From assembly GCF_900185725.1 (NCBI RefSeq), contig NZ_FYAU01000029.1:124001-188000 (forward strand): a DNA stretch of 64,000 bases, given 5' to 3'. Position numbers and translations under genes: made by a program. This DNA is from Stappia sp. TSB10P1A (lineage in GTDB: Bacteria > Pseudomonadota > Alphaproteobacteria > Rhizobiales > Stappiaceae). The stretch's first letter is position 1. Each line of letters begins with the position of its first letter. Below, one piece after another: positions 1 through 64,000 of this stretch. The notes beneath the pieces are model-generated. The model had not been told where the DNA came from. It did no database searches and was given only the letters and a program-made list of their open reading frames with translations.

Positions 1-1219
1 GCGCCTCGGCCGCGCGCTCCGCCTCGGCCATGTAGTCGCGGGTGATCGGCACCGTGTCGATCCGCTTTGTCAGTTGCAACTGGAACACCATGTTGGTGCG
101 CTGCCGGAAGCCGACCTCGCACAGCGCCAGATAGAACTCCCACATCCGCAGGAAGCGCGCGTCGTAGATCTTCAGCACCTCCTCGCGGTGGGCGAGGAAG
201 CGTTCGCGCCAGTGGCGCAGCGTCTCGGCATAGTGCAGCCGCAGGATCTCGACATCGGTGGCAAAGAGCCCCGTCTTCTCCACCGCCGCGAACACTTCCG
301 ACATCGAAGGCAGATCGGCGCCGGGGAAAATGTACTTGCGGATGAAGGGGTTGATCGGGGCGGGCACGTCCGAATAGCCGATCGCGTGGATCAGCGCGAC
401 CCCGTCCGGGGCAAGCAACTCGCGCAGCTTGCCGAAATATTCCAGGTAGTGCCGCTTGCCGACATGCTCGAACATGCCGACCGAGACGATGCGGTCGAAC
501 GGCCCCCGCTGCTCGCGGTAGTCCCTGAGGTGGAACGACACGCGTTCCCCTGCCGGCGACGCGGCGGCGCGCGCCTGGGAATGGGCGAACTGTTCCTCGC
601 TCAACGTCACCCCGGTCACTTCGGCGCCATAGGCTTCGGCAAGATAAAGCGCCATGCCGCCCCACCCCGAGCCGATGTCCAGCACCTTGAGGCCAGGCCG
701 GTCGAGCATCAGCTTCGCCGCGATATGTCGCTTCTTGTTGAGTTGCGCCTCCTCCAGCGTGTCCTCGGGCGAGCGGAAATAGGCGCAGGAATACTGCCGG
801 TCGCTATCGAGGAAGAGGTCGTAGAGGGCGGGCGACAGATCGTAGTGATGGGCGACGTTGCGCTGGGCTCGGCCCATCGGGTTAGACTGCTTGAGCCGTG
901 CGGTGGCCCGCTCCAGCAGCGACATCCAGGGATGGCCGGCCTCGGTACCGTAGTTGCGGGCAAGGAGGTCCAGAAACTCGTAGAGCCGTCCATCATCGAC
1001 CGTGAGGCTGCCATCCATATAAGCTTCGCCGAGGCCGAGCACCGGGTTGCGGACCAGCTTCCAGTCGGAGGCATCGGTCGACAGCCGGACGGTCGCGACC
1101 GGCGGCGAGCCGTCGCCCAGAAGATGGGAGCGGCCGGCCCTGTCGATGACCGTGAGACTGCCGCGGCGGACAATGGAGCGAAGGAGACGGAGGAAGATCA
1201 TGGACGGGCTGGCGCTCAT
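1..1219 (-). CDS. cfa: Cyclopropane-fatty-acyl-phospholipid synthase (partial, 3' end outside window)
   Basis: SAM-dependent enzyme that methylenates unsaturated acyl chains of membrane phospholipids to cyclopropane rings. The reverse strand reads from ATG at 1219 without a stop to the window edge, giving about 406 residues, so the gene continues to the left. The translated frame shows an N-terminal CFA-type domain, the substrate-region sequence HHYDLSPALYDLFLD, the SAM-binding loop LDIGSGWGGMALYLAE and the family motif VGMFEHVGKRHYLEYF, followed by INPFIRKYIFPG. These are diagnostic of the Cfa family. The gene stands alone here: the region between it and the RpiR gene end (1220–1392) shows no other frame. 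The two opposite-strand frames longer than 400 bases over this gene are shadows. Confidence 0.93.
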   Translation of the reverse strand, partial: MSASPSMIFLRLLRSIVRRGSLTVIDRAGRSHLLGDGSPPVATVRLSTDASDWKLVRNPVLGLGEAYMDGSLTVDDGRLYEFLDLLARNYGTEAGHPWMSLLERATARLKQSNPMGRAQRNVAHHYDLSPALYDLFLDSDRQYSCAYFRSPEDTLEEAQLNKKRHIAAKLMLDRPGLKVLDIGSGWGGMALYLAEAYGAEVTGVTLSEEQFAHSQARAAASPAGERVSFHLRDYREQRGPFDRIVSVGMFEHVGKRHYLEYFGKLRELLAPDGVALIHAIGYSDVPAPINPFIRKYIFPGADLPSMSEVFAAVEKTGLFATDVEILRLHYAETLRHWRERFLAHREEVLKIYDARFLRMWEFYLALCEVGFRQRTNMVFQLQLTKRIDTVPITRDYMAEAERAAEA

Positions 1220-1392
1220 GTGAGGTCAGGCGGGCTGCCGGGGAGGCGGCTTGCATGCACAGGCGAGCGGCGGAACAAAGCCCGCCGACCGAGCACGATA
1301 CCACGGCTTTCCGTTTTGTCCGAACCGGTTGCGACGCGCGCGTCCGGCCTGTGCCGGTTGTGCAGGCGCTTCGGATCCCGATCTTCGCCCCG

Positions 1393-2286
1393 CTAGAACA
1401 GCCGCATGTCGCGGGCAAGCAGCTTCCACTGGTGGATTCGGGCGGCGCCGCCGTCGTCCTGCCGTTCGGCCACCGCGTCGACGATCAGGTTCAGCGCCGA
1501 GATGATGCCGACCGTCGATTCCAGGTAGAGGCCGCTGCGCGAGGGGGCATGGATCACGGCATCGGCGAGATCCTTGGCCCAGTGGCAGTATTCATCGGTG
1601 ACCACGGCGCAGCGCCGCCCCTGCGCACGGGCGATGCGCGCAAGATCCTGGGACTCCCTCGCATAGGGCACCACATCGACCAGCAGCAGGCAGGTGGCGC
1701 CCGGCACCCGGTCCGGCGCGGTACCGCTCTCCGGCAGCCATTCGGCCAGCATGCCGTCATGGGCGGAGAGGTAGCGCACTGCCGGGCGGGCGATGGCCAA
1801 GCGCCTTGCGAAATCCTCCGCGATGCCCCGCACCGACTGGAAGCCGGTGACATGGATGGCGGCCGAGCCCGCCAGCAGGTCGACCAGCGTGCGGAAGGCC
1901 GGGCCGCCGGCCTGCTGGAAGACGCTGTGCAATGCCTCGACCTCGGCCTTCAGCACCCGCTCGAGCCGGTCGTCGAGGGGCGGCGCGACGGCCCCCGCCT
2001 GTCGCCCGTGGCCGGGTGACAGGGAATACTGTTCTCGCATCATCGCCTTGAGGCCGCGCATGCCGTCGCATCCCAGCCGCCGCAGCAGCCGCCCCACCGT
2101 CACCTCGCTCACTCCCACCTTGGCCGCAAGGGTCCGGCCGGTCTCCAGCCCGAGCGTGTCCAGGTTCAGCAGCATGAACTGGGCAAGCCGGGCCTCCTGC
2201 GTCGGCAGGCCGGGCAGGGCGGCTTCGATCTTCTCCGCCAGTTCCTGGAAGCTGACGGTCGGATAGCTGGCGAAACCTTCCCGCAT
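1393..2286 (-). CDS. MurR/RpiR-family transcriptional regulator
   Basis: DNA-binding regulator of 297 residues. Residues about 1–85 form the RpiR-type helix-turn-helix (KVGVSEVTVGRLLRRLGC is the recognition region). Residues about 130–270 form a SIS sugar-phosphate-type sensing fold. The ATG at 2286 has a GAGGTCACC ribosome binding site. The gene diverges from the polyamine-type ABC operon starting at 2423, and the AT-rich gap contains an inverted repeat (2307–2333), so it probably controls that operon and itself. RpiR proteins usually sense phosphosugars. Here the target looks like polyamine or peptide uptake, so the effector cannot be named. Confidence 0.9.
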   Translation of the reverse strand: MREGFASYPTVSFQELAEKIEAALPGLPTQEARLAQFMLLNLDTLGLETGRTLAAKVGVSEVTVGRLLRRLGCDGMRGLKAMMREQYSLSPGHGRQAGAVAPPLDDRLERVLKAEVEALHSVFQQAGGPAFRTLVDLLAGSAAIHVTGFQSVRGIAEDFARRLAIARPAVRYLSAHDGMLAEWLPESGTAPDRVPGATCLLLVDVVPYARESQDLARIARAQGRRCAVVTDEYCHWAKDLADAVIHAPSRSGLYLESTVGIISALNLIVDAVAERQDDGGAARIHQWKLLARDMRLF

Positions 2287-2306
2287 GGTGACCTCGCATG
2301 ACAGAA

Positions 2307-2333
2307 AAATAACATTTGCAGATTTTGTAATTT
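2307..2333. promoter_or_regulatory. Inverted repeat in the rpiR–potD divergent promoter region, candidate RpiR operator
   Basis: AAATAACA at 2307–2314 and TGTAATTT at 2326–2333 form an inverted repeat with one mismatch and an 11-base spacer, roughly two helical turns between half-site centres. It lies in the only AT-rich stretch between the divergent rpiR and potD-like genes. Position and symmetry support an operator; binding by the neighbouring RpiR protein is inferred. Confidence 0.45.
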
Positions 2334-2422
2334 AAATGGCACCTTTCATTCGTCAAACAAAAAAGGCTCGGGACCAAAGAAAACCCGGTCACTCCTTCAC
2401 CTTCCAAAAGGGGAGCCGAACA

Positions 2423-3493
2423 ATGAAACTCTCATCGGGCGTAAAGCCCAAGTCGTCGACGGCGCTGCTCGGCGCCGTCATCGCGCTGTCTGCGGGCGTC
2501 CTTGCGGTTGTTCCGCAGCAGGCCGCCGCTGAGGGCAAGCTGAGTCTCTACAACTGGGGCGATTACATCAATCCAAAGATCCTGGAGACGTTCAAGGAGG
2601 AATTCGGCGTCGAGGTCAGCCTCGATACCTATGGTACCAACGAGGAAATGCTGGCGAAGATCCAGGCCGGGGCGACGGGTTATGATATCGTCTTCCCGTC
2701 CGTGCACATGCACGACATCATGCACCAGCTCGGCCTTCTGGCGAAGACCGACATCGGCAGCCATCCCGACTTCAAGAACATCGACCCGCAGTTCATCCGC
2801 GCCAGGACCGACCCACAGGCCGAGTATTGCCTGCCCTATGCGTGGGGCAGCGTCGGCATCGTCTACAACCGCCAGAAGGCGGAAGGCATCGAGGGCTGGG
2901 CGGATTTCTTCGCATTGGCCGAGAAGGGCGAGAAGATCATCCTGCTCGACGACCTGCGCGAGACGCTCGGCATCGGCCTGATCATGAACGGCCACTCTGT
3001 CAACTCGCGCGACGAGGACGAGCTGCGCCAGGCCGCCGACTACATTATCGAGCGGGTCGGCAACATCAGCGCCTTCACCTATGACAGCATCCCTCTGGTC
3101 CAGTCGGGCGACGTTGCCGCCGCGCACTGGTATGTCGGCGCCAATATCTTCGCCCAGGAGATACCCGACACCCTCAAATACATCATCCCCAAGGAAGGGG
3201 CGACGATGTACCAGGAGGATATGTGCGTGCTCGCCTCGGCGCCGAACAAGGAGAATGCCATCCGCTTCATGGAGTTCTACCTGCGCCCGGAGATCGCCGC
3301 GCTCAACGTCTCGCAGCAGCTCAACGGCACGCCCAACGTGCCGGCACTGGAGCTCATCCCCGAGGCGATCCGCGGCAACGAGAGCATCTATCCGCCGCAG
3401 GAGGTGATGGACAAACTCGAGATCTTCGAGGATCTGGGACAGGATCTGAAGCTCTACAACCGCGAGTGGACGCGGGTGAAGACGGCGCAGTAG
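2423..3493 (+). CDS. Polyamine-type ABC transporter substrate-binding protein (PotD/PotF-like)
   Basis: Periplasmic binding protein of 356 residues. ATG at 2423 was chosen because it is preceded by AAAAGGGGAGC and is followed at once by a signal peptide with a hydrophobic core ([17 protein letters not shown]) and an AAAEG cleavage region. The mature start [19 protein letters not shown] and the later [10 protein letters not shown] are typical of the PotD/PotF family. It opens a potD-A-B-C-type operon; the neighbours are an aminopeptidase and a beta-alanine-type transaminase, so the ligand may be a polyamine or a small beta-amino-acid derivative. A hairpin lies between it and the ATPase gene. 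Confidence 0.9.
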
Positions 3494-3511
3494 CGGCCTT
3501 GTCTCCCTCCC

Positions 3512-3535
3512 CCGGCGGCGTGTTCGCGCCGCCGG
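3512..3535 (+). other. Intercistronic hairpin after the binding-protein gene
   Basis: CCGGCGGCG at 3512–3520 pairs perfectly with CGCCGCCGG at 3527–3535 around a six-base loop. No T-run follows. It sits 18 bases after the potD-like stop codon and 38 before the ATPase start, where such hairpins commonly protect the upstream message and raise the ratio of binding protein to transporter. Confidence 0.6.
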
Positions 3536-3573
3536 ATCCTTCCGGTTCCCCTCCGATCCATCCGGGAGCTTGC

Positions 3574-4707
3574 ATGCCACCGCTTCTCGAGATCCGCGAC
3601 GCCGCCCGGCAGTTCGTGACGCCCGACGGGGTGCGCGTCGCCGCCCTGGACGGTCTCTCGCTGACTGTCTCCGACAATGAATTCGTCACCTTGCTCGGGC
3701 CCTCGGGCTGCGGCAAGACCACCTTGCTGCGCACCATCAGCGGCTTCGAGGACCTCGATTCCGGGGATATCCTGATCGACGGCGCCTCCATTCTGGATCG
3801 GCCGGCCCATGCGCGGCCCGTCAACACTGTGTTCCAGAACTATGCGCTGTTTCCGCATATGAACGTGGCGCGCAATGTCGGCTACAGCCTGGAGGTCGCC
3901 GGCGTACCGGCCCGCGAGCGGACCCGCCGTGTCGGCGAGGCGCTGGAGCTCGTCAGCCTGTCCGGCTTCGGCGAACGCTCGGTGCGCCAGCTCTCCGGCG
4001 GCCAGCAGCAGCGGGTGGCGCTTGCCCGGGCCATCGTCGCCCGGCCGAAGCTGCTGCTGCTCGACGAGCCGCTCTCCGCGCTAGATCGCAACCTGCGTCA
4101 GAAGATGCAGGAAGAGCTGAAGCTGCTGCAACACGAGCTCGGCATCTCCTTCATCTTCGTTACCCACGACCAGGAGGAGGCGCTGACTATGTCCGACCGC
4201 ATCGTCGTCCTCGACGGCGGCCGGATCCAGCAATGCGGCGGGCCGGAGGACGTCTATTATCGTCCGGCCAATGCCTTCGTCGCCCGGTTTATCGGCGAGA
4301 GCAACCTGCTGGCCGCGACTGTCGTCTCCGCCGATGCCGGGGGCAGTCTGGTGGAGATCGCGGACGGAACCCGGGTGCACCTTGCCGGCCGCTCCCTCAC
4401 GCCGGGAGCGCGTGCCACGCTGCTGGTGCGGCCCGAGGCGATCGACCTGTCCGCGGCGAGCGAAACCGGTGGCGCGTCCGCCGGCGCGGCCCGCCGGGAC
4501 GATGGCCTTGCCCTGTCGGGCAGGCTCGCGCAGGCGTTCTTCGGCGGCACGGACTATCGCCTTGCCGTCGAGGTGGCCGGGCTCGATCCGCTGAAGGTGA
4601 CGGCCCGCGGCGGCATTGGCGCGGCAAGCGCGGGGTTTGCCCCCGGTCGCGCGGTCTCGCTCTTCGTGCCGCAGGCAGCGATCCATGTGCTGGAGGGGCG
4701 GCCATGA
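3574..4707 (+). CDS. Polyamine-type ABC transporter ATP-binding protein (PotA-like)
   Basis: ATPase of 377 residues powering the importer. Walker [10 protein letters not shown] lies near residue 45, the signature LSGGQQQR near 140, Walker [13 protein letters not shown] near 160 and the H-loop THDQEE near 190. The C-terminal part (about 240–377) is a TOBE-type domain, as in PotA. ATG at 3574 gives [14 protein letters not shown], the usual PotA-like beginning; the longer open frame upstream runs back through the preceding gene and is ignored. The stop overlaps the next start (ATGA at 4704). Confidence 0.94.
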
Positions 4708-5636
4708 CCGGGCGGCAGGCCGCTTCGCACGGCCCCAACGCGCTGCGCCGGCAGGCGGCGCTCGCCCTCCTGCTCGCGGCGCCGACCCTGTTCCTGGCGG
4801 TGTTCTTCGTCGGGCCGCTGGCACTGATGTTCGTCTATAGCTGGTTGGAGCCCGGCCTCTATGGCGGCGTCGAGTGGACCTTCTACCATCTCAACTTCGG
4901 TCGCATCTTCGGCTGGGCCAACACCCGCTACGAAAGCTTCGATCCGGTGTATTTGCGCATATTCGCCCGCTCTCTATGGCTGGCGCTGCAGACCTCGTTC
5001 TTTTGCCTGCTGCTGTGCTATCCGGCCGCCTTCTGGGTCAGCCGGCTCGGTCCACGCGCCCGCAACCTCTTCATCTTCCTCATCACCCTGCCGTTCTTCG
5101 TCAGCCTGGTGGTGCGCCTTTTCGCCTGGGTGCTCTTGCTGCGGCCGACCGGCTTCGTCAATCAGGCGCTGCTCGGCCTCGGCCTCGTCGAGCGGCCACT
5201 GGAGATCATCTACACGGAAGCCGCCGTGGTGATCGGCATGGTCTATGTGTTCATCCCCTTCATGTTCCTGCCGCTCTATGCCAGCGTCGAAAAGCTCGAC
5301 GCCAGCCTGGTCGAGGCTTCGCAGGACCTCGGTGCCAGCCGCTTCCAGACCTTCCGCAAGGTGGTGCTGCCGCTCACCCTGCCGGGCATCGTCGGCGGTT
5401 CGATCATCGTCTTCATCCCGAGTCTGGGCAATTTCGTCGTGCCCTCGCTGCTCGGCGGAGCGAAGGTGATGATGACCGGCAACCTCATCGAGCAGCAGTT
5501 CCTGTCGGCGCGCAACTGGCCATTCGGTGCGGCTCTCGGCATGACGGTGATGGCCGCGGTGCTGCTGCTGCTCGTCGTCTATGTGCGGCTGCTGGCGCGC
5601 GACGACGATGCTGCTCCCTCCGGCGCAAGGAGCTGA
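4704..5636 (+). CDS. Polyamine-type ABC transporter permease (PotB-like)
   Basis: Inner-membrane permease of 310 residues with about six membrane segments. The start overlaps the ATPase stop, so translation is probably coupled. The PotB features are visible: an N-terminal segment [21 protein letters not shown], the sequence [20 protein letters not shown], and the EAA coupling loop around [20 protein letters not shown] that docks on the ATPase. It pairs with the following PotC-like permease, which starts four bases after its stop. Confidence 0.93.
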
Positions 5637-5640
5637 GCCC

Positions 5641-6468
5641 ATGTCCGCACCGCGCAACAGGATCGGCCTTCTCGGTCTCTACGGCGTTCTCTTCTTCGCC
5701 TTCATCTACGCGCCGATCATCCTGATCGTCGTCTTCTCGTTCAACGCCAATCCGGTCAACATGATGATCTGGAGCGGCTTCACCCTCGACTGGTACCGCT
5801 CGATCTTCGGCCTCTCCACCGGCCTCGACGAACTGTCGCTCTATGTGCAGTCGACCGATCAGTTGTTGAAGGCGGTGCGCAACAGCCTGATCGTGGCCTT
5901 GACCACGACCCTCGTTGCCACCGTCTTCGGCACCTCGGTAGCGCTGGCCGTGGCGCGCTTTCGCTTCCGCCTGCGCTCGTTCTACCGGGCCTTGATGTTC
6001 ATGCCGATGATCATGCCCGACATCGTCCTCGGCATTGCCCTGCTGGTCTTCTTCGTCAGCTTCGGCATGAGCCTTGGTCTCGTCAGCATCATCATCGGCC
6101 ACTGCACCTTCCTGACCAGCTATGTCTTCATCGTGGTCAGTGCCCGGCTCGCCGGCATGGATCGGTCGCTGGAGGAGGCTTCGGCTGATCTCGGCGCCGA
6201 CGGCTGGACCACGTTCCGCAAGGTGACGCTGCCGCTGATCCTGCCCGGCGTGATCGGCGGTGCGCTGCTCGCCTTCATCATCTCGATGGACGATCTCGTC
6301 ATCACCTACTTCATCTCCGGAGTCGACTCGACCACCCTCCCGGTCTTCATCTATGGCATGTTGCGGCGGGGAATTAAGCCGGAAATCAACGCGATAGCGA
6401 CTGTCATGCTGGTCTTCTCCTTCGTCGTCGCATCGCTCGGCCTCTATCTCAGATCGCGAGGAAAATGA
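5641..6468 (+). CDS. Polyamine-type ABC transporter permease (PotC-like)
   Basis: Second permease subunit, 275 residues with about six membrane segments. ATG at 5641 gives MSAPRNRIGLLGLYGVLFF; the open frame 60 bases upstream overlaps potB and was not used. The PotC hallmarks YAPIILIVVFSFNA and the coupling loop EEASADLGADGWTTFRKV are present. The stop codon is one base before the ATG of the aminopeptidase gene, so that peptidase belongs to the same transcript. Confidence 0.93.
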   Translation: MSAPRNRIGLLGLYGVLFFAFIYAPIILIVVFSFNANPVNMMIWSGFTLDWYRSIFGLSTGLDELSLYVQSTDQLLKAVRNSLIVALTTTLVATVFGTSVALAVARFRFRLRSFYRALMFMPMIMPDIVLGIALLVFFVSFGMSLGLVSIIIGHCTFLTSYVFIVVSARLAGMDRSLEEASADLGADGWTTFRKVTLPLILPGVIGGALLAFIISMDDLVITYFISGVDSTTLPVFIYGMLRRGIKPEINAIATVMLVFSFVVASLGLYLRSRGK

Positions 6469-6469
6469 C

Positions 6470-7630
6470 ATGACCGCCCGAAGCGCCCCGCTGAAGCCGC
6501 GCGCCCGCGATCTGGGCCTCGACCTGCCCGGCTGCTGCGGTCCCTTCAATGCCATCACCGACGTGCCCGGCGTCCTGGTCGGCTTCAAGACCCTGCAGCG
6601 ACCGGCCGGCTCCGGCACGCCGCCCGTGCTGACCGGCGTCACCGCCATCCTGCCGCGCGGCTTCGACACGCATCCAAGTCCGGTCTGGGCGGGGCAATAT
6701 ACGCTCAACGGCAATGGCGAGATGACCGGCAGCCACTGGGTGCGCGACGCCGGCCATTTCCTCGGCCCGCTGGTGATCACCAACACCCATTCGGTTGGCA
6801 TCGCCCATCATGCGGCGACCCGCTGGATCCTCTCTCATCATGCCGAAGCGTTCGCGCGGCACCACCTGTGGGCAATGCCGGTGATCGCCGAGACCTATGA
6901 CGGCGTCCTCAGCGACATCAACGGCCAGCATGTCGGCGAGGACGACGTTCTGGCGGCGATCGGAGCGGCCGTCTCCGGCCCGGTGGCGGAAGGCAATGTC
7001 GGCGGCGGGGCCGGCATGATCTGCTACGAGTTCAAGGGCGGCACCGGCACATCCTCGCGCCGCCTCGCGGTGGCGGGTGAGGACTTCACCCTCGGCGTTC
7101 TGGTCCAGGCCAACCATGGCCACCGGCCCTGGCTCACCGTGCTCGGCGCTCCGGTCGGCCGCCATCTCGAGCGCGACCGCATTGCCGAGATGCCCAGCGA
7201 GCGCGGCTCGATCATCGCCGTCATCGCCACCGACCTGCCGCTCGGCCCCTCGCAACTGGAGCGTCTCGCCCGCCGTGCCGCTCTTGGCATCGGCCGCGGC
7301 GGCACGCCCGGCGGCAACAGTTCCGGCGATATCTTCCTGGCGTTCAGCACCGCCAACCGCATGGACCTGCCGCAGCTTTCCGGGCCCTGGCGTGACATGC
7401 GCACGCTCAACGACGAGCTGCTCGATCCGGTTTATCTGGCCGCCGTCGAGGCGGTGGACGAGGCGGTGCTCAACGCCATGCTGGCAGCCGAGGACGCGCC
7501 GACGGCAAAGCCCGCCGGTCACGTCTGCCGGGCGCTGCCAGTGAAGGACCTGCTGGCGGTGCTGGCCCGCTATGGGCGTGCTCCGCTGACGGTTCCGGCC
7601 TCCACACCGGCGCCGGCGACCGGCCGCTGA
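6470..7630 (+). CDS. P1-family aminopeptidase (DmpA/BapA type)
   Basis: N-terminal-nucleophile aminopeptidase of 386 residues, the normal length of the DmpA/BapA precursor that self-cleaves into two chains. The start ITDVPGVLVGFKTL and the central GGAGMICYEFKGGTG are family features. The nucleophile region GGTPGGNSSGDIFLAFST lies near residues 280–298; the new N-terminal Ser of the small subunit should be one of the two serines in NSSGD. Known members release D-amino acids, L-amino acids or beta-amino acids such as beta-alanine from short peptides. Being co-transcribed with a PotDABC importer and near a beta-alanine-type transaminase favours a beta-peptide or amide substrate, but this is inference. 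No signal peptide is visible. Confidence 0.9.
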   Translation: MTARSAPLKPRARDLGLDLPGCCGPFNAITDVPGVLVGFKTLQRPAGSGTPPVLTGVTAILPRGFDTHPSPVWAGQYTLNGNGEMTGSHWVRDAGHFLGPLVITNTHSVGIAHHAATRWILSHHAEAFARHHLWAMPVIAETYDGVLSDINGQHVGEDDVLAAIGAAVSGPVAEGNVGGGAGMICYEFKGGTGTSSRRLAVAGEDFTLGVLVQANHGHRPWLTVLGAPVGRHLERDRIAEMPSERGSIIAVIATDLPLGPSQLERLARRAALGIGRGGTPGGNSSGDIFLAFSTANRMDLPQLSGPWRDMRTLNDELLDPVYLAAVEAVDEAVLNAMLAAEDAPTAKPAGHVCRALPVKDLLAVLARYGRAPLTVPASTPAPATGR

Positions 7631-7648
7631 CCCCGTCCCCGGAGACTG

Positions 7649-8227
7649 TCAGAAGCTTGGCGGCGTGCAGGCGCTGACCACGATGCAGGGCTCCGGCCCG
7701 ACTGCGCGGAAGCGGTGCGGCACGGTGCTGTCGAAGGCGTAGGCATCGCCCGCCCCCAGGATCTTGCGCTGATCTCCGACCGTCACTTCCAGCCGGCCGG
7801 AGATCACCACGCCGCCTTCCTCGCCGTCGTGGGAGAGCGGTGCCCGCCCGGTATCGGCGCCCGGTTCGTAGCGCTCGTGCAGGATCTGCAGCCGCCGGCC
7901 GAACAGATTGCCGCCGACCTGGCGATAGGAGATTCGCCCCTTGCCGATCTCCTTGAGCTCCTCGCCCTGGAAGAACACCTGCCGCTCGGCGCCAGGCTCG
8001 AAGGCGAAGAAATCGGTGAGGCTGACCGGGATGCCGTCGAGCACCCGTTTCAGCGCGCCGACGGACGGGTTCATGCGACCGGACTCGATCAGCGAGATCG
8101 TTGCATTGGTGACACCGGCCCGCTTCGCCAGCGTGCGCTGCGACAGCCCATGCGCGGCGCGCAGGGCCCGCAGCCGGCCGCCGATGTCGAGTTCCGCGTC
8201 GCTGCCGTTGGGCCTGCCGTTAGACAT
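7649..8227 (-). CDS. XRE-family regulator with C-terminal cupin domain (PuuR-like)
   Basis: Regulator of 192 residues. The Cro/C1 helix-turn-helix covers about residues 10–65 (GLSQRTLAKRAGVTNATISL) and a cupin_2 barrel covers about 110–190 (HDGEEGGVVISGRLEV, GDAYAFDSTVPHRF). This is the architecture of PuuR, the putrescine-utilisation repressor. ATG at 8227 has GAGG nine bases upstream; a TTG at 8281 would add 18 residues but lacks a good ribosome binding site. The gene is convergent with the aminopeptidase gene and divergent from the transaminase gene. Inverted GAAACA sites in the shared promoter region are its likely targets. Confidence 0.9.
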   Translation of the reverse strand: MSNGRPNGSDAELDIGGRLRALRAAHGLSQRTLAKRAGVTNATISLIESGRMNPSVGALKRVLDGIPVSLTDFFAFEPGAERQVFFQGEELKEIGKGRISYRQVGGNLFGRRLQILHERYEPGADTGRAPLSHDGEEGGVVISGRLEVTVGDQRKILGAGDAYAFDSTVPHRFRAVGPEPCIVVSACTPPSF

Positions 8228-8264
8228 GTTTACGATCCTCAACGCTCTCCTATCTTCCTTAGTA

Positions 8265-8303
8265 GAAACAATGGCTTGCAAAAATCAAGAAACAGACTGT
8301 TTC
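8265..8303. promoter_or_regulatory. GAAACA repeats, candidate XRE–cupin operator
   Basis: GAAACA-GAC-TGTTTC at 8289–8303 is a perfect 15-base inverted repeat, and a further GAAACA half-site stands at 8265–8270. They lie between the divergent XRE–cupin regulator and the transaminase gene, 38 and 56 bases from the two start codons. Operator function is inferred from symmetry and position. Confidence 0.5.
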
Positions 8304-8358
8304 AGGATGGAAAAAGAGCGCAGGCTGCAGATTGACAAAAACCGCCGGAGAGGCCGCA

Positions 8359-9699
8359 ATGGACATGCTGGACGATACGCCCCGGGGCAAGAGCAACCGC
8401 AAGCTCGATGCCTATTGGATGCCCTTTACCGCCAACCGCCAGTTCAAGGCTTCGCCGCGCATGCTGGTCGGCGCCAAGGGCCTGCACTACACCAGCGATG
8501 ACGGACGCGAGATCCTCGACGGTACTGCCGGCCTGTGGTGCTGCAATGCCGGCCACGGTCACGCCGAGATCGCCGATGCGGTGCACCGCCAACTGCTCGA
8601 GATGGACTACGCGCCCTCCTTCCAGATGGGCCATCCGCTGGCGTTCGAATTCGCCGAGCGGCTCAAGGAACTCGCCCCGGACGGCTTCGAGCATGTCTTC
8701 TTCACTGGCTCGGGCTCCGAATCCGTCGACACGGCGCTGAAGATCGCGCTGGCCTGGCACCGGGCGCGCGGCGAGGGCTCGCGCACCCGCCTGATCGGCC
8801 GCGAGCGCGGCTATCACGGCGTCGGCTTCGGCGGCATCTCCGTCGGCGGCCTCGTCAACAACCGCCGCCATTTCGGCACGCTGCTGACCGGCGTCGACCA
8901 TCTGCCGCACACCCATGCGCCGGAGCACAACGCCTTCTCGCGCGGCCAGCCGGAATGGGGCGCGCATCTTGCCGACGATCTTGAGCGCCTTGTCGGCCTG
9001 CACGGCGCCGAGACGATCGCCGCCGTCATCGTCGAGCCGGTCGCCGGCTCCACCGGCGTGCTGGTGCCGCCGAAGGGCTATCTGCAGCGCCTGCGCGAGA
9101 TCTGCGACAAGCATGGCATTCTGCTGATCTTCGACGAGGTGATCACCGGGTTCGGCCGTCTCGGCACGCCCTTCGCCTCGCAGTTCTTCGGCGTCATGCC
9201 GGACATCTTCACCACCGCCAAGGGCCTGACCAACGGTGCGGTGCCGATGGGCGCGGTCTTCACCACCGACCGCATCCACGACGCCTTCATGAACGGGCCG
9301 GAAGGCACGATCGAACTGTTCCACGGCTACACCTATTCGGGTCATCCGATCGCCTGCGCCGCGGGTCTTGCGACGCTCGACATCTACGAGCGCGACGGGC
9401 TGCTGACCCGCGCCGCCGCCATTGCTCCGGCCTGGGAAGAGGCGCTGCACGGGCTGAAGGACGCGCCGCATGTTGTCGACATCCGCAATCTCGGCCTGAT
9501 CGGCGGCATCGAACTCGCCTCGCGCCCCGGCGCGCCGGGCGCCCGCGCCTATGACGTGTTCACGGCCTGCTTCCAGGAAGGCTGCATGATCCGCGTCACC
9601 GGCGACGTCATTGCCATGTCGCCGCCGCTCTCCATCGGCGAGGCGGAGATCGGCCAGTTGATCGGCACCCTGCGCAAGGTGCTCGAACGCACGCAGTAA
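8359..9699 (+). CDS. Omega-amino acid (beta-alanine)–pyruvate aminotransferase, class III
   Basis: PLP-dependent class III aminotransferase of 446 residues that should move the terminal amino group of beta-alanine or another omega-amino acid to pyruvate. ATG at 8359 follows GGAGAGG and gives MDMLDDTPRGKSN; a TTG 27 bases upstream is less likely. The opening LDAYWMPFTANRQFK is characteristic of the beta-alanine:pyruvate group. D259 in IFDEVITGFGR binds the PLP nitrogen, and K288 in TTAKGLTNGAVP should form the aldimine. It follows an XRE–cupin regulator and could use the product of the DmpA-type peptidase or a polyamine-derived amine. Confidence 0.93.
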   Translation: MDMLDDTPRGKSNRKLDAYWMPFTANRQFKASPRMLVGAKGLHYTSDDGREILDGTAGLWCCNAGHGHAEIADAVHRQLLEMDYAPSFQMGHPLAFEFAERLKELAPDGFEHVFFTGSGSESVDTALKIALAWHRARGEGSRTRLIGRERGYHGVGFGGISVGGLVNNRRHFGTLLTGVDHLPHTHAPEHNAFSRGQPEWGAHLADDLERLVGLHGAETIAAVIVEPVAGSTGVLVPPKGYLQRLREICDKHGILLIFDEVITGFGRLGTPFASQFFGVMPDIFTTAKGLTNGAVPMGAVFTTDRIHDAFMNGPEGTIELFHGYTYSGHPIACAAGLATLDIYERDGLLTRAAAIAPAWEEALHGLKDAPHVVDIRNLGLIGGIELASRPGAPGARAYDVFTACFQEGCMIRVTGDVIAMSPPLSIGEAEIGQLIGTLRKVLERTQ

Positions 9700-10013
9700 C
9701 AAGGCGGCGGGAGCCGAAACAGATCATCTGGAAACATCGACCGCACGCGGGGCTCGGCGCAGTCCCGCGTGGCGGATGCGCGCGCGCAGGGCGCAGCAGG
9801 AAATCATCCGACGACATCGACCTTGCTTGCCCGGCAAAAGCGCTCGCCAAAGAAGCCGTTGGATCGTTTCGCAATGCTTTGGGCGCACGCCTGTCGCCGG
9901 GCCGATCAGCACGATTTGTCGCCACCGTGGCGTGTTGAAGTCGTGCTGCTGTCGTGGTGGAATGACGGCCGTTAGGGCATGGGTTCGGTATCGGACATCA
10001 CCGCAGGCTTTTC
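9700..10013. other. Intergenic region without a recognisable gene
   Basis: This 314-base gap shows no frame that looks coding. The only structure noted is an inverted repeat, CACGCGGG at 9744–9751 and CCCGCGTG at 9764–9771, with a 12-base loop and no T-run. It may act as a weak transcription end for the transaminase gene. No tRNA-like cloverleaf was seen. Confidence 0.4.
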
Positions 10014-10478
10014 ATGGTCATCCGCAAATACCGTCTCGAAAAAGGCCTGAGCCAGGAACAGCTCGCCGATATGGCCGGCGTGAGTGCCCGCACCATCCAG
10101 CGCCTCGAGCGCGGTGCGAAGGCAACGCCCGAGACCTTGAAGTGCCTGGCTGCTGCTCTCGATGTCGATTTCGCCGCACTCAGAAAGGACGACGACATGC
10201 CTGAAGCCCTCTCTTCAACCAGCCCCATCGCTCCCGCAGTGGAGGACCATGTCAGGGACATCAAGGCGTTTTATCTGCATGCCATTCGCTATGCGCTGGT
10301 GATGTTCCTGCTTCTCGTCATCAATCTGTGGGTCTCGCCGGGGTTCCTGTGGGTGGTCTTTCCGGCAATCGGGTGGGGGATTGGGCTGGCGGCGCATGGC
10401 CTGTCCGCCTTCCAGATCGCCACGTTCTTCGGACCGGACTGGGAGCGCCGCGAGATTGCCCGCCGACTGCGCAAGTGA
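10014..10478 (+). CDS. XRE-type helix-turn-helix protein with C-terminal 2TM domain
   Basis: Protein of 154 residues. The N-terminal 60 residues form a Cro/C1-type helix-turn-helix (YRLEKGLSQEQLADMAGVSA). Residues about 85–150 carry two hydrophobic helices (YALVMFLLLVINLWV and FLWVVFPAIGWGIGLAAHGL) ending in a charged tail, matching the small 2TM domain that is often joined to such HTH modules. It is therefore probably a membrane-tethered regulator. ATG at 10014 was used; no strong ribosome binding site is visible. Neighbours are unrelated and the target is unknown. Confidence 0.8.
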   Translation: MVIRKYRLEKGLSQEQLADMAGVSARTIQRLERGAKATPETLKCLAAALDVDFAALRKDDDMPEALSSTSPIAPAVEDHVRDIKAFYLHAIRYALVMFLLLVINLWVSPGFLWVVFPAIGWGIGLAAHGLSAFQIATFFGPDWERREIARRLRK

Positions 10479-10622
10479 TCTGGGCGGACGGCGGTCAGGA
10501 ACGTGTCCGGACGGACCGTCGTTGCGCGTTTTGCCGCGCGCCCCGGTCAGATCCCCGTTGCGCTTCAGCATGAGCAGGGCTTGCCGCGACTGCATCGTGG
10601 GAAGCCGTCTTGGGCCGGCAGG

Positions 10623-11219
10623 TCAACTCAGCGCATCGCGAATATGGCGCCGATAATGGGGGTTTGTCCCCAGCCGTTGGGCATAGGCACGCAGATGCGG
10701 TAGCTCGGCGCCGCTTTCGGGCAACAGGAACCAGCGGTGAACCGATGGGGCCGCCGTTATATCGGCGAGCGACAACTGGTCCCCCGCCAGAAAGCGGTGA
10801 TCAGCCAGCCAACTGTCCAGTGCGGCGACCGCCGCTTTGACCGCCGGCAGGTCTGCATCCTCTGTTTTGCCGGCTGCCCGGGCCTTGCGCAGGCGGGTCA
10901 TGACCGGAGTGAACGAGATCGAGGCCCAGTCCATCCAACCATCGACCCTGCTACGGGCCCCGGTCTCCTGCGGCCAGAGCAGGGTCGGCTGCCGACCGGC
11001 CAGATAGCGCAGCACTGCGTTGGATTCCCAGACCACAGTATCGCCATCCCGCACCACAGGCACCTTGCCGAAGGGGTTCATCGCCAGAAACTCCGGCGTG
11101 TCAGTGGGGCCGAAGCCGCGGCCGGTGGGCACCAGACGATAGTCCTGCCCCAATTCATCCAACAGCCAGAACACCTTGGCGCTGTTCGAGGAGTTGCGCC
11201 GTCCAAACACCGTCAGCAT
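10623..11219 (-). CDS. Glutathione S-transferase family protein
   Basis: Protein of 198 residues with the thioredoxin-like GST N-domain (about 1–80; LTVFGRRNSSNSAKVFW, NPFGKVPVV and ESNAVLRYLA, the last two being glutathione-site motifs) and an all-helical C-domain (about 90–198). ATG at 11219 gives the canonical beginning MLTVFGRRNS; the longer frame runs back into the upstream gene. It is four bases downstream of the first MmgE/PrpD gene, so it is the last gene of that operon. In such a setting it could be an isomerase or a thiol-conjugate lyase. The exact reaction cannot be read from the sequence. Confidence 0.88.
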   Translation of the reverse strand: MLTVFGRRNSSNSAKVFWLLDELGQDYRLVPTGRGFGPTDTPEFLAMNPFGKVPVVRDGDTVVWESNAVLRYLAGRQPTLLWPQETGARSRVDGWMDWASISFTPVMTRLRKARAAGKTEDADLPAVKAAVAALDSWLADHRFLAGDQLSLADITAAPSVHRWFLLPESGAELPHLRAYAQRLGTNPHYRRHIRDALS

Positions 11220-11223
11220 CCCG

Positions 11224-12588
11224 TTATGCTCCCTTGCCGGAGAGCCGCGCCAGAAGCGGGCCAAGCAGGCTGTCCGTCTCAAGCGCGAGGAATGTCGCGC
11301 AGACAGTTTCGGCCGCAGCCGTGCCAAGTTTCGCTTGCGCACAATCGATGAACTTGTCGGTCACCTCGGCGTCCGACATCGGGTTCATCGGTCCGCGCCC
11401 GAAATTGGTCGAGGCGCTGTCGTTGAACGTGCGTCCATCCTTCATCACCACTTCGACGCATCCCAGATAGGCGTCTGCCTCCCGATGGCCGGTCGCGGTG
11501 ACATGCGGCAGGAGCGGCGCCAGATCGGCGGTGAGGAAAGTCGCGTCATCGAAATCGGCCAGACGGATGCGACCGGCGGTCAGCGCCTTGGCAGTCAGGA
11601 ACTGCACGCTGAACTTGGCGTCGAGACCCGAGCGGGGGGCGCCTCGGTTGGTATGCGCCAGACGGCGCTCATGGGTGCGGATCTCGATCCTGGCAATCTG
11701 GTCTGCGGCAAGCAGGCCTTCACGGGCAACGATCCGCAACGCTGCATCGATGGCCGAATGCGCACTGCCGCAGCAGGGGTGCTGCTTGATCGCGATGCCG
11801 GGCGACAGCACTTCGAGCGGACCGTCCCATCCGTTCAGGATGGCGTCTGCGTCATAGGTGCCTGCCCCGTTGAACAGGTTGAAGAAGCCATACTGATGTT
11901 CGAAGGCATCCGGATTGGCCGTCATTCCCCGCTGGGCGACAAGCGCCGCCATGATGCCGTTATACGCGGCGTGGCCGACATGCATCGGCTTGACCGGGGT
12001 GCCGAAGTTGGATTTCAGCCCCGAGGCCATCGAGACCGCGATGGCCAGTGCCATGGCCATCTGCTCCTCGTCGAGGTCGAGCATCCGTGCTGCCGCGGCC
12101 GTTGCGCCGAAGACGCCCAGTGTCGCGGTCGGGTGCCAGCCCTTTTCATAGTGATGCGGCAACAGCCCGCGCGCCAGCCGGGTTTCCACCTCGACGCCGG
12201 TGATCCAGGCTTCCAGCGCCCGGCCGGCCGTTGCGCCTTGGACTTCGGCAAGGCCGAGCACCACAGGTACGACCGGGGCCGAGGGGTGCCCGCCCATGGT
12301 GGTGGAGCAATCGTCGAAATCCAGCGCATGGGCGGCGGTGCCGTTGATCATTGCGGCATGCAGCACCGAGGCGCGGCGTCCCGCCCGGCCCCAGAGCGTG
12401 ACCGTGCCCGGCGCGGCATCGATCGCCAGCGTCTCCTCCAGCGCATCGAGATAGGGCGCGTCGGCCCCGGCCAGCGCCACGCCAACGGTGTCGGCAAAGG
12501 CGCGTCGGCCGATATGCACTGCGTCGGCCGGAACGGTGTCGAGCCGAATCCCGAGCGCCCGACGTGCAAGTTCGCGTGCAAAGCTCAT
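11224..12588 (-). CDS. MmgE/PrpD family protein, paralogue 1
   Basis: Protein of 454 residues of the MmgE/PrpD superfamily, which includes 2-methylcitrate dehydratase, cis-aconitate decarboxylase and iminodisuccinate epimerase. Visible family features are NGTAAHALDFDD, HPTATLGVFGATAAAARML, SNFGTPVKPMHVGHAA and IKQHPCCGSAHSAIDAAL. ATG at 12588 has AAGGAACGAAAG upstream and begins MSFARELARR. It is the third of three tandem homologues read from 15363 downward and is closest to paralogue 2. The specific reaction is unknown; acids or amino-acid derivatives with adjacent carboxylates are plausible substrates. Confidence 0.9.
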   Translation of the reverse strand: MSFARELARRALGIRLDTVPADAVHIGRRAFADTVGVALAGADAPYLDALEETLAIDAAPGTVTLWGRAGRRASVLHAAMINGTAAHALDFDDCSTTMGGHPSAPVVPVVLGLAEVQGATAGRALEAWITGVEVETRLARGLLPHHYEKGWHPTATLGVFGATAAAARMLDLDEEQMAMALAIAVSMASGLKSNFGTPVKPMHVGHAAYNGIMAALVAQRGMTANPDAFEHQYGFFNLFNGAGTYDADAILNGWDGPLEVLSPGIAIKQHPCCGSAHSAIDAALRIVAREGLLAADQIARIEIRTHERRLAHTNRGAPRSGLDAKFSVQFLTAKALTAGRIRLADFDDATFLTADLAPLLPHVTATGHREADAYLGCVEVVMKDGRTFNDSASTNFGRGPMNPMSDAEVTDKFIDCAQAKLGTAAAETVCATFLALETDSLLGPLLARLSGKGA

Positions 12589-12601
12589 GTCTTTCGTTCC
12601 T

Positions 12602-13957
12602 TCAACGGGTCGCGGCTGCAATGGCTGCGGTCAGGTCGGCTGCGCGGGGAAGCTGGTCCAGGCGCATCAGCAGGGCAAACACCTCTGCGGCGCCGGTTTC
12701 CGTCAGGCTGGCGCGGGCGCAATCGCCGAACTTCGCCTCCAGCATGTCCTGCGGCAGAGGAGTTTCGGGGCCACGGCCCAGCGGGGCGGCAACCGACTGG
12801 CGCAGGACGCGGCCGTCGGAGAGTGTCACCACCACCTCGGCGCCGTAATCGTTCGCGTCGTCGTCATGTGGTTCCATTCGGATCAGCCCCATGATGCGGG
12901 TCACCTCGGGATCGTGCAGGGCATGATCCTCAAAGTGATCGAGCAGCACAGCGCCGTTCACGAGGCCCCGCGACACTGCATAGGGCAGCGAGAATTTGGC
13001 GTTGAGGGCACTGGTCGCGGGATTGCGCACATGCGGCAGCAGACGGCGGGGGTGCATCCGCACCAGGACATCGCGGATAGCCAGACTGTCGGATAGGGAA
13101 CTGTCGTGCATCTGGATGGCCGCGTCGATGGCGCCGTGAACGCTGTAGACACAGGGGTATTTCTTGATCGAGATCCCTGGGGCGAGCAGATCCAGTGGCG
13201 CAGACCAGTTCATCAGCATCTTCTGCGGGTCGTAATTGCCGGCGCCGTTGAAGACCTCGAGAAACCCTTGCGGATGTTCGAGCGCGGCGGGAGACCCCTT
13301 CACGCCTCTCGCCGCCACCAGGGCCGCGAGCAGGCCGTTGCGGGCGGCAATGCCTGCATGCATCGGCTTGGTCGGGGTGCCGAAATTTGCCTTGATGCCC
13401 GAGGCGAGCGAGGCGGAGATCGAAATCGAGTGAGCGATCTGGTCTTCGGACAGGTTCATCAGTGCTGCCGCGGCCACTGCCGCGCCGAAGATGCCGAGCG
13501 TTGCCGTCGGATGCCAGCCCTTCTCATAGTGCTGGAAGTTGACGCCGCGGGCGAAACGAGTCGCGGCTTCGACGCCGACGATATAGGCCTCTGTCAATTG
13601 CCGACCCGTCGCGCCGCGCACTTCGGCCAAAGCCAGAAGGCCGGGGATGATGATGACGGTCGGATGTCCCGACAGCGATTTGGAAGTGTCGTCATAGTCC
13701 AAGGCATGGCCCGCCGTGCCATTGACGAACGCGGCGTCCAGCATGCTCAGCCGCTGCTTGCGACCCAGCACTTGGCACGGGCCGGTGCCATAAAGTTCGG
13801 GCATCAGCACGGCGTCGGTCGTTGCGGTGGGGGCGCCCAGCAATGTGCAGCCGATCATATCGGCAATTGCATTGCGGGCCCATTTCACGGCCTCGGGGTC
13901 AAAGCTTGCCGGATCAAGGGCGACAACCCGCTTGGCGAGTTCGCGGGACAGGGACAT
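12602..13957 (-). CDS. MmgE/PrpD family protein, paralogue 2
   Basis: Protein of 451 residues with the same fold as its two neighbours: NGTAGHALDYDDTSKSL, HPTATLGIFGAAVAAAALM, ANFGTPTKPMHAGIAARNG and IKKYPCVYSVHGAIDAA. ATG at 13957 was chosen because AGAAAGG lies upstream and MSLSRELAKRV aligns with the start of paralogue 1; the extra 59 residues of the longer frame overlap the preceding gene. The short gaps to both neighbours (5 and 13 bases) show a single operon. Confidence 0.9.
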   Translation of the reverse strand: MSLSRELAKRVVALDPASFDPEAVKWARNAIADMIGCTLLGAPTATTDAVLMPELYGTGPCQVLGRKQRLSMLDAAFVNGTAGHALDYDDTSKSLSGHPTVIIIPGLLALAEVRGATGRQLTEAYIVGVEAATRFARGVNFQHYEKGWHPTATLGIFGAAVAAAALMNLSEDQIAHSISISASLASGIKANFGTPTKPMHAGIAARNGLLAALVAARGVKGSPAALEHPQGFLEVFNGAGNYDPQKMLMNWSAPLDLLAPGISIKKYPCVYSVHGAIDAAIQMHDSSLSDSLAIRDVLVRMHPRRLLPHVRNPATSALNAKFSLPYAVSRGLVNGAVLLDHFEDHALHDPEVTRIMGLIRMEPHDDDANDYGAEVVVTLSDGRVLRQSVAAPLGRGPETPLPQDMLEAKFGDCARASLTETGAAEVFALLMRLDQLPRAADLTAAIAAATR

Positions 13958-13962
13958 CGCAT

Positions 13963-15363
13963 TTACCTTTCTTCTGTCGTAAGGGCGACGATGCGGGGCT
14001 GGGATTGGGTGTGGTTGTCCGAGGGGGGCTGCATGAGCGCGGTCAGGCGACGGACGGAGGGTTGCTCGCTCAGCGTCGCCAACCGCGTGTAAAGTTCGGC
14101 CATCGTCGAGGTCGGCAATACGCGCTGCGCGCAATCGTCGAACTTGGCCCGGAACTGGGATTCGGTCATTGGATTGGCCGGACTGCGGCCCATGGCGACG
14201 CTGGCGCTGGCGGAAAGCCTGCGCCCGTCGGACAGGGTCACGGTCACCTGGCCGAAGGACAGATCCGCGTCCTCATGCGCGGCTAGATGAATCCGCGCCG
14301 AAAGCGCCTGTGTCTGCGGGTCGGACAGAAGCGGCTCTTCAAACTCGGCGAAGCCGACAGTGCCCGAAAGCAGGGCGCGGGCTGTCAGGTACTGGGTGGA
14401 GAATTTGGCATCCAGGCCGTCGCGCGGCCGTGGGCGGTCGATATTCTTGAGCCGCTTGGGATGCAGTGCCACCTTAACCGTTTCGATGCCGGCACCGCCG
14501 ATCAGCGGCTGCAGTTCGGCCGCGGCGTCGATGGCGCAGTGAATGAAAGCACAGCAGGGGTATTGCTTGATCGCGATTCCAGGGGAGAGCAACGCGAAGT
14601 CCTCGCCCCAGCCGTCGAGGGCCGGGGCGAAGTCCTCGGCGATGCCGCCGTTGAATGCGGCCATGAAGCCGAACCTGTGCTCCAGAACGGTGGTACTGGC
14701 GGTAAAGCCGGCCTGCGCCAGCAGTGCTGCTTGCAGGCCGTTGCGATTGGCCTGACCGGCGTGAAGGGGCTTGGTCATCGTGCCGGAATTCGCCCGCAGC
14801 CCGGCCGCGCTCGAGGCGGCGATGCCGAGGGCGACCGACATGCGCTCGGCGGACAGGCCAAGCAGGCGGCCGGCAGCGACTGCGGCCCCCAGAACGCCGA
14901 AGGTGACGGTGGGGTGCCAGCCTCGTTCCGCGTGCGCCGGATTCGAAAGGCGGGCGATCCGGATCTCGGCCTCCACGCCTGCGACATAGGCTGTCAGGAG
15001 GTCCTTGCCGCTGCAATCCAGCGCGTCGCCCAGTGCCAGCAGCGCCGGTACGATGCTGACCGACGGATGGCCATCCATCTCAAGATTGCAGTCGTCGAAA
15101 TCAAGGGCATGGGCGGCAACGCCGTTGATCTGGGCAGCATCCAGGACGTGTGCATGCCCCCGGCGGCCGAGCAGCCTCGCCTTGCCGGTGGTGGCCGGCA
15201 GGATGGACGCGGCAAGGCGTGTCACAGTCTCGTTGGCGCCAGCGATCCCGCAGCCGACGGTATCCGCAAGAGCGCGGCAGGCCCAGTCCCGCACCGCCGG
15301 GCTCAGGGCGCAAGAAGACAGGCCTGCAGCGCGCGCTGCAAGCTCAAGCGTCAAGGACGTCAC
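13963..15363 (-). CDS. MmgE/PrpD family protein, paralogue 3
   Basis: Protein of 466 residues starting with GTG at 15363, preceded by GGAGTTTCCTC. It is the most divergent of the three tandem paralogues: the loop that reads NFGTP.KPMH in the other two is NSGTMTKPLHAGQANRNG here, while NGVAAHALDFDDCNLEM and IKQYPCCAFIHCAIDAA are kept. It lies downstream of the amino-acid ABC transporter genes with a strong hairpin in the gap. The difference in the active-site-like loop suggests a different substrate or step from paralogues 1 and 2. Confidence 0.9.
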   Translation of the reverse strand: MTSLTLELAARAAGLSSCALSPAVRDWACRALADTVGCGIAGANETVTRLAASILPATTGKARLLGRRGHAHVLDAAQINGVAAHALDFDDCNLEMDGHPSVSIVPALLALGDALDCSGKDLLTAYVAGVEAEIRIARLSNPAHAERGWHPTVTFGVLGAAVAAGRLLGLSAERMSVALGIAASSAAGLRANSGTMTKPLHAGQANRNGLQAALLAQAGFTASTTVLEHRFGFMAAFNGGIAEDFAPALDGWGEDFALLSPGIAIKQYPCCAFIHCAIDAAAELQPLIGGAGIETVKVALHPKRLKNIDRPRPRDGLDAKFSTQYLTARALLSGTVGFAEFEEPLLSDPQTQALSARIHLAAHEDADLSFGQVTVTLSDGRRLSASASVAMGRSPANPMTESQFRAKFDDCAQRVLPTSTMAELYTRLATLSEQPSVRRLTALMQPPSDNHTQSQPRIVALTTEER

Positions 15364-15385
15364 GAGGAAACTCCGGTTGCTATGC

Positions 15386-15408
15386 CCGGCCCGCCGGCGG
15401 CGGGCCGG
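15386..15408 (-). other. Hairpin between the ABC operon and the MmgE/PrpD genes
   Basis: A perfect 10-base-pair stem (CCGGCCCGCC with GGCGGGCCGG) closes a three-base GGC loop in the 51-base gap between the aapP stop and the MmgE/PrpD start. There is no T-run on the minus strand after it, so it is more likely an attenuating or RNA-processing hairpin than a full terminator. Confidence 0.5.
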
Positions 15409-15414
15409 CGCAGG

Positions 15415-16182
15415 TCAATGCTTCAGGATCTGGTCGAGGAAAACGCGGGTCCGCTCCTCGCGCGGGTTTCCGAAGAAGTCTTCGGGAGGGGCGCTTTCCA
15501 CCTTGCGGCCATCGGCCATGAAGACAACGTTGTCGGCAACAGTGCGGGCGAACCCCATTTCATGCGTCACCACGATCATGGTCATGCCGCTTTCGGCAAG
15601 CTCGATCATGGTGTCCAGCACTTCCTTGATCATCTCCGGATCGAGTGCGGAGGTCGGCTCGTCGAAGAGCATGATCTCGGGCTCCATGCACAGGCTTCGG
15701 GCAATGGCCACCCGCTGCTGCTGTCCCCCCGAAAGCTGGAGCGGATATTTGTTCGCCTGCTCGGGGATGCGGACCTTCTTCAGGAAGTGCATCGCCAGAT
15801 CTTCGGCGGCGACTTTCTTCATGTGCCGGGTCAGCATCGGGCCGAGCGTCAGGTTTTCCAGAACGGTCAGATGCGGAAACAGATTGAAGTTCTGGAACAC
15901 CATGCCGATGTTACGGCGGATCGTATCGATGTTCTTCACATTGTCGGTCATCTCCAGTCCCTTGACGAAGATCTGCCCGGACTGGTGCGCTTCAAGCCGG
16001 TTGATGCAGCGAATGAGTGTCGACTTTCCCGAGCCTGAGGGGCCGCAGACGACGACGCGTTCGCCCTTGCGCACATCGAGGCTGACATCGTGCAGCACCT
16101 GAAAGGCGCTGAACCACTTCGACACGTTGCGCATGCTGATGACAGGGGTGGAGGTCTGATCTGGAAGGGAGGATTGGGGCAT
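15415..16182 (-). CDS. Polar amino-acid ABC transporter ATP-binding protein (AapP/GlnQ-like)
   Basis: ATPase of 255 residues. Walker [10 protein letters not shown] lies near residue 48, the Q-loop at [10 protein letters not shown], the signature LSGGQQQR near 155, Walker [15 protein letters not shown] near 176 and the H-loop VTHEMGFA near 208. The short single-domain form and the [10 protein letters not shown] opening are typical of the AapP/GlnQ group. It is last in the order binding protein–permease–permease–ATPase, 22 bases after the AapM-like gene. Confidence 0.94.
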
Positions 16183-16204
16183 GTCTTATCTCCAGTTTTG
16201 GTCG

Positions 16205-17311
16205 TCAGATCCGACCCGAGGCGATCCACTTCTCGACCTGGCGCGCATAGAGCGAGAGCGCATAGCCGAAGAAAAGGTAGACCGCCGCCACGAACAGATA
16301 CGCTTCGACATAGAATTTGCGCCAGAGCGGATCCTGCATCACGGCCGTGGTTGCTGTCAGGATGTCGAAGAGACCGATGATGATCACGAATGAAGTGTTC
16401 TTCATTGCCGCGATGATGTGGTTGGTGATCGCGGGCAGGCTGATGCGCAAGGCTTGCGGTAGGATGATCGTGCGCGTCGTCTGCCAGTAGCTGAGGCTGA
16501 GGGACTGGGCCGCCTCGTACTGACCGCGCGGGATGGCTTGAAGCCCGCCACGGATCACCTCGGCTTGATAGCAGGCGAAGAAGATCGCGATGCCCACGGT
16601 GATGCGCAGCAGCTTGTTCACCTCCATACCGGCGGGCAAGAACAGCGGAAACACGTTCACGGCCACGAAGAGGATGGTGATCAACGGCACCCCGCGCAGG
16701 GATTCGATGAACACCACCGACACGCCCCGCGCCACCGGCAGGGGGGCACGGCGCCCCAGCGCCAGCAGCACCGCAACGGGCATGCCGATCAGGACGGTTC
16801 CGGTGAACAGCAGCATGGTGAGCGGCAGCCCGCCCCATTCCGATGTGGCCACATAGCGCAGACCCAGAACGCCCCCGAACATCAGCGCGCCGATGGACAG
16901 CGTCGCAAAGATCCAGAGCGGCACCAGAAGGCGCAGGTTCCAGAAGCGCGGCCAGAGCGAGATGACCACCGTGACCAGGTAGATCACCATCATCAGCACC
17001 AGTCGCCAGTGTTCGTCATAGGGGTAGAGCCCGAACAGCATCGGCCGGTGCTTCTCGACGATCACCGCCCAGCAGGCGCCGGTCGCGGCGCGGCAGACAT
17101 CGGGATCGGTGGTATAGAACACGGCATTGATCACGCCCCAGTCCAGCACGAACCAGAAAAAGCGGATGAGGCCAGCAGCGACAATCACCGTCAGAAGGCT
17201 TTGCCAGATGGAACCAAACAGGTTCGCTTTCAGCCAGACAGTGCCGGAGATGCGGGCATGCGGGTCATAGGTGGGGGCCGGGGTGGCGATCTGTGAGGAA
17301 ATCGTGGTCAT
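16205..17311 (-). CDS. General amino-acid ABC transporter permease (AapM/BztC-like)
   Basis: Inner-membrane permease of 368 residues with several hydrophobic segments and a large loop after the first one, as in AapM/BztC. The periplasmic-side region contains paired cysteines (VCRAATGACWAV). The C-terminal HisM-type domain has the coupling loop EAAQSLSLSYWQTTRTIILP. Its start is three bases from the stop of the AapQ-like gene. It should form a heterodimeric channel with AapQ for L-amino-acid uptake. Confidence 0.93.
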   Translation of the reverse strand: MTTISSQIATPAPTYDPHARISGTVWLKANLFGSIWQSLLTVIVAAGLIRFFWFVLDWGVINAVFYTTDPDVCRAATGACWAVIVEKHRPMLFGLYPYDEHWRLVLMMVIYLVTVVISLWPRFWNLRLLVPLWIFATLSIGALMFGGVLGLRYVATSEWGGLPLTMLLFTGTVLIGMPVAVLLALGRRAPLPVARGVSVVFIESLRGVPLITILFVAVNVFPLFLPAGMEVNKLLRITVGIAIFFACYQAEVIRGGLQAIPRGQYEAAQSLSLSYWQTTRTIILPQALRISLPAITNHIIAAMKNTSFVIIIGLFDILTATTAVMQDPLWRKFYVEAYLFVAAVYLFFGYALSLYARQVEKWIASGRI

Positions 17312-17314
17312 GAC

Positions 17315-18511
17315 TTACCGCTCCTTGATCGCCACGAGGCGGTTGTAGGCATTCATCAGGAGCGAGGTGACAACACTGATGATGAGATAGACCATCATCA
17401 TCACCGCGATCGCTTCGACCGCTTGCCCCGTCTGGTTCATGACGGTGTTGCCGATGTTGACCAGATCCGGATATCCGATGACGACGGCGATGGAACTGTT
17501 CTTGATCAGGCTGACATATTGACTGGTCAGCGGCGGCACGATCACGCGAAGGGCCTGTGGCAGCACGACATAGCGCAGGATGAAACGCGGACGCAGCGCG
17601 ATGGAGCGGGCAGCCTCGACCTGACCGCGGGGAGTGGCCTGGATGCCGGCTCTGACGATTTCGGCGATGAAGCCCGAGGAATAGAGCGAGATTCCCGCCA
17701 TCAGGGCCACGAATTCCGGGCTGATGGTTGCGCCGCCGGCAAAGTTGAAGCCCTGGCGTTGCGGATAGCTGATGGCGTGGGGGGCGCCGAAGACCAGCCA
17801 GACGAGAAGCGGCAGTCCGGCGATCAGGGCTATGCTTGGCCACAGCATGTCGACATAGCGACCGGTGGCTTCGCGGTGACGCTTGGCCAGATGGCTGGCG
17901 GCGGCGGCCAGAACGATGCCCGTGACCAGTGCGGCCAGCATCCACACATGGGCGGCATGGGCGACCGGCATCACGAAGGTCAGCCCGCGATTGGACAGAA
18001 AGCCCAATCCCCACAGCTCGATGGCCTGGCGCGGAGCGGGCAGGTTGCGGATCACCGCCGCCCAGAAGATCACCTGAAGGATGACCGGGATGTTGCGTAC
18101 GATCTCGACATAGGCTGTGGCGATGCGCTGCAGCAGCCAGTTGGTCGAGACCCGCGCGATGCCGACCGAAAAGCCGATGACGGTGGCAACGACGATGCCC
18201 GCCGCCGAGACGGTCAGCGTGTTTATCAACCCGACCAGCAGAGCTCGGCCATAGGTATCGCGCGAGGAATATGCGATCAGCGTCTCGCCGATCTCGAACT
18301 GCGCGACCTGATCCAGGAAGCCGAACCCGGTGGCGATGTTCTGGCGGCTGAGGTTGGCGATGACGTTCTGGTAGAGGTAGAAGCCCAGAAGCGCCACCGC
18401 CGCTGCCAAAGCGACCTGATAGATCACTGTTCGGAAGCTTTCGCTGTAGAGAATGTCCTTCAGGTTCCGCGCGGGGCGTGCTCCGCTCCGGCCTGGACTG
18501 GCGTCTGTCAT
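17315..18511 (-). CDS. General amino-acid ABC transporter permease (AapQ/BztB-like)
   Basis: Inner-membrane permease of 398 residues. The family opening LGFYLYQNVIANLSRQNI and GFGFL are visible near residues 40–70, and the coupling loop reads EAARSIALRPRFILRYVVLP. The length and split transmembrane layout match AapQ/BztB. It follows the binding-protein gene after an 86-base gap containing a large hairpin. Confidence 0.93.
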   Translation of the reverse strand: MTDASPGRSGARPARNLKDILYSESFRTVIYQVALAAAVALLGFYLYQNVIANLSRQNIATGFGFLDQVAQFEIGETLIAYSSRDTYGRALLVGLINTLTVSAAGIVVATVIGFSVGIARVSTNWLLQRIATAYVEIVRNIPVILQVIFWAAVIRNLPAPRQAIELWGLGFLSNRGLTFVMPVAHAAHVWMLAALVTGIVLAAAASHLAKRHREATGRYVDMLWPSIALIAGLPLLVWLVFGAPHAISYPQRQGFNFAGGATISPEFVALMAGISLYSSGFIAEIVRAGIQATPRGQVEAARSIALRPRFILRYVVLPQALRVIVPPLTSQYVSLIKNSSIAVVIGYPDLVNIGNTVMNQTGQAVEAIAVMMMVYLIISVVTSLLMNAYNRLVAIKER

Positions 18512-18543
18512 GTGTCGTTCCCATCAGGGCAAGGCATGTACAG

Positions 18544-18573
18544 CCTCCGCATCCGGCGAGCCGGCTGCGGAGG
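18544..18573 (-). other. Intercistronic hairpin after the amino-acid binding-protein gene
   Basis: CCTCCGCA at 18544–18551 pairs with TGCGGAGG at 18566–18573, and an inner CCGGC/GCCGG stem extends it. No T-run follows on the minus strand. It lies between the aapJ-like and aapQ-like genes, the same place as the hairpins in the pot-like and dpp-like operons. Confidence 0.6.
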
Positions 18574-18597
18574 ATACGGAAGAGGCGGCCTGCGGGC

Positions 18598-19638
18598 TTA
18601 CTGCATCGGGAAGCCGTAGAGCAGGCCACCTTCGGTCCACAGCGCATTCTGGTCGCGGTCCAGCGCGACGGGGCTGTAGGGGCCGAAGTGACGCATGTAG
18701 ATGTCCTTGTAGTTCCCGACTTGCTTCACGATCGCATAGACCCAGCCATTGTCGACACCGAGCTTGGCGCCGTTGTCGCCGATCACGCCGAGCAATGCCT
18801 GGACGTCGGGGTCTTCCGAATTCTTCATCTCGTCGACATTGTCCTGGCTCACGCCCAGTTCTTCTGCGTTGAAGGTGGCGTAGGTGACCCACTTCACCAG
18901 GTCATACCAATTGTCGTCGCCCTGGCGGACGGCCATTGCCAGCGGTTCCTTGGAATAGATGCCGGGCAGCATGATATGTGCGGAAGGGTCTTCGGTGTCG
19001 AAGGCGCGCACGCCAGGCAGGGCCGCCTTGTCCTTGGTCAGCGCGTCACAACGGCCCGTGACATAGGCATCGACCAACTGCTTGTTGTTCTCGATCACGA
19101 CGGGCGTGTAGGTGAGGCCGCGGGCAGCGAAGATCTGGGCAACGTTGCGTTCGGTGGTGGAGCCGGGCGCCATGCAGATCGCCGCGCCATCCAGATCCTC
19201 GATCTTGGCGATGCCGTCGTCCTTGCGAACCAGAAAACCGGTACCGGTATAGAAGACCGGCGGGGCGAAGTTCAGTCCCAGTGCCGTGTCACGGCTGAGG
19301 GTCGCGGTCACGTTGCGGGCCAGCACGTCGACCTCGCCGGACTGGATGGCGGGAAAGCGCTGCTGGGAGGATAGCGCGACGAAGCGGACCTTGGATGCAT
19401 CGCCAAAGACCGCGGCAGCGATGGCGTGGCAGAAGTCGACCTCGAACCCGCTCCATTTGCCCAGACTGTCCGGGGCCGCAAAGCCATGACGAGCCGGGTG
19501 GACGCCGCACAGCACTTCGCCCCGCGCCTTGACCGCCGCCAGCGTATCGCCCGAACCGGCCCGAGCCATCGGAGCCCCCGCGACGCCGAGCATGAGGCTA
19601 GCCATGATGGAAAGCCCGACAACCTTTGTCTTGATCAT
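18598..19638 (-). CDS. Amino-acid ABC transporter substrate-binding protein (AapJ/BztA-like)
   Basis: Periplasmic binding protein of 346 residues with a signal peptide (about 1–27, ending MARAGSGD). The mature part starts TLAAVKARGEVLCGVH and contains GFEVDFCHAIAAAVFGD, typical of family 3 solute-binding proteins of the AapJ/BztA group. It is the first gene of the minus-strand transporter operon and diverges from the metC-like gene. A TGTATACA site lies in the shared promoter region. Being next to MmgE/PrpD genes, it may bind an unusual amino acid rather than general ones. Confidence 0.92.
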   Translation of the reverse strand: MIKTKVVGLSIMASLMLGVAGAPMARAGSGDTLAAVKARGEVLCGVHPARHGFAAPDSLGKWSGFEVDFCHAIAAAVFGDASKVRFVALSSQQRFPAIQSGEVDVLARNVTATLSRDTALGLNFAPPVFYTGTGFLVRKDDGIAKIEDLDGAAICMAPGSTTERNVAQIFAARGLTYTPVVIENNKQLVDAYVTGRCDALTKDKAALPGVRAFDTEDPSAHIMLPGIYSKEPLAMAVRQGDDNWYDLVKWVTYATFNAEELGVSQDNVDEMKNSEDPDVQALLGVIGDNGAKLGVDNGWVYAIVKQVGNYKDIYMRHFGPYSPVALDRDQNALWTEGGLLYGFPMQ

Positions 19639-19705
19639 CTCATTCCCTCTCTGTTGGGGGGCATTGCGGTCTTGCTTGGCATCCGATTGACGCCCCCAGG
19701 ATCAT

Positions 19706-19713
19706 TGTATACA
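19706..19713. promoter_or_regulatory. TGTATACA palindrome, candidate GntR (FCD) operator, site 1
   Basis: A perfect 8-base palindrome in an AT-rich patch between the divergent aapJ-like and metC-like genes. An identical copy lies just before the GntR gene at 20993. FadR/FCD-type GntR proteins commonly bind GTATAC-centred palindromes, so this is a likely shared operator for the two divergent transcripts. Confidence 0.6.
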
Positions 19714-19763
19714 TATGTTTTCATCGGTATTCAATAGGGAGCACCTCGCAGGAGGGCGCGAAA

Positions 19764-20930
19764 ATGGACACAGAGAATCTGGGATATGACACGATCTTGG
19801 CCCATGCCGGCCGCTCGCCCGCCCTCCATTCCGGCGCCGTGAACACGCCGGTCTATCGCGCTTCGACCATCCTCTTTCCGAATCTGGCGGCGCTGGAGGC
19901 GAAAGAGGGAGCCAAGCTGCGCTATGGGCGCCGGGGCACACCCACGACCCACGCGCTTGAGGATGCGATCTGCGCCCTCGAGATGGGCGACAGAGCACTG
20001 GTTGCACCCTCGGGCGTCAATGCGATCAGCGTCGTTCTGATGAGTTATGCCGAGCCCGGTGCCCATTTCCTGATGACCGACAGCGCCTATGGGCCTGCCC
20101 GCAAGTTCTGCGAGTTCACGCTAAGGAAATTCGGCGTCGAGACGACGTATTATGACCCGACCATCGGCGCGGATATCGAAAGCTTGATCCGTCCGCAGAC
20201 CAAGCTGATCTGGATGGAATCGCCCGGATCGCAGACCTTCGAAATTCAGGATGTGACGGCCATATGCCAGGCGGCTCGACGGCACGATGTGGTTACCGCC
20301 ATCGACAACACCTGGAGCGGCGGTTATTTTTGCCGGCCGCTGACGCAGGGCGCCGACATTTCCGTTCAGGCCGGCACGAAATACATCTCGGGTCATTCAG
20401 ACCTGATGCTTGGCACCGTGGCCTGTCGGGCTGAGCAGTATGAGCGTCTCCGCGAAACCTATCTGCGCTTCGGCGTCTGTGTTGGAGGAGACGATGCCTT
20501 CCTCGCCCTGCGTGGCTTGCGGACATTGGCTGTGCGCATGGCTCATCATCACGCCAGCGGCCTGAAAGTCGCGCAATGGTTGTCGCAGCAAGAGGAAGTG
20601 CTTCGGGTGATGCATCCAGCCCTGCCTGGCGATCCCGGACATGAGCTGTGGAAGCGGCACTTCTCCGGCGCTTCGGGGCTGTTTGGCTTCGTGATGCGCT
20701 CTGCTGATCGGCCTGCGCTCGGGCGGATGTTCGACGGACTGACCTTGTTTGGCATGGGATCCAGTTGGGGCGGCTTCGAAAGCTTGCTGGTGCCGTCCAA
20801 CCCGTCCGTCTATCGCAGCGCCACGACCTGGTCTCCCGGCGGGCAGACCGTGCGCATTCATGTCGGCCTCGAGGATCCGGAGGATCTGATCAATGAGCTG
20901 CGTCGCGGTTTTGACCGTCTGAGGCAATAG
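19764..20930 (+). CDS. Cystathionine beta-lyase family PLP enzyme (MetC-like)
   Basis: Cys/Met-metabolism PLP enzyme of 388 residues, the usual length. The cofactor lysine is in QAGTKYISGHSDLMLG near residue 211. YGRRGTPTTHALEDAI and the MetC hallmark ESPGSQTFEIQDV are present. Family members cleave C–S or related bonds by beta-elimination, releasing pyruvate and ammonia. The gene is not with methionine genes: it diverges from an amino-acid transporter and precedes a GntR regulator, so it may act on an imported S-substituted or otherwise beta-substituted amino acid rather than cystathionine. Confidence 0.9.
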   Translation: MDTENLGYDTILAHAGRSPALHSGAVNTPVYRASTILFPNLAALEAKEGAKLRYGRRGTPTTHALEDAICALEMGDRALVAPSGVNAISVVLMSYAEPGAHFLMTDSAYGPARKFCEFTLRKFGVETTYYDPTIGADIESLIRPQTKLIWMESPGSQTFEIQDVTAICQAARRHDVVTAIDNTWSGGYFCRPLTQGADISVQAGTKYISGHSDLMLGTVACRAEQYERLRETYLRFGVCVGGDDAFLALRGLRTLAVRMAHHHASGLKVAQWLSQQEEVLRVMHPALPGDPGHELWKRHFSGASGLFGFVMRSADRPALGRMFDGLTLFGMGSSWGGFESLLVPSNPSVYRSATTWSPGGQTVRIHVGLEDPEDLINELRRGFDRLRQ

Positions 20931-20992
20931 CTGTCCGCGATCTTCGGCCGGGAGGCTGTGTGCCAACGTTCTGGCCTCGCAGAGGAAACATT

Positions 20993-21000
20993 TGTATACA
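20993..21000. promoter_or_regulatory. TGTATACA palindrome, candidate GntR (FCD) operator, site 2
   Basis: Second exact copy of the 8-base palindrome, 63 bases after the metC-like stop and 65 bases before the chosen GntR start. Its position fits autoregulation of the regulator. The flanking bases are also AT-rich (CATT before it). Confidence 0.6.
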
Positions 21001-21064
21001 GAAGGGAGTTGATTTCGCCCGCTCCGATCGGGCCAGAACTGCCGGGAAAGGCCGAGCCAAACGT

Positions 21065-21721
21065 ATGACGCAGGTGTCCAAGTCCACGCTGATCCGACGC
21101 AGTCCCCTGGATCACCTCATGGATCTGATCGAGGCAGGCGAATTGCAGCCCGGCAGCCGCCTGACCGAAACCGAATTGGCCCAGAGACTGGGCATCAGCC
21201 GAACGCCAGTGCGCGAAGCGCTGCACCGGCTGCATGCAATGGGTCTTGCGGAGCACGGCCCTCAGCGCGGTCTGATCATAGCCCATCTGAGCTATGATCA
21301 GATCCGCCAGTTGTTCGCGGTGCGTGAAGGACTGGAAGGGATGGCGACCCGCCTTGCGGCTGAGCACGCCTCCCGGGCCGAGGTCAATCTGTTGCGCGAC
21401 ATGGTGGCGGGGGATCGCGAACTTAGGGATCCGCTCAAGCTTCTGGAGCGCAACAAGCTGCTGCACCGGCAGATTGTCCAGGCCTCGCACAACAAGTTCA
21501 TGATCGAGGCGCTCGGCAACCTCCGGGTTCATCTCAGCCTTCTGCCCGGCTCCACCTATACAACGGGCGGACGCATCGATGAGGCTCAGGCAGAACACGA
21601 GGAAATCGTGGAGGCCATCGCCGCCGGCGATGGAGACCGGGCCGAGCAGGCTGCGCGCAAGCACATTCTGTCCGGTTTTCAGATCCGGCTGAAAATGATG
21701 GCGGAGCACGGCTTCAACTGA
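21065..21721 (+). CDS. GntR-family regulator with FCD domain
   Basis: Regulator of 218 residues. The winged helix is at about 12–75 (ETELAQRLGISRTPVREAL) and the all-helical FCD ligand domain at about 85–210, with the family segment HRQIVQASHNKFM. ATG at 21065 was chosen over a GTG at 20960, because the latter's extra 35 residues would cover the TGTATACA site and look non-coding. It is the last gene of the transporter–MmgE/PrpD–metC block and probably its repressor, released by a small acid or amino acid. Confidence 0.9.
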   Translation: MTQVSKSTLIRRSPLDHLMDLIEAGELQPGSRLTETELAQRLGISRTPVREALHRLHAMGLAEHGPQRGLIIAHLSYDQIRQLFAVREGLEGMATRLAAEHASRAEVNLLRDMVAGDRELRDPLKLLERNKLLHRQIVQASHNKFMIEALGNLRVHLSLLPGSTYTTGGRIDEAQAEHEEIVEAIAAGDGDRAEQAARKHILSGFQIRLKMMAEHGFN

Positions 21722-21778
21722 GCCGGCTACGATGGGGTTTAAGGGGCGCGCGAAATTGACCAGCCCGCCCCGCTGGGG

Positions 21779-22696
21779 TCAGGCGCCAGCAAGCCGTGTC
21801 AGCGCCGCGCCGAGGTTCCCGTCGACTTCACCGAGCAGACGTGCAGCCATGTCCGGAGTGGCTCCGGCAGCCACCAGTACCGCGCGCTTGATGTCATAGC
21901 CGGTCGCATCGAGCGCGGCCTGTGCCGCGTCATCATCGCATCCGGCGATGTCGGAAACGATCGTCACGGCACGGACGCGCAACTTGGCATTGGTCGCGCG
22001 CATGTCGACCATGTAGCCCTTGTAGACGCGGCCAAGACGCACCATCAGCCCGGTCGAGAAGGTGTTGAGCGCGATCTTCTGGCTGGTGCCGGCGGTCAAC
22101 CGGGTGGACCCGGCCAGGATCTCCGGTCCGGTATCGAGCAGGACGGGGCAGTCGACCATCGACAGCAGCGGCGCCCCCGGATTGTTGGCAAGGCCGATGG
22201 TCGTGGCAGCGCGCTCCCGCGCGGTTTCCATGGCCTGAAGGACGTAAGGGGTGGTTCCGCTCGCCGCCAGACCGACGACCACATCGTTGGCGCTGACATC
22301 GAGCGCGTTCAGCGCCGCGCGCGCGGAAGCGCCGTCATCTTCGGCCCCTTCCTGGGCTTCGTAGAAACTCTGCGCGCCCCCGGCCAGAAGCACCTCCAGA
22401 CGTTCGTCGGGCCAGTTGAAGGTCGGCTTCAGCTCGACCGCATCGAGCAGGGCGATTCGCCCGGACGTTCCCGCACCACAGTAAATCAGCCGCGACCCGG
22501 ACCGGCGCATCACCGACGCGGCCATGGCGATTGCCCGGTCGATCTGCGTCTGCGCGGCGCGCAGCGCCGCGAGCGCTGTGCCCTGGCTCTCGATGAGAGC
22601 GGTCGTCATCGCCTCGCCATCCAGTTGGTCGAGTGGTGCGGCATGCCGTCCCACCGTCTCCGTCCGCGGCCGTGCGCCCAATCCGCCTTGCCTCAT
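21779..22696 (-). CDS. murQ: N-acetylmuramic acid 6-phosphate etherase
   Basis: Lyase of 305 residues that cleaves MurNAc-6-phosphate to GlcNAc-6-phosphate and D-lactate in cell-wall recycling. A SIS fold covers most of the protein. YCGAGTSGRIALLDAVEL is the phosphosugar loop, QEGAEDD carries the catalytic Glu region, and TAGTSQKIALN is typical of MurQ. ATG at 22696 follows AGGGAGCACG. It is convergent with the GntR (FCD) gene and diverges from murA. Its product feeds the NagA and SIS enzymes encoded nearby. Confidence 0.93.
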   Translation of the reverse strand: MRQGGLGARPRTETVGRHAAPLDQLDGEAMTTALIESQGTALAALRAAQTQIDRAIAMAASVMRRSGSRLIYCGAGTSGRIALLDAVELKPTFNWPDERLEVLLAGGAQSFYEAQEGAEDDGASARAALNALDVSANDVVVGLAASGTTPYVLQAMETARERAATTIGLANNPGAPLLSMVDCPVLLDTGPEILAGSTRLTAGTSQKIALNTFSTGLMVRLGRVYKGYMVDMRATNAKLRVRAVTIVSDIAGCDDDAAQAALDATGYDIKRAVLVAAGATPDMAARLLGEVDGNLGAALTRLAGA

Positions 22697-22913
22697 TTCG
22701 TGCTCCCTGGCCTGGCTCTTTCGATCGAAAATACAAAAATACCAAAATGCTACCACTTAGCTATGACATTCATCGGCGAGACCGGATCAATTCACGGCCT
22801 ATAAATCGGTTCGCCGCGCTCTGTTGGCCGAGGCCGGCCTTGTGGAATGGTTTGAAGTGGACGATAATTGGATTTATATCACCGTCCGTCTCGGGCAAGC
22901 AACGGAGTTGGTT
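22697..22913. promoter_or_regulatory. AT-rich divergent promoter region of murQ and murA
   Basis: The murQ–murA gap contains an AT-rich run (about 22728–22765). Read on the minus strand it holds two TGGTA direct repeats exactly 11 bases apart, one helical turn. Such TGGTA half-sites resemble targets of HutC/UTRA-type GntR proteins such as the one encoded at 25170. No clear inverted repeat is present, so operator assignment is tentative. The murA frame stays open upstream to 22767. Confidence 0.35.
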
Positions 22914-24173
22914 TTGGACAGGCTGATTATCCGCGGCGGGCGCCCCTTTTCCGGCTCGGTGCAGGTTGCCGGGGCCAAGAACGCGGCGCTTCCGGTGCTG
23001 GCCGCCTCTCTGCTGGTGGGAGGCCGCGTGTCGCTGTCCAACGTCCCGGCTGTCACCGACGTCGGCTCCATGCTGGATCTGCTTCGCATGCTGGGCGCGG
23101 ACGTGACTGAGGCCGAAAATGGCCGGCTTTCGTTGTCCTCGGCGGCGGTGGCCGGATCCGAGGCAACCTACGATATCGTTCGCCGCATGCGGGCATCGTT
23201 TCTTGTCCTCGCCCCCCTTGTCGGCAGGCTCGGGCGAGCCCGCATTTCGCGGCCCGGCGGCTGCACCATCGGCACGCGCCCGGTCGATCTGCATCTGCAG
23301 GCGCTCAAGACCCTCGGGGCGGACATCAGCCAGGACGGCGGCGTGATCGAGGTCGCGGCGCCCGGTGGTCTCTCCGGCGCGCGCGTGGTGTTTCCGACGC
23401 CCTCGGTCGGCGCGACCCATACAGCGATGATGGCGGCGGCGGCGGCGCGCGGGGAAACGGAGATCGTCAATGCCGCGCGCGAACCCGAAGTCGCTGATCT
23501 CGCCGCGTTCCTGACGGCGGCTGGCGCGACCGTGGAAGGGGCCGGAACCCACCGCATTCTGGTGCAAGGGGCGCAGAGCTGGCGTCCCGTCGCGCATACG
23601 ATCCTGCCCGACCGGATCGAGGCGGCAAGCTATATGATCGCCGCCGGCATGACGGGCGGGCGGGTGGAGGTCATGGGCGGGCGGCTAGAACATCTCGGCG
23701 CCGCCTGCCAGGCGCTTGAGGAAGCCGGCATCCGGATCTTCCCGAGCGACCGCGGCTTGATCGCGGAACGGGACGGGCCGCTGAGAAGCGTCGACGTGAC
23801 GACAGAGGCATTTCCGGGGTTTCCGACGGACCTGCAGGCCCAGTTCATGGCGATGATGTGCCTTGCCGATGGGGTATCCGTCATCCGCGAGAGAATCTTC
23901 GAAGCCCGGTTCATGCATGTGCCGGAGTTGCAGCGGATGGGGGCAGACATCCGGCAATCGGGATCGATGGCGACCGTGCGCGGCGTCAAGGCGCTGCATG
24001 GCGCGCAGGTCATGGCAACCGACCTGCGCGCCTCCATGTCGCTGGTGCTTGCCGGGCTTGTCGCCGAGGGAGAGACGATCGTCCATCGGGTCTATCACCT
24101 CGACCGGGGTTACGAGGACATCGACGGCAAGCTCACGCGCTGCGGGGCCAGCATCGAGCGGGTTCGCGGATGA
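22914..24173 (+). CDS. murA: UDP-N-acetylglucosamine 1-carboxyvinyltransferase
   Basis: Enolpyruvyl transferase of 419 residues, the same length as E. coli MurA. It would add enolpyruvate from PEP to UDP-GlcNAc. The start is taken as TTG at 22914 because ACGGAG lies six bases upstream and MDRLIIRGG aligns with the usual MDxxxIxGG; an open TTG at 22824 would add 30 residues. K22/N23 (GAKNAALP) and the fosfomycin-target Cys117 (RPGGCTIGTRPVD) are present. The usual SVGATEN reads SVGATHT here. Its operon with amino-sugar catabolic genes, rather than cell-division genes, suggests a second, recycling-linked copy. Confidence 0.9.
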   Translation: MDRLIIRGGRPFSGSVQVAGAKNAALPVLAASLLVGGRVSLSNVPAVTDVGSMLDLLRMLGADVTEAENGRLSLSSAAVAGSEATYDIVRRMRASFLVLAPLVGRLGRARISRPGGCTIGTRPVDLHLQALKTLGADISQDGGVIEVAAPGGLSGARVVFPTPSVGATHTAMMAAAAARGETEIVNAAREPEVADLAAFLTAAGATVEGAGTHRILVQGAQSWRPVAHTILPDRIEAASYMIAAGMTGGRVEVMGGRLEHLGAACQALEEAGIRIFPSDRGLIAERDGPLRSVDVTTEAFPGFPTDLQAQFMAMMCLADGVSVIRERIFEARFMHVPELQRMGADIRQSGSMATVRGVKALHGAQVMATDLRASMSLVLAGLVAEGETIVHRVYHLDRGYEDIDGKLTRCGASIERVRG

Positions 24174-25078
24174 GCGCGATCCCAGGCCCGCAGGGGGCGG
24201 AGGTGCCGCTCTTTCTCGCTGTCGACGGCGGCGGCACTGGGTGCCGGGCGCGGATCGAGACGGGCGACGGGCGGGTTCTCGGGCGCGGTCTTGCCGGACC
24301 TGCGGCGACGCGCTTCGGCATCGATGCGACCTGGGCCGCGATTTCGCTCGCGGTAGCCAATGCGCTCGCGGAAGCCGGCATTGCCGATGCGCGCAGTGTT
24401 CCGATCCGGGCGGGCATCGGCGTTGCGGGACTGTCGCGGTCCGGCGCGCTAGCCGCGCTGGAGGCCATGCCGCACGATTTTCGCAGCATCGCTTTCGCAA
24501 GCGATGGCGTCATTGCCTGCCTCGGCGCACACAATGGCGGGGACGGGGGGATTGTCATCGTCGGCACCGGCAGTTGCGGCATCGCGCGGATCGGCAACCG
24601 GTCGATCAAGGTCGGGGGATACGGCTTTCCGATTTCCGACGAAGGGTCGGGAGCCTATCTCGGCCTGCGTGCCTTGCGGCTGGCGATGCTGTGCCATGAC
24701 GGGCGGGCAGAGCGCACCGCGCTGCTCGGCGAGTTGCTCGATCATTTCGCGGGAGACCCCGCCAGGGTGGTCGAATGGATGGATGGGGCGACGGCGACGG
24801 ATTATGCCCGTTTCGCGCCGATGGTGGTCCGACACGTGGACGACGGAGACCCGGCCGCGCGGCGGATCATGCAGGACGCGGCGGCCAAGATCGATGGCAT
24901 CTGCCGTGCGCTGATCGAGCACGGCGCTCCGCGACTGTCGCTGCTCGGCGGGCTCGGCAGTGTCATGGAAACCTGGCTCGCGCCGGACCTGCGGCGCAGG
25001 CTGGCGCCGCCGCGAGGTGATGCGCTCGACGGCGCGGCGATCCTCGCCGGCCGTCCGCCGCTGGATGACATGGCATGA
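24170..25078 (+). CDS. BadF/BadG-type N-acetylglucosamine (amino-sugar) kinase
   Basis: ASKHA-fold kinase of 302 residues overlapping the murA stop (ATGA). The phosphate-1 loop is AVDGGGTGCRARI near residue 16, the phosphate-2/adenosine region is VGTGSCGIAR, and the sugar-side motif is GYGFPISDEGSGAYLG near 150. This is the NagK/GspK-type amino-sugar kinase of the BadF family, which phosphorylates GlcNAc or GlcN (some members also MurNAc). With NagA and a SIS enzyme downstream, GlcNAc is the likeliest substrate. Confidence 0.88.
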   Translation: MSAIPGPQGAEVPLFLAVDGGGTGCRARIETGDGRVLGRGLAGPAATRFGIDATWAAISLAVANALAEAGIADARSVPIRAGIGVAGLSRSGALAALEAMPHDFRSIAFASDGVIACLGAHNGGDGGIVIVGTGSCGIARIGNRSIKVGGYGFPISDEGSGAYLGLRALRLAMLCHDGRAERTALLGELLDHFAGDPARVVEWMDGATATDYARFAPMVVRHVDDGDPAARRIMQDAAAKIDGICRALIEHGAPRLSLLGGLGSVMETWLAPDLRRRLAPPRGDALDGAAILAGRPPLDDMA

Positions 25079-25169
25079 GGCCGGGTGCAAGGCCCGTTCC
25101 GGGCGATGACCGCGAGACATGTCGGGCCTGCGGGTGTGCATGATGTCCGCAAGAAAGGAAAAAACACGG

Positions 25170-25937
25170 ATGAACAAAGCCGAGCGTCTTTTTCTCAACG
25201 CGCTTCCGATCGACGAGACCAATCCGACGCCGCGCTATATCCAGCTCGCCAGTCACCTGCGCGATGCGATCCGCGACTCGACGCTGAAACCCGGCGACGC
25301 CCTTCCGCCGGAGCGGGCGATCGTAAGCGCCACCAACCTGTCGCGGGTGACGATCCGAAAGGCGCTCGACGTGCTGGTGCGCGAGGGGCTGCTGCGCCAG
25401 CGACACGGCTCGGGCACCTATGTCAGCGACCGGCCCGAGCGCATCGAACAGTCGCTCGGCGTGCTGACCGGCTTCAGCGCCGACATGACGTCGCTCGGAC
25501 ACATCCCGTCGGTGAAATGGCTGCAGCGTGCCTATGCCATGCCGACCCCGACAGAGGCGATGATGCTCGGGCTTTCTCCTGGCGAGCAGGTGCTCAAGCT
25601 GCACCGATTGCGGCTTGCCGACGGCCAGCCGCTGGCCGTCGAACTCGCTGTCGTGCCCGCCAGTCTGCTGCCCAATCTCGAAACGCTTGGCAATTCGCTC
25701 TATGAGGCGCTTTCCAATGTTGGGGCGCTGCCTGAAAAGGCGTTGCAGCGAATGCGTGCAAGCCGTCTGCCTGCCTTCGAGGCCGAATTGCTCGAAGCCG
25801 AGGAGGGGGAAACGGTGCTCTATATCGAGCGGCTTTCGCGGCTTGCTTCGGGCCGGCCTGTCGAGTTCACGCGCTCGTACTACCGGGGCGACAAGTACGA
25901 TTTCGTCGTCGAACTGACCCTCCCGAAGAAGCTCTAG
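25170..25937 (+). CDS. GntR-family regulator with UTRA domain (NagR/HutC-like)
   Basis: Regulator of 255 residues: winged helix at about 20–85 (ERAIVSATNLSRVTIRKALD) and UTRA effector domain at about 105–250 (YIERLSRLASGRPVEFTRS is characteristic). UTRA regulators of amino-sugar genes respond to GlcN-6-P or GlcNAc-6-P. ATG at 25170 follows AGAAAGGA and gives MNKAERLFLNALP; the 17 extra residues of the longer frame are not needed. It sits within the murA–nagK–SIS–nagA operon, so autoregulation is likely. Confidence 0.9.
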   Translation: MNKAERLFLNALPIDETNPTPRYIQLASHLRDAIRDSTLKPGDALPPERAIVSATNLSRVTIRKALDVLVREGLLRQRHGSGTYVSDRPERIEQSLGVLTGFSADMTSLGHIPSVKWLQRAYAMPTPTEAMMLGLSPGEQVLKLHRLRLADGQPLAVELAVVPASLLPNLETLGNSLYEALSNVGALPEKALQRMRASRLPAFEAELLEAEEGETVLYIERLSRLASGRPVEFTRSYYRGDKYDFVVELTLPKKL

Positions 25938-25946
25938 GAGCCGATC

Positions 25947-27005
25947 GTGCAGCAGACCTCACGCGATGTCGGGACGCGCCTTGCCCGAGAGACGGCGGAA
26001 ATCCCGCAGCGGGTCGCGGCGCAGATCGACACCCAGGCACTGCGGTATCGGGAGATCGGAGCCGGGCTCAAGGCGATGCGGCCGGTGGCGGCGGTAACGC
26101 TGGCGCGCGGGTCTTCGGACCACGCGGCGACCTTCCTGAAATATCTTTGCGAGATGCGCGTCGGCATTCCGTTGGCTTCGCTCGGGCCGTCGCTCGCCTC
26201 GGTCTATGACTGCCGGCTGCGGCTCTCCAACATGGTCTCCTTCGCCCTGTCGCAATCCGGACGCAGTCCCGATCTCGTCGCCTTCCAGCGCATGGCCGGC
26301 GAGCAGGGGGCTAGAACCATCGCGCTTGTGAATACCGTGGCCTCGCCGCTCGCGGAGGTGTCGCTGGACGTGGCCGATATCGGTGCAGGCGTCGAGGAAG
26401 CGGTTGCCGCATCGAAGTCCTTCGTTTGCACGCTCAGCGCCGCCGCGGCCATTGTCGATGCCTGGGCCGGCGACAGCGGTCTGGCTGCCGCGCTGGCCGA
26501 CCTGCCGGAGTGCCTGCACCGCGCGCTTGCCTGCGACTGGTCAGGGCTGCTGCCGGTCGCGGCGCACGCTTCTTCTGTCTATGTGATCGCGCGCGGGCCG
26601 GGGCTTGCGGTCGCTCAGGAGGCGGCGCTGAAACTGAAAGAAACCTGCGAGCTGCACGCGGAGAGCTTCAGCGCCGCCGAGGTGATGCACGGGCCGATCC
26701 AGCTCGCTGCCGGCGATCTGTGCGCACTGGTTTTCCTGTCCCGTGACGCGGCCCGGCCGGGTCTGGTTTCGGCGGTTGAGCGGCTGGCGGCGACGGGCAC
26801 GCGGGTGTTCGTCGCCGATCCGCTCGGTGAGGTTGGCGGGTCGGCGGGCGTTACCGCACTGCCCTGTGTCGCCGCTTCCGACCCCCTCCTCGATCCGCTG
26901 TGCCAGATCACTTCGTTCTACCGTTTCGTGGACCACCTGGCCCGCGGGCGGGGGCTCGATCCGGATCGGCCGAGGCTCCTGAAGAAAGTGACGGAGACGA
27001 TATGA
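25947..27005 (+). CDS. Double-SIS-domain aminosugar-phosphate deaminase/isomerase (NagB-II/AgaS-like)
   Basis: Protein of 352 residues containing two SIS domains (about 40–170 and 205–330), like the isomerase half of GlmS without the glutaminase half. LARGSSDHAATFLKYL and ALSQSGRSPDLV are phosphosugar loops, and ALKLKETCELHAESFSAAEVMHGP is the GlmS/NagB-II signature region, with the catalytic-type Glu and the mobile His segment. In place of a classical NagB it should convert GlcN-6-phosphate to fructose-6-phosphate and ammonia. GTG at 25947 follows TAGGAG. The end overlaps nagA. Confidence 0.88.
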   Translation: MQQTSRDVGTRLARETAEIPQRVAAQIDTQALRYREIGAGLKAMRPVAAVTLARGSSDHAATFLKYLCEMRVGIPLASLGPSLASVYDCRLRLSNMVSFALSQSGRSPDLVAFQRMAGEQGARTIALVNTVASPLAEVSLDVADIGAGVEEAVAASKSFVCTLSAAAAIVDAWAGDSGLAAALADLPECLHRALACDWSGLLPVAAHASSVYVIARGPGLAVAQEAALKLKETCELHAESFSAAEVMHGPIQLAAGDLCALVFLSRDAARPGLVSAVERLAATGTRVFVADPLGEVGGSAGVTALPCVAASDPLLDPLCQITSFYRFVDHLARGRGLDPDRPRLLKKVTETI

Positions 27006-28144
27006 CAGACGGTATGGCGCTCATCGCTCCGGCGGTGTTCGACGGAGACACGATGCATCGCGACACGGCTCTCGTGATCGCGGCGGGGCGCGTGCAGGGC
27101 CTGGTTCCGATCAACGCCCTGCCGAAGGGGTTTCCCTCCCGTGTGGTGGAGGCAGCGGTTCTGGCGCCGGGTTTTGTCGACTGGCAGGTGAACGGCGGCG
27201 GCGGCGTGCTGCTCAACGATGTGCCGACGGTCGAGGGCGTGCGGACGATCGCGCAGGCGCATGCCCGTTTCGGCACGACGGCATTGTTGCCGACGGTGAT
27301 CACCGATGCGCAGACCGTGACGGAGCGTGCCGCGGACACGGTGGGCGCGGCGATTGCCGCGGGCGTTCCCGGCATTGTCGGGATCCACTTCGAGGGTCCG
27401 CATATCTCGCCGCAGAAAAACGGTGTGCATGATGCCCGCTTCATCCGCCCGCTTGCGGTGTCCGACATTGCACGGCTCACCCGGTCCGACCTTGGGGTCG
27501 TGGTGGCGACGTTGGCGCCCGAATGCGTCGATCTCGACGACATCGCCCTGCTTGCCGCCCAGGGAGTGATCGTCTCTCTGGGTCATTCCGCGGCCGATTT
27601 CGAACGCGCGACAGCGGCCTTTTCCGCCGGGGCGAGGGCCGTGACGCATCTGTTCAATGCCATGTCCGGACTGCATCACCGGGAGCCGGGGCTTGCCGGC
27701 GCGGCGCTGGCAAATCCGGCGGTCTTCTGCGGATTGATTGCGGATGGCCATCACGTTCACCCGGCGATGCTTGATCTTGTCGCGCGCACTGGTCCGGTCG
27801 GACGGCTGACGCTGGTCACCGACGCCATGTCGTCCGTGGGCTGTGCCGCCGACACGTTCGAGCTCAATGGACGAACCGTGCGCAGGGAAGGTGGTCGTCT
27901 GACCGTCGCCGACGGGACGCTTGCCGGATCCGATCTCGACATGGCCTCGGCTGTCCGGTTCATGGTCGAGCGCTGCGGTGTTGCCCTGCCGGCAGCGCTC
28001 GCGATGGCCTCGCGGGCGCCTGCGGCTCTGCTCGGGCTTTCCGATCGCGGTCATTTGCGCCGTGGCGCAAGTGCGGACATCGTGGCCCTGAATGCCGATC
28101 TGACGGTCGCCTCGGTGCTGATCGGCGGTCGGCCGATCCCGTGA
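27002..28144 (+). CDS. nagA: N-acetylglucosamine-6-phosphate deacetylase
   Basis: Amidohydrolase of 380 residues that removes acetate from GlcNAc-6-phosphate. ATG at 27002 overlaps the SIS gene stop. Family motifs: PGFVDWQVNGGGGVLLND (near 55–72), HFEGPHISPQKNGVHD with the metal-ligand Glu, SLGHSAADF, VTHLFNAMSGLHHREPG, ADGHHVHP and the catalytic Asp in LVTDAMSSVG. It completes a route from MurNAc-6-P or GlcNAc to GlcN-6-P for the upstream SIS enzyme. It is the last gene of the operon and is convergent with the dpp-type ATPase genes. Confidence 0.95.
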   Translation: MTDGMALIAPAVFDGDTMHRDTALVIAAGRVQGLVPINALPKGFPSRVVEAAVLAPGFVDWQVNGGGGVLLNDVPTVEGVRTIAQAHARFGTTALLPTVITDAQTVTERAADTVGAAIAAGVPGIVGIHFEGPHISPQKNGVHDARFIRPLAVSDIARLTRSDLGVVVATLAPECVDLDDIALLAAQGVIVSLGHSAADFERATAAFSAGARAVTHLFNAMSGLHHREPGLAGAALANPAVFCGLIADGHHVHPAMLDLVARTGPVGRLTLVTDAMSSVGCAADTFELNGRTVRREGGRLTVADGTLAGSDLDMASAVRFMVERCGVALPAALAMASRAPAALLGLSDRGHLRRGASADIVALNADLTVASVLIGGRPIP

Positions 28145-28160
28145 TCTGGCCGGCTGGCAG

Positions 28161-29159
28161 CTACCGGTTTTCGGACGCCGTTTCCGCGACCAACCCGTCG
28201 ATCTCGTCGGCATAGTGGCAGGCGCTCAGCCAGTCGGGCTTGTCGGGCCGGGTCGCGGCGAGAGGCGGAACATCCTTCTGGCAGCGGTCCTGGGCGATAT
28301 AGCAGCGCGGGTGAAACAGGCAGCCGCCGGGGCGGTGAGCCAGATTGGGTACATCGCCGCTCAGAACGATGCGTTTGCCGCAAGGCCCGCCTGCCGCACC
28401 CGGAAGCTTGGGCACGGCGGAAATCAGGGCCCGTGTGTAGGGATGGCGCGGCGCGGCGAAAAGGTCGGCCGCGCTCGCCTGTTCCACGAAGCGTCCGAAA
28501 TACATCACGCCGATCCGGTCGCTGAGGTGGCGGACCACGGACAGGTCGTGGCTGATGAAGATGATCGCAAGGCCGAGATCGCGGCGCAACTGCGCGAGCA
28601 GGTTGATGATCTGGCTCTGGATCGACACGTCGAGTGCGGACACCGCCTCGTCGGCGATGATGATCTTGGGCGACAGGGCCAGGGCCCGGGCGATGGCGAT
28701 CCGCTGGCGCTGGCCGCCGGAGAACTGATGCGGCAGCCGGCTCGCCGCCGACTGGGGCAGGCCGATCAGATCGAGGAGCTCGCGCACGCGCGCCGCACGG
28801 CCGGGCCGGTTGTGAACCACCAGCGGTTCGCCGATGATGCGTTCGATCGTATGGCGCGGATTGAGCGAGCCGAACGGATCCTGAAACACCATCTGGATTT
28901 CGCCGCGCAGGCGCTTGAGCGCCCGGCCGCGCGCGGCCATCACGTCCTCGCCCTCATAGAGGATCCGACCGGAACTCGCGGTCGCCAGCCGCATCAATGT
29001 GCGCGCCAGCGTGCTCTTTCCGCATCCCGATTCGCCGACAATGCCGAAGATCTCGCCGCGGGCGAGCGAGAACGACACGCCGTCGAGGGCCAGCACCGAC
29101 TTGCCGCCGGGAGCCGGGTAGTGCTTGACCAGGTCAACGACCGACAGCATTGGGGTCAT
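28161..29159 (-). CDS. Dipeptide/oligopeptide ABC transporter ATP-binding protein (DppF/OppF-like)
   Basis: ATPase of 332 residues. Walker A GESGCGKST lies near residue 48, the signature FSGGQRQR near 150, Walker B KIIIADEAVSALDVS near 172 and the H-loop SHDLSVVRHL near 203. The C-terminal CLFHPRC and AQDRCQKDVPPL segment is the oligopeptide-transporter extension with its conserved cysteines. ATG at 29159 overlaps the DppD-like stop. The operon diverges from the binding protein and permease genes of what is presumably the same transporter. Confidence 0.93.
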   Translation of the reverse strand: MTPMLSVVDLVKHYPAPGGKSVLALDGVSFSLARGEIFGIVGESGCGKSTLARTLMRLATASSGRILYEGEDVMAARGRALKRLRGEIQMVFQDPFGSLNPRHTIERIIGEPLVVHNRPGRAARVRELLDLIGLPQSAASRLPHQFSGGQRQRIAIARALALSPKIIIADEAVSALDVSIQSQIINLLAQLRRDLGLAIIFISHDLSVVRHLSDRIGVMYFGRFVEQASAADLFAAPRHPYTRALISAVPKLPGAAGGPCGKRIVLSGDVPNLAHRPGGCLFHPRCYIAQDRCQKDVPPLAATRPDKPDWLSACHYADEIDGLVAETASENR

Positions 29160-30139
29160 GCGGCAGGGTTCCAGCAATAGGCCACCCGATCATCGCGGGT
29201 GATGCGGGGGGGCAGGTCCGCGCGGCAGCGCGCGATCACCGCGCCGCACCGATCGGCAAAGGCGCAGCCGGGCGGACGGGCGCCCGGCGCCGGCACGGTG
29301 CCGGGGATCGCCGGCAGGGACACACCCGGCGGATTGGCTGCGGGAATGCTGCGCAACAGCGCTTCGGTATAGCGATGCAGCGGTGTCCGGAACACCGCGG
29401 CGACCGGACCCTGCTCGACGACGCGCCCTGCATACATGACGGCGACGGTGTCGCATGTCTCGGCGACGACGCCGAGATCATGGGTGACGAGCAGGCACGC
29501 CATGCCGAAGCGCTCCCGCATGCGGGCGATCAGTTCGAGGATCTGCGCCTGGATCGTCACGTCGAGTGCGGTGGTCGGCTCGTCGGCGATCAGCACCGCC
29601 GGCTCGCAGGCGATCGCCATGGCAATCATCACGCGCTGGCGCTGTCCGCCGGAGAGCTGGAACGGATAGCGGTCGAGCTGGTCGGGGCTTGCGGGCAGGC
29701 CGACGAGTTCCAGCAGTCGGAGGACCTCGTCGCGGCGCGCGGTTCCGCTCAGGCCGCGATGGATCTCGAGCACCTCGCCGATCTGGGCGCCGATCGTCAT
29801 GATCGGGTTGAGCGAGGTCATCGGCTCCTGGAAGATCATCGCGATGTCGCGGCCCCGAATGGCGTTGAACTCGGCTTCCGAAAGTCCCGACAGCGGGCGA
29901 CCGCGAAAACGGATGTCCCCTGCGGCATGCCGGACCGCAGCCGCCGGCAACAGGCCGAGTATCGACAGCGCCGTGATCGTCTTGCCGCTTCCGGACTCGC
30001 CGACAAGACCCATCATCTCGCCCTCCTCGAGCGCGAGCGACACGTCCTCCACCAGCGCTCCGATGCGCGCTTCCAGCCGAAGCCCGTCGACCGCAAGGAC
30101 GACCTGCTTTGTGGTTGCGGCGGTTGCCGGTAAACTCAT
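29156..30139 (-). CDS. Dipeptide/oligopeptide ABC transporter ATP-binding protein (DppD/OppD-like)
   Basis: ATPase of 327 residues with Walker [14 protein letters not shown], signature [12 protein letters not shown], Walker [17 protein letters not shown] and H-loop THDLGVVAE. The C-terminal [20 protein letters not shown] carries the oligopeptide-type cysteines. ATG at 30139 follows GGAGGAATGGGC; the 84 extra residues of the longer frame have no such signal and cross the promoter region. It is the first gene of the minus-strand half of a split transporter. Confidence 0.93.
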
Positions 30140-30433
30140 CTGCCCATTCCTCCGGTGCGATATCCGGACGCGCGATCCAGGCGGCTGTCCCGTTCTGCGA
30201 GTGGTCCGCGAAATTTGTCCGATATTGGTCCGCTCTGAATCGCCGGAAACTTGTAAATGGTTTTTAGGTGGACTACCATACACATGCTTGGCGACGGCCC
30301 GCAAGACGGTGTTGGCATGAGTGACCCGGGAAGGGATCTTGCCAGTTCTCGCAGGGACGCGGACCCTGTTTCGGGACGCGCGCCACCACATTGACGCATC
30401 AGGAATTGATCCATCACGGGAGGGTTATGGTTC
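30140..30433. promoter_or_regulatory. Divergent promoter region of the split peptide transporter, with an ATGGT/ACCAT inverted repeat
   Basis: This 294-base gap separates dppD-like (minus) and dppA-like (plus) genes. ATGGT at 30257–30261 and ACCAT at 30275–30279 form an inverted repeat with a 13-base spacer. They overlap a weak promoter-like pair, TTGTAA at 30251–30256 and TACCAT at 30274–30279 (17-base spacing), directed toward dppA. The TGGT half-sites recall the repeats before murQ, so the UTRA-type GntR may act here. Nothing coding is visible in the gap. Confidence 0.4.
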
Positions 30434-31948
30434 ATGGTTAGTCTGCGCGCGTTCCTCATTGCATCCGCTGCCGCGCTGGCCATCGGCGCCGCGGCCTCGG
30501 CCCCGGCTTGGGCCGCTTCGCTGGAGGTGGCGGTCGACAGTTCGCCGTCCGGTCTCGACCCGCATATCGTCACGGCGTTCTCGTCGTTCCAGATCATCGA
30601 CGGGACCGTTTATGAAGGTCTTACGGCGCTCGACGGCGACCTCAACATCGTTCCGGGCCTCGCCACCGGCTGGACCATCTCGGACGACAAGAAGACCTAT
30701 ACGTTCACGCTGCGCGACGGCGTGACCTTCCACAGCGGCGGAACCATGACGTCGCAGGATGTCGCCGCGAGCCTGGCGCGGGTTCGCGCCGAGGCGACGG
30801 GCTCACCGCTTGCCAGCCGGCTGACGGCGGTGGAGGCGATCGAGACGCCGGATCCGCTGACCGTCGTGCTCAAGCTGTCGGCTCCCTCCGCGCCGCTCCT
30901 GTCTTCGCTGTCGACGATCGCGATCGTGCCGGCGACATACGCGGAGGATCTCGAGACGCTGCAGCGCGCGCCCGACGGCACCGGTCCGTTTCGCTTCACC
31001 TCCTGGCAGCCGAACGTGAAGATCGGGCTCGAGGCGAATGCCGGTTACTGGCAGGAGGGACTGCCCAAGCTCGATGGCATCAATTTCAACATCGTGCCGG
31101 AAGCGGCGACGCGCCAGGTCGGCCTGACCAGCGGCCAATATCACATCCTGCCCAACATCGATGGGGTGAACGCCCTGCAGTTGCAGGGGCAGCCGGGCAT
31201 CGAGATCGCCGACACGCTGGAACTTGCCTATTCACTGGTCGGGTTGAACGTCAGCCGGCCGCCGCTCGACAATCCGAAGGTGCGCGAGGCGCTCAACTAC
31301 GCGATCAACCGCGACGATCTGGTTCAGGCCGCGCTCTTCGGTGCCGGCAGGCCGGGCGGGCCGCTGTCTCCCGCCCTGACGAATTTCGCGGTTCCGACCA
31401 GCGAATTCGCCTGCTTCACGCCGGACGCGGACAAGGCGAAGAGCCTGCTTGCGGACGCCGGCGTCACAACGCCGGTGGATCTGGGGCTGCTCGTCCTGCC
31501 GCGCGATTCCACCAAGGCGATGGCCCAGGTGCTCCAGCAGCAGTTCGCGGCCATCGGCGTCAACGTCACCTTGAACATTCCGGAGATCGGCCAGTTCGTG
31601 CAGGACTGGCGGAACTCGGAGTTCGACCTGTTCGTCTCGCTCAACTCGGGCACGATCGAGCCGGACGACTACTTCTACCGGACGTTCAAGACCGGCGGGT
31701 CGACCAACGTCTTCAAGTACTCGAACGAGGAACTCGACGCGCTGCTGGAAGCCGGCCGCACGCAGACGGAGGTGGCCGAGCGCCAGACCATCTATCGCGA
31801 GGTGCAGGAGACGCTCGCCTGCGACGGCCCTGTGCTGTTCCTGACCTATGGCCAGATCTACACCGCCATGCGCGCGCAGGTTGACGGCTATCAGATCTAT
31901 CCGAACCGGTCGCTCGCCTCGCTCAAGGCCGTCTCGCTCGGAAACTGA
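30434..31948 (+). CDS. Peptide ABC transporter substrate-binding protein (DppA-like, family 5)
   Basis: Periplasmic family 5 binding protein of 504 residues with a signal peptide (FLIASAAALAIGAAASAPAWA, cut before SLEVAVD near residue 29). The SBP_bac_5 layout is clear: GTVYEGLTALDGDLNIVPGL, TFTLRDGVTFHSG, and NPKVREALNYAINRDDLVQA in the middle. ATG at 30434 follows GGGAGGG. In the context of murQ, nagA, nagK and an AnmK-like kinase, muropeptides or aminosugar peptides are possible ligands, but no sequence feature proves this. A hairpin follows the stop codon. Confidence 0.93.
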   Translation: MVSLRAFLIASAAALAIGAAASAPAWAASLEVAVDSSPSGLDPHIVTAFSSFQIIDGTVYEGLTALDGDLNIVPGLATGWTISDDKKTYTFTLRDGVTFHSGGTMTSQDVAASLARVRAEATGSPLASRLTAVEAIETPDPLTVVLKLSAPSAPLLSSLSTIAIVPATYAEDLETLQRAPDGTGPFRFTSWQPNVKIGLEANAGYWQEGLPKLDGINFNIVPEAATRQVGLTSGQYHILPNIDGVNALQLQGQPGIEIADTLELAYSLVGLNVSRPPLDNPKVREALNYAINRDDLVQAALFGAGRPGGPLSPALTNFAVPTSEFACFTPDADKAKSLLADAGVTTPVDLGLLVLPRDSTKAMAQVLQQQFAAIGVNVTLNIPEIGQFVQDWRNSEFDLFVSLNSGTIEPDDYFYRTFKTGGSTNVFKYSNEELDALLEAGRTQTEVAERQTIYREVQETLACDGPVLFLTYGQIYTAMRAQVDGYQIYPNRSLASLKAVSLGN

Positions 31949-31985
31949 GCCGGCGGCGCCTGCACTGCGAGCACCGAATACCGCT

Positions 31986-32012
31986 GGCGCGGGTCCCGGA
32001 CGGACCCGTGCC
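31986..32012 (+). other. Intercistronic hairpin after the peptide-binding-protein gene
   Basis: GGCGCGGGTCC at 31986–31996 pairs with GGACCCGTGCC at 32002–32012 (11 positions, one wobble) around a five-base loop, 37 bases after the dppA-like stop. No T-run. This is the third case in the window of a stable hairpin directly after an ABC binding-protein gene. Confidence 0.6.
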
Positions 32013-32113
32013 GGACGGCCTCTCCGAAAGTGTCGGCTGACGGTTTGGCCGCAGGCCGGGGAGCGACCGTCGCCTCCCTCGGAACGACATACGGACCAAC
32101 GGCGCTAGAACCC

Positions 32114-33067
32114 ATGCTGTTTCTCAATCGGCTCCGACGGCGACTCTTCGACCTGGCGCTCGTCATCATCGGCGTGTCGGTGCTGGTGTTCGCCTTCATC
32201 CGGATGATCCCCGGCGACGCCGTGGCGATCATGCTCGGCTCCAACGCGGAGGTGACGCCGGAGCGCATCGCCGCGGTTCGCAGCCGGCTCGGCCTCGACC
32301 TGCCGATCCACGAACAGTACATCGCCTGGCTTTCCGACGTGCTGGCGGGCAATTTCGGTGTCTCGATCTGGACGGGGCGGCCGGTGATCGAGGAAATCGC
32401 GGCCCATGTCTGGCCGACGCTGCAACTGACGCTGCTGGCCCTGCTGACCGCCATCGTGCTGGCGATCCCGCTCGGCATCCTGATGGCCCGCATCCGGGGC
32501 AGGCGGGGAGAAGCGCTCGTGCAGGCGGGGTCGGTTGTCGGCCTGACCATCCCGCCGTTCTGGCTCGGCATCCTCATGATCCTGGTACTGTCGAGCGTCG
32601 CCCCCGGCGTGCAGATGCTCGGCTATGTGCCGTTCTTGCAGGATCCGCTCGGCAATCTCACGCGGCTGATCCTTCCGGCCTTTGCCTTGTCGCTGCCGAT
32701 CACCGCCAATCTTGCCCGCTTGCTGCGTTCGACGCTGCTCGAGGCCCTGCAGCAGGACTATATCCGCACCGCCCGCGCCAAGGGCATGCCGGCGCGCCGC
32801 ATTCTCTATCGCCATGCCCTGCGCAATGCGCTGATCCCGTTCGTCACGTCGGTCGGGATCATGGCCGGATATCTGCTCGGCGGGGCGATCGTCATTGAGC
32901 AGGTGTTCGCAATACCCGGTCTCGGCCGGCTGATCCTGGGCGCGATCGCGGAGCGCAACTATCCGCTTATCCAGGCGACCATCCTGCTGGTCACCTGCAG
33001 CTTCGTGCTGGTCAACTTCATCGTCGACGTGATCTACGCCATGATCGATCCGAGGATCCAGGGATGA
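32114..33067 (+). CDS. Peptide ABC transporter permease (DppB-like)
   Basis: Inner-membrane permease of 317 residues with six predicted membrane segments. ATG at 32114 gives MLFLNRLRRRLFDLALVII, the usual DppB opening; the 28 residues of the longer frame look non-coding. LVFAFIRMIPGDAV and the coupling loop IRTARAKGMPARRILYRHAL are DppB features. The end overlaps the next gene by ATGA. Confidence 0.94.
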   Translation: MLFLNRLRRRLFDLALVIIGVSVLVFAFIRMIPGDAVAIMLGSNAEVTPERIAAVRSRLGLDLPIHEQYIAWLSDVLAGNFGVSIWTGRPVIEEIAAHVWPTLQLTLLALLTAIVLAIPLGILMARIRGRRGEALVQAGSVVGLTIPPFWLGILMILVLSSVAPGVQMLGYVPFLQDPLGNLTRLILPAFALSLPITANLARLLRSTLLEALQQDYIRTARAKGMPARRILYRHALRNALIPFVTSVGIMAGYLLGGAIVIEQVFAIPGLGRLILGAIAERNYPLIQATILLVTCSFVLVNFIVDVIYAMIDPRIQG

Positions 33068-33942
33068 GTGGCACCTCCCCCCCGCCCGAACCGCCCGCCG
33101 CAGTGCTTCCGCACCGCCGAGGTCCGCGTCTTCCGGCCCCCACGCTCTACAACATGTCGCTCGGCATGATCGTCGTGCTGGCCATGGCTGCGATCTTCGC
33201 GCCGGTGATCGCGCCCTATGATCCCCTTTATCAGGACATTCTGGCCCGTCTCAAGGGGCCGTCGGCGGCGCATTGGCTCGGGACGGATCAGTTCGGGCGC
33301 GACGTGCTGTCGCGCATCCTGTTCGGCCTGCGCTCGTCGCTGATGATCTCCGGCGGCGCGGTGTTCGCCGCCTTTCTCGCCGGCAGCCTGCTCGGGCTGA
33401 CGGCTGCCTATTACAAGGGCTGGGCCGACCGCATCATCATGCGGCTGATGGACGTGCTGTTCGCTTTCCCGGTGATGCTGTTGGCAATCGGCGTGATCGC
33501 GTTGCTCGGCCCGGGCGCGACCCCGACGGCGACGGCCATCGGTATCGTCTACACGCCGATTTTCGCGCGGCTGCTGCGTGGCCCCGCCCTGGTGGTCGCG
33601 GAAAGCGACTATGTCCTGAACGCAAGGGCGATCGGGGCCTCGGACGCGCGCATCATCTTCCTGCACATCCTGCCCAATCTGGTCAGCGTGATCCTGGTGC
33701 AATTCAGCCTACTGCTGTCGTCGGCCATCCTCGTCGAGGCCTCCCTGTCCTTTCTCGGGCTCGGCACCCAGCCGCCGGTGCCCTCGCTCGGCATGATGCT
33801 GTCGGAGGGGCGCGGCTTTCTGTTCCTGGCCCCTTGGGCCGCGGTTTTCTCGGGCTTTGCCATCCTGATCGTCGCCTTTGCGCTCAATCTTTTCGGCGAT
33901 GCGCTACGCGACGAACTCGACCCGCGATTGCGCCAGGCCTGA
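33064..33942 (+). CDS. Peptide ABC transporter permease (DppC-like)
   Basis: Second permease, 292 residues. The proline-rich start is followed by a membrane helix (MSLGMIVVLAMAAIFAPVIA), the DppC motif HWLGTDQFGRDVLSRILFG and the coupling loop LNARAIGASDARIIFLHILP. ATG at 33064 overlaps the DppB-like stop. The ubiquitin-fold gene at 33983 begins 40 bases after this stop on the same strand, so it could be co-transcribed. Confidence 0.94.
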   Translation: MSGTSPPPEPPAAVLPHRRGPRLPAPTLYNMSLGMIVVLAMAAIFAPVIAPYDPLYQDILARLKGPSAAHWLGTDQFGRDVLSRILFGLRSSLMISGGAVFAAFLAGSLLGLTAAYYKGWADRIIMRLMDVLFAFPVMLLAIGVIALLGPGATPTATAIGIVYTPIFARLLRGPALVVAESDYVLNARAIGASDARIIFLHILPNLVSVILVQFSLLLSSAILVEASLSFLGLGTQPPVPSLGMMLSEGRGFLFLAPWAAVFSGFAILIVAFALNLFGDALRDELDPRLRQA

Positions 33943-33982
33943 GGCGTCTGGCGAGGATCGCATGTAACCATGGGAGCTGCTG

Positions 33983-34219
33983 ATGCAAGACCCTCTGGAG
34001 ATTACCGTCAACCGCCGGCGCTTCGACCGTAACGCCGGCGTGCATGCGGCAATGACGGCCGAAGCCATCGCGACGCTCGTCGGCGTGCCGGTGCGCAACG
34101 CCATTGTCGAGCGCGAAGTCGGCCCCGGCGCCTATGAGCGGCTGGCCCCTGGCGACGAGATATCTGTCAAGACGGGCATGCATTTCCTGGTGACCCGGGA
34201 ATTCGTGATGGGCGGCTGA
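33983..34219 (+). CDS. Small ubiquitin-fold protein ending in Gly-Gly
   Basis: Protein of 78 residues with a ThiS/MoaD or prokaryotic ubiquitin-like pattern: ITVNRRRFDR at the start, MTAEAIATLVGVP as the helix, APGDEISVKTGMHFLV before the end, and a free C-terminal MGG. The pattern of GDEI-V-TGMHFLV resembles bacterial multi-ubiquitin-type domains more than classical ThiS; this comparison is from memory. The mature GG tail suits adenylation and thiocarboxylation by the E1-like enzyme encoded 37 bases downstream. Target (sulfur transfer or protein conjugation) is unknown. Confidence 0.75.
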   Translation: MQDPLEITVNRRRFDRNAGVHAAMTAEAIATLVGVPVRNAIVEREVGPGAYERLAPGDEISVKTGMHFLVTREFVMGG

Positions 34220-34256
34220 GGCGGCCACATCAGGTCCAGCGAAGGGGGGGAGGAGC

Positions 34257-35639
34257 ATGTCCGACCGGGACAAACGGGTCGTTCTCCGGCTGTCGCGCCG
34301 CGACCTCGACGGTTTCGGCGCCGCTCTTGCGGCTGCGACCGGGACGTTCGTCGATTTGCCCATGCTGCTGGCGGCGAGCGAGACGCGCGAGGCCTTGGTT
34401 CTCACCGTCGTCGAAACCGGCGTGGACGCGGCCGTAGCTCCGGAAGCTGGCCGGGATGGTCTGACCGTCGGCCGTGTTCGCATCGTTCCGGCGGATGCCG
34501 GCGCGGGCTTCTCTGGAGCGCTCGAAGACTGGCAACGGACGGTCGCGACCCGGACCGCCGACACGTCCTGCATGGTGTTGGTGGGACTGGGGCAGGCCGC
34601 CGACGCGCCGGTGGAGGTGGCGGCGGTCCATGGCGCGGGCGGCTCCGCAGCAGCGGTGGAGCGTGTCATTATCGAGCGCACGCCGCAGGTTCGCCTGTGG
34701 CGGGGGGGACATCCGCCGGCCTTGCCGGAACTTCCGCCGGAGCGTGTCGCCCGGTTTACCAGTTCCTTTGGCGTGGAGGCCTGGCAGCGCCTGCGCCGCG
34801 CCTGCGCCGTGGTGATCGGTGCGGGCGGCACCGGCTCGGTCGCGATCCCGATCCTGGCACGCGCCGGGGTCGGACGGATCGTTATCGTCGACACGGATGA
34901 GATCAGCGCGTCCAATCTCGAACGGACCCATGCCAGCTTTCCCGAGCATGTGGCGGCGCCTACCAAGAAGGCCGTGCTCGCGCGCGACCATGTGCGCCAG
35001 ATCGACCCCGACATCAATGTGGTCGCCATCGACGGTCGCCTGCCGCAGCGAGCGGTTGTCGAGGCCATCGCCGAGGCCGATGTGCTGCTCGGCTGCACCG
35101 ACCAGCACACGAGCAGGCTTGCCCTCAGCGACGTGGCGCGGCGCTTCCTGGTTCCGGCGATCGACTGTGGCGGCCTGATCGAGGGAGCGAACGGCCACGT
35201 CACCGGCCAGATCATCCAGCTTGTCCTGTTCCGCCCCGACGACCCCTGTCCGCGCTGCCGAGGCATGATCAATGATGTACGGGTGGCGCAGGAACTGATG
35301 TCGCCACAGGAGCGGGCCCGGCTGCTTGCGCAAAGCGCCGGCGGTTCTGTGCCGCCCGAGGCCGCGGACATCCCGCAGATCGATACGGTCGGATACATCA
35401 CCACGGTGAGTGGCACGCTGGCGGCCGGCTACGCGATCGGCTGGCTCACGGGGCGGTTCGATCCGCCGTTCGAGCGCATGCAGATGAACCTCGTCGCCGA
35501 CTGCCTCGACGTGACCAATCGTCCGCAGCGCATCGATCCGGCGTGTGGGTGCCGCCATGCCCGAGGACTTGGCGATGCCGGTCAGGTCTTCGCGCCGTTT
35601 GTTCCGCCCGCGCATTGGCCTCCGGCGCGGACGGTCTGA
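34257..35639 (+). CDS. E1-like ThiF-family adenylyltransferase with extra N-terminal domain
   Basis: Protein of 460 residues, much longer than ThiF/MoeB. Residues about 170–430 are an E1-like Rossmann domain: ATP loop GAGGTG at 188–193, VDTDEISASNLERTH with N220 and R223, CTD at 280–282, and zinc-type cysteine pairs C331PRC334 and C430GC432. Residues 1–160 are unassigned; the layout recalls bacterial JAB–E1 fusions but no HxH metal motif is present, so any JAB domain would be inactive. It follows the Gly-Gly protein gene and should adenylate its tail. ATG at 34257 follows GGGGGGAGGAGC. Confidence 0.82.
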   Translation: MSDRDKRVVLRLSRRDLDGFGAALAAATGTFVDLPMLLAASETREALVLTVVETGVDAAVAPEAGRDGLTVGRVRIVPADAGAGFSGALEDWQRTVATRTADTSCMVLVGLGQAADAPVEVAAVHGAGGSAAAVERVIIERTPQVRLWRGGHPPALPELPPERVARFTSSFGVEAWQRLRRACAVVIGAGGTGSVAIPILARAGVGRIVIVDTDEISASNLERTHASFPEHVAAPTKKAVLARDHVRQIDPDINVVAIDGRLPQRAVVEAIAEADVLLGCTDQHTSRLALSDVARRFLVPAIDCGGLIEGANGHVTGQIIQLVLFRPDDPCPRCRGMINDVRVAQELMSPQERARLLAQSAGGSVPPEAADIPQIDTVGYITTVSGTLAAGYAIGWLTGRFDPPFERMQMNLVADCLDVTNRPQRIDPACGCRHARGLGDAGQVFAPFVPPAHWPPARTV

Positions 35640-35660
35640 CCACAGGATAATCGCGCCGTC

Positions 35661-36665
35661 TCACCTGGAAGCCTGGAATTGCCGTTGCAGCGCCTGCAGC
35701 GACCGATGTTGCGCCCCGTTTGCCTGATGGCTTTCGCCGACTGAGGGATCGACCTCCAGCACCAAAACCGCCGTCTCTCCGACATGGCGCGGCAGATCCG
35801 CCCAGGGCAGATTGCCCGCCCCCAGTTCGAGCCCTTCGCTGGTCAGCGCGTCGAGCGGGATCTCCGCCGGCGCCAGCGCCGGTTCAGGGTAGAAGCGGCT
35901 GTCGCTGACATGCAGCCAGGGCATCTTTGGGTCGACGAAATCGAACGGATGCAGCCGGTCGGCTCGCTCCAGATCCTCGTCGAGGATCGCCGAGAAGCGG
36001 ACATCATCGCGGGTTTCGGCCGGATAGGTTCGGCGCCAGTTGAACAGGTTCGCGGACAGCGTCGCATGGGCCACGTCGACGAACGGCGTGACATTGGCGA
36101 TCCGCTCGCGGTCGAGAAACGTCCGGAATGCGGCGATCTCCCAGGGAAAGAAATGATCGAGCGGTCCGGCGAGGAACGAGGCGCGGTCGCGCGGCAGCAA
36201 TGCGTAATGGCCGACATTCTCGACGAGAAGCCGAATCGGATCGGCTTGCCGGGCGAGCCGCGCAATCGTTGCGTTGAAGCCGTCGCTCGCCTCGGCGCGG
36301 CTCGCCCGTTGCGGCGCGTCGCCATACACCAGACCCCAGTAGCGGTGCACCACCACGTCCTTCGCCCCCGCATCGCGGGCGAAGGCGATCGCATCCAGAA
36401 CCTGATCCGCATCGAAGTCGAGGCGGGTGACGCGGCCGACCTCCTGCAGCGGCACGTGAACGGTCAGGACGAGGGGGCCGTACTCCGCGCGCAGCCGGTC
36501 GAGATTGGCGAGGCAGGTGGCGCGCGCGCGATCCTGCTGAAGATCCCGCGGGCCGAAAGTGTGCAGTTCGAGCACCACCGGCAGTCCGGCGCGCACCAGC
36601 GCCGCCGCCCTGTCGGCGAGTTGCGGATAGTCGACCACGGCGCCCTTGAGCGCGAATGCGGGCAT
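35661..36665 (-). CDS. TIM-barrel protein of the sugar isomerase/AP endonuclease-2 fold
   Basis: Protein of 334 residues starting at ATG 36665, preceded by GAGGGAGCGCC. Repeating strand ends are visible in VVLELHTFGPRD, VLTVHVPLQEVGRV, DVVVHRYWGL, IRLLVENVGHYALLPRD, VTPFVDVAHATLS and MPWLHVSDSRFYPEP. The His and Glu/Asp at these positions fit a metal-dependent xylose-isomerase-like barrel. It lies 11 bases after the CoA-transferase gene in one operon. The substrate is unknown. Confidence 0.65.
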   Translation of the reverse strand: MPAFALKGAVVDYPQLADRAAALVRAGLPVVLELHTFGPRDLQQDRARATCLANLDRLRAEYGPLVLTVHVPLQEVGRVTRLDFDADQVLDAIAFARDAGAKDVVVHRYWGLVYGDAPQRASRAEASDGFNATIARLARQADPIRLLVENVGHYALLPRDRASFLAGPLDHFFPWEIAAFRTFLDRERIANVTPFVDVAHATLSANLFNWRRTYPAETRDDVRFSAILDEDLERADRLHPFDFVDPKMPWLHVSDSRFYPEPALAPAEIPLDALTSEGLELGAGNLPWADLPRHVGETAVLVLEVDPSVGESHQANGAQHRSLQALQRQFQASR

Positions 36666-36676
36666 ACGGCGCTCCC

Positions 36677-37885
36677 TCAGATGCAGCCCGATGCCCGGAT
36701 CCGGGCGACGGCATCGTCGCCGAGGCCGAGCCAGTCGGCAAGCACCTCGTCCGTATGGGCGCCGAGCGCGGGCGGGCCGCGATGCACGGCGGGAGGCGTC
36801 TCCGACATCCGGATCGCCGGTGCCGGGACAGGAACCGTGCCGCCGGAGGGATGCGGCACATCGGCGATCTGTCCGCGGTGGCGGAGCTGCGGATTGGCGA
36901 TGACGTCCGGGATCTCGGCGACGGGTTCGCAGGGAACGCCAACGGCATGCAGGCGGGCGAGGATGTCGGCGGCGTCGGTCGCCAGCCCCCAGGCGTCGAT
37001 GATCGTTTCCAACTCCGCGACATGGGCATTGCGGGCGACAAAGGATGAGAACCGGACGTCCTCGGTCAGTTCCGGCCGCCCCATCGCCTCGGCGAACCGT
37101 GCGAAGTGATGGTCGTTGCCGGCGACGATGTAGACCCATTTGCCGTCGCGGCTCTTGAAGCAGTGGGACGGTGCCAGATAGCGGTCGCGGTTGCCGAGGC
37201 GCGTGTGGTCGATCCCCAGCAACTGAGACTCCGCGATCTGCGTGGTCAGCATCGACAGGGCGCTGTCCATCAATGTCGCCTCGACCACCTGGCCGCGACC
37301 GGTCGTCTGGCGTGCCTGGAGCGCCGCAAGTGCGGCGATCGTCGCATAGAGCGCGGTGGAGTAGTCGCTGACGAAAACGCCTGCCATGGTCGGCGGCCCG
37401 TCCGCCTGTCCGGTCAACGTCATGATGCCGCTATGCGCCTGGGCAGCCCCATCGAAACAGGCATGCGAGGCCATCGGCCCCTCCTGTCCGAAGCCGGAGA
37501 TGCGCACCAGGACCAGACCGGGATTGGCCGCGCTGAGCACATCATAGCCACAGCCCATCTTCTCCAGCGTGCCGGGTCGGAAGTTCTCGATGAGAATGTC
37601 GGCCGTCGCGGCGAGCCGGCGCAGGAGCGCCTGACCATCGAGATGGCGGAAGTCGAGCGAAAGGCTGCGCTTGTTGCGATTGGCGCCGAGAAAGAACAGG
37701 GTTTCGCCGTCGATCATCTCGCCGACGCGCCGACCTTCCTCGCCGCCATCGAGGCGCTCCACCTTGACGACATCTGCGCCAAGGTCTCCAAGCACCTGAC
37801 CACAGAAGGGGCCGGCAATATATCTCGAGAGGTCGAGAACTTTTATGCCGATCAACGCGGAATTATTTGCGGTCTTGCTTGACAT
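36677..37885 (-). CDS. Class III (CaiB/BaiF) CoA-transferase family protein
   Basis: Protein of 402 residues, the normal length of class III CoA-transferases. Family motifs: IGIKVLDLSRYIAGPFCGQV, LGDLGADVVKVERLDGGEE, RNKRSLSLDFRHLDG, ENFRPGTLEKMGCGYD, and the catalytic-type Asp in FVSDYSTALYA (near 172). It would move CoA between carboxylic acids, or racemise an acyl-CoA. ATG at 37885 has no visible Shine–Dalgarno sequence and an inverted repeat begins four bases upstream, so the start or a leaderless transcript deserves attention. Downstream is the TIM-barrel gene. Confidence 0.88.
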   Translation of the reverse strand: MSSKTANNSALIGIKVLDLSRYIAGPFCGQVLGDLGADVVKVERLDGGEEGRRVGEMIDGETLFFLGANRNKRSLSLDFRHLDGQALLRRLAATADILIENFRPGTLEKMGCGYDVLSAANPGLVLVRISGFGQEGPMASHACFDGAAQAHSGIMTLTGQADGPPTMAGVFVSDYSTALYATIAALAALQARQTTGRGQVVEATLMDSALSMLTTQIAESQLLGIDHTRLGNRDRYLAPSHCFKSRDGKWVYIVAGNDHHFARFAEAMGRPELTEDVRFSSFVARNAHVAELETIIDAWGLATDAADILARLHAVGVPCEPVAEIPDVIANPQLRHRGQIADVPHPSGGTVPVPAPAIRMSETPPAVHRGPPALGAHTDEVLADWLGLGDDAVARIRASGCI

Positions 37886-37909
37886 TTATTTATCTTGTGT
37901 CTTGATAAA
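37879..37909 (+). promoter_or_regulatory. Promoter for the MoaD-like gene with overlapping TTTATC/GATAAA inverted repeat
   Basis: TTGACA at 37879–37884 and TTGATA at 37902–37907 are spaced by 17 bases, a good sigma-70-type promoter pointing to the MoaD-like gene at 37932. TTTATC at 37889–37894 and GATAAA at 37904–37909 form a perfect inverted repeat with a 9-base spacer that also contains the direct repeat TCTTG..TCTTG. This covers the promoter and abuts the divergent CoA-transferase start, so it is a likely operator for both. Confidence 0.6.
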
Positions 37910-37931
37910 AGGAGAAAGTAGGAGATTTTTC

Positions 37932-38183
37932 ATGGAAGTTCGCTTTCAGAGTTGGTTGAAGACAAAGACCGGGTGCGCCATTGAGCAGCTTGATCTGTCC
38001 GACGATGTTCGCACCATCTCCGATCTGACAGCGCTGCTTGCCGACCGGCATGCCGAGGCAGCCGCGCTGTTCAACGCCCCCGAGGCCCTGCGCTATGTGG
38101 TCGACCGTCGCTATGTGACCCCCGATCATGAGCTTGCGTCCTCCGCCGTGCTGGAGATCTACCCGCCAGTCACCGGGGGCTGA
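37932..38183 (+). CDS. MoaD/ThiS-family sulfur carrier protein
   Basis: Protein of 83 residues with the MoaD tail YPPVTGG, where the C-terminal Gly-Gly is the site of adenylation and thiocarboxylate formation. The MoaD-like core VRTISDLTALLADRHAE and YRYVT-type strand region (LRYVVDRRYVTPDHEL) are visible. ATG at 37932 follows AGGAG; the longer frame from 37845 overlaps the CoA-transferase gene. It is convergent with, and overlaps by 14 bases, the E1-like gene on the other strand. No other molybdopterin genes are nearby, so a role outside cofactor synthesis is likely. Confidence 0.85.
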   Translation: MEVRFQSWLKTKTGCAIEQLDLSDDVRTISDLTALLADRHAEAAALFNAPEALRYVVDRRYVTPDHELASSAVLEIYPPVTGG

Positions 38184-38952
38184 AAGAGGCAACCGCGCAG
38201 ACCGGACAGTCGGCGCGTTTCTCGATCGCGACCTCCGTCACCCGCGCGGCCATGCCGTCGACAATCAGGATACGGCCCGAGAGGGTATCTCCGTCCCCGA
38301 TCAGGATCTTGATCACCTCCATGGCCTGGAACCCGCCGATCACCGCGAGGACGGGGCCGGCAACGCCGATCTCGGAGCATGACGGCGTCAGCGTCGCGGA
38401 CAGGGCGGCGGGATAGAGGCATCGGTAACAGGGGTGACCGGCGCCGCGATAGGGAGTGAATGTGGTCACCGTTCCGTCGGTCATCTGCGCGGCGCCACTC
38501 ACCAACGGCTTGCGTGCCGTGAGGCACGCCGCCTGCAAGGCATCGCGGGTCGCGAAATTGTCCGTGCAGTCCGCCACCAGGTCATAGGCGGCCACAAGGT
38601 CGGCGGCATTTTCGGCGGTGACCGGAAAGGCATGGGTGACCACTGCCACATGCGGGTTCTGGCGGCGCAGCTTGTCGGCCGCGCTGTCGACCTTGGCGCG
38701 GTCGATGTCGTCGATGGTATGGATCACCTGGCGGTGCAGGTTGGACAGTTCCACGAAGTCGCCATCTGCGATGCCGACTGTGCCGACGCCGGCCGCCGCG
38801 AGATATTGCAGAACCGGTGCGCCCAGTCCGCCGGCGCCGACGACAAGCACGCGGCCGGCCTTGAGGCGCCGCTGGCCCTCCATGCCCCAGCCCGGCAGGA
38901 TCATCTGCCGTTGGTAGTAACGCTGCTCATCGGAATGCAGATCGTCGGTCAT
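38170..38952 (-). CDS. MoeB/ThiF-type E1-like adenylyltransferase
   Basis: Protein of 260 residues, the MoeB/ThiF length. The N-terminal RYYQRQMILPGWGMEGQ is the MoeB arginine-finger segment. The ATP loop GAGGLG is at 39–44, followed by D64 and N71/R74 (SNLHRQ). CTDN is at 129–132. Zinc pairs C175/C178 and C249/C252 are complete, and C192 (PSCSEIGVAGP) is at the ThiF-type reactive Cys position. It should adenylate the C-terminal Gly of the MoaD-like protein. Its start overlaps the SufE-like gene stop. Confidence 0.92.
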   Translation of the reverse strand: MTDDLHSDEQRYYQRQMILPGWGMEGQRRLKAGRVLVVGAGGLGAPVLQYLAAAGVGTVGIADGDFVELSNLHRQVIHTIDDIDRAKVDSAADKLRRQNPHVAVVTHAFPVTAENAADLVAAYDLVADCTDNFATRDALQAACLTARKPLVSGAAQMTDGTVTTFTPYRGAGHPCYRCLYPAALSATLTPSCSEIGVAGPVLAVIGGFQAMEVIKILIGDGDTLSGRILIVDGMAARVTEVAIEKRADCPVCAVASFSPR

Positions 38953-39422
38953 GCGGAGATCGCCTTGTCGGGCCGGAGTGGCGGGCCGGCGGCGGTATCA
39001 TGCGTCGCCCGGGCGGAGCCATAGCCGTGCACATGGCGCAGCAACCGGTAGACGCCGTTCGCACGGTTCGGCGCCATGGCTTCCACCAGGCCGGCCTCGA
39101 TCAGCAGATCGGGCGGGTGGGCCGCAATCTCCTGCGGCCGGCGCCGGTGGTAGAGGCCGACGGCGATGGCAAGCAACCCTCGCATCACCCGCGCATCGGA
39201 ATCGGCGCGAACCTCGACGACGCCGTCGGCCTCGTTCCAGCCAAGATCCAGCCAGACCTGCGACTGGCACCCGTGGAAGCGCGTCTCCTCGCACTTGCGC
39301 GCAGGATCCATCGCCGGCAGCCCTTCTGCCAAGGCAAGGATCAGCTTCATGCGCGCATCCCATCCCTCGGCGGCGCTGAAGCGGGCTTTCAGGTCGGCGA
39401 TGTAGTCAGCGATCGAACCCAT
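38949..39422 (-). CDS. SufE-like sulfur acceptor protein
   Basis: Protein of 157 residues. Cys52 lies in RFHGCQSQVWLDL, the sulfur-accepting loop of SufE, and LPAMDPARK and the IAVGLYHRRRPQEIAA region also match. ATG at 39422 gives MGSIADYIADLKARF; the 80 extra residues of the longer frame look non-coding. SufE normally takes persulfide sulfur from the desulfurase SufS. Here it is translationally coupled to the E1-like gene, so it more likely delivers sulfur to the carrier protein than to Fe–S assembly. No desulfurase gene is in the window. Confidence 0.85.
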   Translation of the reverse strand: MGSIADYIADLKARFSAAEGWDARMKLILALAEGLPAMDPARKCEETRFHGCQSQVWLDLGWNEADGVVEVRADSDARVMRGLLAIAVGLYHRRRPQEIAAHPPDLLIEAGLVEAMAPNRANGVYRLLRHVHGYGSARATHDTAAGPPLRPDKAISA

Positions 39423-39541
39423 TGCCTGGTCCCCTGCGGCCTGGTTCCTTACGTCTCCTATCCGCACCGCAAGCGGGTGCGCGGCATGTGCGAAACCCGT
39501 TGCCGGGCGGCCACAATTCGCGGCGACCGCCGGAAACGGTC

Positions 39542-40669
39542 CTAGGCCGCCGAGCGCGCGGCCGCGAGAACGCCGCCGGCGAGCGGCGTCTTCACGCCCG
39601 TGGTGTGCGGGAAGCTGATCGGCAGGCCACGCAGCGAGCGCATCGCGAGATAGGCGAAGCACTCCGCCTCGACCGCGTCGCCACGCAAGCCGACGCTTTC
39701 GGCCGGAAGGGCCTCCGCGCCGGTGCGCTTGCCGATTTCACGCATCATCACAGGGTTTTTGCGCCCGCCGCCGCACACGATGATCCGGCGCGGACGGACG
39801 GGCAGCAGATCGAGCGCCTTGCCGACCGCACCGGCGGTGAAGGCGGTCAAGGTGGCAGCCCCGTCCTCAAGCCCAAGGCCGTCGGCCATGGAGGCGGAGA
39901 AGTCGAACCGGTCGAGCGACTTCGGGTAGGGAGCCGCCAGGAAGGGGTGTTCGAGCAGGGCTTTCAGTCGCTCCTCGTCGACGGAGCCGCTGGCGGCCAA
40001 GGCGCCGTCCACGTCCATGTCGCCGCCGGTGTGCTGTGCGATCCAGTCGTTGACCGGAGCGTTGGCGGGGCCGGTATCGAAGGCGATCATCTCGTCGCCG
40101 TCGCACCAGGTCAGGTTGGCGACGCCGCCGAGGTTGAGGATCGCGGTTTCGGAGCCGGCGCGCACCTTCCGCAGCGCGGCCTTGTGATAGATCGCCGACA
40201 GCGGCGCGCCGTGCCCGCCCGCCGCCATGTCGGCTGACCGGAAGTCGTAGACCACATTGGTGCCGACGATCTCGGCCATGCGGGCGCCGTCGCCGAGCTG
40301 CCGGGTGTGGCCGCGGACACCGCCCTGGGGCGCCACATGCAGCACCGTCTGGCCGTGGAACCCGACTGCGGCGATGTCGGAGGCGGTGTAGCCATGCTTG
40401 TCCAGGAAGGCGTTGACGGCGAGCGACTGGGCCTCCGTCAGCGCGATCTCCGCCTCGCGGAAGATCGCCGGCTCCGGCCCCTCGAAACGCCATTCGAGGG
40501 CCGCGGTGAAGGTCCGTGCCAGCAGATCGCGAATGTCGACAGGATAGGGCGCGAGTTCCCAGGGGCCGAAGGCCTCGATGCTCTGCCCATCGGTCTTGAT
40601 CATCGCGATGTCGATATAGCCATCCAGAACGGTCCCGGTCATCAGACCGATCGCCCACGCTGGCTTCAT
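39542..40669 (-). CDS. Anhydro-N-acetylmuramic acid kinase family protein (AnmK-like)
   Basis: Sugar kinase of 375 residues. The family openings [10 protein letters not shown] (8–17), [15 protein letters not shown] (103–117) and [10 protein letters not shown] (179–188) are clear. ATG at 40669 follows AGGAGGAATGCG. Canonical AnmK has GLMSGTS.DG and, in the catalytic loop, FDTGPGN followed four residues after the Asn by Asp; here the loop is FDTGPAN and that position is Asn207, followed by Asp208. This marks a divergent subgroup, so the substrate may be anhydroMurNAc or another anhydro or amino sugar. It lies 25 bases after the radical SAM gene. Confidence 0.85.
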
Positions 40670-40694
40670 GTCGCATTCCTCCTGTCGTGTCGGG

Positions 40695-41675
40695 TCAAGC
40701 CGCGGCTTGTCGGCGTTGCATGTGTTGCGGGAAAATTCGGCCAGCGGGCTTGCGACAGTTCTTGCAGTGCCCGACGGAGGCGCGGCCGTGGTCGGCGAGG
40801 CGGCAGCGGAAGGCGAGGGCCCCGGCGAGGACACGGTCGACCCCATCCGTCAGCAGGTTGCCGATCACGCCTGCCTTGCCATGGCTGATGACGCAGACGG
40901 CGACCTCGCCGGTCGGGCCGACGCAGAACACGTGTCCTGCCCAGAAGCAGGGAAGCTGGGGCACCGGAAGATGCGGGAGGACAACCTCCGACAGCATGCG
41001 GTCGAGGGTGCCGTCGTCCTGCAGGGATTCCACCCGGTCGACCGCCTGCTCCGCTCCGCCGGGCAGCAGCGGCTTGACCTTCTCATGCTGGTGGACGCGC
41101 GCCAGCAGCTTCAGGAACTGCGGGTCGTAGTCCTCCAGCGGCTCGTCGAGGTCGATCTGGTAGACGCCGATGGTCAGGTCGGGGCGCGTCCTCTCGGCCG
41201 CGTCGAGCAGGGTCTCCAGCCCGCGCAGGGTTTTCTGGAAGCTTCCGGGCCCCCGGTTGAGATCGTGCGAATAGGCGTTGCCGCCGTCGAGCGAGACGAA
41301 AATCTTGTGCGGGAACTGGACCGCGAGAATCTCGCGCACGCGCTTCTCGGTCAGCATGATGCCGTTGGTGTGCCACTGCAGGGCGACCTCGGGCATCACG
41401 TCCGCCACCGTTGCCAGGAGTTCGGCAAAGCGCGGGTTCATCAAAGGTTCGCCGCGCCAGTTGAGGTGGATGCTCTGAACGTCGACCGACCGGCTGTCGC
41501 GCAGGTCGACGAGCATCCTGCGCAGATCCTCCGGCGCCATGTCCTCCTTGCCATGGCTCTGCTTCGTGTAGCACAGCCGGCAGGCGAGATTGCAGCGGGA
41601 TGTCGGGTCGAGCCAGAGCCAGATCGGCGAGCCGGAGACGGAGGCGTCTGTTGCGCGCAATCGTTCAGGGATCAT
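40695..41675 (-). CDS. Radical SAM protein with SPASM-like C-terminal cysteines
   Basis: Protein of 326 residues. C28, C32 and C35 (CNLACRLC) form the CxxxCxxC site of the SAM-cleaving 4Fe–4S cluster. The GGE-type motif is NWRGEPLMN (72–80) and the barrel continues through FVSLDGGN. C243, C251, C261, C291, C304 and C307 at the C-terminus suit one or more auxiliary clusters of SPASM or twitch type. ATG at 41675 follows TTCGGAGGTGG. It is upstream of the AnmK-like gene in the same operon. No short precursor-peptide gene is visible, so the substrate may be a sugar or a small molecule. Confidence 0.88.
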
Positions 41676-41783
41676 GAACCACCTCCGAATGCAACTGTGG
41701 GGCGCAAACTCGAGCTAGTTATGCCATGCTAGCACGGACTTCCGGCGAGAGCCATACCGGAATGATGCCAATCTCATACCAAC

Positions 41784-42827
41784 CTAACTCCTGTCGCGCG
41801 GATAGTAGAGCGGAACGCACCAATGATTGCGGGCGATCCACTCCGTGTTCGGGAGCGTGACATCGTGCTCCAGGATGCGGTGGCAGGGGAGTTCGTAGAC
41901 CTTGCCGGTCGAGGGTTCGACGGGATCGAAGACGATGTACTTGTAATATCCGCTGGTCATGCCGTCCGGCAGCCGCACCCGGTTCGGATGGCGAAGGTCG
42001 AGAACGTCCCGCGCATAGGCCGCCTTCCACGCGAGGATGTCATCGAGCCGCCGGGTCTGAACCACGCCGAGGGCGGCGGTAAACTCGTCGATGCGATGGT
42101 TCATGCCCTGAATGCGGTAGCGGGAGCCGCGCCCATAGTCGCGATAGGACCGGGCATGCGCGGCAAGGTCCGGATTGCCCGTCACCAGCATGCCACCTTC
42201 GCCCGTCGAGATCGTTTTCGTGGGATAGAAAGAGTAGACGCCGACATCGCCGAAGCTGCCCGCCGCGCGGCCGTGCCATCGGGCGCCGTGGGCATGGGCG
42301 CAGTCCTCCAGCAGCCAGATCCCGTTCTCCCGGCAGTAGGCGGCGATCTTTTCGATATCGAACGCGATATGTCCGCCCACATGGACGATCCACGCCGCCT
42401 TCGGCCGATGCTGCTCCGCCTTGGCGACGAAATCCTCGAAAGAGCCGCACAGGTCATGGCGATTGCAGTCGTAGAAGACCACGGTTCCCCCGGCCTTCTG
42501 GATGGAGCGGGGCGTGGCGAGAAAGGTGTTGGATGGGGACAGCGCGGTCTCGCCCGACAAGCCGATGAAATCCAGCGCCGCCAGGGCGCCGCCGCTCCAG
42601 TTGTTGAAGGCGACCGCCTCCAGTCCCGTCCGCTCGGCCCACAGCGCTTCGAATTCTCGCGTCTGGTCGCCGTCGCTCCAGCGGTTCGAGCGCAGCAGCG
42701 CGCGCCAGCGCGCCAGCACCTCGTCCTCGTCACGGGGATCGAACGCCACCGAAAAAGCGAGCGGCCCGTGCGAGCTCGCCAGAGCCGCCGCCGTCGCGGG
42801 ATCGGCCGGGTGAGGGTGCGAGGTCAT
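41784..42827 (-). CDS. DegT/DnrJ/EryC1/StrS-type sugar aminotransferase
   Basis: PLP-dependent enzyme of 347 residues. The family motifs are FNNWSGGALAALDFIGL, SPSNTFLAT, VHVGGHIAFD, the cofactor-binding LLEDCAHAHG (D175) and the Schiff-base Lys204 in SFYPTKTISTGEGG, followed by NHRIDEFTAALG. Such enzymes aminate keto sugars, usually nucleotide-linked, in secondary metabolism or surface polysaccharides. Its start overlaps the stop of the flavoenzyme gene (ATGA), so the two act together. The radical SAM gene follows after 108 bases. Confidence 0.9.
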   Translation of the reverse strand: MTSHPHPADPATAAALASSHGPLAFSVAFDPRDEDEVLARWRALLRSNRWSDGDQTREFEALWAERTGLEAVAFNNWSGGALAALDFIGLSGETALSPSNTFLATPRSIQKAGGTVVFYDCNRHDLCGSFEDFVAKAEQHRPKAAWIVHVGGHIAFDIEKIAAYCRENGIWLLEDCAHAHGARWHGRAAGSFGDVGVYSFYPTKTISTGEGGMLVTGNPDLAAHARSYRDYGRGSRYRIQGMNHRIDEFTAALGVVQTRRLDDILAWKAAYARDVLDLRHPNRVRLPDGMTSGYYKYIVFDPVEPSTGKVYELPCHRILEHDVTLPNTEWIARNHWCVPLYYPRDRS

Positions 42828-44038
42828 AGAAGCATGTCCTCCCGCTCGGCGCCGAACAAGGCCGCGCCGTCGATGCGCGCATGGACTTCGTACTGGTTGG
42901 CGGCATGTTGGCGGGCGGCCAGCAGGTCGTTGAAGACGCGCAGCAGCGGGCTGCCCCGGTAGAGCGCTTCAGCACCCGCCGCGCGGTACAGTCCGGCGGC
43001 GTGGGAGAAGCACCGGTCGGCGACACGGGTGGCGTTCAGCCGGAAGCTCCTGCGAGCGGCGAGCGGTGTGTCCCGCGCGAGCGCCGCATCCGCCTCGAGC
43101 GTGCCGATGTCGGTCTCCAGCACCGCCCGCATGGCGGCGAGATCGGCGTCGATCGTCGCGCAGAGGCTCTGAACATGCGGATCCTCGGCGATCTTCTGCG
43201 ACAACATCGAGGTACGCGCGCCATTTGCGGCGAGGAAATCGGCGAGCATGCCGGCAAGTCCGCCGATCGAGGCCGTCGAGATCGTACGAAACTGCAGTTG
43301 CGGGACGGGTATGCGGTAGAGCGGGCCGGTGTTGACGGCATGGCCGGGGCAACGACCGAGAAAGCGCTCGCGATGCGGCAGCACCCGGTGGCCCGGCACG
43401 CGGACGGTGTCGACGCGAATGCCATGGCTGCCGGTGCCGCGCAGGCCGACGACATCCCAGTCGGGGGCAATGACGATATCGCGCCGGGGCAGCAGCACGG
43501 CAGAGGGGATCGGCGCAGCACCCGGGTCTTCGGCCTCGCACAGGGCGCCGAGAACCACCCAGTCCGCGTGGTCGACGCCGCTCGAAAACCGCCATTGGCC
43601 GCTCAGCTCGAAGCTGCCGTCCGGAAGCCGCCGCCCGCGGCCGCCCGGCATGTTGCTGGAGGCAAGGATGGCCTCGGGCGCCTCGCCCCACACATCGGCC
43701 TGGGCTTGCGGGGCAAACAAGGCCAGATGGAAGGCGACGATGCCCATGTTGCCCAGAACCCAGCTTGCCGACATGTCGGCTTCGCCGAGGACCGCCTGCA
43801 GGCGCAGCAAGGTGCGCGGCGAGGCTTCCTGGCCACCAAAGGCGCGCGGCTGCAGGAGCGAGAAAAATCCGTTCGCGCGGAACTCGGCCACCGTCTCGGC
43901 ATCGAGCCGGCAGGCGCGCTCGTCATCCGGCGCACGCCGCCGCAGGGCCGCCAACAATGTCCGCGCCGCCGCCATGAGCGGCTCGTCAAGCGGAGTCGGA
44001 GTGCCGGTATCCCCGCCGGCCTCTCGCAATGCTAGCAT
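42824..44038 (-). CDS. Acyl-CoA-dehydrogenase-fold flavoprotein (flavin-dependent monooxygenase-like)
   Basis: Protein of 404 residues. The N-terminal helical region (LRANGFFSLLQPRAFGGQE-like pattern near 60–80), the WVLGNMGIVAFHLALF segment, the beta domain with LSGQWRFSSGVDHADWVVLGA and the C-terminal four-helix bundle ending HAANQYEVHARI match the acyl-CoA-dehydrogenase-like class D monooxygenases (HsaA, HpaB and nitrososynthase relatives). The classical dehydrogenase Glu region is not recognisable. ATG at 44038 follows ATGGAGGCG. It leads an operon with a DegT aminotransferase, so N- or C-oxygenation of an amino sugar is possible. Confidence 0.78.
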   Translation of the reverse strand: MLALREAGGDTGTPTPLDEPLMAAARTLLAALRRRAPDDERACRLDAETVAEFRANGFFSLLQPRAFGGQEASPRTLLRLQAVLGEADMSASWVLGNMGIVAFHLALFAPQAQADVWGEAPEAILASSNMPGGRGRRLPDGSFELSGQWRFSSGVDHADWVVLGALCEAEDPGAAPIPSAVLLPRRDIVIAPDWDVVGLRGTGSHGIRVDTVRVPGHRVLPHRERFLGRCPGHAVNTGPLYRIPVPQLQFRTISTASIGGLAGMLADFLAANGARTSMLSQKIAEDPHVQSLCATIDADLAAMRAVLETDIGTLEADAALARDTPLAARRSFRLNATRVADRCFSHAAGLYRAAGAEALYRGSPLLRVFNDLLAARQHAANQYEVHARIDGAALFGAEREDMLL

Positions 44039-44071
44039 GATCGCGCGCCGCCTCCATAAAGTGTTATCAGA

Positions 44072-44104
44072 TTGGTATAGTACGCCTGCTGGTTGCCATT
44101 TCAA
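44072..44104 (-). promoter_or_regulatory. Promoter of the flavoenzyme–DegT operon with overlapping TTGGTATAG motif
   Basis: On the minus strand TTGAAA (44104–44099) and TACTAT (44082–44077) are spaced by 16 bases, giving a start near 44070 and a 5' leader of about 30 bases. TTGGTATAG at 44072–44080 on the plus strand overlaps the -10 element and resembles half of known amino-sugar GntR (UTRA) operators. The remaining gap to 44261 holds nothing else recognisable. Confidence 0.5.
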
Positions 44105-44261
44105 GGTTGAAGAATGATCGCCCGGCCTTGCATCCGACCACGCGGCCGATCGCGGGCGGCGGATCCGAGCCAATGGCCCTTACGGCATCGGCGGAGAGGG
44201 AAGGCAGCGCGGGGCGGGGAATGGTGGCCAAGGGCGGGCTGCGGGACGTTTCGCAGGCCGG

Positions 44262-47033
44262 TCAGGCAGTGCCGGTTCTCTGTGTCCGATGCGGGCCGTC
44301 ATGCGCCTGCAGATACTCGCGGAACTGCTCGTCCGGCATCGGGCGGCCGAGATAGAAGCCCTGGATGCGGGTGCAGCCAAGCCGGCCGAGCAAGGTGCAC
44401 TGTCCCTCCGTCTCGACCCCTTCGGCGATGACGGTGATGCCCAGGCTCGTCGCCATCGCCAGGATCGCCTCGACCAGCGCCCGGTCGTCGCTGTCGGTTT
44501 CGAGGTCGCGGATGAAGGAGCGGTCGATCTTCAGGATGTCGATTGGAAACCGCTTGAGGTTGCTGAGCGAGGAAAAGCCGGTGCCGAAATCGTCGAGCGA
44601 AAGGCCGATGCCGAGCCGGCGGATCGCATTCAGCGTGTCGACCGGATTGCTGCCCGTCTCGTCGAACATGACGCTCTCGGTGATCTCCAGGTGCAGCCGC
44701 TCCGGCGGCATTCCGGTTCGCTCCAGCGTATCGCGGACGAGTTCGACGAAATTCTCGTCCCGGCACTGGCGCGGCGAGACGTTGACGCTGATGCCGGGCA
44801 GGTCGAGCCCCAACGCCCTGCAGCGCTGATAGAAGAGGCAGGCGGCCTCGAGCACGAAGGCGCCGAGCGGCACGATCAGTCCGGTGGTTTCGGCGATCGG
44901 AATGAACTCGGCCGGAGAAATGACCCCGCGTTCCGGATCGCTCCAGCGCAGCAGTGCCTCGCAGCCGGCCACCCGGTTGTGCGCAATGTCGATCACCGGC
45001 TGGAAGTTCAGCGTGAACTGCCGCTTTTCGAGAGCCTTGCGCAGGGCTCCCTCCATTTCGAGCGCCCGTGCCACCTGCTCGTTCATGTGGGCCGAGAAGA
45101 AGCGCAGCTTGTTCCCGCCTTCCGCCTTGGCGTGATACATGGCGGTGTCGGCCTGCCGCAACAGCAGTTCGTCGTCGCGGCCATCGCTGGGAAAGACGGT
45201 GATGCCGATGCTGGCGGTGGTGAAGACCTCGACGCCGTCTCCCACCACCAGCGGCCGCGCCAGGTGTTCCAACAGTCGGGCAGCGGCCATCTCAACATCC
45301 ATCACGCTGCGCACATTGCTGAGGATCACCGCGAATTCGTCGCCGCCAAGGCGCGCGACGGTGTCGTGATCATCCAGCACCGCACCGATGCGCGCGGCCG
45401 TCTCCTGGATCAACTGGTCGCCGATGCTGTGTCCGAGACTGTCGTTTATATTCTTGAACCGATCGAGATCGAGAAACAGCAGGGCGACGATGTTGCCGTC
45501 CCATTGGGCACGGGACATTGCCTGGATCAGGCGATCCCGGAACAGTGTGCGGTTCGGCAGGCCAGTCAGTCCGTCGAAATTGGCCTGGCGGACGATCAAC
45601 TCCTCCTGCCGCTTTCGCTCCGAGATGTCCGAAACGGTAACGTGAAATGCATTGGCGCCGTTCCACCGGGTCTGGCGGAGGTGGAGTTCCACCCAGACCC
45701 GCTCGCCATGGCGCGACAGGGCGCGCGCCTCGTACACTTCGGGTGCCGAGGCACCCGATTCGCGCGCGCGGCCATAGGATTTGAGACGCTCGTGTTCTTC
45801 CGGCGCGAACAGGTCCAGCACCGACAGGCCGATCACCTTGTGCCGTTCTTCGCGGTCATAGCCGAGCAGATGCAGCAAGGCGTCGTTGATATAGAGAACC
45901 CTCTGGTTGGAATGGATGCAGACCCCTTGCAGGGATTCGTCGATCAGGGCGCGGAACTGGGCGTCGGTCTCCTTGAGGTCGCGGAAGGTTTCCTGCAAGG
46001 CGAGGCCGAGAGCGTTGAATTCGCGGATCTTGCCGGGTCGATAGGTGAGGTCGGATGTGCCTTGGCGGATGCGATCCGCATATTTGACGAGGCGTTCGAG
46101 TGCCGGACTGGTGAAGCGATGCAGGGCATAGGCGCCGAGAACGGATCCGGCCAGAACATAGAGCAGGAATGGGGTGAACAGCGTCTGATAGGTGCTCTGG
46201 ATATTGTCGATCGTCTCGCCGGGGCGGTCGCTGACCAGATGAAGGGCGCGGCCGGCCGGCGCTTCTCCGAGCCGGGAACTGATCAGCAGCCGATCATCCG
46301 CCAGCAGATGGTCTTTTGCCTGCAGTTGCTTCAGAACGTCGGGTGCGTCGCGGAACCTGTCGCGCAACGGGCCGCTGGCGGAGATGATCCGGTCTTCGAG
46401 GAACAGCGCCAGACTGTCCGTGTCCAGCGCTTGGGAAAGGCCGGACAGCAAATATTTGCTGTCGTTGAAGACATAGCCTCCGATCAGATGGCCCAGCACC
46501 CGGCCGTCGAGATCGTCGATCACCGGCACTGTGATGGCCGCAAGCAGAATGGGAGCACCGGTTGCGCCGGTCTCGCCGCCGCTGAAAAGGTGCCACTGGC
46601 CGGTCGGCATCCGCTCGCGCAAGGTGGGCGTCAGGATCTGGTCGAGATCGTAGAGCGAGGCGCCGGCATTCACCCAGTCGGGCTTGTCGGCCCGGTCGAT
46701 CGTCAGCAGTTCGAGCTGCGCGCCGATCGGCTCCCGGGCGGCATCGGACAGAATCTGGAGAGCCAGCCGGTCGTTGCCCGACCATATGGCGCGGCGCAGT
46801 GCGGCGTTCTCTGAAAGCGCCCTCAGATAGGTGTCGAGCCGGCTGAATGTCTGGTCGAACACAAGGCGGGAGAGCGTCGCCTCCTTGCGGGCGAAGCGCT
46901 TCAACTCCTGGTCGGCAATGGACAGGCTTCCGATATAGCTGATCGCGAAAAGCGCCGCGGAGGTCGTCAGCAGGGCAACTGCGAACAGGCCGAGCACGAA
47001 ACGATTGAAGCGGAAGTCGGCCTTGCGTGTCAT
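44262..47033 (-). CDS. Membrane PAS–GGDEF–EAL cyclic-di-GMP enzyme, partner of the LuxP-type receptor
   Basis: Protein of 923 residues. A membrane helix at about 12–34 and another at about 285–305 enclose a periplasmic sensor of some 250 residues. A HAMP-like linker (306–355), PAS domain (356–473), GGDEF domain (483–640; GGDEF at 563–567) and EAL domain (660–905; EAL at 692–694, DDFGTG at 814–819, EGVET at 871–875) follow. Both catalytic motif sets look intact. The RxxD inhibition site before GGDEF is missing (DDHD). The start overlaps the LuxP-like gene stop, so its periplasmic domain probably binds that protein, in the way LuxQ binds LuxP, with c-di-GMP turnover as output. Confidence 0.92.
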   Translation of the reverse strand: MTRKADFRFNRFVLGLFAVALLTTSAALFAISYIGSLSIADQELKRFARKEATLSRLVFDQTFSRLDTYLRALSENAALRRAIWSGNDRLALQILSDAAREPIGAQLELLTIDRADKPDWVNAGASLYDLDQILTPTLRERMPTGQWHLFSGGETGATGAPILLAAITVPVIDDLDGRVLGHLIGGYVFNDSKYLLSGLSQALDTDSLALFLEDRIISASGPLRDRFRDAPDVLKQLQAKDHLLADDRLLISSRLGEAPAGRALHLVSDRPGETIDNIQSTYQTLFTPFLLYVLAGSVLGAYALHRFTSPALERLVKYADRIRQGTSDLTYRPGKIREFNALGLALQETFRDLKETDAQFRALIDESLQGVCIHSNQRVLYINDALLHLLGYDREERHKVIGLSVLDLFAPEEHERLKSYGRARESGASAPEVYEARALSRHGERVWVELHLRQTRWNGANAFHVTVSDISERKRQEELIVRQANFDGLTGLPNRTLFRDRLIQAMSRAQWDGNIVALLFLDLDRFKNINDSLGHSIGDQLIQETAARIGAVLDDHDTVARLGGDEFAVILSNVRSVMDVEMAAARLLEHLARPLVVGDGVEVFTTASIGITVFPSDGRDDELLLRQADTAMYHAKAEGGNKLRFFSAHMNEQVARALEMEGALRKALEKRQFTLNFQPVIDIAHNRVAGCEALLRWSDPERGVISPAEFIPIAETTGLIVPLGAFVLEAACLFYQRCRALGLDLPGISVNVSPRQCRDENFVELVRDTLERTGMPPERLHLEITESVMFDETGSNPVDTLNAIRRLGIGLSLDDFGTGFSSLSNLKRFPIDILKIDRSFIRDLETDSDDRALVEAILAMATSLGITVIAEGVETEGQCTLLGRLGCTRIQGFYLGRPMPDEQFREYLQAHDGPHRTQRTGTA

Positions 47034-48157
47034 TGCGAGTAGCGGAACGCCCTCCGCTTCAGCTCCTCGATGCGCTCGGGGGCGTCACCAGAGGAAACGA
47101 GGGCAAAAGGACCGGAGAAGACCAGGGGAACCTCGTCCCCGCGCCCCTGCACGTCGAGAGAGATCGCCTCGGCAATGGCAACGCCGTTGTCGTCGTTCAT
47201 CCGCATCACGGTCAGGGCGAGCCGGCCCCTTGCCAGGTCTTCGAGCTCCGCGCTGCCGCCGCCCCAGCCGTTGGTCGCCACCGTGGCGGCAAGGCCGGAA
47301 GCTTCTATGGCATCGGCAACGCCGAGTGCGATGTCGGTGGAGGAGGAATAGATGAAGCCGAGGTCCGGATGCCGCCGCAGCAATGCGGTGGCGGCATCCC
47401 TGGCCTTGTCGCGGTCGAAGCCGACATAGTAGGACGCCACCAGTTGCTTTCCGGGTGTCTCCAGCATGGCGACCCGGAAAGGCTCCGCCCGGGCGTGGCT
47501 GACATGTCCCTTCAGTCCGTAAAAGATGGCAAACTTTTCAGGCTGCGGCCGGGTCTCGAGAATCCGGTCGGCCAGCATCATGGCTCCGGTTGCGTGGTCG
47601 AACCCCGCGTAGAGAAAGGGTTGGTCGGTCCCCCAGCCGCGCAAGGGGGTGGTGATGTTCTGCAGAATGACCTTCGGCCGGCCGCGGGCGATCAGGCGTT
47701 CCACGATCACCCTGTGGCGCAGGGCATCGAGAGTGAAAACAAGATAGTCGGGGTCCGATTTCAACACATCGGCGATCTGCTGGGTCTGTTCGCGGATCTC
47801 GGCCCCTGGCAGGGAAAACTGCGTGGTGATCTCGTAGCGGATCCCGATCTCGTCGAGGCGCCGCTCGAGTGCGACGATGCTGCGGCGCCAATAATCCGAG
47901 GACTGAAAGCCAGGGTAGAGGACCGCAATGCGCACCGGACCTTGCGAGGCGGGCCCGGCCGGCATGGCCGCGCCGACCACCTTCTGGGTGAAGGCCTCGC
48001 TCAGTTCGCGCTGTTGGGGAAATCTGGCGAAAAGTTCGGGCAGGGTCCAGAACTCGCCGGAGGCCTCACGGCCAAACTGCGATCTGGCGATGCCGGGCGG
48101 GAGCATCGCCAAGATCAGGATGCAAAGAACCGGAATGATCAGTCGGGTTCTTCTCAC
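47030..48157 (-). CDS. luxP: LuxP-type autoinducer-2-binding periplasmic receptor
   Basis: Periplasmic binding protein of 375 residues with a signal peptide (about 1–26). GTG at 48157 follows GGAAAGC; the much longer frame upstream is read-through of non-coding sequence. From FWTLPELFARFPQQREL to the C-terminal ERIEELKRRAFRYS it follows Vibrio LuxP closely. The residues that contact AI-2 in LuxP (Q77, S79, W82, N159, R215, T266, W289, R310) correspond to Q85, S87, W90, N167, R223, T274, W298 and R319, all unchanged with a constant offset of 8–9. TorT- or RbsB-like roles are therefore less likely. The next gene encodes a GGDEF–EAL protein, not a histidine kinase. Confidence 0.9.
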   Translation of the reverse strand: MRRTRLIIPVLCILILAMLPPGIARSQFGREASGEFWTLPELFARFPQQRELSEAFTQKVVGAAMPAGPASQGPVRIAVLYPGFQSSDYWRRSIVALERRLDEIGIRYEITTQFSLPGAEIREQTQQIADVLKSDPDYLVFTLDALRHRVIVERLIARGRPKVILQNITTPLRGWGTDQPFLYAGFDHATGAMMLADRILETRPQPEKFAIFYGLKGHVSHARAEPFRVAMLETPGKQLVASYYVGFDRDKARDAATALLRRHPDLGFIYSSSTDIALGVADAIEASGLAATVATNGWGGGSAELEDLARGRLALTVMRMNDDNGVAIAEAISLDVQGRGDEVPLVFSGPFALVSSGDAPERIEELKRRAFRYSQ

Positions 48158-48451
48158 GGTAGCTTTCCGATGCGGCGTCCGTTTGCGGAAGTCTGTCCGA
48201 TTGCCCCGGCACATGCAAGCTATCATCATACGATTGATAGAGCATAGAAAATCCGCCCGCCACGCGGGCGCCAGCAAAGCCGGGCGGCTGCGCGCCGGCT
48301 CTGTCGATGCGCGGGTGCAACGGCTTCGCGGCTGCAACGGGCGGTGTTTGTGCCGCATTGACGGCCCTGCGGCGTTGCGTGCGTCCATCAACCTGCTATA
48401 CCGCCCCGAAAACCCGGTTCCGCGCCGGGGATACGAGGACGGAGTTGCGCG
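48158..48451. promoter_or_regulatory. Divergent promoter region of luxP and dapB with a CTATCA/TGATAG inverted repeat
   Basis: CTATCA at 48220–48225 and TGATAG at 48235–48240 form a perfect inverted repeat with a 9-base spacer, flanked by ATGC and GCAT. It lies 63–83 bases upstream of the luxP start in the most AT-rich part of this 294-base gap. A 7-base-pair hairpin (CGCCCGC/GCGGGCG, 48254–48270) lies next to it. Nothing coding was seen. The repeat may be an operator for luxP. Confidence 0.4.
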
Positions 48452-49264
48452 ATGACGGAAATGCGCCTGACAGTGGTGGGGGCTGCCGGACGCATGGGCG
48501 GCGCGCTGATCCGCGCGCTTTCGCAGATCGATGGTGTGCGGTTGTCGGCGGCGGTGGAACGGCCCGGCTCGCCGGCTGTCGGCCAGGATTCGGGCGTCCT
48601 GGCGGGCCTGCAGCCGAATGGTGTCGCCGTCTGCGATGATGCGTTGGCCGCGTTTGCCGCGACCGATGGGGTCCTCGATTTCACCACCCCGGCCGCGACG
48701 CGGCACTTCAGTGAACTGGCCGCCCAGGCTCGCATCGTCCATGTCATCGGGACGACCGGTCTCGGCGAGGAGGACGTCGCCGCGATCCGCCCGGCAGGCC
48801 GCCATGCCCGGATCGTCAAGTCCGGAAACATGAGCCTTGGCGTCAATCTGCTTGCCGCGCTGGTCCGCCGGGCGGCGGCGGCGCTGGACGAGGACTTCGA
48901 CATCGAGGTGCTTGAGATGCACCACCGGAACAAGGTCGATGCCCCGTCCGGGACCGCGCTGCTGCTGGGCGAGGCTGCGGCCGAAGGCCGAGGATTGACC
49001 CTGTCGCAGCACAGCGTGCGCAGCCGCGATGGTATTACCGGTGAAAGGCCGCGCGGTGACATCGGTTTTGCGACCTTGCGCGGTGGCACGGTTATCGGCG
49101 ATCACAGTGTGGTCTTTGCGGGACCACTGGAGACGATTACGCTGTCCCACCATGCTCAGGACCGTCAGATCTTCGCTCGTGGCGCGGTGAAGGCGGCCCT
49201 GTGGGCGCGCGACAGGAAACCCGGTTTCTATACGATGGACGACGTTCTCGGTCTCGTCGACTGA
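48452..49264 (+). CDS. dapB: 4-hydroxy-tetrahydrodipicolinate reductase
   Basis: Reductase of 270 residues in the lysine/diaminopimelate pathway. The nucleotide loop [16 protein letters not shown] starts near residue 8. The DapB motif [19 protein letters not shown] (near 153–171) carries the catalytic His and Lys, and [15 protein letters not shown] and [17 protein letters not shown] are also typical. ATG at 48452 begins [13 protein letters not shown]. It is followed by gpmA after 38 bases, an arrangement common in rhizobia. Confidence 0.96.
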
Positions 49265-49302
49265 GTGCCTCGTCCCCCATCCGACCTGGAGACAGTCTGG
49301 CA

Positions 49303-49923
49303 ATGGAACATCTTCTTGTGCTCGTGCGCCACGGGCAGAGCGACTGGAACCTCAAGAACCTCTTTACCGGCTGGAAGGACCCGGACCTGACGGAACTCGG
49401 GGTTGCCGAGGCACGGACCGCAGGCAGCAAGCTGCGCGATCTGAAGCTGGCCTTCGACGTCGCCTACACATCCGACCTCACGCGGGCTCAGCACACGCTG
49501 ACGCTGATCCTCGAGGAACTGGGTCAGCAGGATCTTGAGACGGTTCGCGATGCGGCGCTCAACGAGCGGGACTATGGCGATCTGACGGGAATGAACAAGG
49601 ACGAGGCGCGCGAGAAGTTCGGCGAGGAGCAGGTGCATGTCTGGCGCCGTTCCTTCGACGTCCCGCCGCCGGGCGGTGAAAGCCTGAAGATGACGGCAGA
49701 GCGCGTTCTTCCCTACTACCACTCGGAAATCCTGCCCCAGGTGATTTCGGGCAAGCGGGTGATTGTCGCTGCCCACGGCAATTCGCTGCGGGCGCTGATC
49801 ATGGAACTGGAGGGTCTGTCGCCGGAGGAGATCCTCAAGCGTGAACTGGCAACCGGAGCGCCGATCGTCTACCGGCTGACCGACGAGGGCACGGTGGCCT
49901 CCGTTCAGGATCTGGCCGACTGA
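49303..49923 (+). CDS. gpmA: 2,3-bisphosphoglycerate-dependent phosphoglycerate mutase
   Basis: Glycolytic mutase of 206 residues. The phosphohistidine motif [18 protein letters not shown] begins near residue 8, [15 protein letters not shown] and [14 protein letters not shown] follow, and [16 protein letters not shown] carries the second histidine. ATG at 49303 gives [11 protein letters not shown] and lies after GGAGACAG. The protein is the short alphaproteobacterial form lacking the C-terminal extension. A terminator hairpin follows. Confidence 0.96.
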
Positions 49924-49954
49924 CTGCGCTCTTCCGCCGCGGCTTGAAACAACG

Positions 49955-49983
49955 GCGGCCGCGCCTCAGGCGCGGCCGCTTTG
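49955..49983. terminator. Bidirectional-type terminator between gpmA and the adenosine kinase gene
   Basis: A perfect 11-base-pair stem, GCGGCCGCGCC (49955–49965) with GGCGCGGCCGC (49969–49979), closes a three-base loop and is followed by TTT on the plus strand. It lies between convergent gene ends (49923 and 50008), so it can stop both transcripts. Confidence 0.75.
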
Positions 49984-50007
49984 CGTTCGGGGACGCCCCG
50001 TTGGAGA

Positions 50008-51009
50008 TTAGAGGCCGAAGCCCTGCTGTTCGGCCAGCCGCTTGAGCGAGCGCTCGGGGCGGGCGCCGACATGCCCGATCACTTCGGCTGCGCAAAGGCA
50101 TCCGAGCTCCGCAGAAGTGGTGAAGTCGTAGCTGCGCGCCTGGCCGAGCAGGAAGCCGGAAGCGAACAGGTCCCCGGCGCCGGTGAGATCGACCACATCG
50201 GTCACTTCCGCGGCAGGCACGCGGATCGTCTCGTTTCGGGAAATGGCCATCGCGCCCTGTGCACCGAGGGTGAGCGCCGTAACCGCGCAATCCTCGCGCA
50301 CCGCGGCAATGGCGGTATCCAGGTCGGCTGTCTCGTACAGCGCCTTCAACTCGTGTTCGTTGGCAAACAGCAGGTCAATCGTGCCGTTCCGCATGAGGCC
50401 GAGGAACTCGGACCTGTAGCGGTCGACGCAGAAACTGTCGGAGAGTGTCAGGCTGACCTTGCGGTCATGCGCGTGGGCGATTTCCGCGGCCTTCAGAAAC
50501 GCCGCCTTGGCTGCCGGCGGATCCCAAAGGTAGCCTTCCATATAGGTGATCGCCGACGCCGCCACTGTTTGCGCGTCGATGTCCTTCTCCGAAAGTTCCA
50601 CGCAAGCACCGAGATAGGTGTTCATCGTCCGCTCGCCGTCCGGCGTGATGAGGATCATCGACCGTGCGGTGGGCGGGCCATCGACGAGGACCGGCGTTTC
50701 GAAATGCACGCCGGTGCCGCGCATGTCATGCCGATAGGCAGCGCCCAGCTCGTCCTCGGCCACCTTGCCGAAATAGGCTGTGGCGCCGCCGAGTGCTGCA
50801 ACTCCGGCCGCTGTGTTGCCGGCGCTGCCGCCTGAAATCCGCGTCGTCTGTCCCATTTTTTCGTAGAGACGGACCGCCTCTTCGGTGTCGATCAGCCGCA
50901 TTGCTCCCTTAACGAGTTTTTCGCGCAGGAGAAAATCTTCCTCCACATGGGCAAAAACGTCGCAAATGGCATTGCCGATGCACAAGGTGTCGAAGCGCAG
51001 ACTGGTCAT
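50008..51009 (-). CDS. Adenosine kinase (PfkB/ribokinase family)
   Basis: Kinase of 333 residues. GGSAGNTAAGVAALGG near 60 and DLTGAGDLFASGFLLGQ near 275, with the catalytic Asp in TGAGD, are PfkB signatures. CIGNAICDVFAHV, the ALGGATAYFGKV region and LFANEHELKALYE match bacterial adenosine-kinase-like members common in Alphaproteobacteria. It phosphorylates adenosine, or possibly another nucleoside. ATG at 51009. It stands alone, downstream of pheA on the same strand with a 45-base gap. Confidence 0.9.
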   Translation of the reverse strand: MTSLRFDTLCIGNAICDVFAHVEEDFLLREKLVKGAMRLIDTEEAVRLYEKMGQTTRISGGSAGNTAAGVAALGGATAYFGKVAEDELGAAYRHDMRGTGVHFETPVLVDGPPTARSMILITPDGERTMNTYLGACVELSEKDIDAQTVAASAITYMEGYLWDPPAAKAAFLKAAEIAHAHDRKVSLTLSDSFCVDRYRSEFLGLMRNGTIDLLFANEHELKALYETADLDTAIAAVREDCAVTALTLGAQGAMAISRNETIRVPAAEVTDVVDLTGAGDLFASGFLLGQARSYDFTTSAELGCLCAAEVIGHVGARPERSLKRLAEQQGFGL

Positions 51010-51054
51010 GATGGCGAAAGTGTCCCTTTTGGTGTCGGCAGACGGAGCGACCGA

Positions 51055-51945
51055 TCAGATTCCGGGCGTCGGCCGCAAGGCGCGATTTGCTTCCGGCTCG
51101 CGGATCTTGTCGCGGAACGGACTGGCTGGATAGATGCCAAGGAGCTTGAACTCGGCGGAAAAGAACTCCAGTTCCTCAAGCGCCAGCGAGACGCTGCGAT
51201 CGTCCGGATGGCCCTCCACATCGGCATAGAACATCGACGCGAAAAACTGGCCTTCGAGCTGATACGATTCCAGCTTGGTCATGTTGACGCCGTTGGTGGC
51301 GAAGCCTCCGAGCGCCTTGTAGAGCGCGGCCGGCACGTTGCGGACGCGGAAGATGAAGGTGGTAATGATGGGCTGCCCGGAATTTTCCGCGCGCAGGGCT
51401 TCGCGCGACAGGATCAGGAATCGGGTGGTGTTGTGGGCCTCGTCCTCCACGTCCCGGCGCAGGATCTCCAGCCCATAGGCCTGCGCGGCCATCTCCGGCG
51501 CCAGCGCCGCGGCGGTGCGGTCGCCCGCCTCGGCGATCTGGCGGGCCGACCCGGCCGTGTCGGCGCCCACGATCGGCCGCAATCCGAGCGTGCGGATGAT
51601 CTTGCGGCACTGGCCGAGCGCCATGACATGGCTCTGCACGCTCTTCAGATCCTCGATCCGGGTGCCCGGCAGGGCCATCAGTTGGAAACGGATCGGAAGA
51701 AAATACTCGCCGATGATCTGGAGCGAGGAGCGCGGCAGCAGATGGTGGATGTCCGCGACACGCCCGGCGACGGAATTCTCCACCGGGATCATGCCGAGAT
51801 CGGCCTCTCCGCTCTCGATGGCGGTAAAGCAGTCCTCGAATGTCGGGCACGGCACGGCTTCATACTCGGGATAGACGTTGTGGCAGGCCGTGTGCGAGTT
51901 GGCGCCGTATTCGCCCTGGAAGACGATGCGTTTCTTGTTGGACAT
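51055..51945 (-). CDS. pheA: Prephenate dehydratase
   Basis: Enzyme of 296 residues converting prephenate to phenylpyruvate. The dehydratase domain (about 1–185) contains FQGEYGANSH, VENSVAGRVADIHHLL and NTTRFLILSRE with the catalytic Thr. A C-terminal ACT domain (about 195–275; KLESYQLEGQFFASMFYADV) gives feedback control by phenylalanine. It is the monofunctional form without chorismate mutase. ATG at 51945. It lies 12 bases after kdsB in one operon, a rhizobial order. Confidence 0.96.
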   Translation of the reverse strand: MSNKKRIVFQGEYGANSHTACHNVYPEYEAVPCPTFEDCFTAIESGEADLGMIPVENSVAGRVADIHHLLPRSSLQIIGEYFLPIRFQLMALPGTRIEDLKSVQSHVMALGQCRKIIRTLGLRPIVGADTAGSARQIAEAGDRTAAALAPEMAAQAYGLEILRRDVEDEAHNTTRFLILSREALRAENSGQPIITTFIFRVRNVPAALYKALGGFATNGVNMTKLESYQLEGQFFASMFYADVEGHPDDRSVSLALEELEFFSAEFKLLGIYPASPFRDKIREPEANRALRPTPGI

Positions 51946-51957
51946 GATGGACCGGTG

Positions 51958-52722
51958 TCAGCTTGGGTTTGAAGGGCGCGAGGCGAAGACCGCCCTTACG
52001 GCTTCGAGGTCGCGCGGGGTGTTCACGTCCATCGGCACGCTGTCGATGAGCCCGACATCGATGCGCATTCCCGCTTCGAGCGCCCGCAACTGCTCCAGGC
52101 TTTCGCGCATCTCGAGGGGAGAGGGCGGCAGGGCGACAAAGCGGTCGAGGGCATCGCGCCGATAGGCGTAAAGGCCGATATGCTGGTAGAGCGGTCCTGG
52201 CCCTGTCGGGGCCGTCGCGCGGGTGAAGTAGAGCGCCCGCAGCCGCCGATCCGTCACCGGTGTGCCGATGGTCTTGACGAAACTGGGGTCTGTCTTGCCC
52301 GCCTCGCTGCGAATTTCCGTGGCGATGGTGCCAATATCCACCAGCGGATCGGCGAGAGGGTCGAAAGCGGCGCGGATGGCTTGCGGATCGATCAAGGGCA
52401 CGTCGCCCTGCAGGTTCAAGACGATGCCGTGCCGTCGTTCCGGGTCGACGGCCTGTGCGGCGGCGCGAACCCGGTCGGAGCCGCTCGGCAGGTTCGGGTC
52501 AGTCATGATGGCCGTGCCGCCCGCCGCCTCGACGGCGGCCTTTATGTCCGGATGGTCGCAGGCCACGATCACCGGCCCGATGCCGGCGGACAGGCCGCGC
52601 TCGATGACATGAACGATCATCGGCTTGCCGGCGATGTCGGCGAGGGGCTTGTCCGGCAGGCGCGTGGATGCCATGCGCGCGGGGATGACCACGAGTGCGG
52701 ACGGGTCGGCAGCCGTTGTCAC
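51958..52722 (-). CDS. kdsB: 3-deoxy-manno-octulosonate cytidylyltransferase (CMP-KDO synthetase)
   Basis: Cytidylyltransferase of 254 residues activating KDO for lipopolysaccharide. [20 protein letters not shown] is the nucleotide-binding opening, and [16 protein letters not shown] and [16 protein letters not shown] are typical. GTG at 52722 was chosen because GAAAGGA lies seven bases upstream; the 60 residues added by the longer frame cross the divergent promoter. It is the first gene of the kdsB–pheA operon and diverges from the cytochrome gene. Confidence 0.95.
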
Positions 52723-52926
52723 GGGCGTCCTTTCAGAGGGCGGACGGGCGTGCGGCGGGCCCGGCTGCGGCGTGCGATCATTTGTATCATGGATTGCTCT
52801 TTTAAACCTATGGACACGAGCGTCAAAAACTTTGTAGTTTCCGGCGACTTTTTCACCACGCGCCGCGTTGCGCGGGGCCTGCTTGCATTGGCCTTGCGGC
52901 AACCGAGGGAGTTGGAGCCAGCGGGA

Positions 52927-53562
52927 ATGAATTCTGCCAAGCTAAATATGATCGCTGGTGCGATCCTGTCCGTCCTCCTCCTGACGATGGGGCTCGGCAT
53001 CGTGTCGGAAATCATCTTCCATCAGGGGGCGCCGGAAAAGCCAGGCTATGAGATCATCGTGGCTGAAGCGGATTCGGAACCGGCTCCGGCTCAGGACGCT
53101 CCGCAGGTGGAACCCATCGCCGTGCGCCTCGCCAGCGCGTCGGCCGCGGACGGTGAACGCCTGATCCGCGCTTGCGTGGCCTGTCACGATTTCTCCAGCG
53201 CCAACACCAACAAGGTTGGTCCGGGCCTGTGGGAAGTGGTTGGCCGTGCTCCGGCGAGCCATGAAGGGTTCCGCTACTCGAGTGGCATGCAGGCCTATGC
53301 GCAGGAGCATGAGACCTGGACCTACGAGAACCTTGACCACTTCCTTGCCGCGCCGCGGCAGGAGGTCTCTGGAACATCGATGGGCTATGCCGGCATGCGC
53401 AGGCCCGAGGACCGCGCGAACCTCGTTGCTTATCTGCGCACGCTGTCGGACAACCCGCAGCCGCTGCCCGAGGCCCAGGCCGAGGAGGCCCCGCCAGAGG
53501 AGGCCCCGGCCGAGGAGGCTCCGGCCGACGCGGCGCCTGTTGAAGGCACACAGGCCCAGTGA
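52927..53562 (+). CDS. Membrane-anchored class I cytochrome c (CycM-like)
   Basis: Protein of 211 residues. An N-terminal membrane helix ([21 protein letters not shown]) stays uncleaved and anchors the protein. The haem site is CVACH near residue 83, the axial Met is in GTSMGYAGM near 145, and [10 protein letters not shown] and LVAYLRTLS complete the class I fold. The C-terminal tail is Ala/Pro/Glu-rich ([14 protein letters not shown]). It transfers electrons between the bc1 complex and cytochrome oxidase in the periplasm. ATG at 52927 was chosen; the long upstream frame is antisense to kdsB. Confidence 0.93.
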
Positions 53563-53945
53563 CCGCGGCAACCACGCCCCTGTGGCTTGGTTGCCATCCA
53601 TTTCAGGTGCTGAAGGCCGGCGCGAAAGCGCCGGCCTTTTCGCTAATTGCATAGGCGTGATGGATCTTGGCCGGGGGAGCAGCGCTCATTCGGAAGACCG
53701 TTCGGCGCCGCCGAATGCCGTTGAGTTTCCCCTGTAACGGGGAAGGGCTTTCGGATATAACGCTTTCAGCCTGCGCTGGAGGGATGTTGTTGTTCGTCCC
53801 GAATTTCTTCATCGAGTTGAAAATACATCTTTAACTGTGCCGTGTTACGTAGTTTTATCAGGTGTGGAAGCGCGGTCTGATCGACGTGCAAGCCGACCTG
53901 AACCAGGCGGCTCGCCATAGCCGCATCATTTCCAGGTGGGGGGGC
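53563..53945. other. Intergenic region with terminator; no gene seen
   Basis: This 383-base gap holds the cytochrome terminator (53613–53640). From about 53750 to 53860 it is richer in AT, which may be the promoter of the following GGDEF gene. The GGDEF frame is open back to a GTG at 53862, but the intervening codons have no ribosome binding site and look non-coding. Confidence 0.5.
53613..53640 (+). terminator. Rho-independent terminator after the cytochrome c gene
   Basis: AAGGCCGGCGC (53613–53623) pairs with GCGCCGGCCTT (53628–53638) around a GAAA tetraloop and runs into TTTT. It lies 50 bases after the cytochrome stop. This is the clearest intrinsic terminator in the window. Confidence 0.9.
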
Positions 53946-55349
53946 ATGACGCAGGCATCCGGTGTCAAGGAATTGACGCTCATCCGGTGGAAACACCGGA
54001 TGATGGCTGGGGCCGTGGTGGCATTCGTCTGCGTCCTCGGGATGACTCTCACGGCGTATATTTCTGCATTGCTCACCGAGAATGCCCACAAGCGTCTGCA
54101 GAACGAGACGCTGGCGCGATTGTCGGAGGCGCGGGCGCGGCTCGAAGGAACGATCAGCGCGACGTTGTATATTTCGCAAGGCCTGGTGAGCTTCACGGCA
54201 ATCAACGGCGAACTCACGCAAAGGCAGTTCCGACGCTTTGCGGAGGAACTTTCCTCGGCAAACCGCCATGTGAAGCTGATTGCCCTGGCTCCCGGCAATG
54301 TCGTCCGCTACGTCCATCCGTTGCTTGGAAACCTGAGAGTTCTTGGTCTGGATTACAGCAAGACCCCGGCGCAATGGCCGGTGGTGAAGCGAGTGATGGA
54401 TGAGCGGCGCACCGTCGTCGCCGGCCCCGTCGACCTTGTTCAGGGTGGACGCGCCCTGATTGCTCGTTCGCCGGTTCTCATTCCGATGAACGAGGATGAC
54501 GGCAGGTCCGAGCGCCGCTACTGGGGCGTGGCCTCGGTGGTGATCGACATGGATGCCCTGTTCGAGGATGCAGGCATTCGCCCGGAGATGAGCGGATACC
54601 AGTTTGCCCTTCGCGGGGCCGACGGGCTGGGCCCTGCCGGCGGAATGATCCTCGGCGACCCGGCGCTGTTCGAAACGCCCCTGTCCAGTGGTGGAGGGGT
54701 GATTCTGCCGGTCAGCCTGCCGAACGGCATGTGGCAGATGGCCAGCCGTCCGGTCGGCGGCTGGGTTGCCACCTCGCCGGAAGTTCAAATCGTCCAACTG
54801 GTTGGTCTCGGCGTCACCTTTGCGATCGCGCTCTTGTCCGTCATGGTGGTGATCGCACAGCAACGGGCGCGGTCGATGGCGCTGCATGACGCACTCACCG
54901 GCCTGCCCAATCGGCGATTGCTGGAGGATCGGCTCGAGCAACTCGCCGCGCTGGGCGAGCGGACGGGACTGGGCTTCCAGGTGTTCTTTGTGGATCTCAA
55001 TGCGTTCAAGCCGATCAATGATACGTTCGGCCATGCGGTGGGAGATCTGGTGTTGCAAGAGGTCGGCAAGCGGTTGCGGGCCGAAACAAGGGACTCCGAC
55101 ACGATCGCCCGTATCGGTGGCGACGAGTTTGTCGTCGTAGTGCCTGGGATGACCCATCATCAGACCACCGCCAATATTGCTGCGCGACTGCGGGAGGCTG
55201 TCAGCGAGCCGGTGCGCGCGGGCGATAACATCATCGCCATTCGCGCCAGTGTCGGCTGGGCGGTCTACCCGGACGATGCCACGACGATTCCCGAGATCCT
55301 CGAACTCGCCGACCAGCGGATGTATCGCGAGAAGCTCGCCGCAGCGTGA
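53946..55349 (+). CDS. CHASE-domain diguanylate cyclase
   Basis: Protein of 467 residues. Membrane helices at about 21–43 and 283–305 flank a periplasmic CHASE-type sensor (about 60–275; LISFTA-like segment VSFTAINGELTQRQF, YVHPLLGN, RYWGVASVVIDMDAL). The GGDEF domain occupies about 312–465 with GGDEF at 391–395 and an intact RxxD feedback site (RDSD, 382–385), so it should make c-di-GMP with product inhibition. ATG at 53946 follows a G-rich GGTGGGGGGGC; GTG at 53862 is an alternative. No partner gene is adjacent. Confidence 0.9.
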   Translation: MTQASGVKELTLIRWKHRMMAGAVVAFVCVLGMTLTAYISALLTENAHKRLQNETLARLSEARARLEGTISATLYISQGLVSFTAINGELTQRQFRRFAEELSSANRHVKLIALAPGNVVRYVHPLLGNLRVLGLDYSKTPAQWPVVKRVMDERRTVVAGPVDLVQGGRALIARSPVLIPMNEDDGRSERRYWGVASVVIDMDALFEDAGIRPEMSGYQFALRGADGLGPAGGMILGDPALFETPLSSGGGVILPVSLPNGMWQMASRPVGGWVATSPEVQIVQLVGLGVTFAIALLSVMVVIAQQRARSMALHDALTGLPNRRLLEDRLEQLAALGERTGLGFQVFFVDLNAFKPINDTFGHAVGDLVLQEVGKRLRAETRDSDTIARIGGDEFVVVVPGMTHHQTTANIAARLREAVSEPVRAGDNIIAIRASVGWAVYPDDATTIPEILELADQRMYREKLAAA

Positions 55350-55524
55350 GCGCCGGGCACGCACCGAACCATCCTGCCACGATTAAACTTTCGTCATGAA
55401 GCGTTTCACGTCTGTCGGCGGGGGGCGCAACTCCCTAATATGTGTCGGCAAGACAATGCAGCAGCAACCGTGCGCGGCCGTGGGTCGTGCGCCGCGGCAA
55501 GACAGATGGATCCGTTGAAGCGCC

Positions 55525-57459
55525 ATGATGCAGTCAGATCGCCAGACGATGCTCTCCCGTTCAAGATCCCGTGCAACAGTCGCTGTACAGGGTTGGCCGG
55601 TTCCGCGGTGGATCATCGCCCTGCCCTTGGCGGCGCTGTGCCTGCTGCTTGCCGGGCTGTCGACGGCATCGTCGCAGGAGGAACCGGAATGGCGGCATGC
55701 CTCCTCGCTGAGCGGCGAGCCGAAGTATCCGCCTGACTTCCGGCATTTCGACTATGTCAATCCCGATGCTCCGAAAGCGGGCATCGTCCGCCTCGGCGAC
55801 AGCAGTGGCTTCGACACGTTCAACCCCATCCTGCCAAGGGGAAATCCGGCGCCGGGCTTGGGTCTGATGTACGATTCTCTGCTGGAGCCGGCGCTCGACG
55901 AGATCAACATCAATTCGGAATACGGGTTGATCGCGGAAGCCATGCGCTACCCCTCCGACTATTCCTGGGTGGAGTATAGGCTCAATCCGCAGGCTCGCTG
56001 GCATGACGGAACCCCGATCAGCGTCGACGACGTCATCTGGAGTTTCGGCAAGCTCAAGGAGGTCAATCCCAGCCAGGCCTTCTACTATCGTCATGTCGAG
56101 AAGGCCGAGCAGGTGGCCGACGGCGTCATCCGCTTCACCTTCGATTCTCCCGGCAATCGCGAGTTGCCGAAGATCGTCGGCCAGATGATTGTCCTGCCGA
56201 AGCACTGGTGGGAGGGGACCGGACCGGGCGGCCGACCGCGCGATATCGGCAGCGGAACGCTGGAGCGACCGGTCGGATCCGGCCCCTATCGGATCGGCGC
56301 CTTCGAGGCCGGGCGGTACATCGAGTACGAGCGGGTCGAGGATTACTGGGCCAAGGACCACCCCACACGGGTTGGCACCAACAACTTCGACAAGGTTCGC
56401 TATGACAGCTATCGCGACCAGACGGTGATGCTGGAGGCGTTCAAGGCGGACCAATATGATTTCCGTGCCGAGAACAGCGCCAAGAACTGGGCGACCGGTT
56501 ACGACTTCCCGGCCGTGAGGGACGGGCGCGTGGTGCTTGAGACATTCCCCGACAAGGCGCGCGGCATCATGCAGGGCTTTGTCATCAATCTGCGGCGGAA
56601 ACCCTTCGCCGATGTCCGGGTGCGACAGGCGCTCAACCTGGTTTTCGACTTCGAGACTGCCAACAAGACGGTGTTCTTCGACCAGTACAAGCGCATCCCA
56701 TCCTATTTCGCGGGCACCGAGCTTGCCGCGAGCGGACTGCCGGAGGGTCAGGAACTGGCCATTCTGGAGAGTGTGCGCGACCTCATTCCAGAGCGCGTCT
56801 TCACGACGCCCTATGAGAACCCGGTGAACGGCGATCCCGCCAACCTGCGCGACAACATGCGCAGGGCTGTCGAATTGCTGGGCGAGGCCGGCTATGAGCT
56901 TCGCGGTCGCCAGATGGTCGATCGCCAGACGGGCGAACCGCTGGTCATCGAGTACATCAACAATGATCCGAATTCCGAGCGCTACGTGCTTCCCTATGCG
57001 CGTAATCTCGAGCGCATCGGCATCAAGCTCACGCTTCGCACCGTCGACACGCCGCAATACATCAACCGCATCCGCGAACGCGACTTCGACATGACGACGC
57101 TGGGCTGGGCACAGTCCCTGTCTCCGGGCAACGAGCAGCGGGATTACTGGGGCAGCGAGGCGGCGGATCGGCCGCAGTCGCGCAACTATGGCGGCATCAA
57201 GGACCCCGGCATCGACGCACTCATCGAGAAGGTTATTTTTGCGAAGGACCGGGAGGAACTGGTGGCGGCGACACGCGCGCTCGATCGGGTTCTGATGGCG
57301 CATCAATTCGTCGTGCCGCAATGGTATATCGATGTCGACCGCACGGCCCGCTGGAACCGGTTCGGTCATCCTGACAACATCCCCGAATACACCCACGGCT
57401 TCCCGACCATCTGGTGGTGGGATGAGGCGCGCGCGGCGCGCGTGCGGGGAGGGCGGTGA
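55525..57459 (+). CDS. YejA-like peptide ABC transporter substrate-binding protein 1
   Basis: Family 5 binding protein of 644 residues. An N-terminal signal anchor (WIIALPLAALCLLLAGLSTA) precedes mature QEEPEWRHASS. The YejA hallmarks are KYPPDFRHFDYVNPDAPKAG, SGFDTFNPI, MYDSLLEPALDEI and the C-terminal YTHGFPTIWWWDE. The start could be ATG 55525, 55528 or 55549. It overlaps the start of a second YejA-like gene. YejA proteins bind oligopeptides and microcin C-type peptide nucleotides. The 175-base gap upstream shows no gene. Confidence 0.92.
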   Translation: MMQSDRQTMLSRSRSRATVAVQGWPVPRWIIALPLAALCLLLAGLSTASSQEEPEWRHASSLSGEPKYPPDFRHFDYVNPDAPKAGIVRLGDSSGFDTFNPILPRGNPAPGLGLMYDSLLEPALDEININSEYGLIAEAMRYPSDYSWVEYRLNPQARWHDGTPISVDDVIWSFGKLKEVNPSQAFYYRHVEKAEQVADGVIRFTFDSPGNRELPKIVGQMIVLPKHWWEGTGPGGRPRDIGSGTLERPVGSGPYRIGAFEAGRYIEYERVEDYWAKDHPTRVGTNNFDKVRYDSYRDQTVMLEAFKADQYDFRAENSAKNWATGYDFPAVRDGRVVLETFPDKARGIMQGFVINLRRKPFADVRVRQALNLVFDFETANKTVFFDQYKRIPSYFAGTELAASGLPEGQELAILESVRDLIPERVFTTPYENPVNGDPANLRDNMRRAVELLGEAGYELRGRQMVDRQTGEPLVIEYINNDPNSERYVLPYARNLERIGIKLTLRTVDTPQYINRIRERDFDMTTLGWAQSLSPGNEQRDYWGSEAADRPQSRNYGGIKDPGIDALIEKVIFAKDREELVAATRALDRVLMAHQFVVPQWYIDVDRTARWNRFGHPDNIPEYTHGFPTIWWWDEARAARVRGGR

Positions 57460-59387
57460 TGGTGGAAGACAGGCCGAAGGCACCGAGGGCTGCCGGTGGC
57501 GCCCGGTTTGATCTGGATCGCAGGACCGTGCTGGCCGGAGCGGTGGCCTTTTCCGCTGCAACGCTTCTGCCGCTCCCCGGCAGGCTTGCGCGTGCCGATG
57601 TGGAACAGAACGCCGGCGCTGCAGCCCGGCATGGACTGTCGGTGTTCGGCGACCTCAAGTATCCGGCCGGATTCAGCCATTTCGACTATGTGGTCCCGGA
57701 CGCTCCGAAAGACGGGCGCATCGTCTTCACGGCACCCTTCTGGACCTTCAATCAGAACCCGCAGACCTTCAATACCTTCAATACGTTCATTCTCAAGGGG
57801 GATGCGCCGCCCCGTATGGAGCTGTGTTTCGACACGCTGATGGTGAGGGCGCTGGACGAGCCGGATGCCGTCTATGGCTTGATCGCCGAGACTGTCGAGA
57901 TTTCCGAAGATGGAAATGTCTATACGTTCACGCTGAGGCCCGAAGCCCGGTTTCACGACGAGAGCCCGCTGACGGCGGAGGATGTCGCCTTCTCGCTGAT
58001 GACCTTGAAGGAGAAGGGGCACCCTTCGATCCGTCAGGGGCTGCGCGAACTTGATGACGCGCGCGTCGAGGATCCTCACAAGGTATCGCTGGTGTTTTCC
58101 GGCAAGCAGTCGCGCAAGGTGCCGCTCATCGCGACCGGCATGCCGATCTTCTCCAAGGCCTATTACTCGCGCTACGACTTTGCCCAGACGACGCTGACCC
58201 CGCCGCTCTCGTCCGGACCTTACAAGGTCGGGCGCCACGAGGTGGGCCGTTTCGTGGAGTATGAGCGGGTGAAATCGTGGTGGGCGGCGGACCTGCCCGT
58301 CAGCCGCGGGCACTACAATTTCGACCGCATCCGGTTGGAATTCTTCCGCGATCGCCAGGTGGACTTCGAGGCCTTCAAGAAGGGCGTTCTCACCTTCCGC
58401 GAGGAGTTCACCGCCCGCACATGGGCGACGGAATACAACTTTCCCGCCGTTCAGGACGGTCGTGTGATCCGGGAAGAAATCCCCGACGGCCGGCCCTCGG
58501 GTGCGCAGGGCTGGTACCTGAACCTGCGCCGCTCAAAGTTTTCGGACCCGCGTGTTCGCCAGGCGCTGGGTCTGGCGTTCGACTTCGAATGGACCAACAC
58601 CGCGCTGTTTTTCGGAGCCTACAAGCGGACGAGTTCCTATTTCCAGAACTCCGCGATGTCGGCCGAAGGCGAACCGGACGCAGCGGAACTGGCGCTGCTG
58701 GAGCCCTGGCGCGGACAGGTGCCCGACGCGGTGTTCGGTCCGGCCGTCGCGCCGCCGGTTTCGGATGGAACGGGACAGGATCGTGCGATGCTGCGCGAGG
58801 CGGACCGGCTGCTGCGGGAGGCGGGATGCCGGCGCGAGGGAGCCCGGCTGCTTCTGCCGAGCGGAGAACCGCTGGCCTTCGAATTCCTGTCGAATACGAA
58901 CAGCTTCGAGCGTGTCGTCCTGCCCTATATCGGCAATCTGGAGCGGCTCGGCATCCGGGCGAATTTCCGTGTCGTCGATCCGGCGCAGTATCAGTCCCGC
59001 CTGAACGACTACGACTTCGACATCGCCTCGCGCCGGTATTCCCTGTCCGCGACCCTTGGAGAGGAGATCCGCCAGATGTGGGGTTCGGAGGCGGCAAGCC
59101 AGCCGGGATCGAGCAACCTGTCTGGCATCGCGGACCCGGCGGTCGATGCGCTGATCAATGCTGTCGTCGCAGCGTCCACCAGGGAAGAGATGACCGTCGC
59201 TGCCCGTGCCCTGGACCGGGTCCTGCGGGCCGGCCATTATTGGGTGCCGCAGTGGTACAAGCCGATCCATACGGTCGCCATGTGGGACGTGTTCGGGCAT
59301 CCTGAGGCGCCACCGACGCATGGCTTCACGCCGGAACTCCACTGGTGGTACGACCGTGAGCGCGCAGAGCGAATCGGCATACGCTGA
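57459..59387 (+). CDS. YejA-like peptide ABC transporter substrate-binding protein 2
   Basis: Second family 5 binding protein, 642 residues, homologous along its length to the preceding one: [59 protein letters not shown] and a C-terminal [12 protein letters not shown]. The leader contains [19 protein letters not shown], a twin-arginine type signal, so unlike protein 1 it may be exported folded by Tat. The start overlaps the previous stop. The pair probably shares one permease with different peptide preferences. Confidence 0.92.
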
Positions 59388-59424
59388 CATGCGCGAGACA
59401 CTCCAACGCATCAGGCATTGCGGA

Positions 59425-59455
59425 GGCCAACCGGCAGGTTTGCCTGTTGTCGGCC
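59425..59455 (+). other. Imperfect hairpin between the second YejA-like gene and yejB
   Basis: GGCC at 59425 and 59452 and inner AAC/GTT and GGC/GCC segments can fold into an imperfect stem with bulges, in the 92-base gap before the permease gene. It is weaker than the hairpins in the other three ABC operons. Confidence 0.3.
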
Positions 59456-59479
59456 GGCAAGAAAGGGATCTCTGATACG

Positions 59480-60589
59480 ATGGGCGCCTATATCCTGCGC
59501 CGGCTGCTGCTGATCGTGCCGACACTGGTCGGCATCATGGCCATCAATTTCATCATCATCCAGTTCGCTCCCGGCGGACCGGTCGAGCGCGTCATCGCCC
59601 AGCTTCAGGGCACGGATGTGTCCGCCACGGCCCGCATCTCCGGCGGCGGCGGCGATTTCGCCGGCAGCGGCGCGGACACGGCCGGGGACGCGGGAGCCGT
59701 CGGGTCGAGATATCGCGGCGCACAGGGCCTCGATCCGGCGTTCATCAAGGAACTGGAGCGCCAGTTCGGCTTCGACAAGCCGCCGCTGGAGCGTTTCGCC
59801 GTGATGCTGTGGAACTACGCCCGCTTCGACTTCGGGCAGAGCTACTTCCGCGACATCTCGGTGATTGACCTGGTGATCGAGAAGATGCCCGTCTCGATTT
59901 CGCTCGGGCTATGGATGACGTTCATTTCCTATGCGATCTCGATCCCGCTGGGCATCCGCAAGGCGGTGAAGGACGGCTCGCGCTTCGATGTCTGGACCTC
60001 CGCCGTGATCGTGGTGGGCTATGCGATCCCCGGGTTCCTTTTCGCGGTGCTGCTGATCGTGCTGTTTGCCGGCGGCTCGTTCCTCGACTGGTTCCCCTTG
60101 CGCGGCCTCACCTCGGAGAATTGGCATCAGCTCTCCTGGCCCGAGCGCATTCTCGACTATTTCTGGCATCTCGCCCTGCCGTTGACCGCCATGGTTCTGT
60201 CGGCCTTCGCCACGGTGACGCTGCTGACGAAGAACTCCTTCCTCGACGAGATCCGCAAGCAGTATGTCCAGACCGCCCGCGCCAAGGGTCTGAACGAGCG
60301 CCAGGTGCTCTACGGCCATGTGTTCCGCAATGCCATGCTGATCGTGATCGCCGGCTTTCCGGGCGCCTTCATCTCGTCCTTCTTTGCCGGTTCGCTGTTG
60401 ATCGAGACGATCTTTTCGCTCGATGGGCTCGGTCTGCTCGGCTTCGAGGCCGTGATCAACCGCGACTATGCCGTGGTCTTCGCGACGCTCTACATCTTCT
60501 CGCTGATGGGGCTTTTGGTGAATCTCATTTCCGACCTGACCTACACCTGGATCGATCCCCGGATCGATTTCGAGAGCAGGGAGGTCTGA
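59480..60589 (+). CDS. yejB: Peptide ABC transporter permease (YejB-like)
   Basis: Inner-membrane permease of 369 residues. ATG at 59480 gives [20 protein letters not shown], the usual YejB opening, with AAAGGGATC upstream. [20 protein letters not shown] and a Gly/Ala-rich insertion at about 55–85 are characteristic of YejB, as is the coupling loop [20 protein letters not shown]. Six membrane segments are predicted. It is followed by YejE after three bases. Confidence 0.93.
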
Positions 60590-60592
60590 GGC

Positions 60593-61768
60593 ATGGATCT
60601 GAAGACGGAACCCACGGGCAAGGTGGAGGCAGTGGCTGCGGCCACTGCCACTGCGCCGATCGGCCGGCCGAAGGGCTTTCTGTCGCCGATCAACCAGCGC
60701 CGGCTGACGAACTTCAAGGCCAACCGGCGCGGCTACTGGTCGTTCTGGATCTTTCTTCTCCTGTTCGGCCTGTCGCTCCTGGCCGAGTTTCTTGTCAACG
60801 ACCGGCCGATCGTCGTCGTTTACAAGAACGAGGTTCTGGCGCCGATCTTCGTTGACTACCCGGAGGAGAAATTCGGCGGTTTCCTCGCGGTGACCGACTA
60901 CCGGGACCCCTATATCCAGGAAGAGATCAGCGCCAACGGCTGGATGCTGTGGCCGCCGATCCGCTATTCCTATCGCACCGTCAACAACGAGATTCCGGTG
61001 CCCGCACCCGCCCCGCCGTCCTGGCGGCTCGACAAGCAGGAGCGCTGCGTCCGCTATCCGCTGGGAGCGGAGGACCCCAACTGCACCCTCGGCAACTGGA
61101 ACTGGCTCGGCACCGATGACCAGGGGCGCGACGTGGTCGCTCGGCTTGTCTACGGCTTCCGTATCTCCGTCCTGTTCGGCCTCGCCCTGACGCTGGCTTC
61201 CTCGGTCGTCGGCATCGCGGCCGGCGCCGTGCAGGGCTATTACGGCGGCTGGGTCGACCTTCTGTTCCAGCGCTTCATCGAGGTCTGGACGGCGATCCCC
61301 ACGCTCTACCTCATCCTGATTGTGTCCTCGGTCCTCATTCCCGGTTTCTGGACGCTCTTCACCATCCTGCTCGCCTTCTCCTGGGTGGCGCTGGTCGGCG
61401 TGGTGCGGGCGGAATTCCTGCGCGCCCGGAACTTCGAATATGTGACGGCGGCGCGAGCACTCGGCGTCGGCAATCCCACGATCATGTGGCGCCATCTTCT
61501 GCCCAACGCGATGGTGGCGACGCTGACCTTCATGCCCTTCATCCTGAACGGCTCGATCTCGACGCTGACGGCGCTCGATTTCCTCGGCTTCGGCCTGCCG
61601 CCGGGCTCCGCCTCGCTGGGCGAACTGCTGGCGCAGGGCAAGAACAACCTGCAGGCGCCCTGGCTCGGGATCACCGGTTTCATCGTCATCTCGGCTATGT
61701 TGAGCCTGCTGATTTTCATTGGCGAGGCGGTGCGCGATGCCTTCGATCCGCGCAAGAGCTTCGCATGA
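60593..61768 (+). CDS. yejE: Peptide ABC transporter permease (YejE-like)
   Basis: Inner-membrane permease of 391 residues, longer than DppC because of the YejE periplasmic insert between the first two membrane helices (NDRPIVVVYKNEVLAPIF, AEDPNCTLGNWNWLGTDDQG). LGTDDQGRDVVARLVYGF and the coupling loop TAARALGVGNPTIMWRHLLP are present. The Ala/Thr-rich first 25 residues are not family-conserved. The gene is seven bases from the ATPase gene. Confidence 0.93.
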   Translation: MDLKTEPTGKVEAVAAATATAPIGRPKGFLSPINQRRLTNFKANRRGYWSFWIFLLLFGLSLLAEFLVNDRPIVVVYKNEVLAPIFVDYPEEKFGGFLAVTDYRDPYIQEEISANGWMLWPPIRYSYRTVNNEIPVPAPAPPSWRLDKQERCVRYPLGAEDPNCTLGNWNWLGTDDQGRDVVARLVYGFRISVLFGLALTLASSVVGIAAGAVQGYYGGWVDLLFQRFIEVWTAIPTLYLILIVSSVLIPGFWTLFTILLAFSWVALVGVVRAEFLRARNFEYVTAARALGVGNPTIMWRHLLPNAMVATLTFMPFILNGSISTLTALDFLGFGLPPGSASLGELLAQGKNNLQAPWLGITGFIVISAMLSLLIFIGEAVRDAFDPRKSFA

Positions 61769-61775
61769 GGACCCC

Positions 61776-63419
61776 ATGACGAGCGCACAGAACAAACCGC
61801 CGCTGCTTTCGGTCCGCGAGTTGTCGGTGGCCTTCACCCAGAACGGGGTGACCCATACGGCGGTGGACAGGATCTCCTTCGACATCGGCCCCGGCGAGAC
61901 CGTGGCTCTGGTCGGCGAATCCGGCTCCGGCAAGTCGGTGTCGGCGCTCTCGACCGTCAAGCTGCTGCCCTATCCGGCAGCCTCCCATCCGAGCGGTGAG
62001 ATCCTGTTCAAGGGCGAGGACGTGCTCAAGGCCGGCGAGGCGGCCCTGCGCCGCATTCGCGGCAACGAGATCTCGATGATCTTCCAGGAGCCGATGACCT
62101 CGCTCAACCCGCTGCACACGGTGGAGAAGCAGATCGCCGAGGTGCTGAAGGTCCATCGCGGCATGGGCGATGCGGCCGCACGGGCTCGGGTGGTGCAACT
62201 GCTCGACCAGGTCGGCATTCGTGATCCCGAGAGCCGCCTGCAGAGCTATCCGCACCAGCTCTCCGGCGGCCAGCGCCAGCGCGTGATGATCGCCATGGCG
62301 CTGGCCAACGAGCCTGACCTGCTGATCGCCGACGAGCCGACCACCGCGCTCGACGTCACCGTGCAGGCGCAGATCCTCAAGCTCTTGAAGGAACTGCAGC
62401 GCGACGTCGGCATGGCGATGCTGTTCATCACCCACGATCTCGGCATCGTCCGCAAGGTCGCCGACCGGGTCTGCGTGATGACGAAAGGCAAGATCGTCGA
62501 AAGCGGCCCGGTGCGCGAGGTCTTCGAGAACCCGCAGCACAGCTACACCCAGCATCTGATCGCGGCCGAGCCCAAGGGCAAGCCGCCGGTGACGGACGAA
62601 AGCCGCCCAGTGGTGGTGGAAGCGCGCGACGTGAAGGTGTGGTTCCCGATCCGGCGCGGGTTGCTGCGCCGCACCGTCGATCACATCAAGGCAGTCGACG
62701 GTATCGATGTCACGGTGCGCGAGGGGCAGACGCTCGGCATCGTCGGCGAGAGCGGTTCCGGCAAGACGACGCTGGGGTTGGCTCTGCTGCGGATGATTTC
62801 TTCCACCGGCAAGATCCGCTTCGGTGCCCGCGAGATCGACACCCTGTCATGGAAGGATATGCGTCCGCTGCGCCGTGACATGCAGATCGTCTTTCAGGAC
62901 CCGTTCGGCTCGCTCAGTCCGCGCATGTCGGTGGCCGATATCGTCGGCGAAGGCCTTGCCGTCCATTTCCCCGGCATCACCGCGGACGAGCGGGATGACC
63001 GGGTGGCGGCCGCCCTTGTCGAGGTCGGCCTCGATGCCGACACCCGCTTCCGCTATCCGCATGAGTTTTCCGGCGGCCAGCGCCAGCGCATCTCCATCGC
63101 CCGCGCCATGGTGCTGCAGCCGAAATTCGTCATGCTCGACGAGCCGACCTCGGCGCTGGACATGAGCGTGCAGGCCCAGGTGGTCGATCTCCTGCGCGAT
63201 CTGCAGACGCGCCACGGTCTCGCCTATCTCTTCATCTCGCACGATCTCAAGGTGGTGCGCGCGCTCGCCAACGAGGTCATCGTCATGCGCGCCGGCAAGG
63301 TGGTGGAGGCGGGCGCGGCGGCGGAGGTCTTCGATACTCCGAAGACCGACTACACCAAGGCGCTGATGGCCGCCGCCTTCCGGATGGAGACGGCGGACGC
63401 CGGCATCGTCAGCGAGTAG
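61776..63419 (+). CDS. yejF: Peptide ABC transporter double ATP-binding protein (YejF-like)
   Basis: Fused double ATPase of 547 residues. The first cassette has Walker [14 protein letters not shown], signature [12 protein letters not shown] and Walker [17 protein letters not shown]. The second, from about residue 280, has [27 protein letters not shown] and [15 protein letters not shown]. Both H-loops (THDLGIV, SHDLKVV) are present. ATG at 61776 gives [11 protein letters not shown]. This completes a yejABEF-type importer with an extra binding protein; the stop is two bases from the convergent transglycosylase gene end. Confidence 0.95.
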
Positions 63420-63420
63420 G

Positions 63421-64000
63421 TTACTCCAGCCAGCAGGTTGCCCGCCGTCCGGCCTTTTCCTGTTCGAGCCCGAGGGTGCGGCGGGGCTTGAAGCCGATCA
63501 GCCCGTCGGCCCCGCCGACATCGTAGCCCTTGCCTTCCAACTGGAGCTGCAGGTCGCGGACGGCGCCGCGCGAGCGGGTCTTCACCTCTTTCCAGCCCTG
63601 GACGAAACCGGCACTGCTGCTGTAGCGGTCGGCAAGATGGCCGACGAACAGCGCGTAGACATCGGACTCGTTATAGGCCTTCAGCACATAGAAATTGTCC
63701 GTGACGATGAAGGCGGGGCCGTTGCGGCCGGCGGGCATCAGCAGGAAGCCCGGCTGCGGCAATTCATGGGAGGGGAAGGGACGATCCCTGACGCGGCTGA
63801 CGCCTTCCGCGACCCAGGCGGAGATCGGCTGGCCGCGATCGGGCCCCTCGCGCGAGCAGGAGACGGAAGCCGGCACAAGTGCCTCGTAGCCCCAGTCGCG
63901 CCCTTTCACCCAGCCGTGCCAGGCGAGATAATTGGCGATCGAGGCGAGGGTGTCCGGCACCGAACGCCAGATGTCGCGCTTGCCGTCGCCGTCGAAATCC
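63421..64000 (-). CDS. Lytic murein transglycosylase, MltB type (partial, 5' end outside window)
   Basis: Only the C-terminal 193 residues are in the window; the frame is open to the right edge. It begins DFDGDGKRDIWRSVPDTLAS and contains ASIANYLAWHGWVKGRDWGYE, typical of the SLT_2/MltB catalytic domain. VTDNFYVLKAYNESDVYALFVGHLADR is the end of that domain. The last 60 residues (LQLQLEGKGYDVGGADGLIG) are a peptidoglycan-binding domain 1. It cleaves peptidoglycan to anhydromuropeptides, the substrates that murQ, nagA and the AnmK-like kinase elsewhere in the window could use. Confidence 0.92.
   Translation of the reverse strand, partial: DFDGDGKRDIWRSVPDTLASIANYLAWHGWVKGRDWGYEALVPASVSCSREGPDRGQPISAWVAEGVSRVRDRPFPSHELPQPGFLLMPAGRNGPAFIVTDNFYVLKAYNESDVYALFVGHLADRYSSSAGFVQGWKEVKTRSRGAVRDLQLQLEGKGYDVGGADGLIGFKPRRTLGLEQEKAGRRATCWLE

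What the first reader, a model, noticed from the sequence alone, without database searches (positions are those of the whole stretch)
33983..39422. Two different ubiquitin-fold carrier/E1 pairs plus a SufE-like protein inside an aminosugar gene cluster
Within 5.5 kb there are two proteins ending in a free Gly-Gly (78 and 83 residues), two E1-like enzymes (460 and 260 residues) and a SufE-like sulfur acceptor coupled to one E1. None of the usual thiamine or molybdopterin genes are adjacent. Sulfur-carrier/E1 pairs are known to supply sulfur in secondary metabolism such as thiosugar and thioamino-acid synthesis. A duplicated set beside sugar kinase, aminotransferase and radical SAM genes suggests an undescribed sulfur-insertion or protein-conjugation pathway.
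Basis: partly seen in the sequence, partly recalled or inferred. Interest (0 to 1): 0.82.

Follow-up and report, generated by a model that had tools for sequence, protein, structure and literature searches.

The report
Two-carrier sulfur cassette beside wall-sugar genes
A set of eleven genes, kept together in several genera of bacteria, combines two different ubiquitin-like carrier systems and a sulfur donor with enzymes for a cell-wall sugar, which points to an undescribed pathway that puts sulfur into a sugar-derived compound.

Summary
UblA/E1A and UblB/MoeB/SufE lie at the stated coordinates, inside an 11-gene cassette that also holds a sugar-epimerase-like TIM barrel, CaiB, AnmK, radical SAM, DegT and flavin monooxygenase genes. 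All eleven genes are present in 17 of 18 loci compared; the other is cut by a contig end. The loci span eight genera and several gene orders. The cassette adds to housekeeping ThiS/MoaD, SufE and AnmK copies. The two pairs are not duplicates: UblB/MoeB is MoaD/MoeB-like, whereas UblA/E1A is related to Bub (ubiquitination-like) JAB-E1 systems but lacks a detectable E2. In 8 loci E1A keeps the JAB protease motif and UblA has 2-10 residues after Gly-Gly; in 9 the motif is lost and UblA ends exactly at Gly-Gly, with at least two independent losses. So the Gly-Gly end matters, and the JAB domain probably matures it. Best reading: a sulfur-insertion pathway acting on a muramic-acid-type sugar. No reaction or product was shown; UblA's role is open.

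The parts
33983..34219 (+). UblA, ubiquitin-like carrier, 78 aa, ends MGG
34257..35639 (+). E1A, adenylating enzyme with a degenerate N-terminal JAB region; related to BubCD
35661..36665 (-). TIM-barrel protein, sugar 3-epimerase-like fold
   Evidence: no Pfam match; AlphaFold2 model and Foldseek
36677..37885 (-). CaiB-family (type III) CoA transferase
   Evidence: E 5.8e-123
37932..38183 (+). UblB, MoaD/ThiS-like carrier, ends PPVTGG
38170..38952 (-). MoeB-like adenylyltransferase, no rhodanese match
38949..39422 (-). SufE-like sulfur acceptor; Cys in GCQS invariant in 8 of 8 aligned
39542..40669 (-). AnmK, anhydro-MurNAc kinase
   Evidence: NF007141 479 bits, cut-off 352; 3cqy E 1.1e-47; substrate not tested
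40695..41675 (-). radical SAM/SPASM protein
41784..42827 (-). DegT-family aminotransferase
42824..44038 (-). acyl-CoA-dehydrogenase-fold flavin monooxygenase (HsaA type)
30434..33942 (+). peptide-type ABC importer: binding protein and two permeases
   Evidence: for the binding protein (below all equivalog cut-offs); permeases by match to annotated Terrarubrum genes
28161..30133 (-). OppF and OppD ATPases of the importer
   Evidence: match to annotated Terrarubrum genes
24197..28144 (+). amino-sugar genes: BadF-type kinase (NagK-like), GntR regulator, NagB-II-like SIS protein, NagA
   Evidence: GntR by match to annotated Terrarubrum gene
22824..24173 (+). second MurA
   Evidence: TIGR01072 519 bits, cut-off 392.7
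21779..22756 (-). MurQ-like MurNAc-6-P etherase (start codon uncertain)
   Evidence: 49.7% to annotated Terrarubrum MurQ, E 2e-71

Best explanation
The region is the core of an accessory 11-gene cassette that most likely makes or remakes one compound from a muramic-acid-type amino sugar and gives it sulfur. SHOWN by sequence: the eleven genes travel together; they sit beside amino-sugar genes or a peptide-type importer; they are additional to housekeeping copies; UblA's Gly-Gly end is conserved, and residues beyond it occur only where the JAB motif of E1A is intact. INFERRED: (1) anhydro-MurNAc or a similar sugar is phosphorylated by AnmK. (2) A SufS-type desulfurase loads SufE, which passes persulfide sulfur to MoeB/UblB, so UblB becomes a thiocarboxylate. 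(3) CaiB activates a carboxylate (perhaps the lactyl group of muramic acid) as a CoA ester and UblB-COSH delivers sulfur to it, by analogy with PDTC/quinolobactin-type clusters. (4) Radical SAM plus DegT exchange a hydroxyl for an amine, the TIM protein isomerises the sugar, and the flavin monooxygenase oxidises N, S or C. (5) The JAB domain trims UblA, and UblA/E1A, lacking an E2, acts as a second carrier (of sulfur or an acyl intermediate) and not as a protein tag. Step 5 is the least certain.
For: 11 of 11 genes in 17 of 18 loci, 10 of 11 in a locus cut by a contig end, in several gene orders. Amino-sugar or importer genes next to it in 18 of 18. In the genus, the 7 genomes with the cassette have 2 AnmK, 3 ThiS/MoaD-family and 2 SufE genes; the other 7 have 1, 2 and 1, except G001 with two equal AnmK hits. 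SufE, MoeB and CaiB keep this order in 17 of 18, SufE and MoeB overlap by 4 bases in the window, MoeB has no rhodanese match, and a SufS-type gene is present in 5 of 18 loci. JAB motif and UblA tail: 8 loci with both, 9 with neither, none mixed, lost at least twice. No relative of the Paracoccus or Celeribacter E2 in 18 of 18 loci (tblastn E <= 0.01).
Against: No biochemical evidence. 13 of 18 held stretches show no SufS match, so the desulfurase would act in trans. In Terrarubrum SufE lies next to E1A and apart from MoeB, so which E1 it serves is unsettled. The nearest solved relative of E1A belongs to a conjugation-type pathway. The importer and NagA/NagB/MurQ genes fit breakdown as well as synthesis, and I saw no exporter (not searched for systematically). 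AnmK's substrate may differ.
Confidence: 0.55

Rival explanations
1. UblA/E1A is a protein-conjugation system, a streamlined Bub pathway that tags an enzyme of the cluster, while only UblB/MoeB/SufE carries sulfur.
For: The E1A model's nearest solved structure is Citrobacter BubCD, ranks 1-8, and the best profile match is BubCD, 3.6e-21. UblA resembles Multi_ubiq. Dual-function carriers such as Urm1 exist (abstract in the listing, PMC5349211).
Against: No E2 or DUF6527 relative detected in 18 of 18 loci. The BubCD tyrosine Y370 is absent in 8 of 8 cassette E1As aligned and present in 3 of 3 Bub E1s; its role was not readable here. The JAB motif, which could also deconjugate, is lost in 9 loci.
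Confidence: 0.22
2. The cassette is catabolic: it breaks down a sulfur-bearing or otherwise modified muramic-acid sugar or muropeptide taken up by the importer, and the carriers accept sulfur or acyl groups during breakdown.
For: Importer, NagA, NagB-II, MurQ and GntR genes beside it; TonB receptor and symporter in Nitrospirillum; a Croceicoccus MurNAc-type locus with AnmK and a radical SAM relative but no carriers.
Against: SufE, SufS and adenylating E1s normally donate sulfur. DegT, radical SAM and CaiB with carriers resemble biosynthesis more (recalled).
Confidence: 0.15
3. An ordinary accessory copy of molybdopterin or thiamine genes.
For: UblB's best named model is moaD (41 bits) and MoeB passes the MoeB subfamily model NF004281 (297 bits, cut-off 266).
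Against: UblB is under the moaD cut-off (66) and MoeB under the moeB equivalog cut-off (242 against 377). Two other ThiS/MoaD-family genes lie elsewhere in the genome. The set is shared as a block with sugar and radical SAM genes.
Confidence: 0.04

Closest known systems
PDTC / quinolobactin thiocarboxylate siderophore clusters (row 4a of Table 1, Iyer 2006, PMC1779556; passages seen)
   Same: ThiS/MoaD-like carrier, E1, JAB and a CaiB-like CoA transferase in one cluster
   Different: Here MoeB has no rhodanese match and SufE is present; the JAB is fused to a second E1; a second carrier and AnmK, radical SAM, DegT, TIM and flavin monooxygenase genes are present; no AMP-acid ligase seen among the cassette genes
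Bub (bacterial ubiquitination-like) operons, class 6e polyUbl systems (PMC13373217 and PMC1779556, passages; PDB 9ea4 and others)
   Same: Ubiquitin-like protein of the Multi_ubiq type with a JAB-E1 fusion; a Gly-Gly followed by a short tail in two Bub carriers and in 8 cassette carriers
   Different: Single Ubl domain, no E2 or DUF6527 detected, Y370-equivalent absent, JAB motif lost in 9 loci, metabolic context
CsdA-CsdE-TcdA sulfur relay of E. coli (recalled)
   Same: A SufE/CsdE-type acceptor beside an E1-like enzyme
   Different: A separate MoaD-like carrier is present, and the E1 is MoeB-like (MoeB model 297 bits, TcdA model 58 bits)
MurNAc/anhydro-MurNAc and GlcNAc utilisation (AnmK, MurQ, NagA, NagB, BadF-type kinase)
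   Same: Same enzyme families next to the cassette
   Different: The known route needs no carriers, E1s, radical SAM, DegT or CaiB (recalled); G013 has such a locus without any cassette gene match

Membership tests
Bub / class 6e ubiquitin-like conjugation | JAB domain fused to an E1 domain | tested here: met
   Bosea E1A: Prok-JAB 27.7 bits, cut-off 25, model matches BubCD. The window's own N-terminal domain has no Pfam match.
Bub / class 6e ubiquitin-like conjugation | Intact JAMM motif | tested here: inconclusive
   Intact in 8 loci, lost in the window and 8 others
Bub / class 6e ubiquitin-like conjugation | E2-like protein in the operon | tested here: not met
   No match to the Paracoccus or Celeribacter E2 in 18 of 18 loci (a very diverged E2 could be missed); none annotated near the Terrarubrum copy
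Bub / class 6e ubiquitin-like conjugation | Tandem Ubl repeats | tested here: not met
   UblA has one domain of 72-93 aa in 15 loci; Iyer 2006 notes one solo case
Bub / class 6e ubiquitin-like conjugation | Tyrosine equivalent to BubCD Y370 | tested here: not met
   Absent in 8 of 8 cassette E1As aligned, present in 3 of 3 Bub E1s
PDTC/quinolobactin-type thiocarboxylate pathway | MoaD/ThiS-like carrier ending in Gly-Gly with an E1 and CaiB | tested here: met
PDTC/quinolobactin-type thiocarboxylate pathway | E1 with a rhodanese domain | tested here: not met
   No rhodanese match in MoeB or E1A
PDTC/quinolobactin-type thiocarboxylate pathway | Carrier thiocarboxylate and a thioacid product | not testable with these tools
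   Needs mass spectrometry
Moco or thiamine biosynthesis | Neighbouring MoaE, ThiG or other pathway genes | tested here: not met
   None among proteins scanned or annotated near the Terrarubrum copy
SufE-type sulfur acceptor | Conserved persulfide cysteine in the GCQS motif (motif role recalled) | tested here: met
   Invariant in 8 of 8 aligned and in the further SufEs printed
Anhydro-MurNAc kinase | AnmK model score and alignment to solved AnmK | tested here: met
   NF007141 479 bits, cut-off 352; 3cqy E 1.1e-47; activity not tested

The most novel reading that the evidence does not exclude
A ubiquitin-conjugation module of the Bub type has been turned into a small-molecule carrier. It has no E2, lacks the E1 tyrosine and lost its protease at least twice, and it works beside a classical MoaD-type sulfur carrier to build a sulfur-bearing compound from peptidoglycan-derived muramic acid. 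It would be a traceable case of a protein-tagging system becoming a metabolic carrier.
Probability: 0.33. Interest if true: 0.88.

Novelty: new variant of a known kind. Interest (0 to 1): 0.74.

Why it matters
Carrier/E1 pairs link sulfur chemistry to the origin of ubiquitin. Here a conjugation-type pair and a sulfur-type pair share one metabolic cassette, and natural losses show which part is needed: the Gly-Gly end stays, and the protease motif goes when the tail goes. If the product is a sulfur-containing muramic-acid derivative, it would be a new use of peptidoglycan fragments, possibly a metal chelator or a signal. The cassette occurs in cultured environmental bacteria, so it can be tested directly.

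Tried and rejected
Moco or thiamine explanation: disfavoured by neighbourhood and copy number. 'Duplicated set': rejected, the pairs are of different families. Anti-phage E1-E2 models (PADLOC): the listed matches (25 of 29 families for E1A) cover only the E1 domain. The Gly-Gly end of MoeB in relatives: of 16 MoeBs printed, 5 end in PPVTGG, 9 hold it internally and 2 lack it; I set it aside because it is the antisense reading of UblB's own PPVTGG codons where the genes overlap tail to tail, and the window's MoeB lacks it. TIM gave no Pfam match and no significant PDB sequence match; its fold gave the family. UblA gave no PDB sequence match. The AnmK of Caulobacter S45 first looked split; part of it reads N in the held data, so it says nothing.

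Paper searches: searches found 0 papers; two listed 9 and 6, none with a title on this gene set; others listed only part of 230-398 hits, largely unrelated; 62 (peptidoglycan recycling) listed 11; one listed 2. Iyer 2006 and PMC13373217 were seen as passages only. Gong 2025 and Ye 2026 on Bub are known only from a reference list. So 'undescribed' means not found in an open-licence library.

Of the 19 loci, the 5 weak ones (21-29% identity, L056-L060) were not examined. L034 was not in the tree or in the tables; its UblA and E1A are. L047, L050, L051 and L053 are not in the E1A structure alignment A9.
Full report
WHAT IS THERE. UblA (78 aa) resembles the Multi_ubiq family (22 bits, under the cut-off; over it in the Bosea orthologue, under it in the Terrarubrum one) and ends in Gly-Gly. 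E1A (460 aa) has a ThiF domain at 169-405 and an N-terminal domain without a Pfam match. UblB (83 aa) is MoaD/ThiS-like, MoeB (260 aa) is MoeB-like without a rhodanese match, and SufE (157 aa) is SufE/CsdE-like. Around them lie a CaiB-type CoA transferase, a TIM-barrel protein, AnmK, a radical SAM/SPASM protein, a DegT aminotransferase and a flavin monooxygenase of the acyl-CoA-dehydrogenase fold. Upstream are a peptide-type importer and MurQ, MurA, BadF-type kinase, GntR, NagB-II-like and NagA genes.

IS IT ONE SYSTEM? Among 151 related genomes, E1A orthologues (530-1012 bits) occur in 7, all within the window's genus (14 genomes searched); the next hit has 88 bits. Another 142 genomes match only through general E1 domains (149 of 151 in all). 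The radical SAM gene occurs in the same 7 of 14. A scan of named genomes with the radical SAM alignment returned 19 loci, 14 of them at 58% identity or more: Stappia, Chelatococcus, Bosea, Salinarimonas, Nitrospirillum, Caulobacter, a Sphingopyxis MAG and a MAG labelled Rhodobacteraceae that is the contig of genome G006 (equal contig length). A plasmid of Terrarubrum flagellatum holds a shuffled copy. After removal of repeats of the same genome, 17 of 18 loci hold all eleven genes; the Sphingopyxis contig, which begins inside E1A, holds ten. Gene order differs between Stappia, Stappia indica, Terrarubrum, Nitrospirillum and Bosea, so the set is kept while the order is not. It is rare and patchy: E1A in 1 of 398 genomes sampled across the phylum and radical SAM in 1 of 385 across the class, the window's own genome both times (E <= 1e-40).

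IT IS EXTRA TO HOUSEKEEPING. In the genus, the 7 cassette genomes have two AnmK, three ThiS/MoaD-family and two SufE genes. The other 7 have one, two and one, except that G001 (89% complete, 7% contaminated) shows two AnmK hits of equal score. The other AnmK of the window's genome is 64% identical to the cassette's. A MurA over the model cut-off is found in the 7 cassette genomes and in G013 (8 of 14); a lower-scoring MurA (310-322 bits) is found in 13 of 14. In G013 the extra MurA lies with BadF-type kinase, MurQ, NagA and SIS genes and no match to any cassette gene in the 19.9 kb read. So MurA and BadF belong to the sugar part, and the cassette is an addition to such a locus. A Croceicoccus plasmid has a radical SAM relative (36%) and an AnmK (41%) in a MurNAc-type locus, again without carriers.

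TWO PAIRS OF DIFFERENT KIND. An AlphaFold2 model of the Bosea E1A (mean pLDDT 82) matches Citrobacter BubCD best (E 8.4e-26, TM 0.64/0.71; eight BubCD chains rank first, then ThiF at 5e-13). The profile search agrees (3.6e-21, profile positions 67-311). Bub stands for bacterial ubiquitination-like (passages of PMC13373217). Bub operons in Paracoccus and Celeribacter carry multiubiquitin, E2, JAB-E1 and DUF6527 genes; the Citrobacter one has multiubiquitin, JAB-E1 and DUF6527 annotated. Iyer et al. described the class as polyUbl, inactive E2 and JAB-E1 (PMC1779556, passages). The cassette form has a single Ubl, and tblastn with two E2 and two DUF6527 proteins finds nothing in 18 of 18 loci at E <= 0.01, although each finds its own kind in the Bub loci. 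BubCD Y370, mutated in structure 9eav (placed), has no tyrosine counterpart in 8 of 8 cassette E1As aligned, against 3 of 3 Bub E1s. The paper on its role could not be read, so none is claimed.

THE NATURAL EXPERIMENT. In Terrarubrum, four Nitrospirillum, two Bosea and Salinarimonas the N-terminal domain of E1A keeps E, HxH and S..D of the zinc-protease motif (motif as given in the abstract of PMC300881 in the listing), and UblA has residues after Gly-Gly: ANDARERILS, HG, SMAGERA, SPAGDGA or APAADGR. In the window, six other genomes of its genus, Chelatococcus and Caulobacter S45 the motif is lost and UblA ends exactly at Gly-Gly. That is 8 with both and 9 with neither, none mixed; the Sphingopyxis contig cannot be scored. 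In the eight E1As aligned with Bub E1s, the four intact ones keep 5 of 5 motif residues and the four others at most 1. On a tree of six other cassette proteins from 17 loci, Caulobacter joins Nitrospirillum (support 0.947). With the motif intact in 3 of 3 Bub E1s, tail and motif were lost together at least twice. Two of three Bub carriers end in Gly-Gly plus two residues; the Citrobacter carrier does not. The simplest reading is that the JAB domain trims UblA, that the Gly-Gly end is what matters, and that no deconjugating or releasing step by JAB is needed.

SULFUR SUPPLY. SufE and MoeB overlap by four bases in the window; SufE, MoeB and CaiB keep this order in 17 of 18 loci, but in Terrarubrum SufE follows E1A. 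A SufS-type desulfurase gene lies after CaiB in 5 of 18 loci: four Nitrospirillum and Sphingopyxis. The Nitrospirillum BR 11622 protein scores 542 bits on TIGR01979, cut-off 475. The other 13 stretches show no match, so a desulfurase would act in trans there. The CsdE-TcdA relay of E. coli is a precedent (recalled).

ENZYMES AND A POSSIBLE ROUTE. The TIM protein (model pLDDT 88) is nearest to D-tagatose and allulose 3-epimerases (8xix, E 4.7e-10, TM 0.56/0.64). Its candidate metal residues E149, D197, H252 and E304 are invariant in 14 of 14 (their assignment is my inference). The flavoprotein is nearest to HsaA-type hydroxylase and also matches Rv3094c, HPAH C2 and DszC. A MoaD-like carrier with E1, JAB and CaiB is the set of the PDTC/quinolobactin clusters. 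Together with AnmK this suggests that a carboxylate, perhaps the lactyl group of muramic acid, is activated as a CoA ester and receives sulfur from UblB-COSH, while radical SAM plus DegT add an amine (compare BtrN/BtrS, recalled). These steps are inferred. The importer (peptide type, or TonB receptor plus symporter in Nitrospirillum BR 12005) may bring in the sugar or retrieve the product.

VERDICT. A real, conserved gene set, undescribed as far as could show, and a new variant of carrier/E1 chemistry with an unusual Bub-related second pair. The product and the role of UblA are open.

Noticed in passing
window 38160-38183; relatives such as L036 13699-13723: UblB and MoeB overlap tail to tail across a near-palindrome that encodes PPVTGG on both strands, so MoeB of many relatives reads PPVTGG too (5 of 16 end in it, 9 of 16 hold it internally); the window's MoeB is in another frame.
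   Followed up: partly
L068 6901-13377 (G013): A sister genome has BadF, SIS, NagA, BadF, MurA and MurQ without any cassette gene: a natural comparison of the sugar locus alone.
   Followed up: partly
L062 11767-29603 (Croceicoccus marinus plasmid): MurNAc-type locus with AnmK, NagA, MurQ, GntR, BadF, SIS, a GlcD-like FAD oxidase, a phosphatase related to MupP and a radical SAM relative (36%), but no carriers or E1.
   Followed up: partly
L050 8909-9757 (-) and L062 12852-13760 (-): A PP2C-like protein (PF13672 19.3 bits, under the cut-off) lies between BadF and the radical SAM gene in Nitrospirillum; a similar-looking frame follows AnmK in Croceicoccus (by eye).
   Followed up: no
window 44262-48220 (-): A GGDEF/EAL-looking protein and a binding-protein-like gene overlap by 4 bases just outside the cassette (named by eye); Terrarubrum has a binding protein and an ATP-binding protein beside its copy.
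   Followed up: no
L040 8310-11100 (G148): Another JAB-E1-like gene (33% to E1A over 166-354) with small neighbours, possibly a Bub- or Bil-like operon.
   Followed up: no
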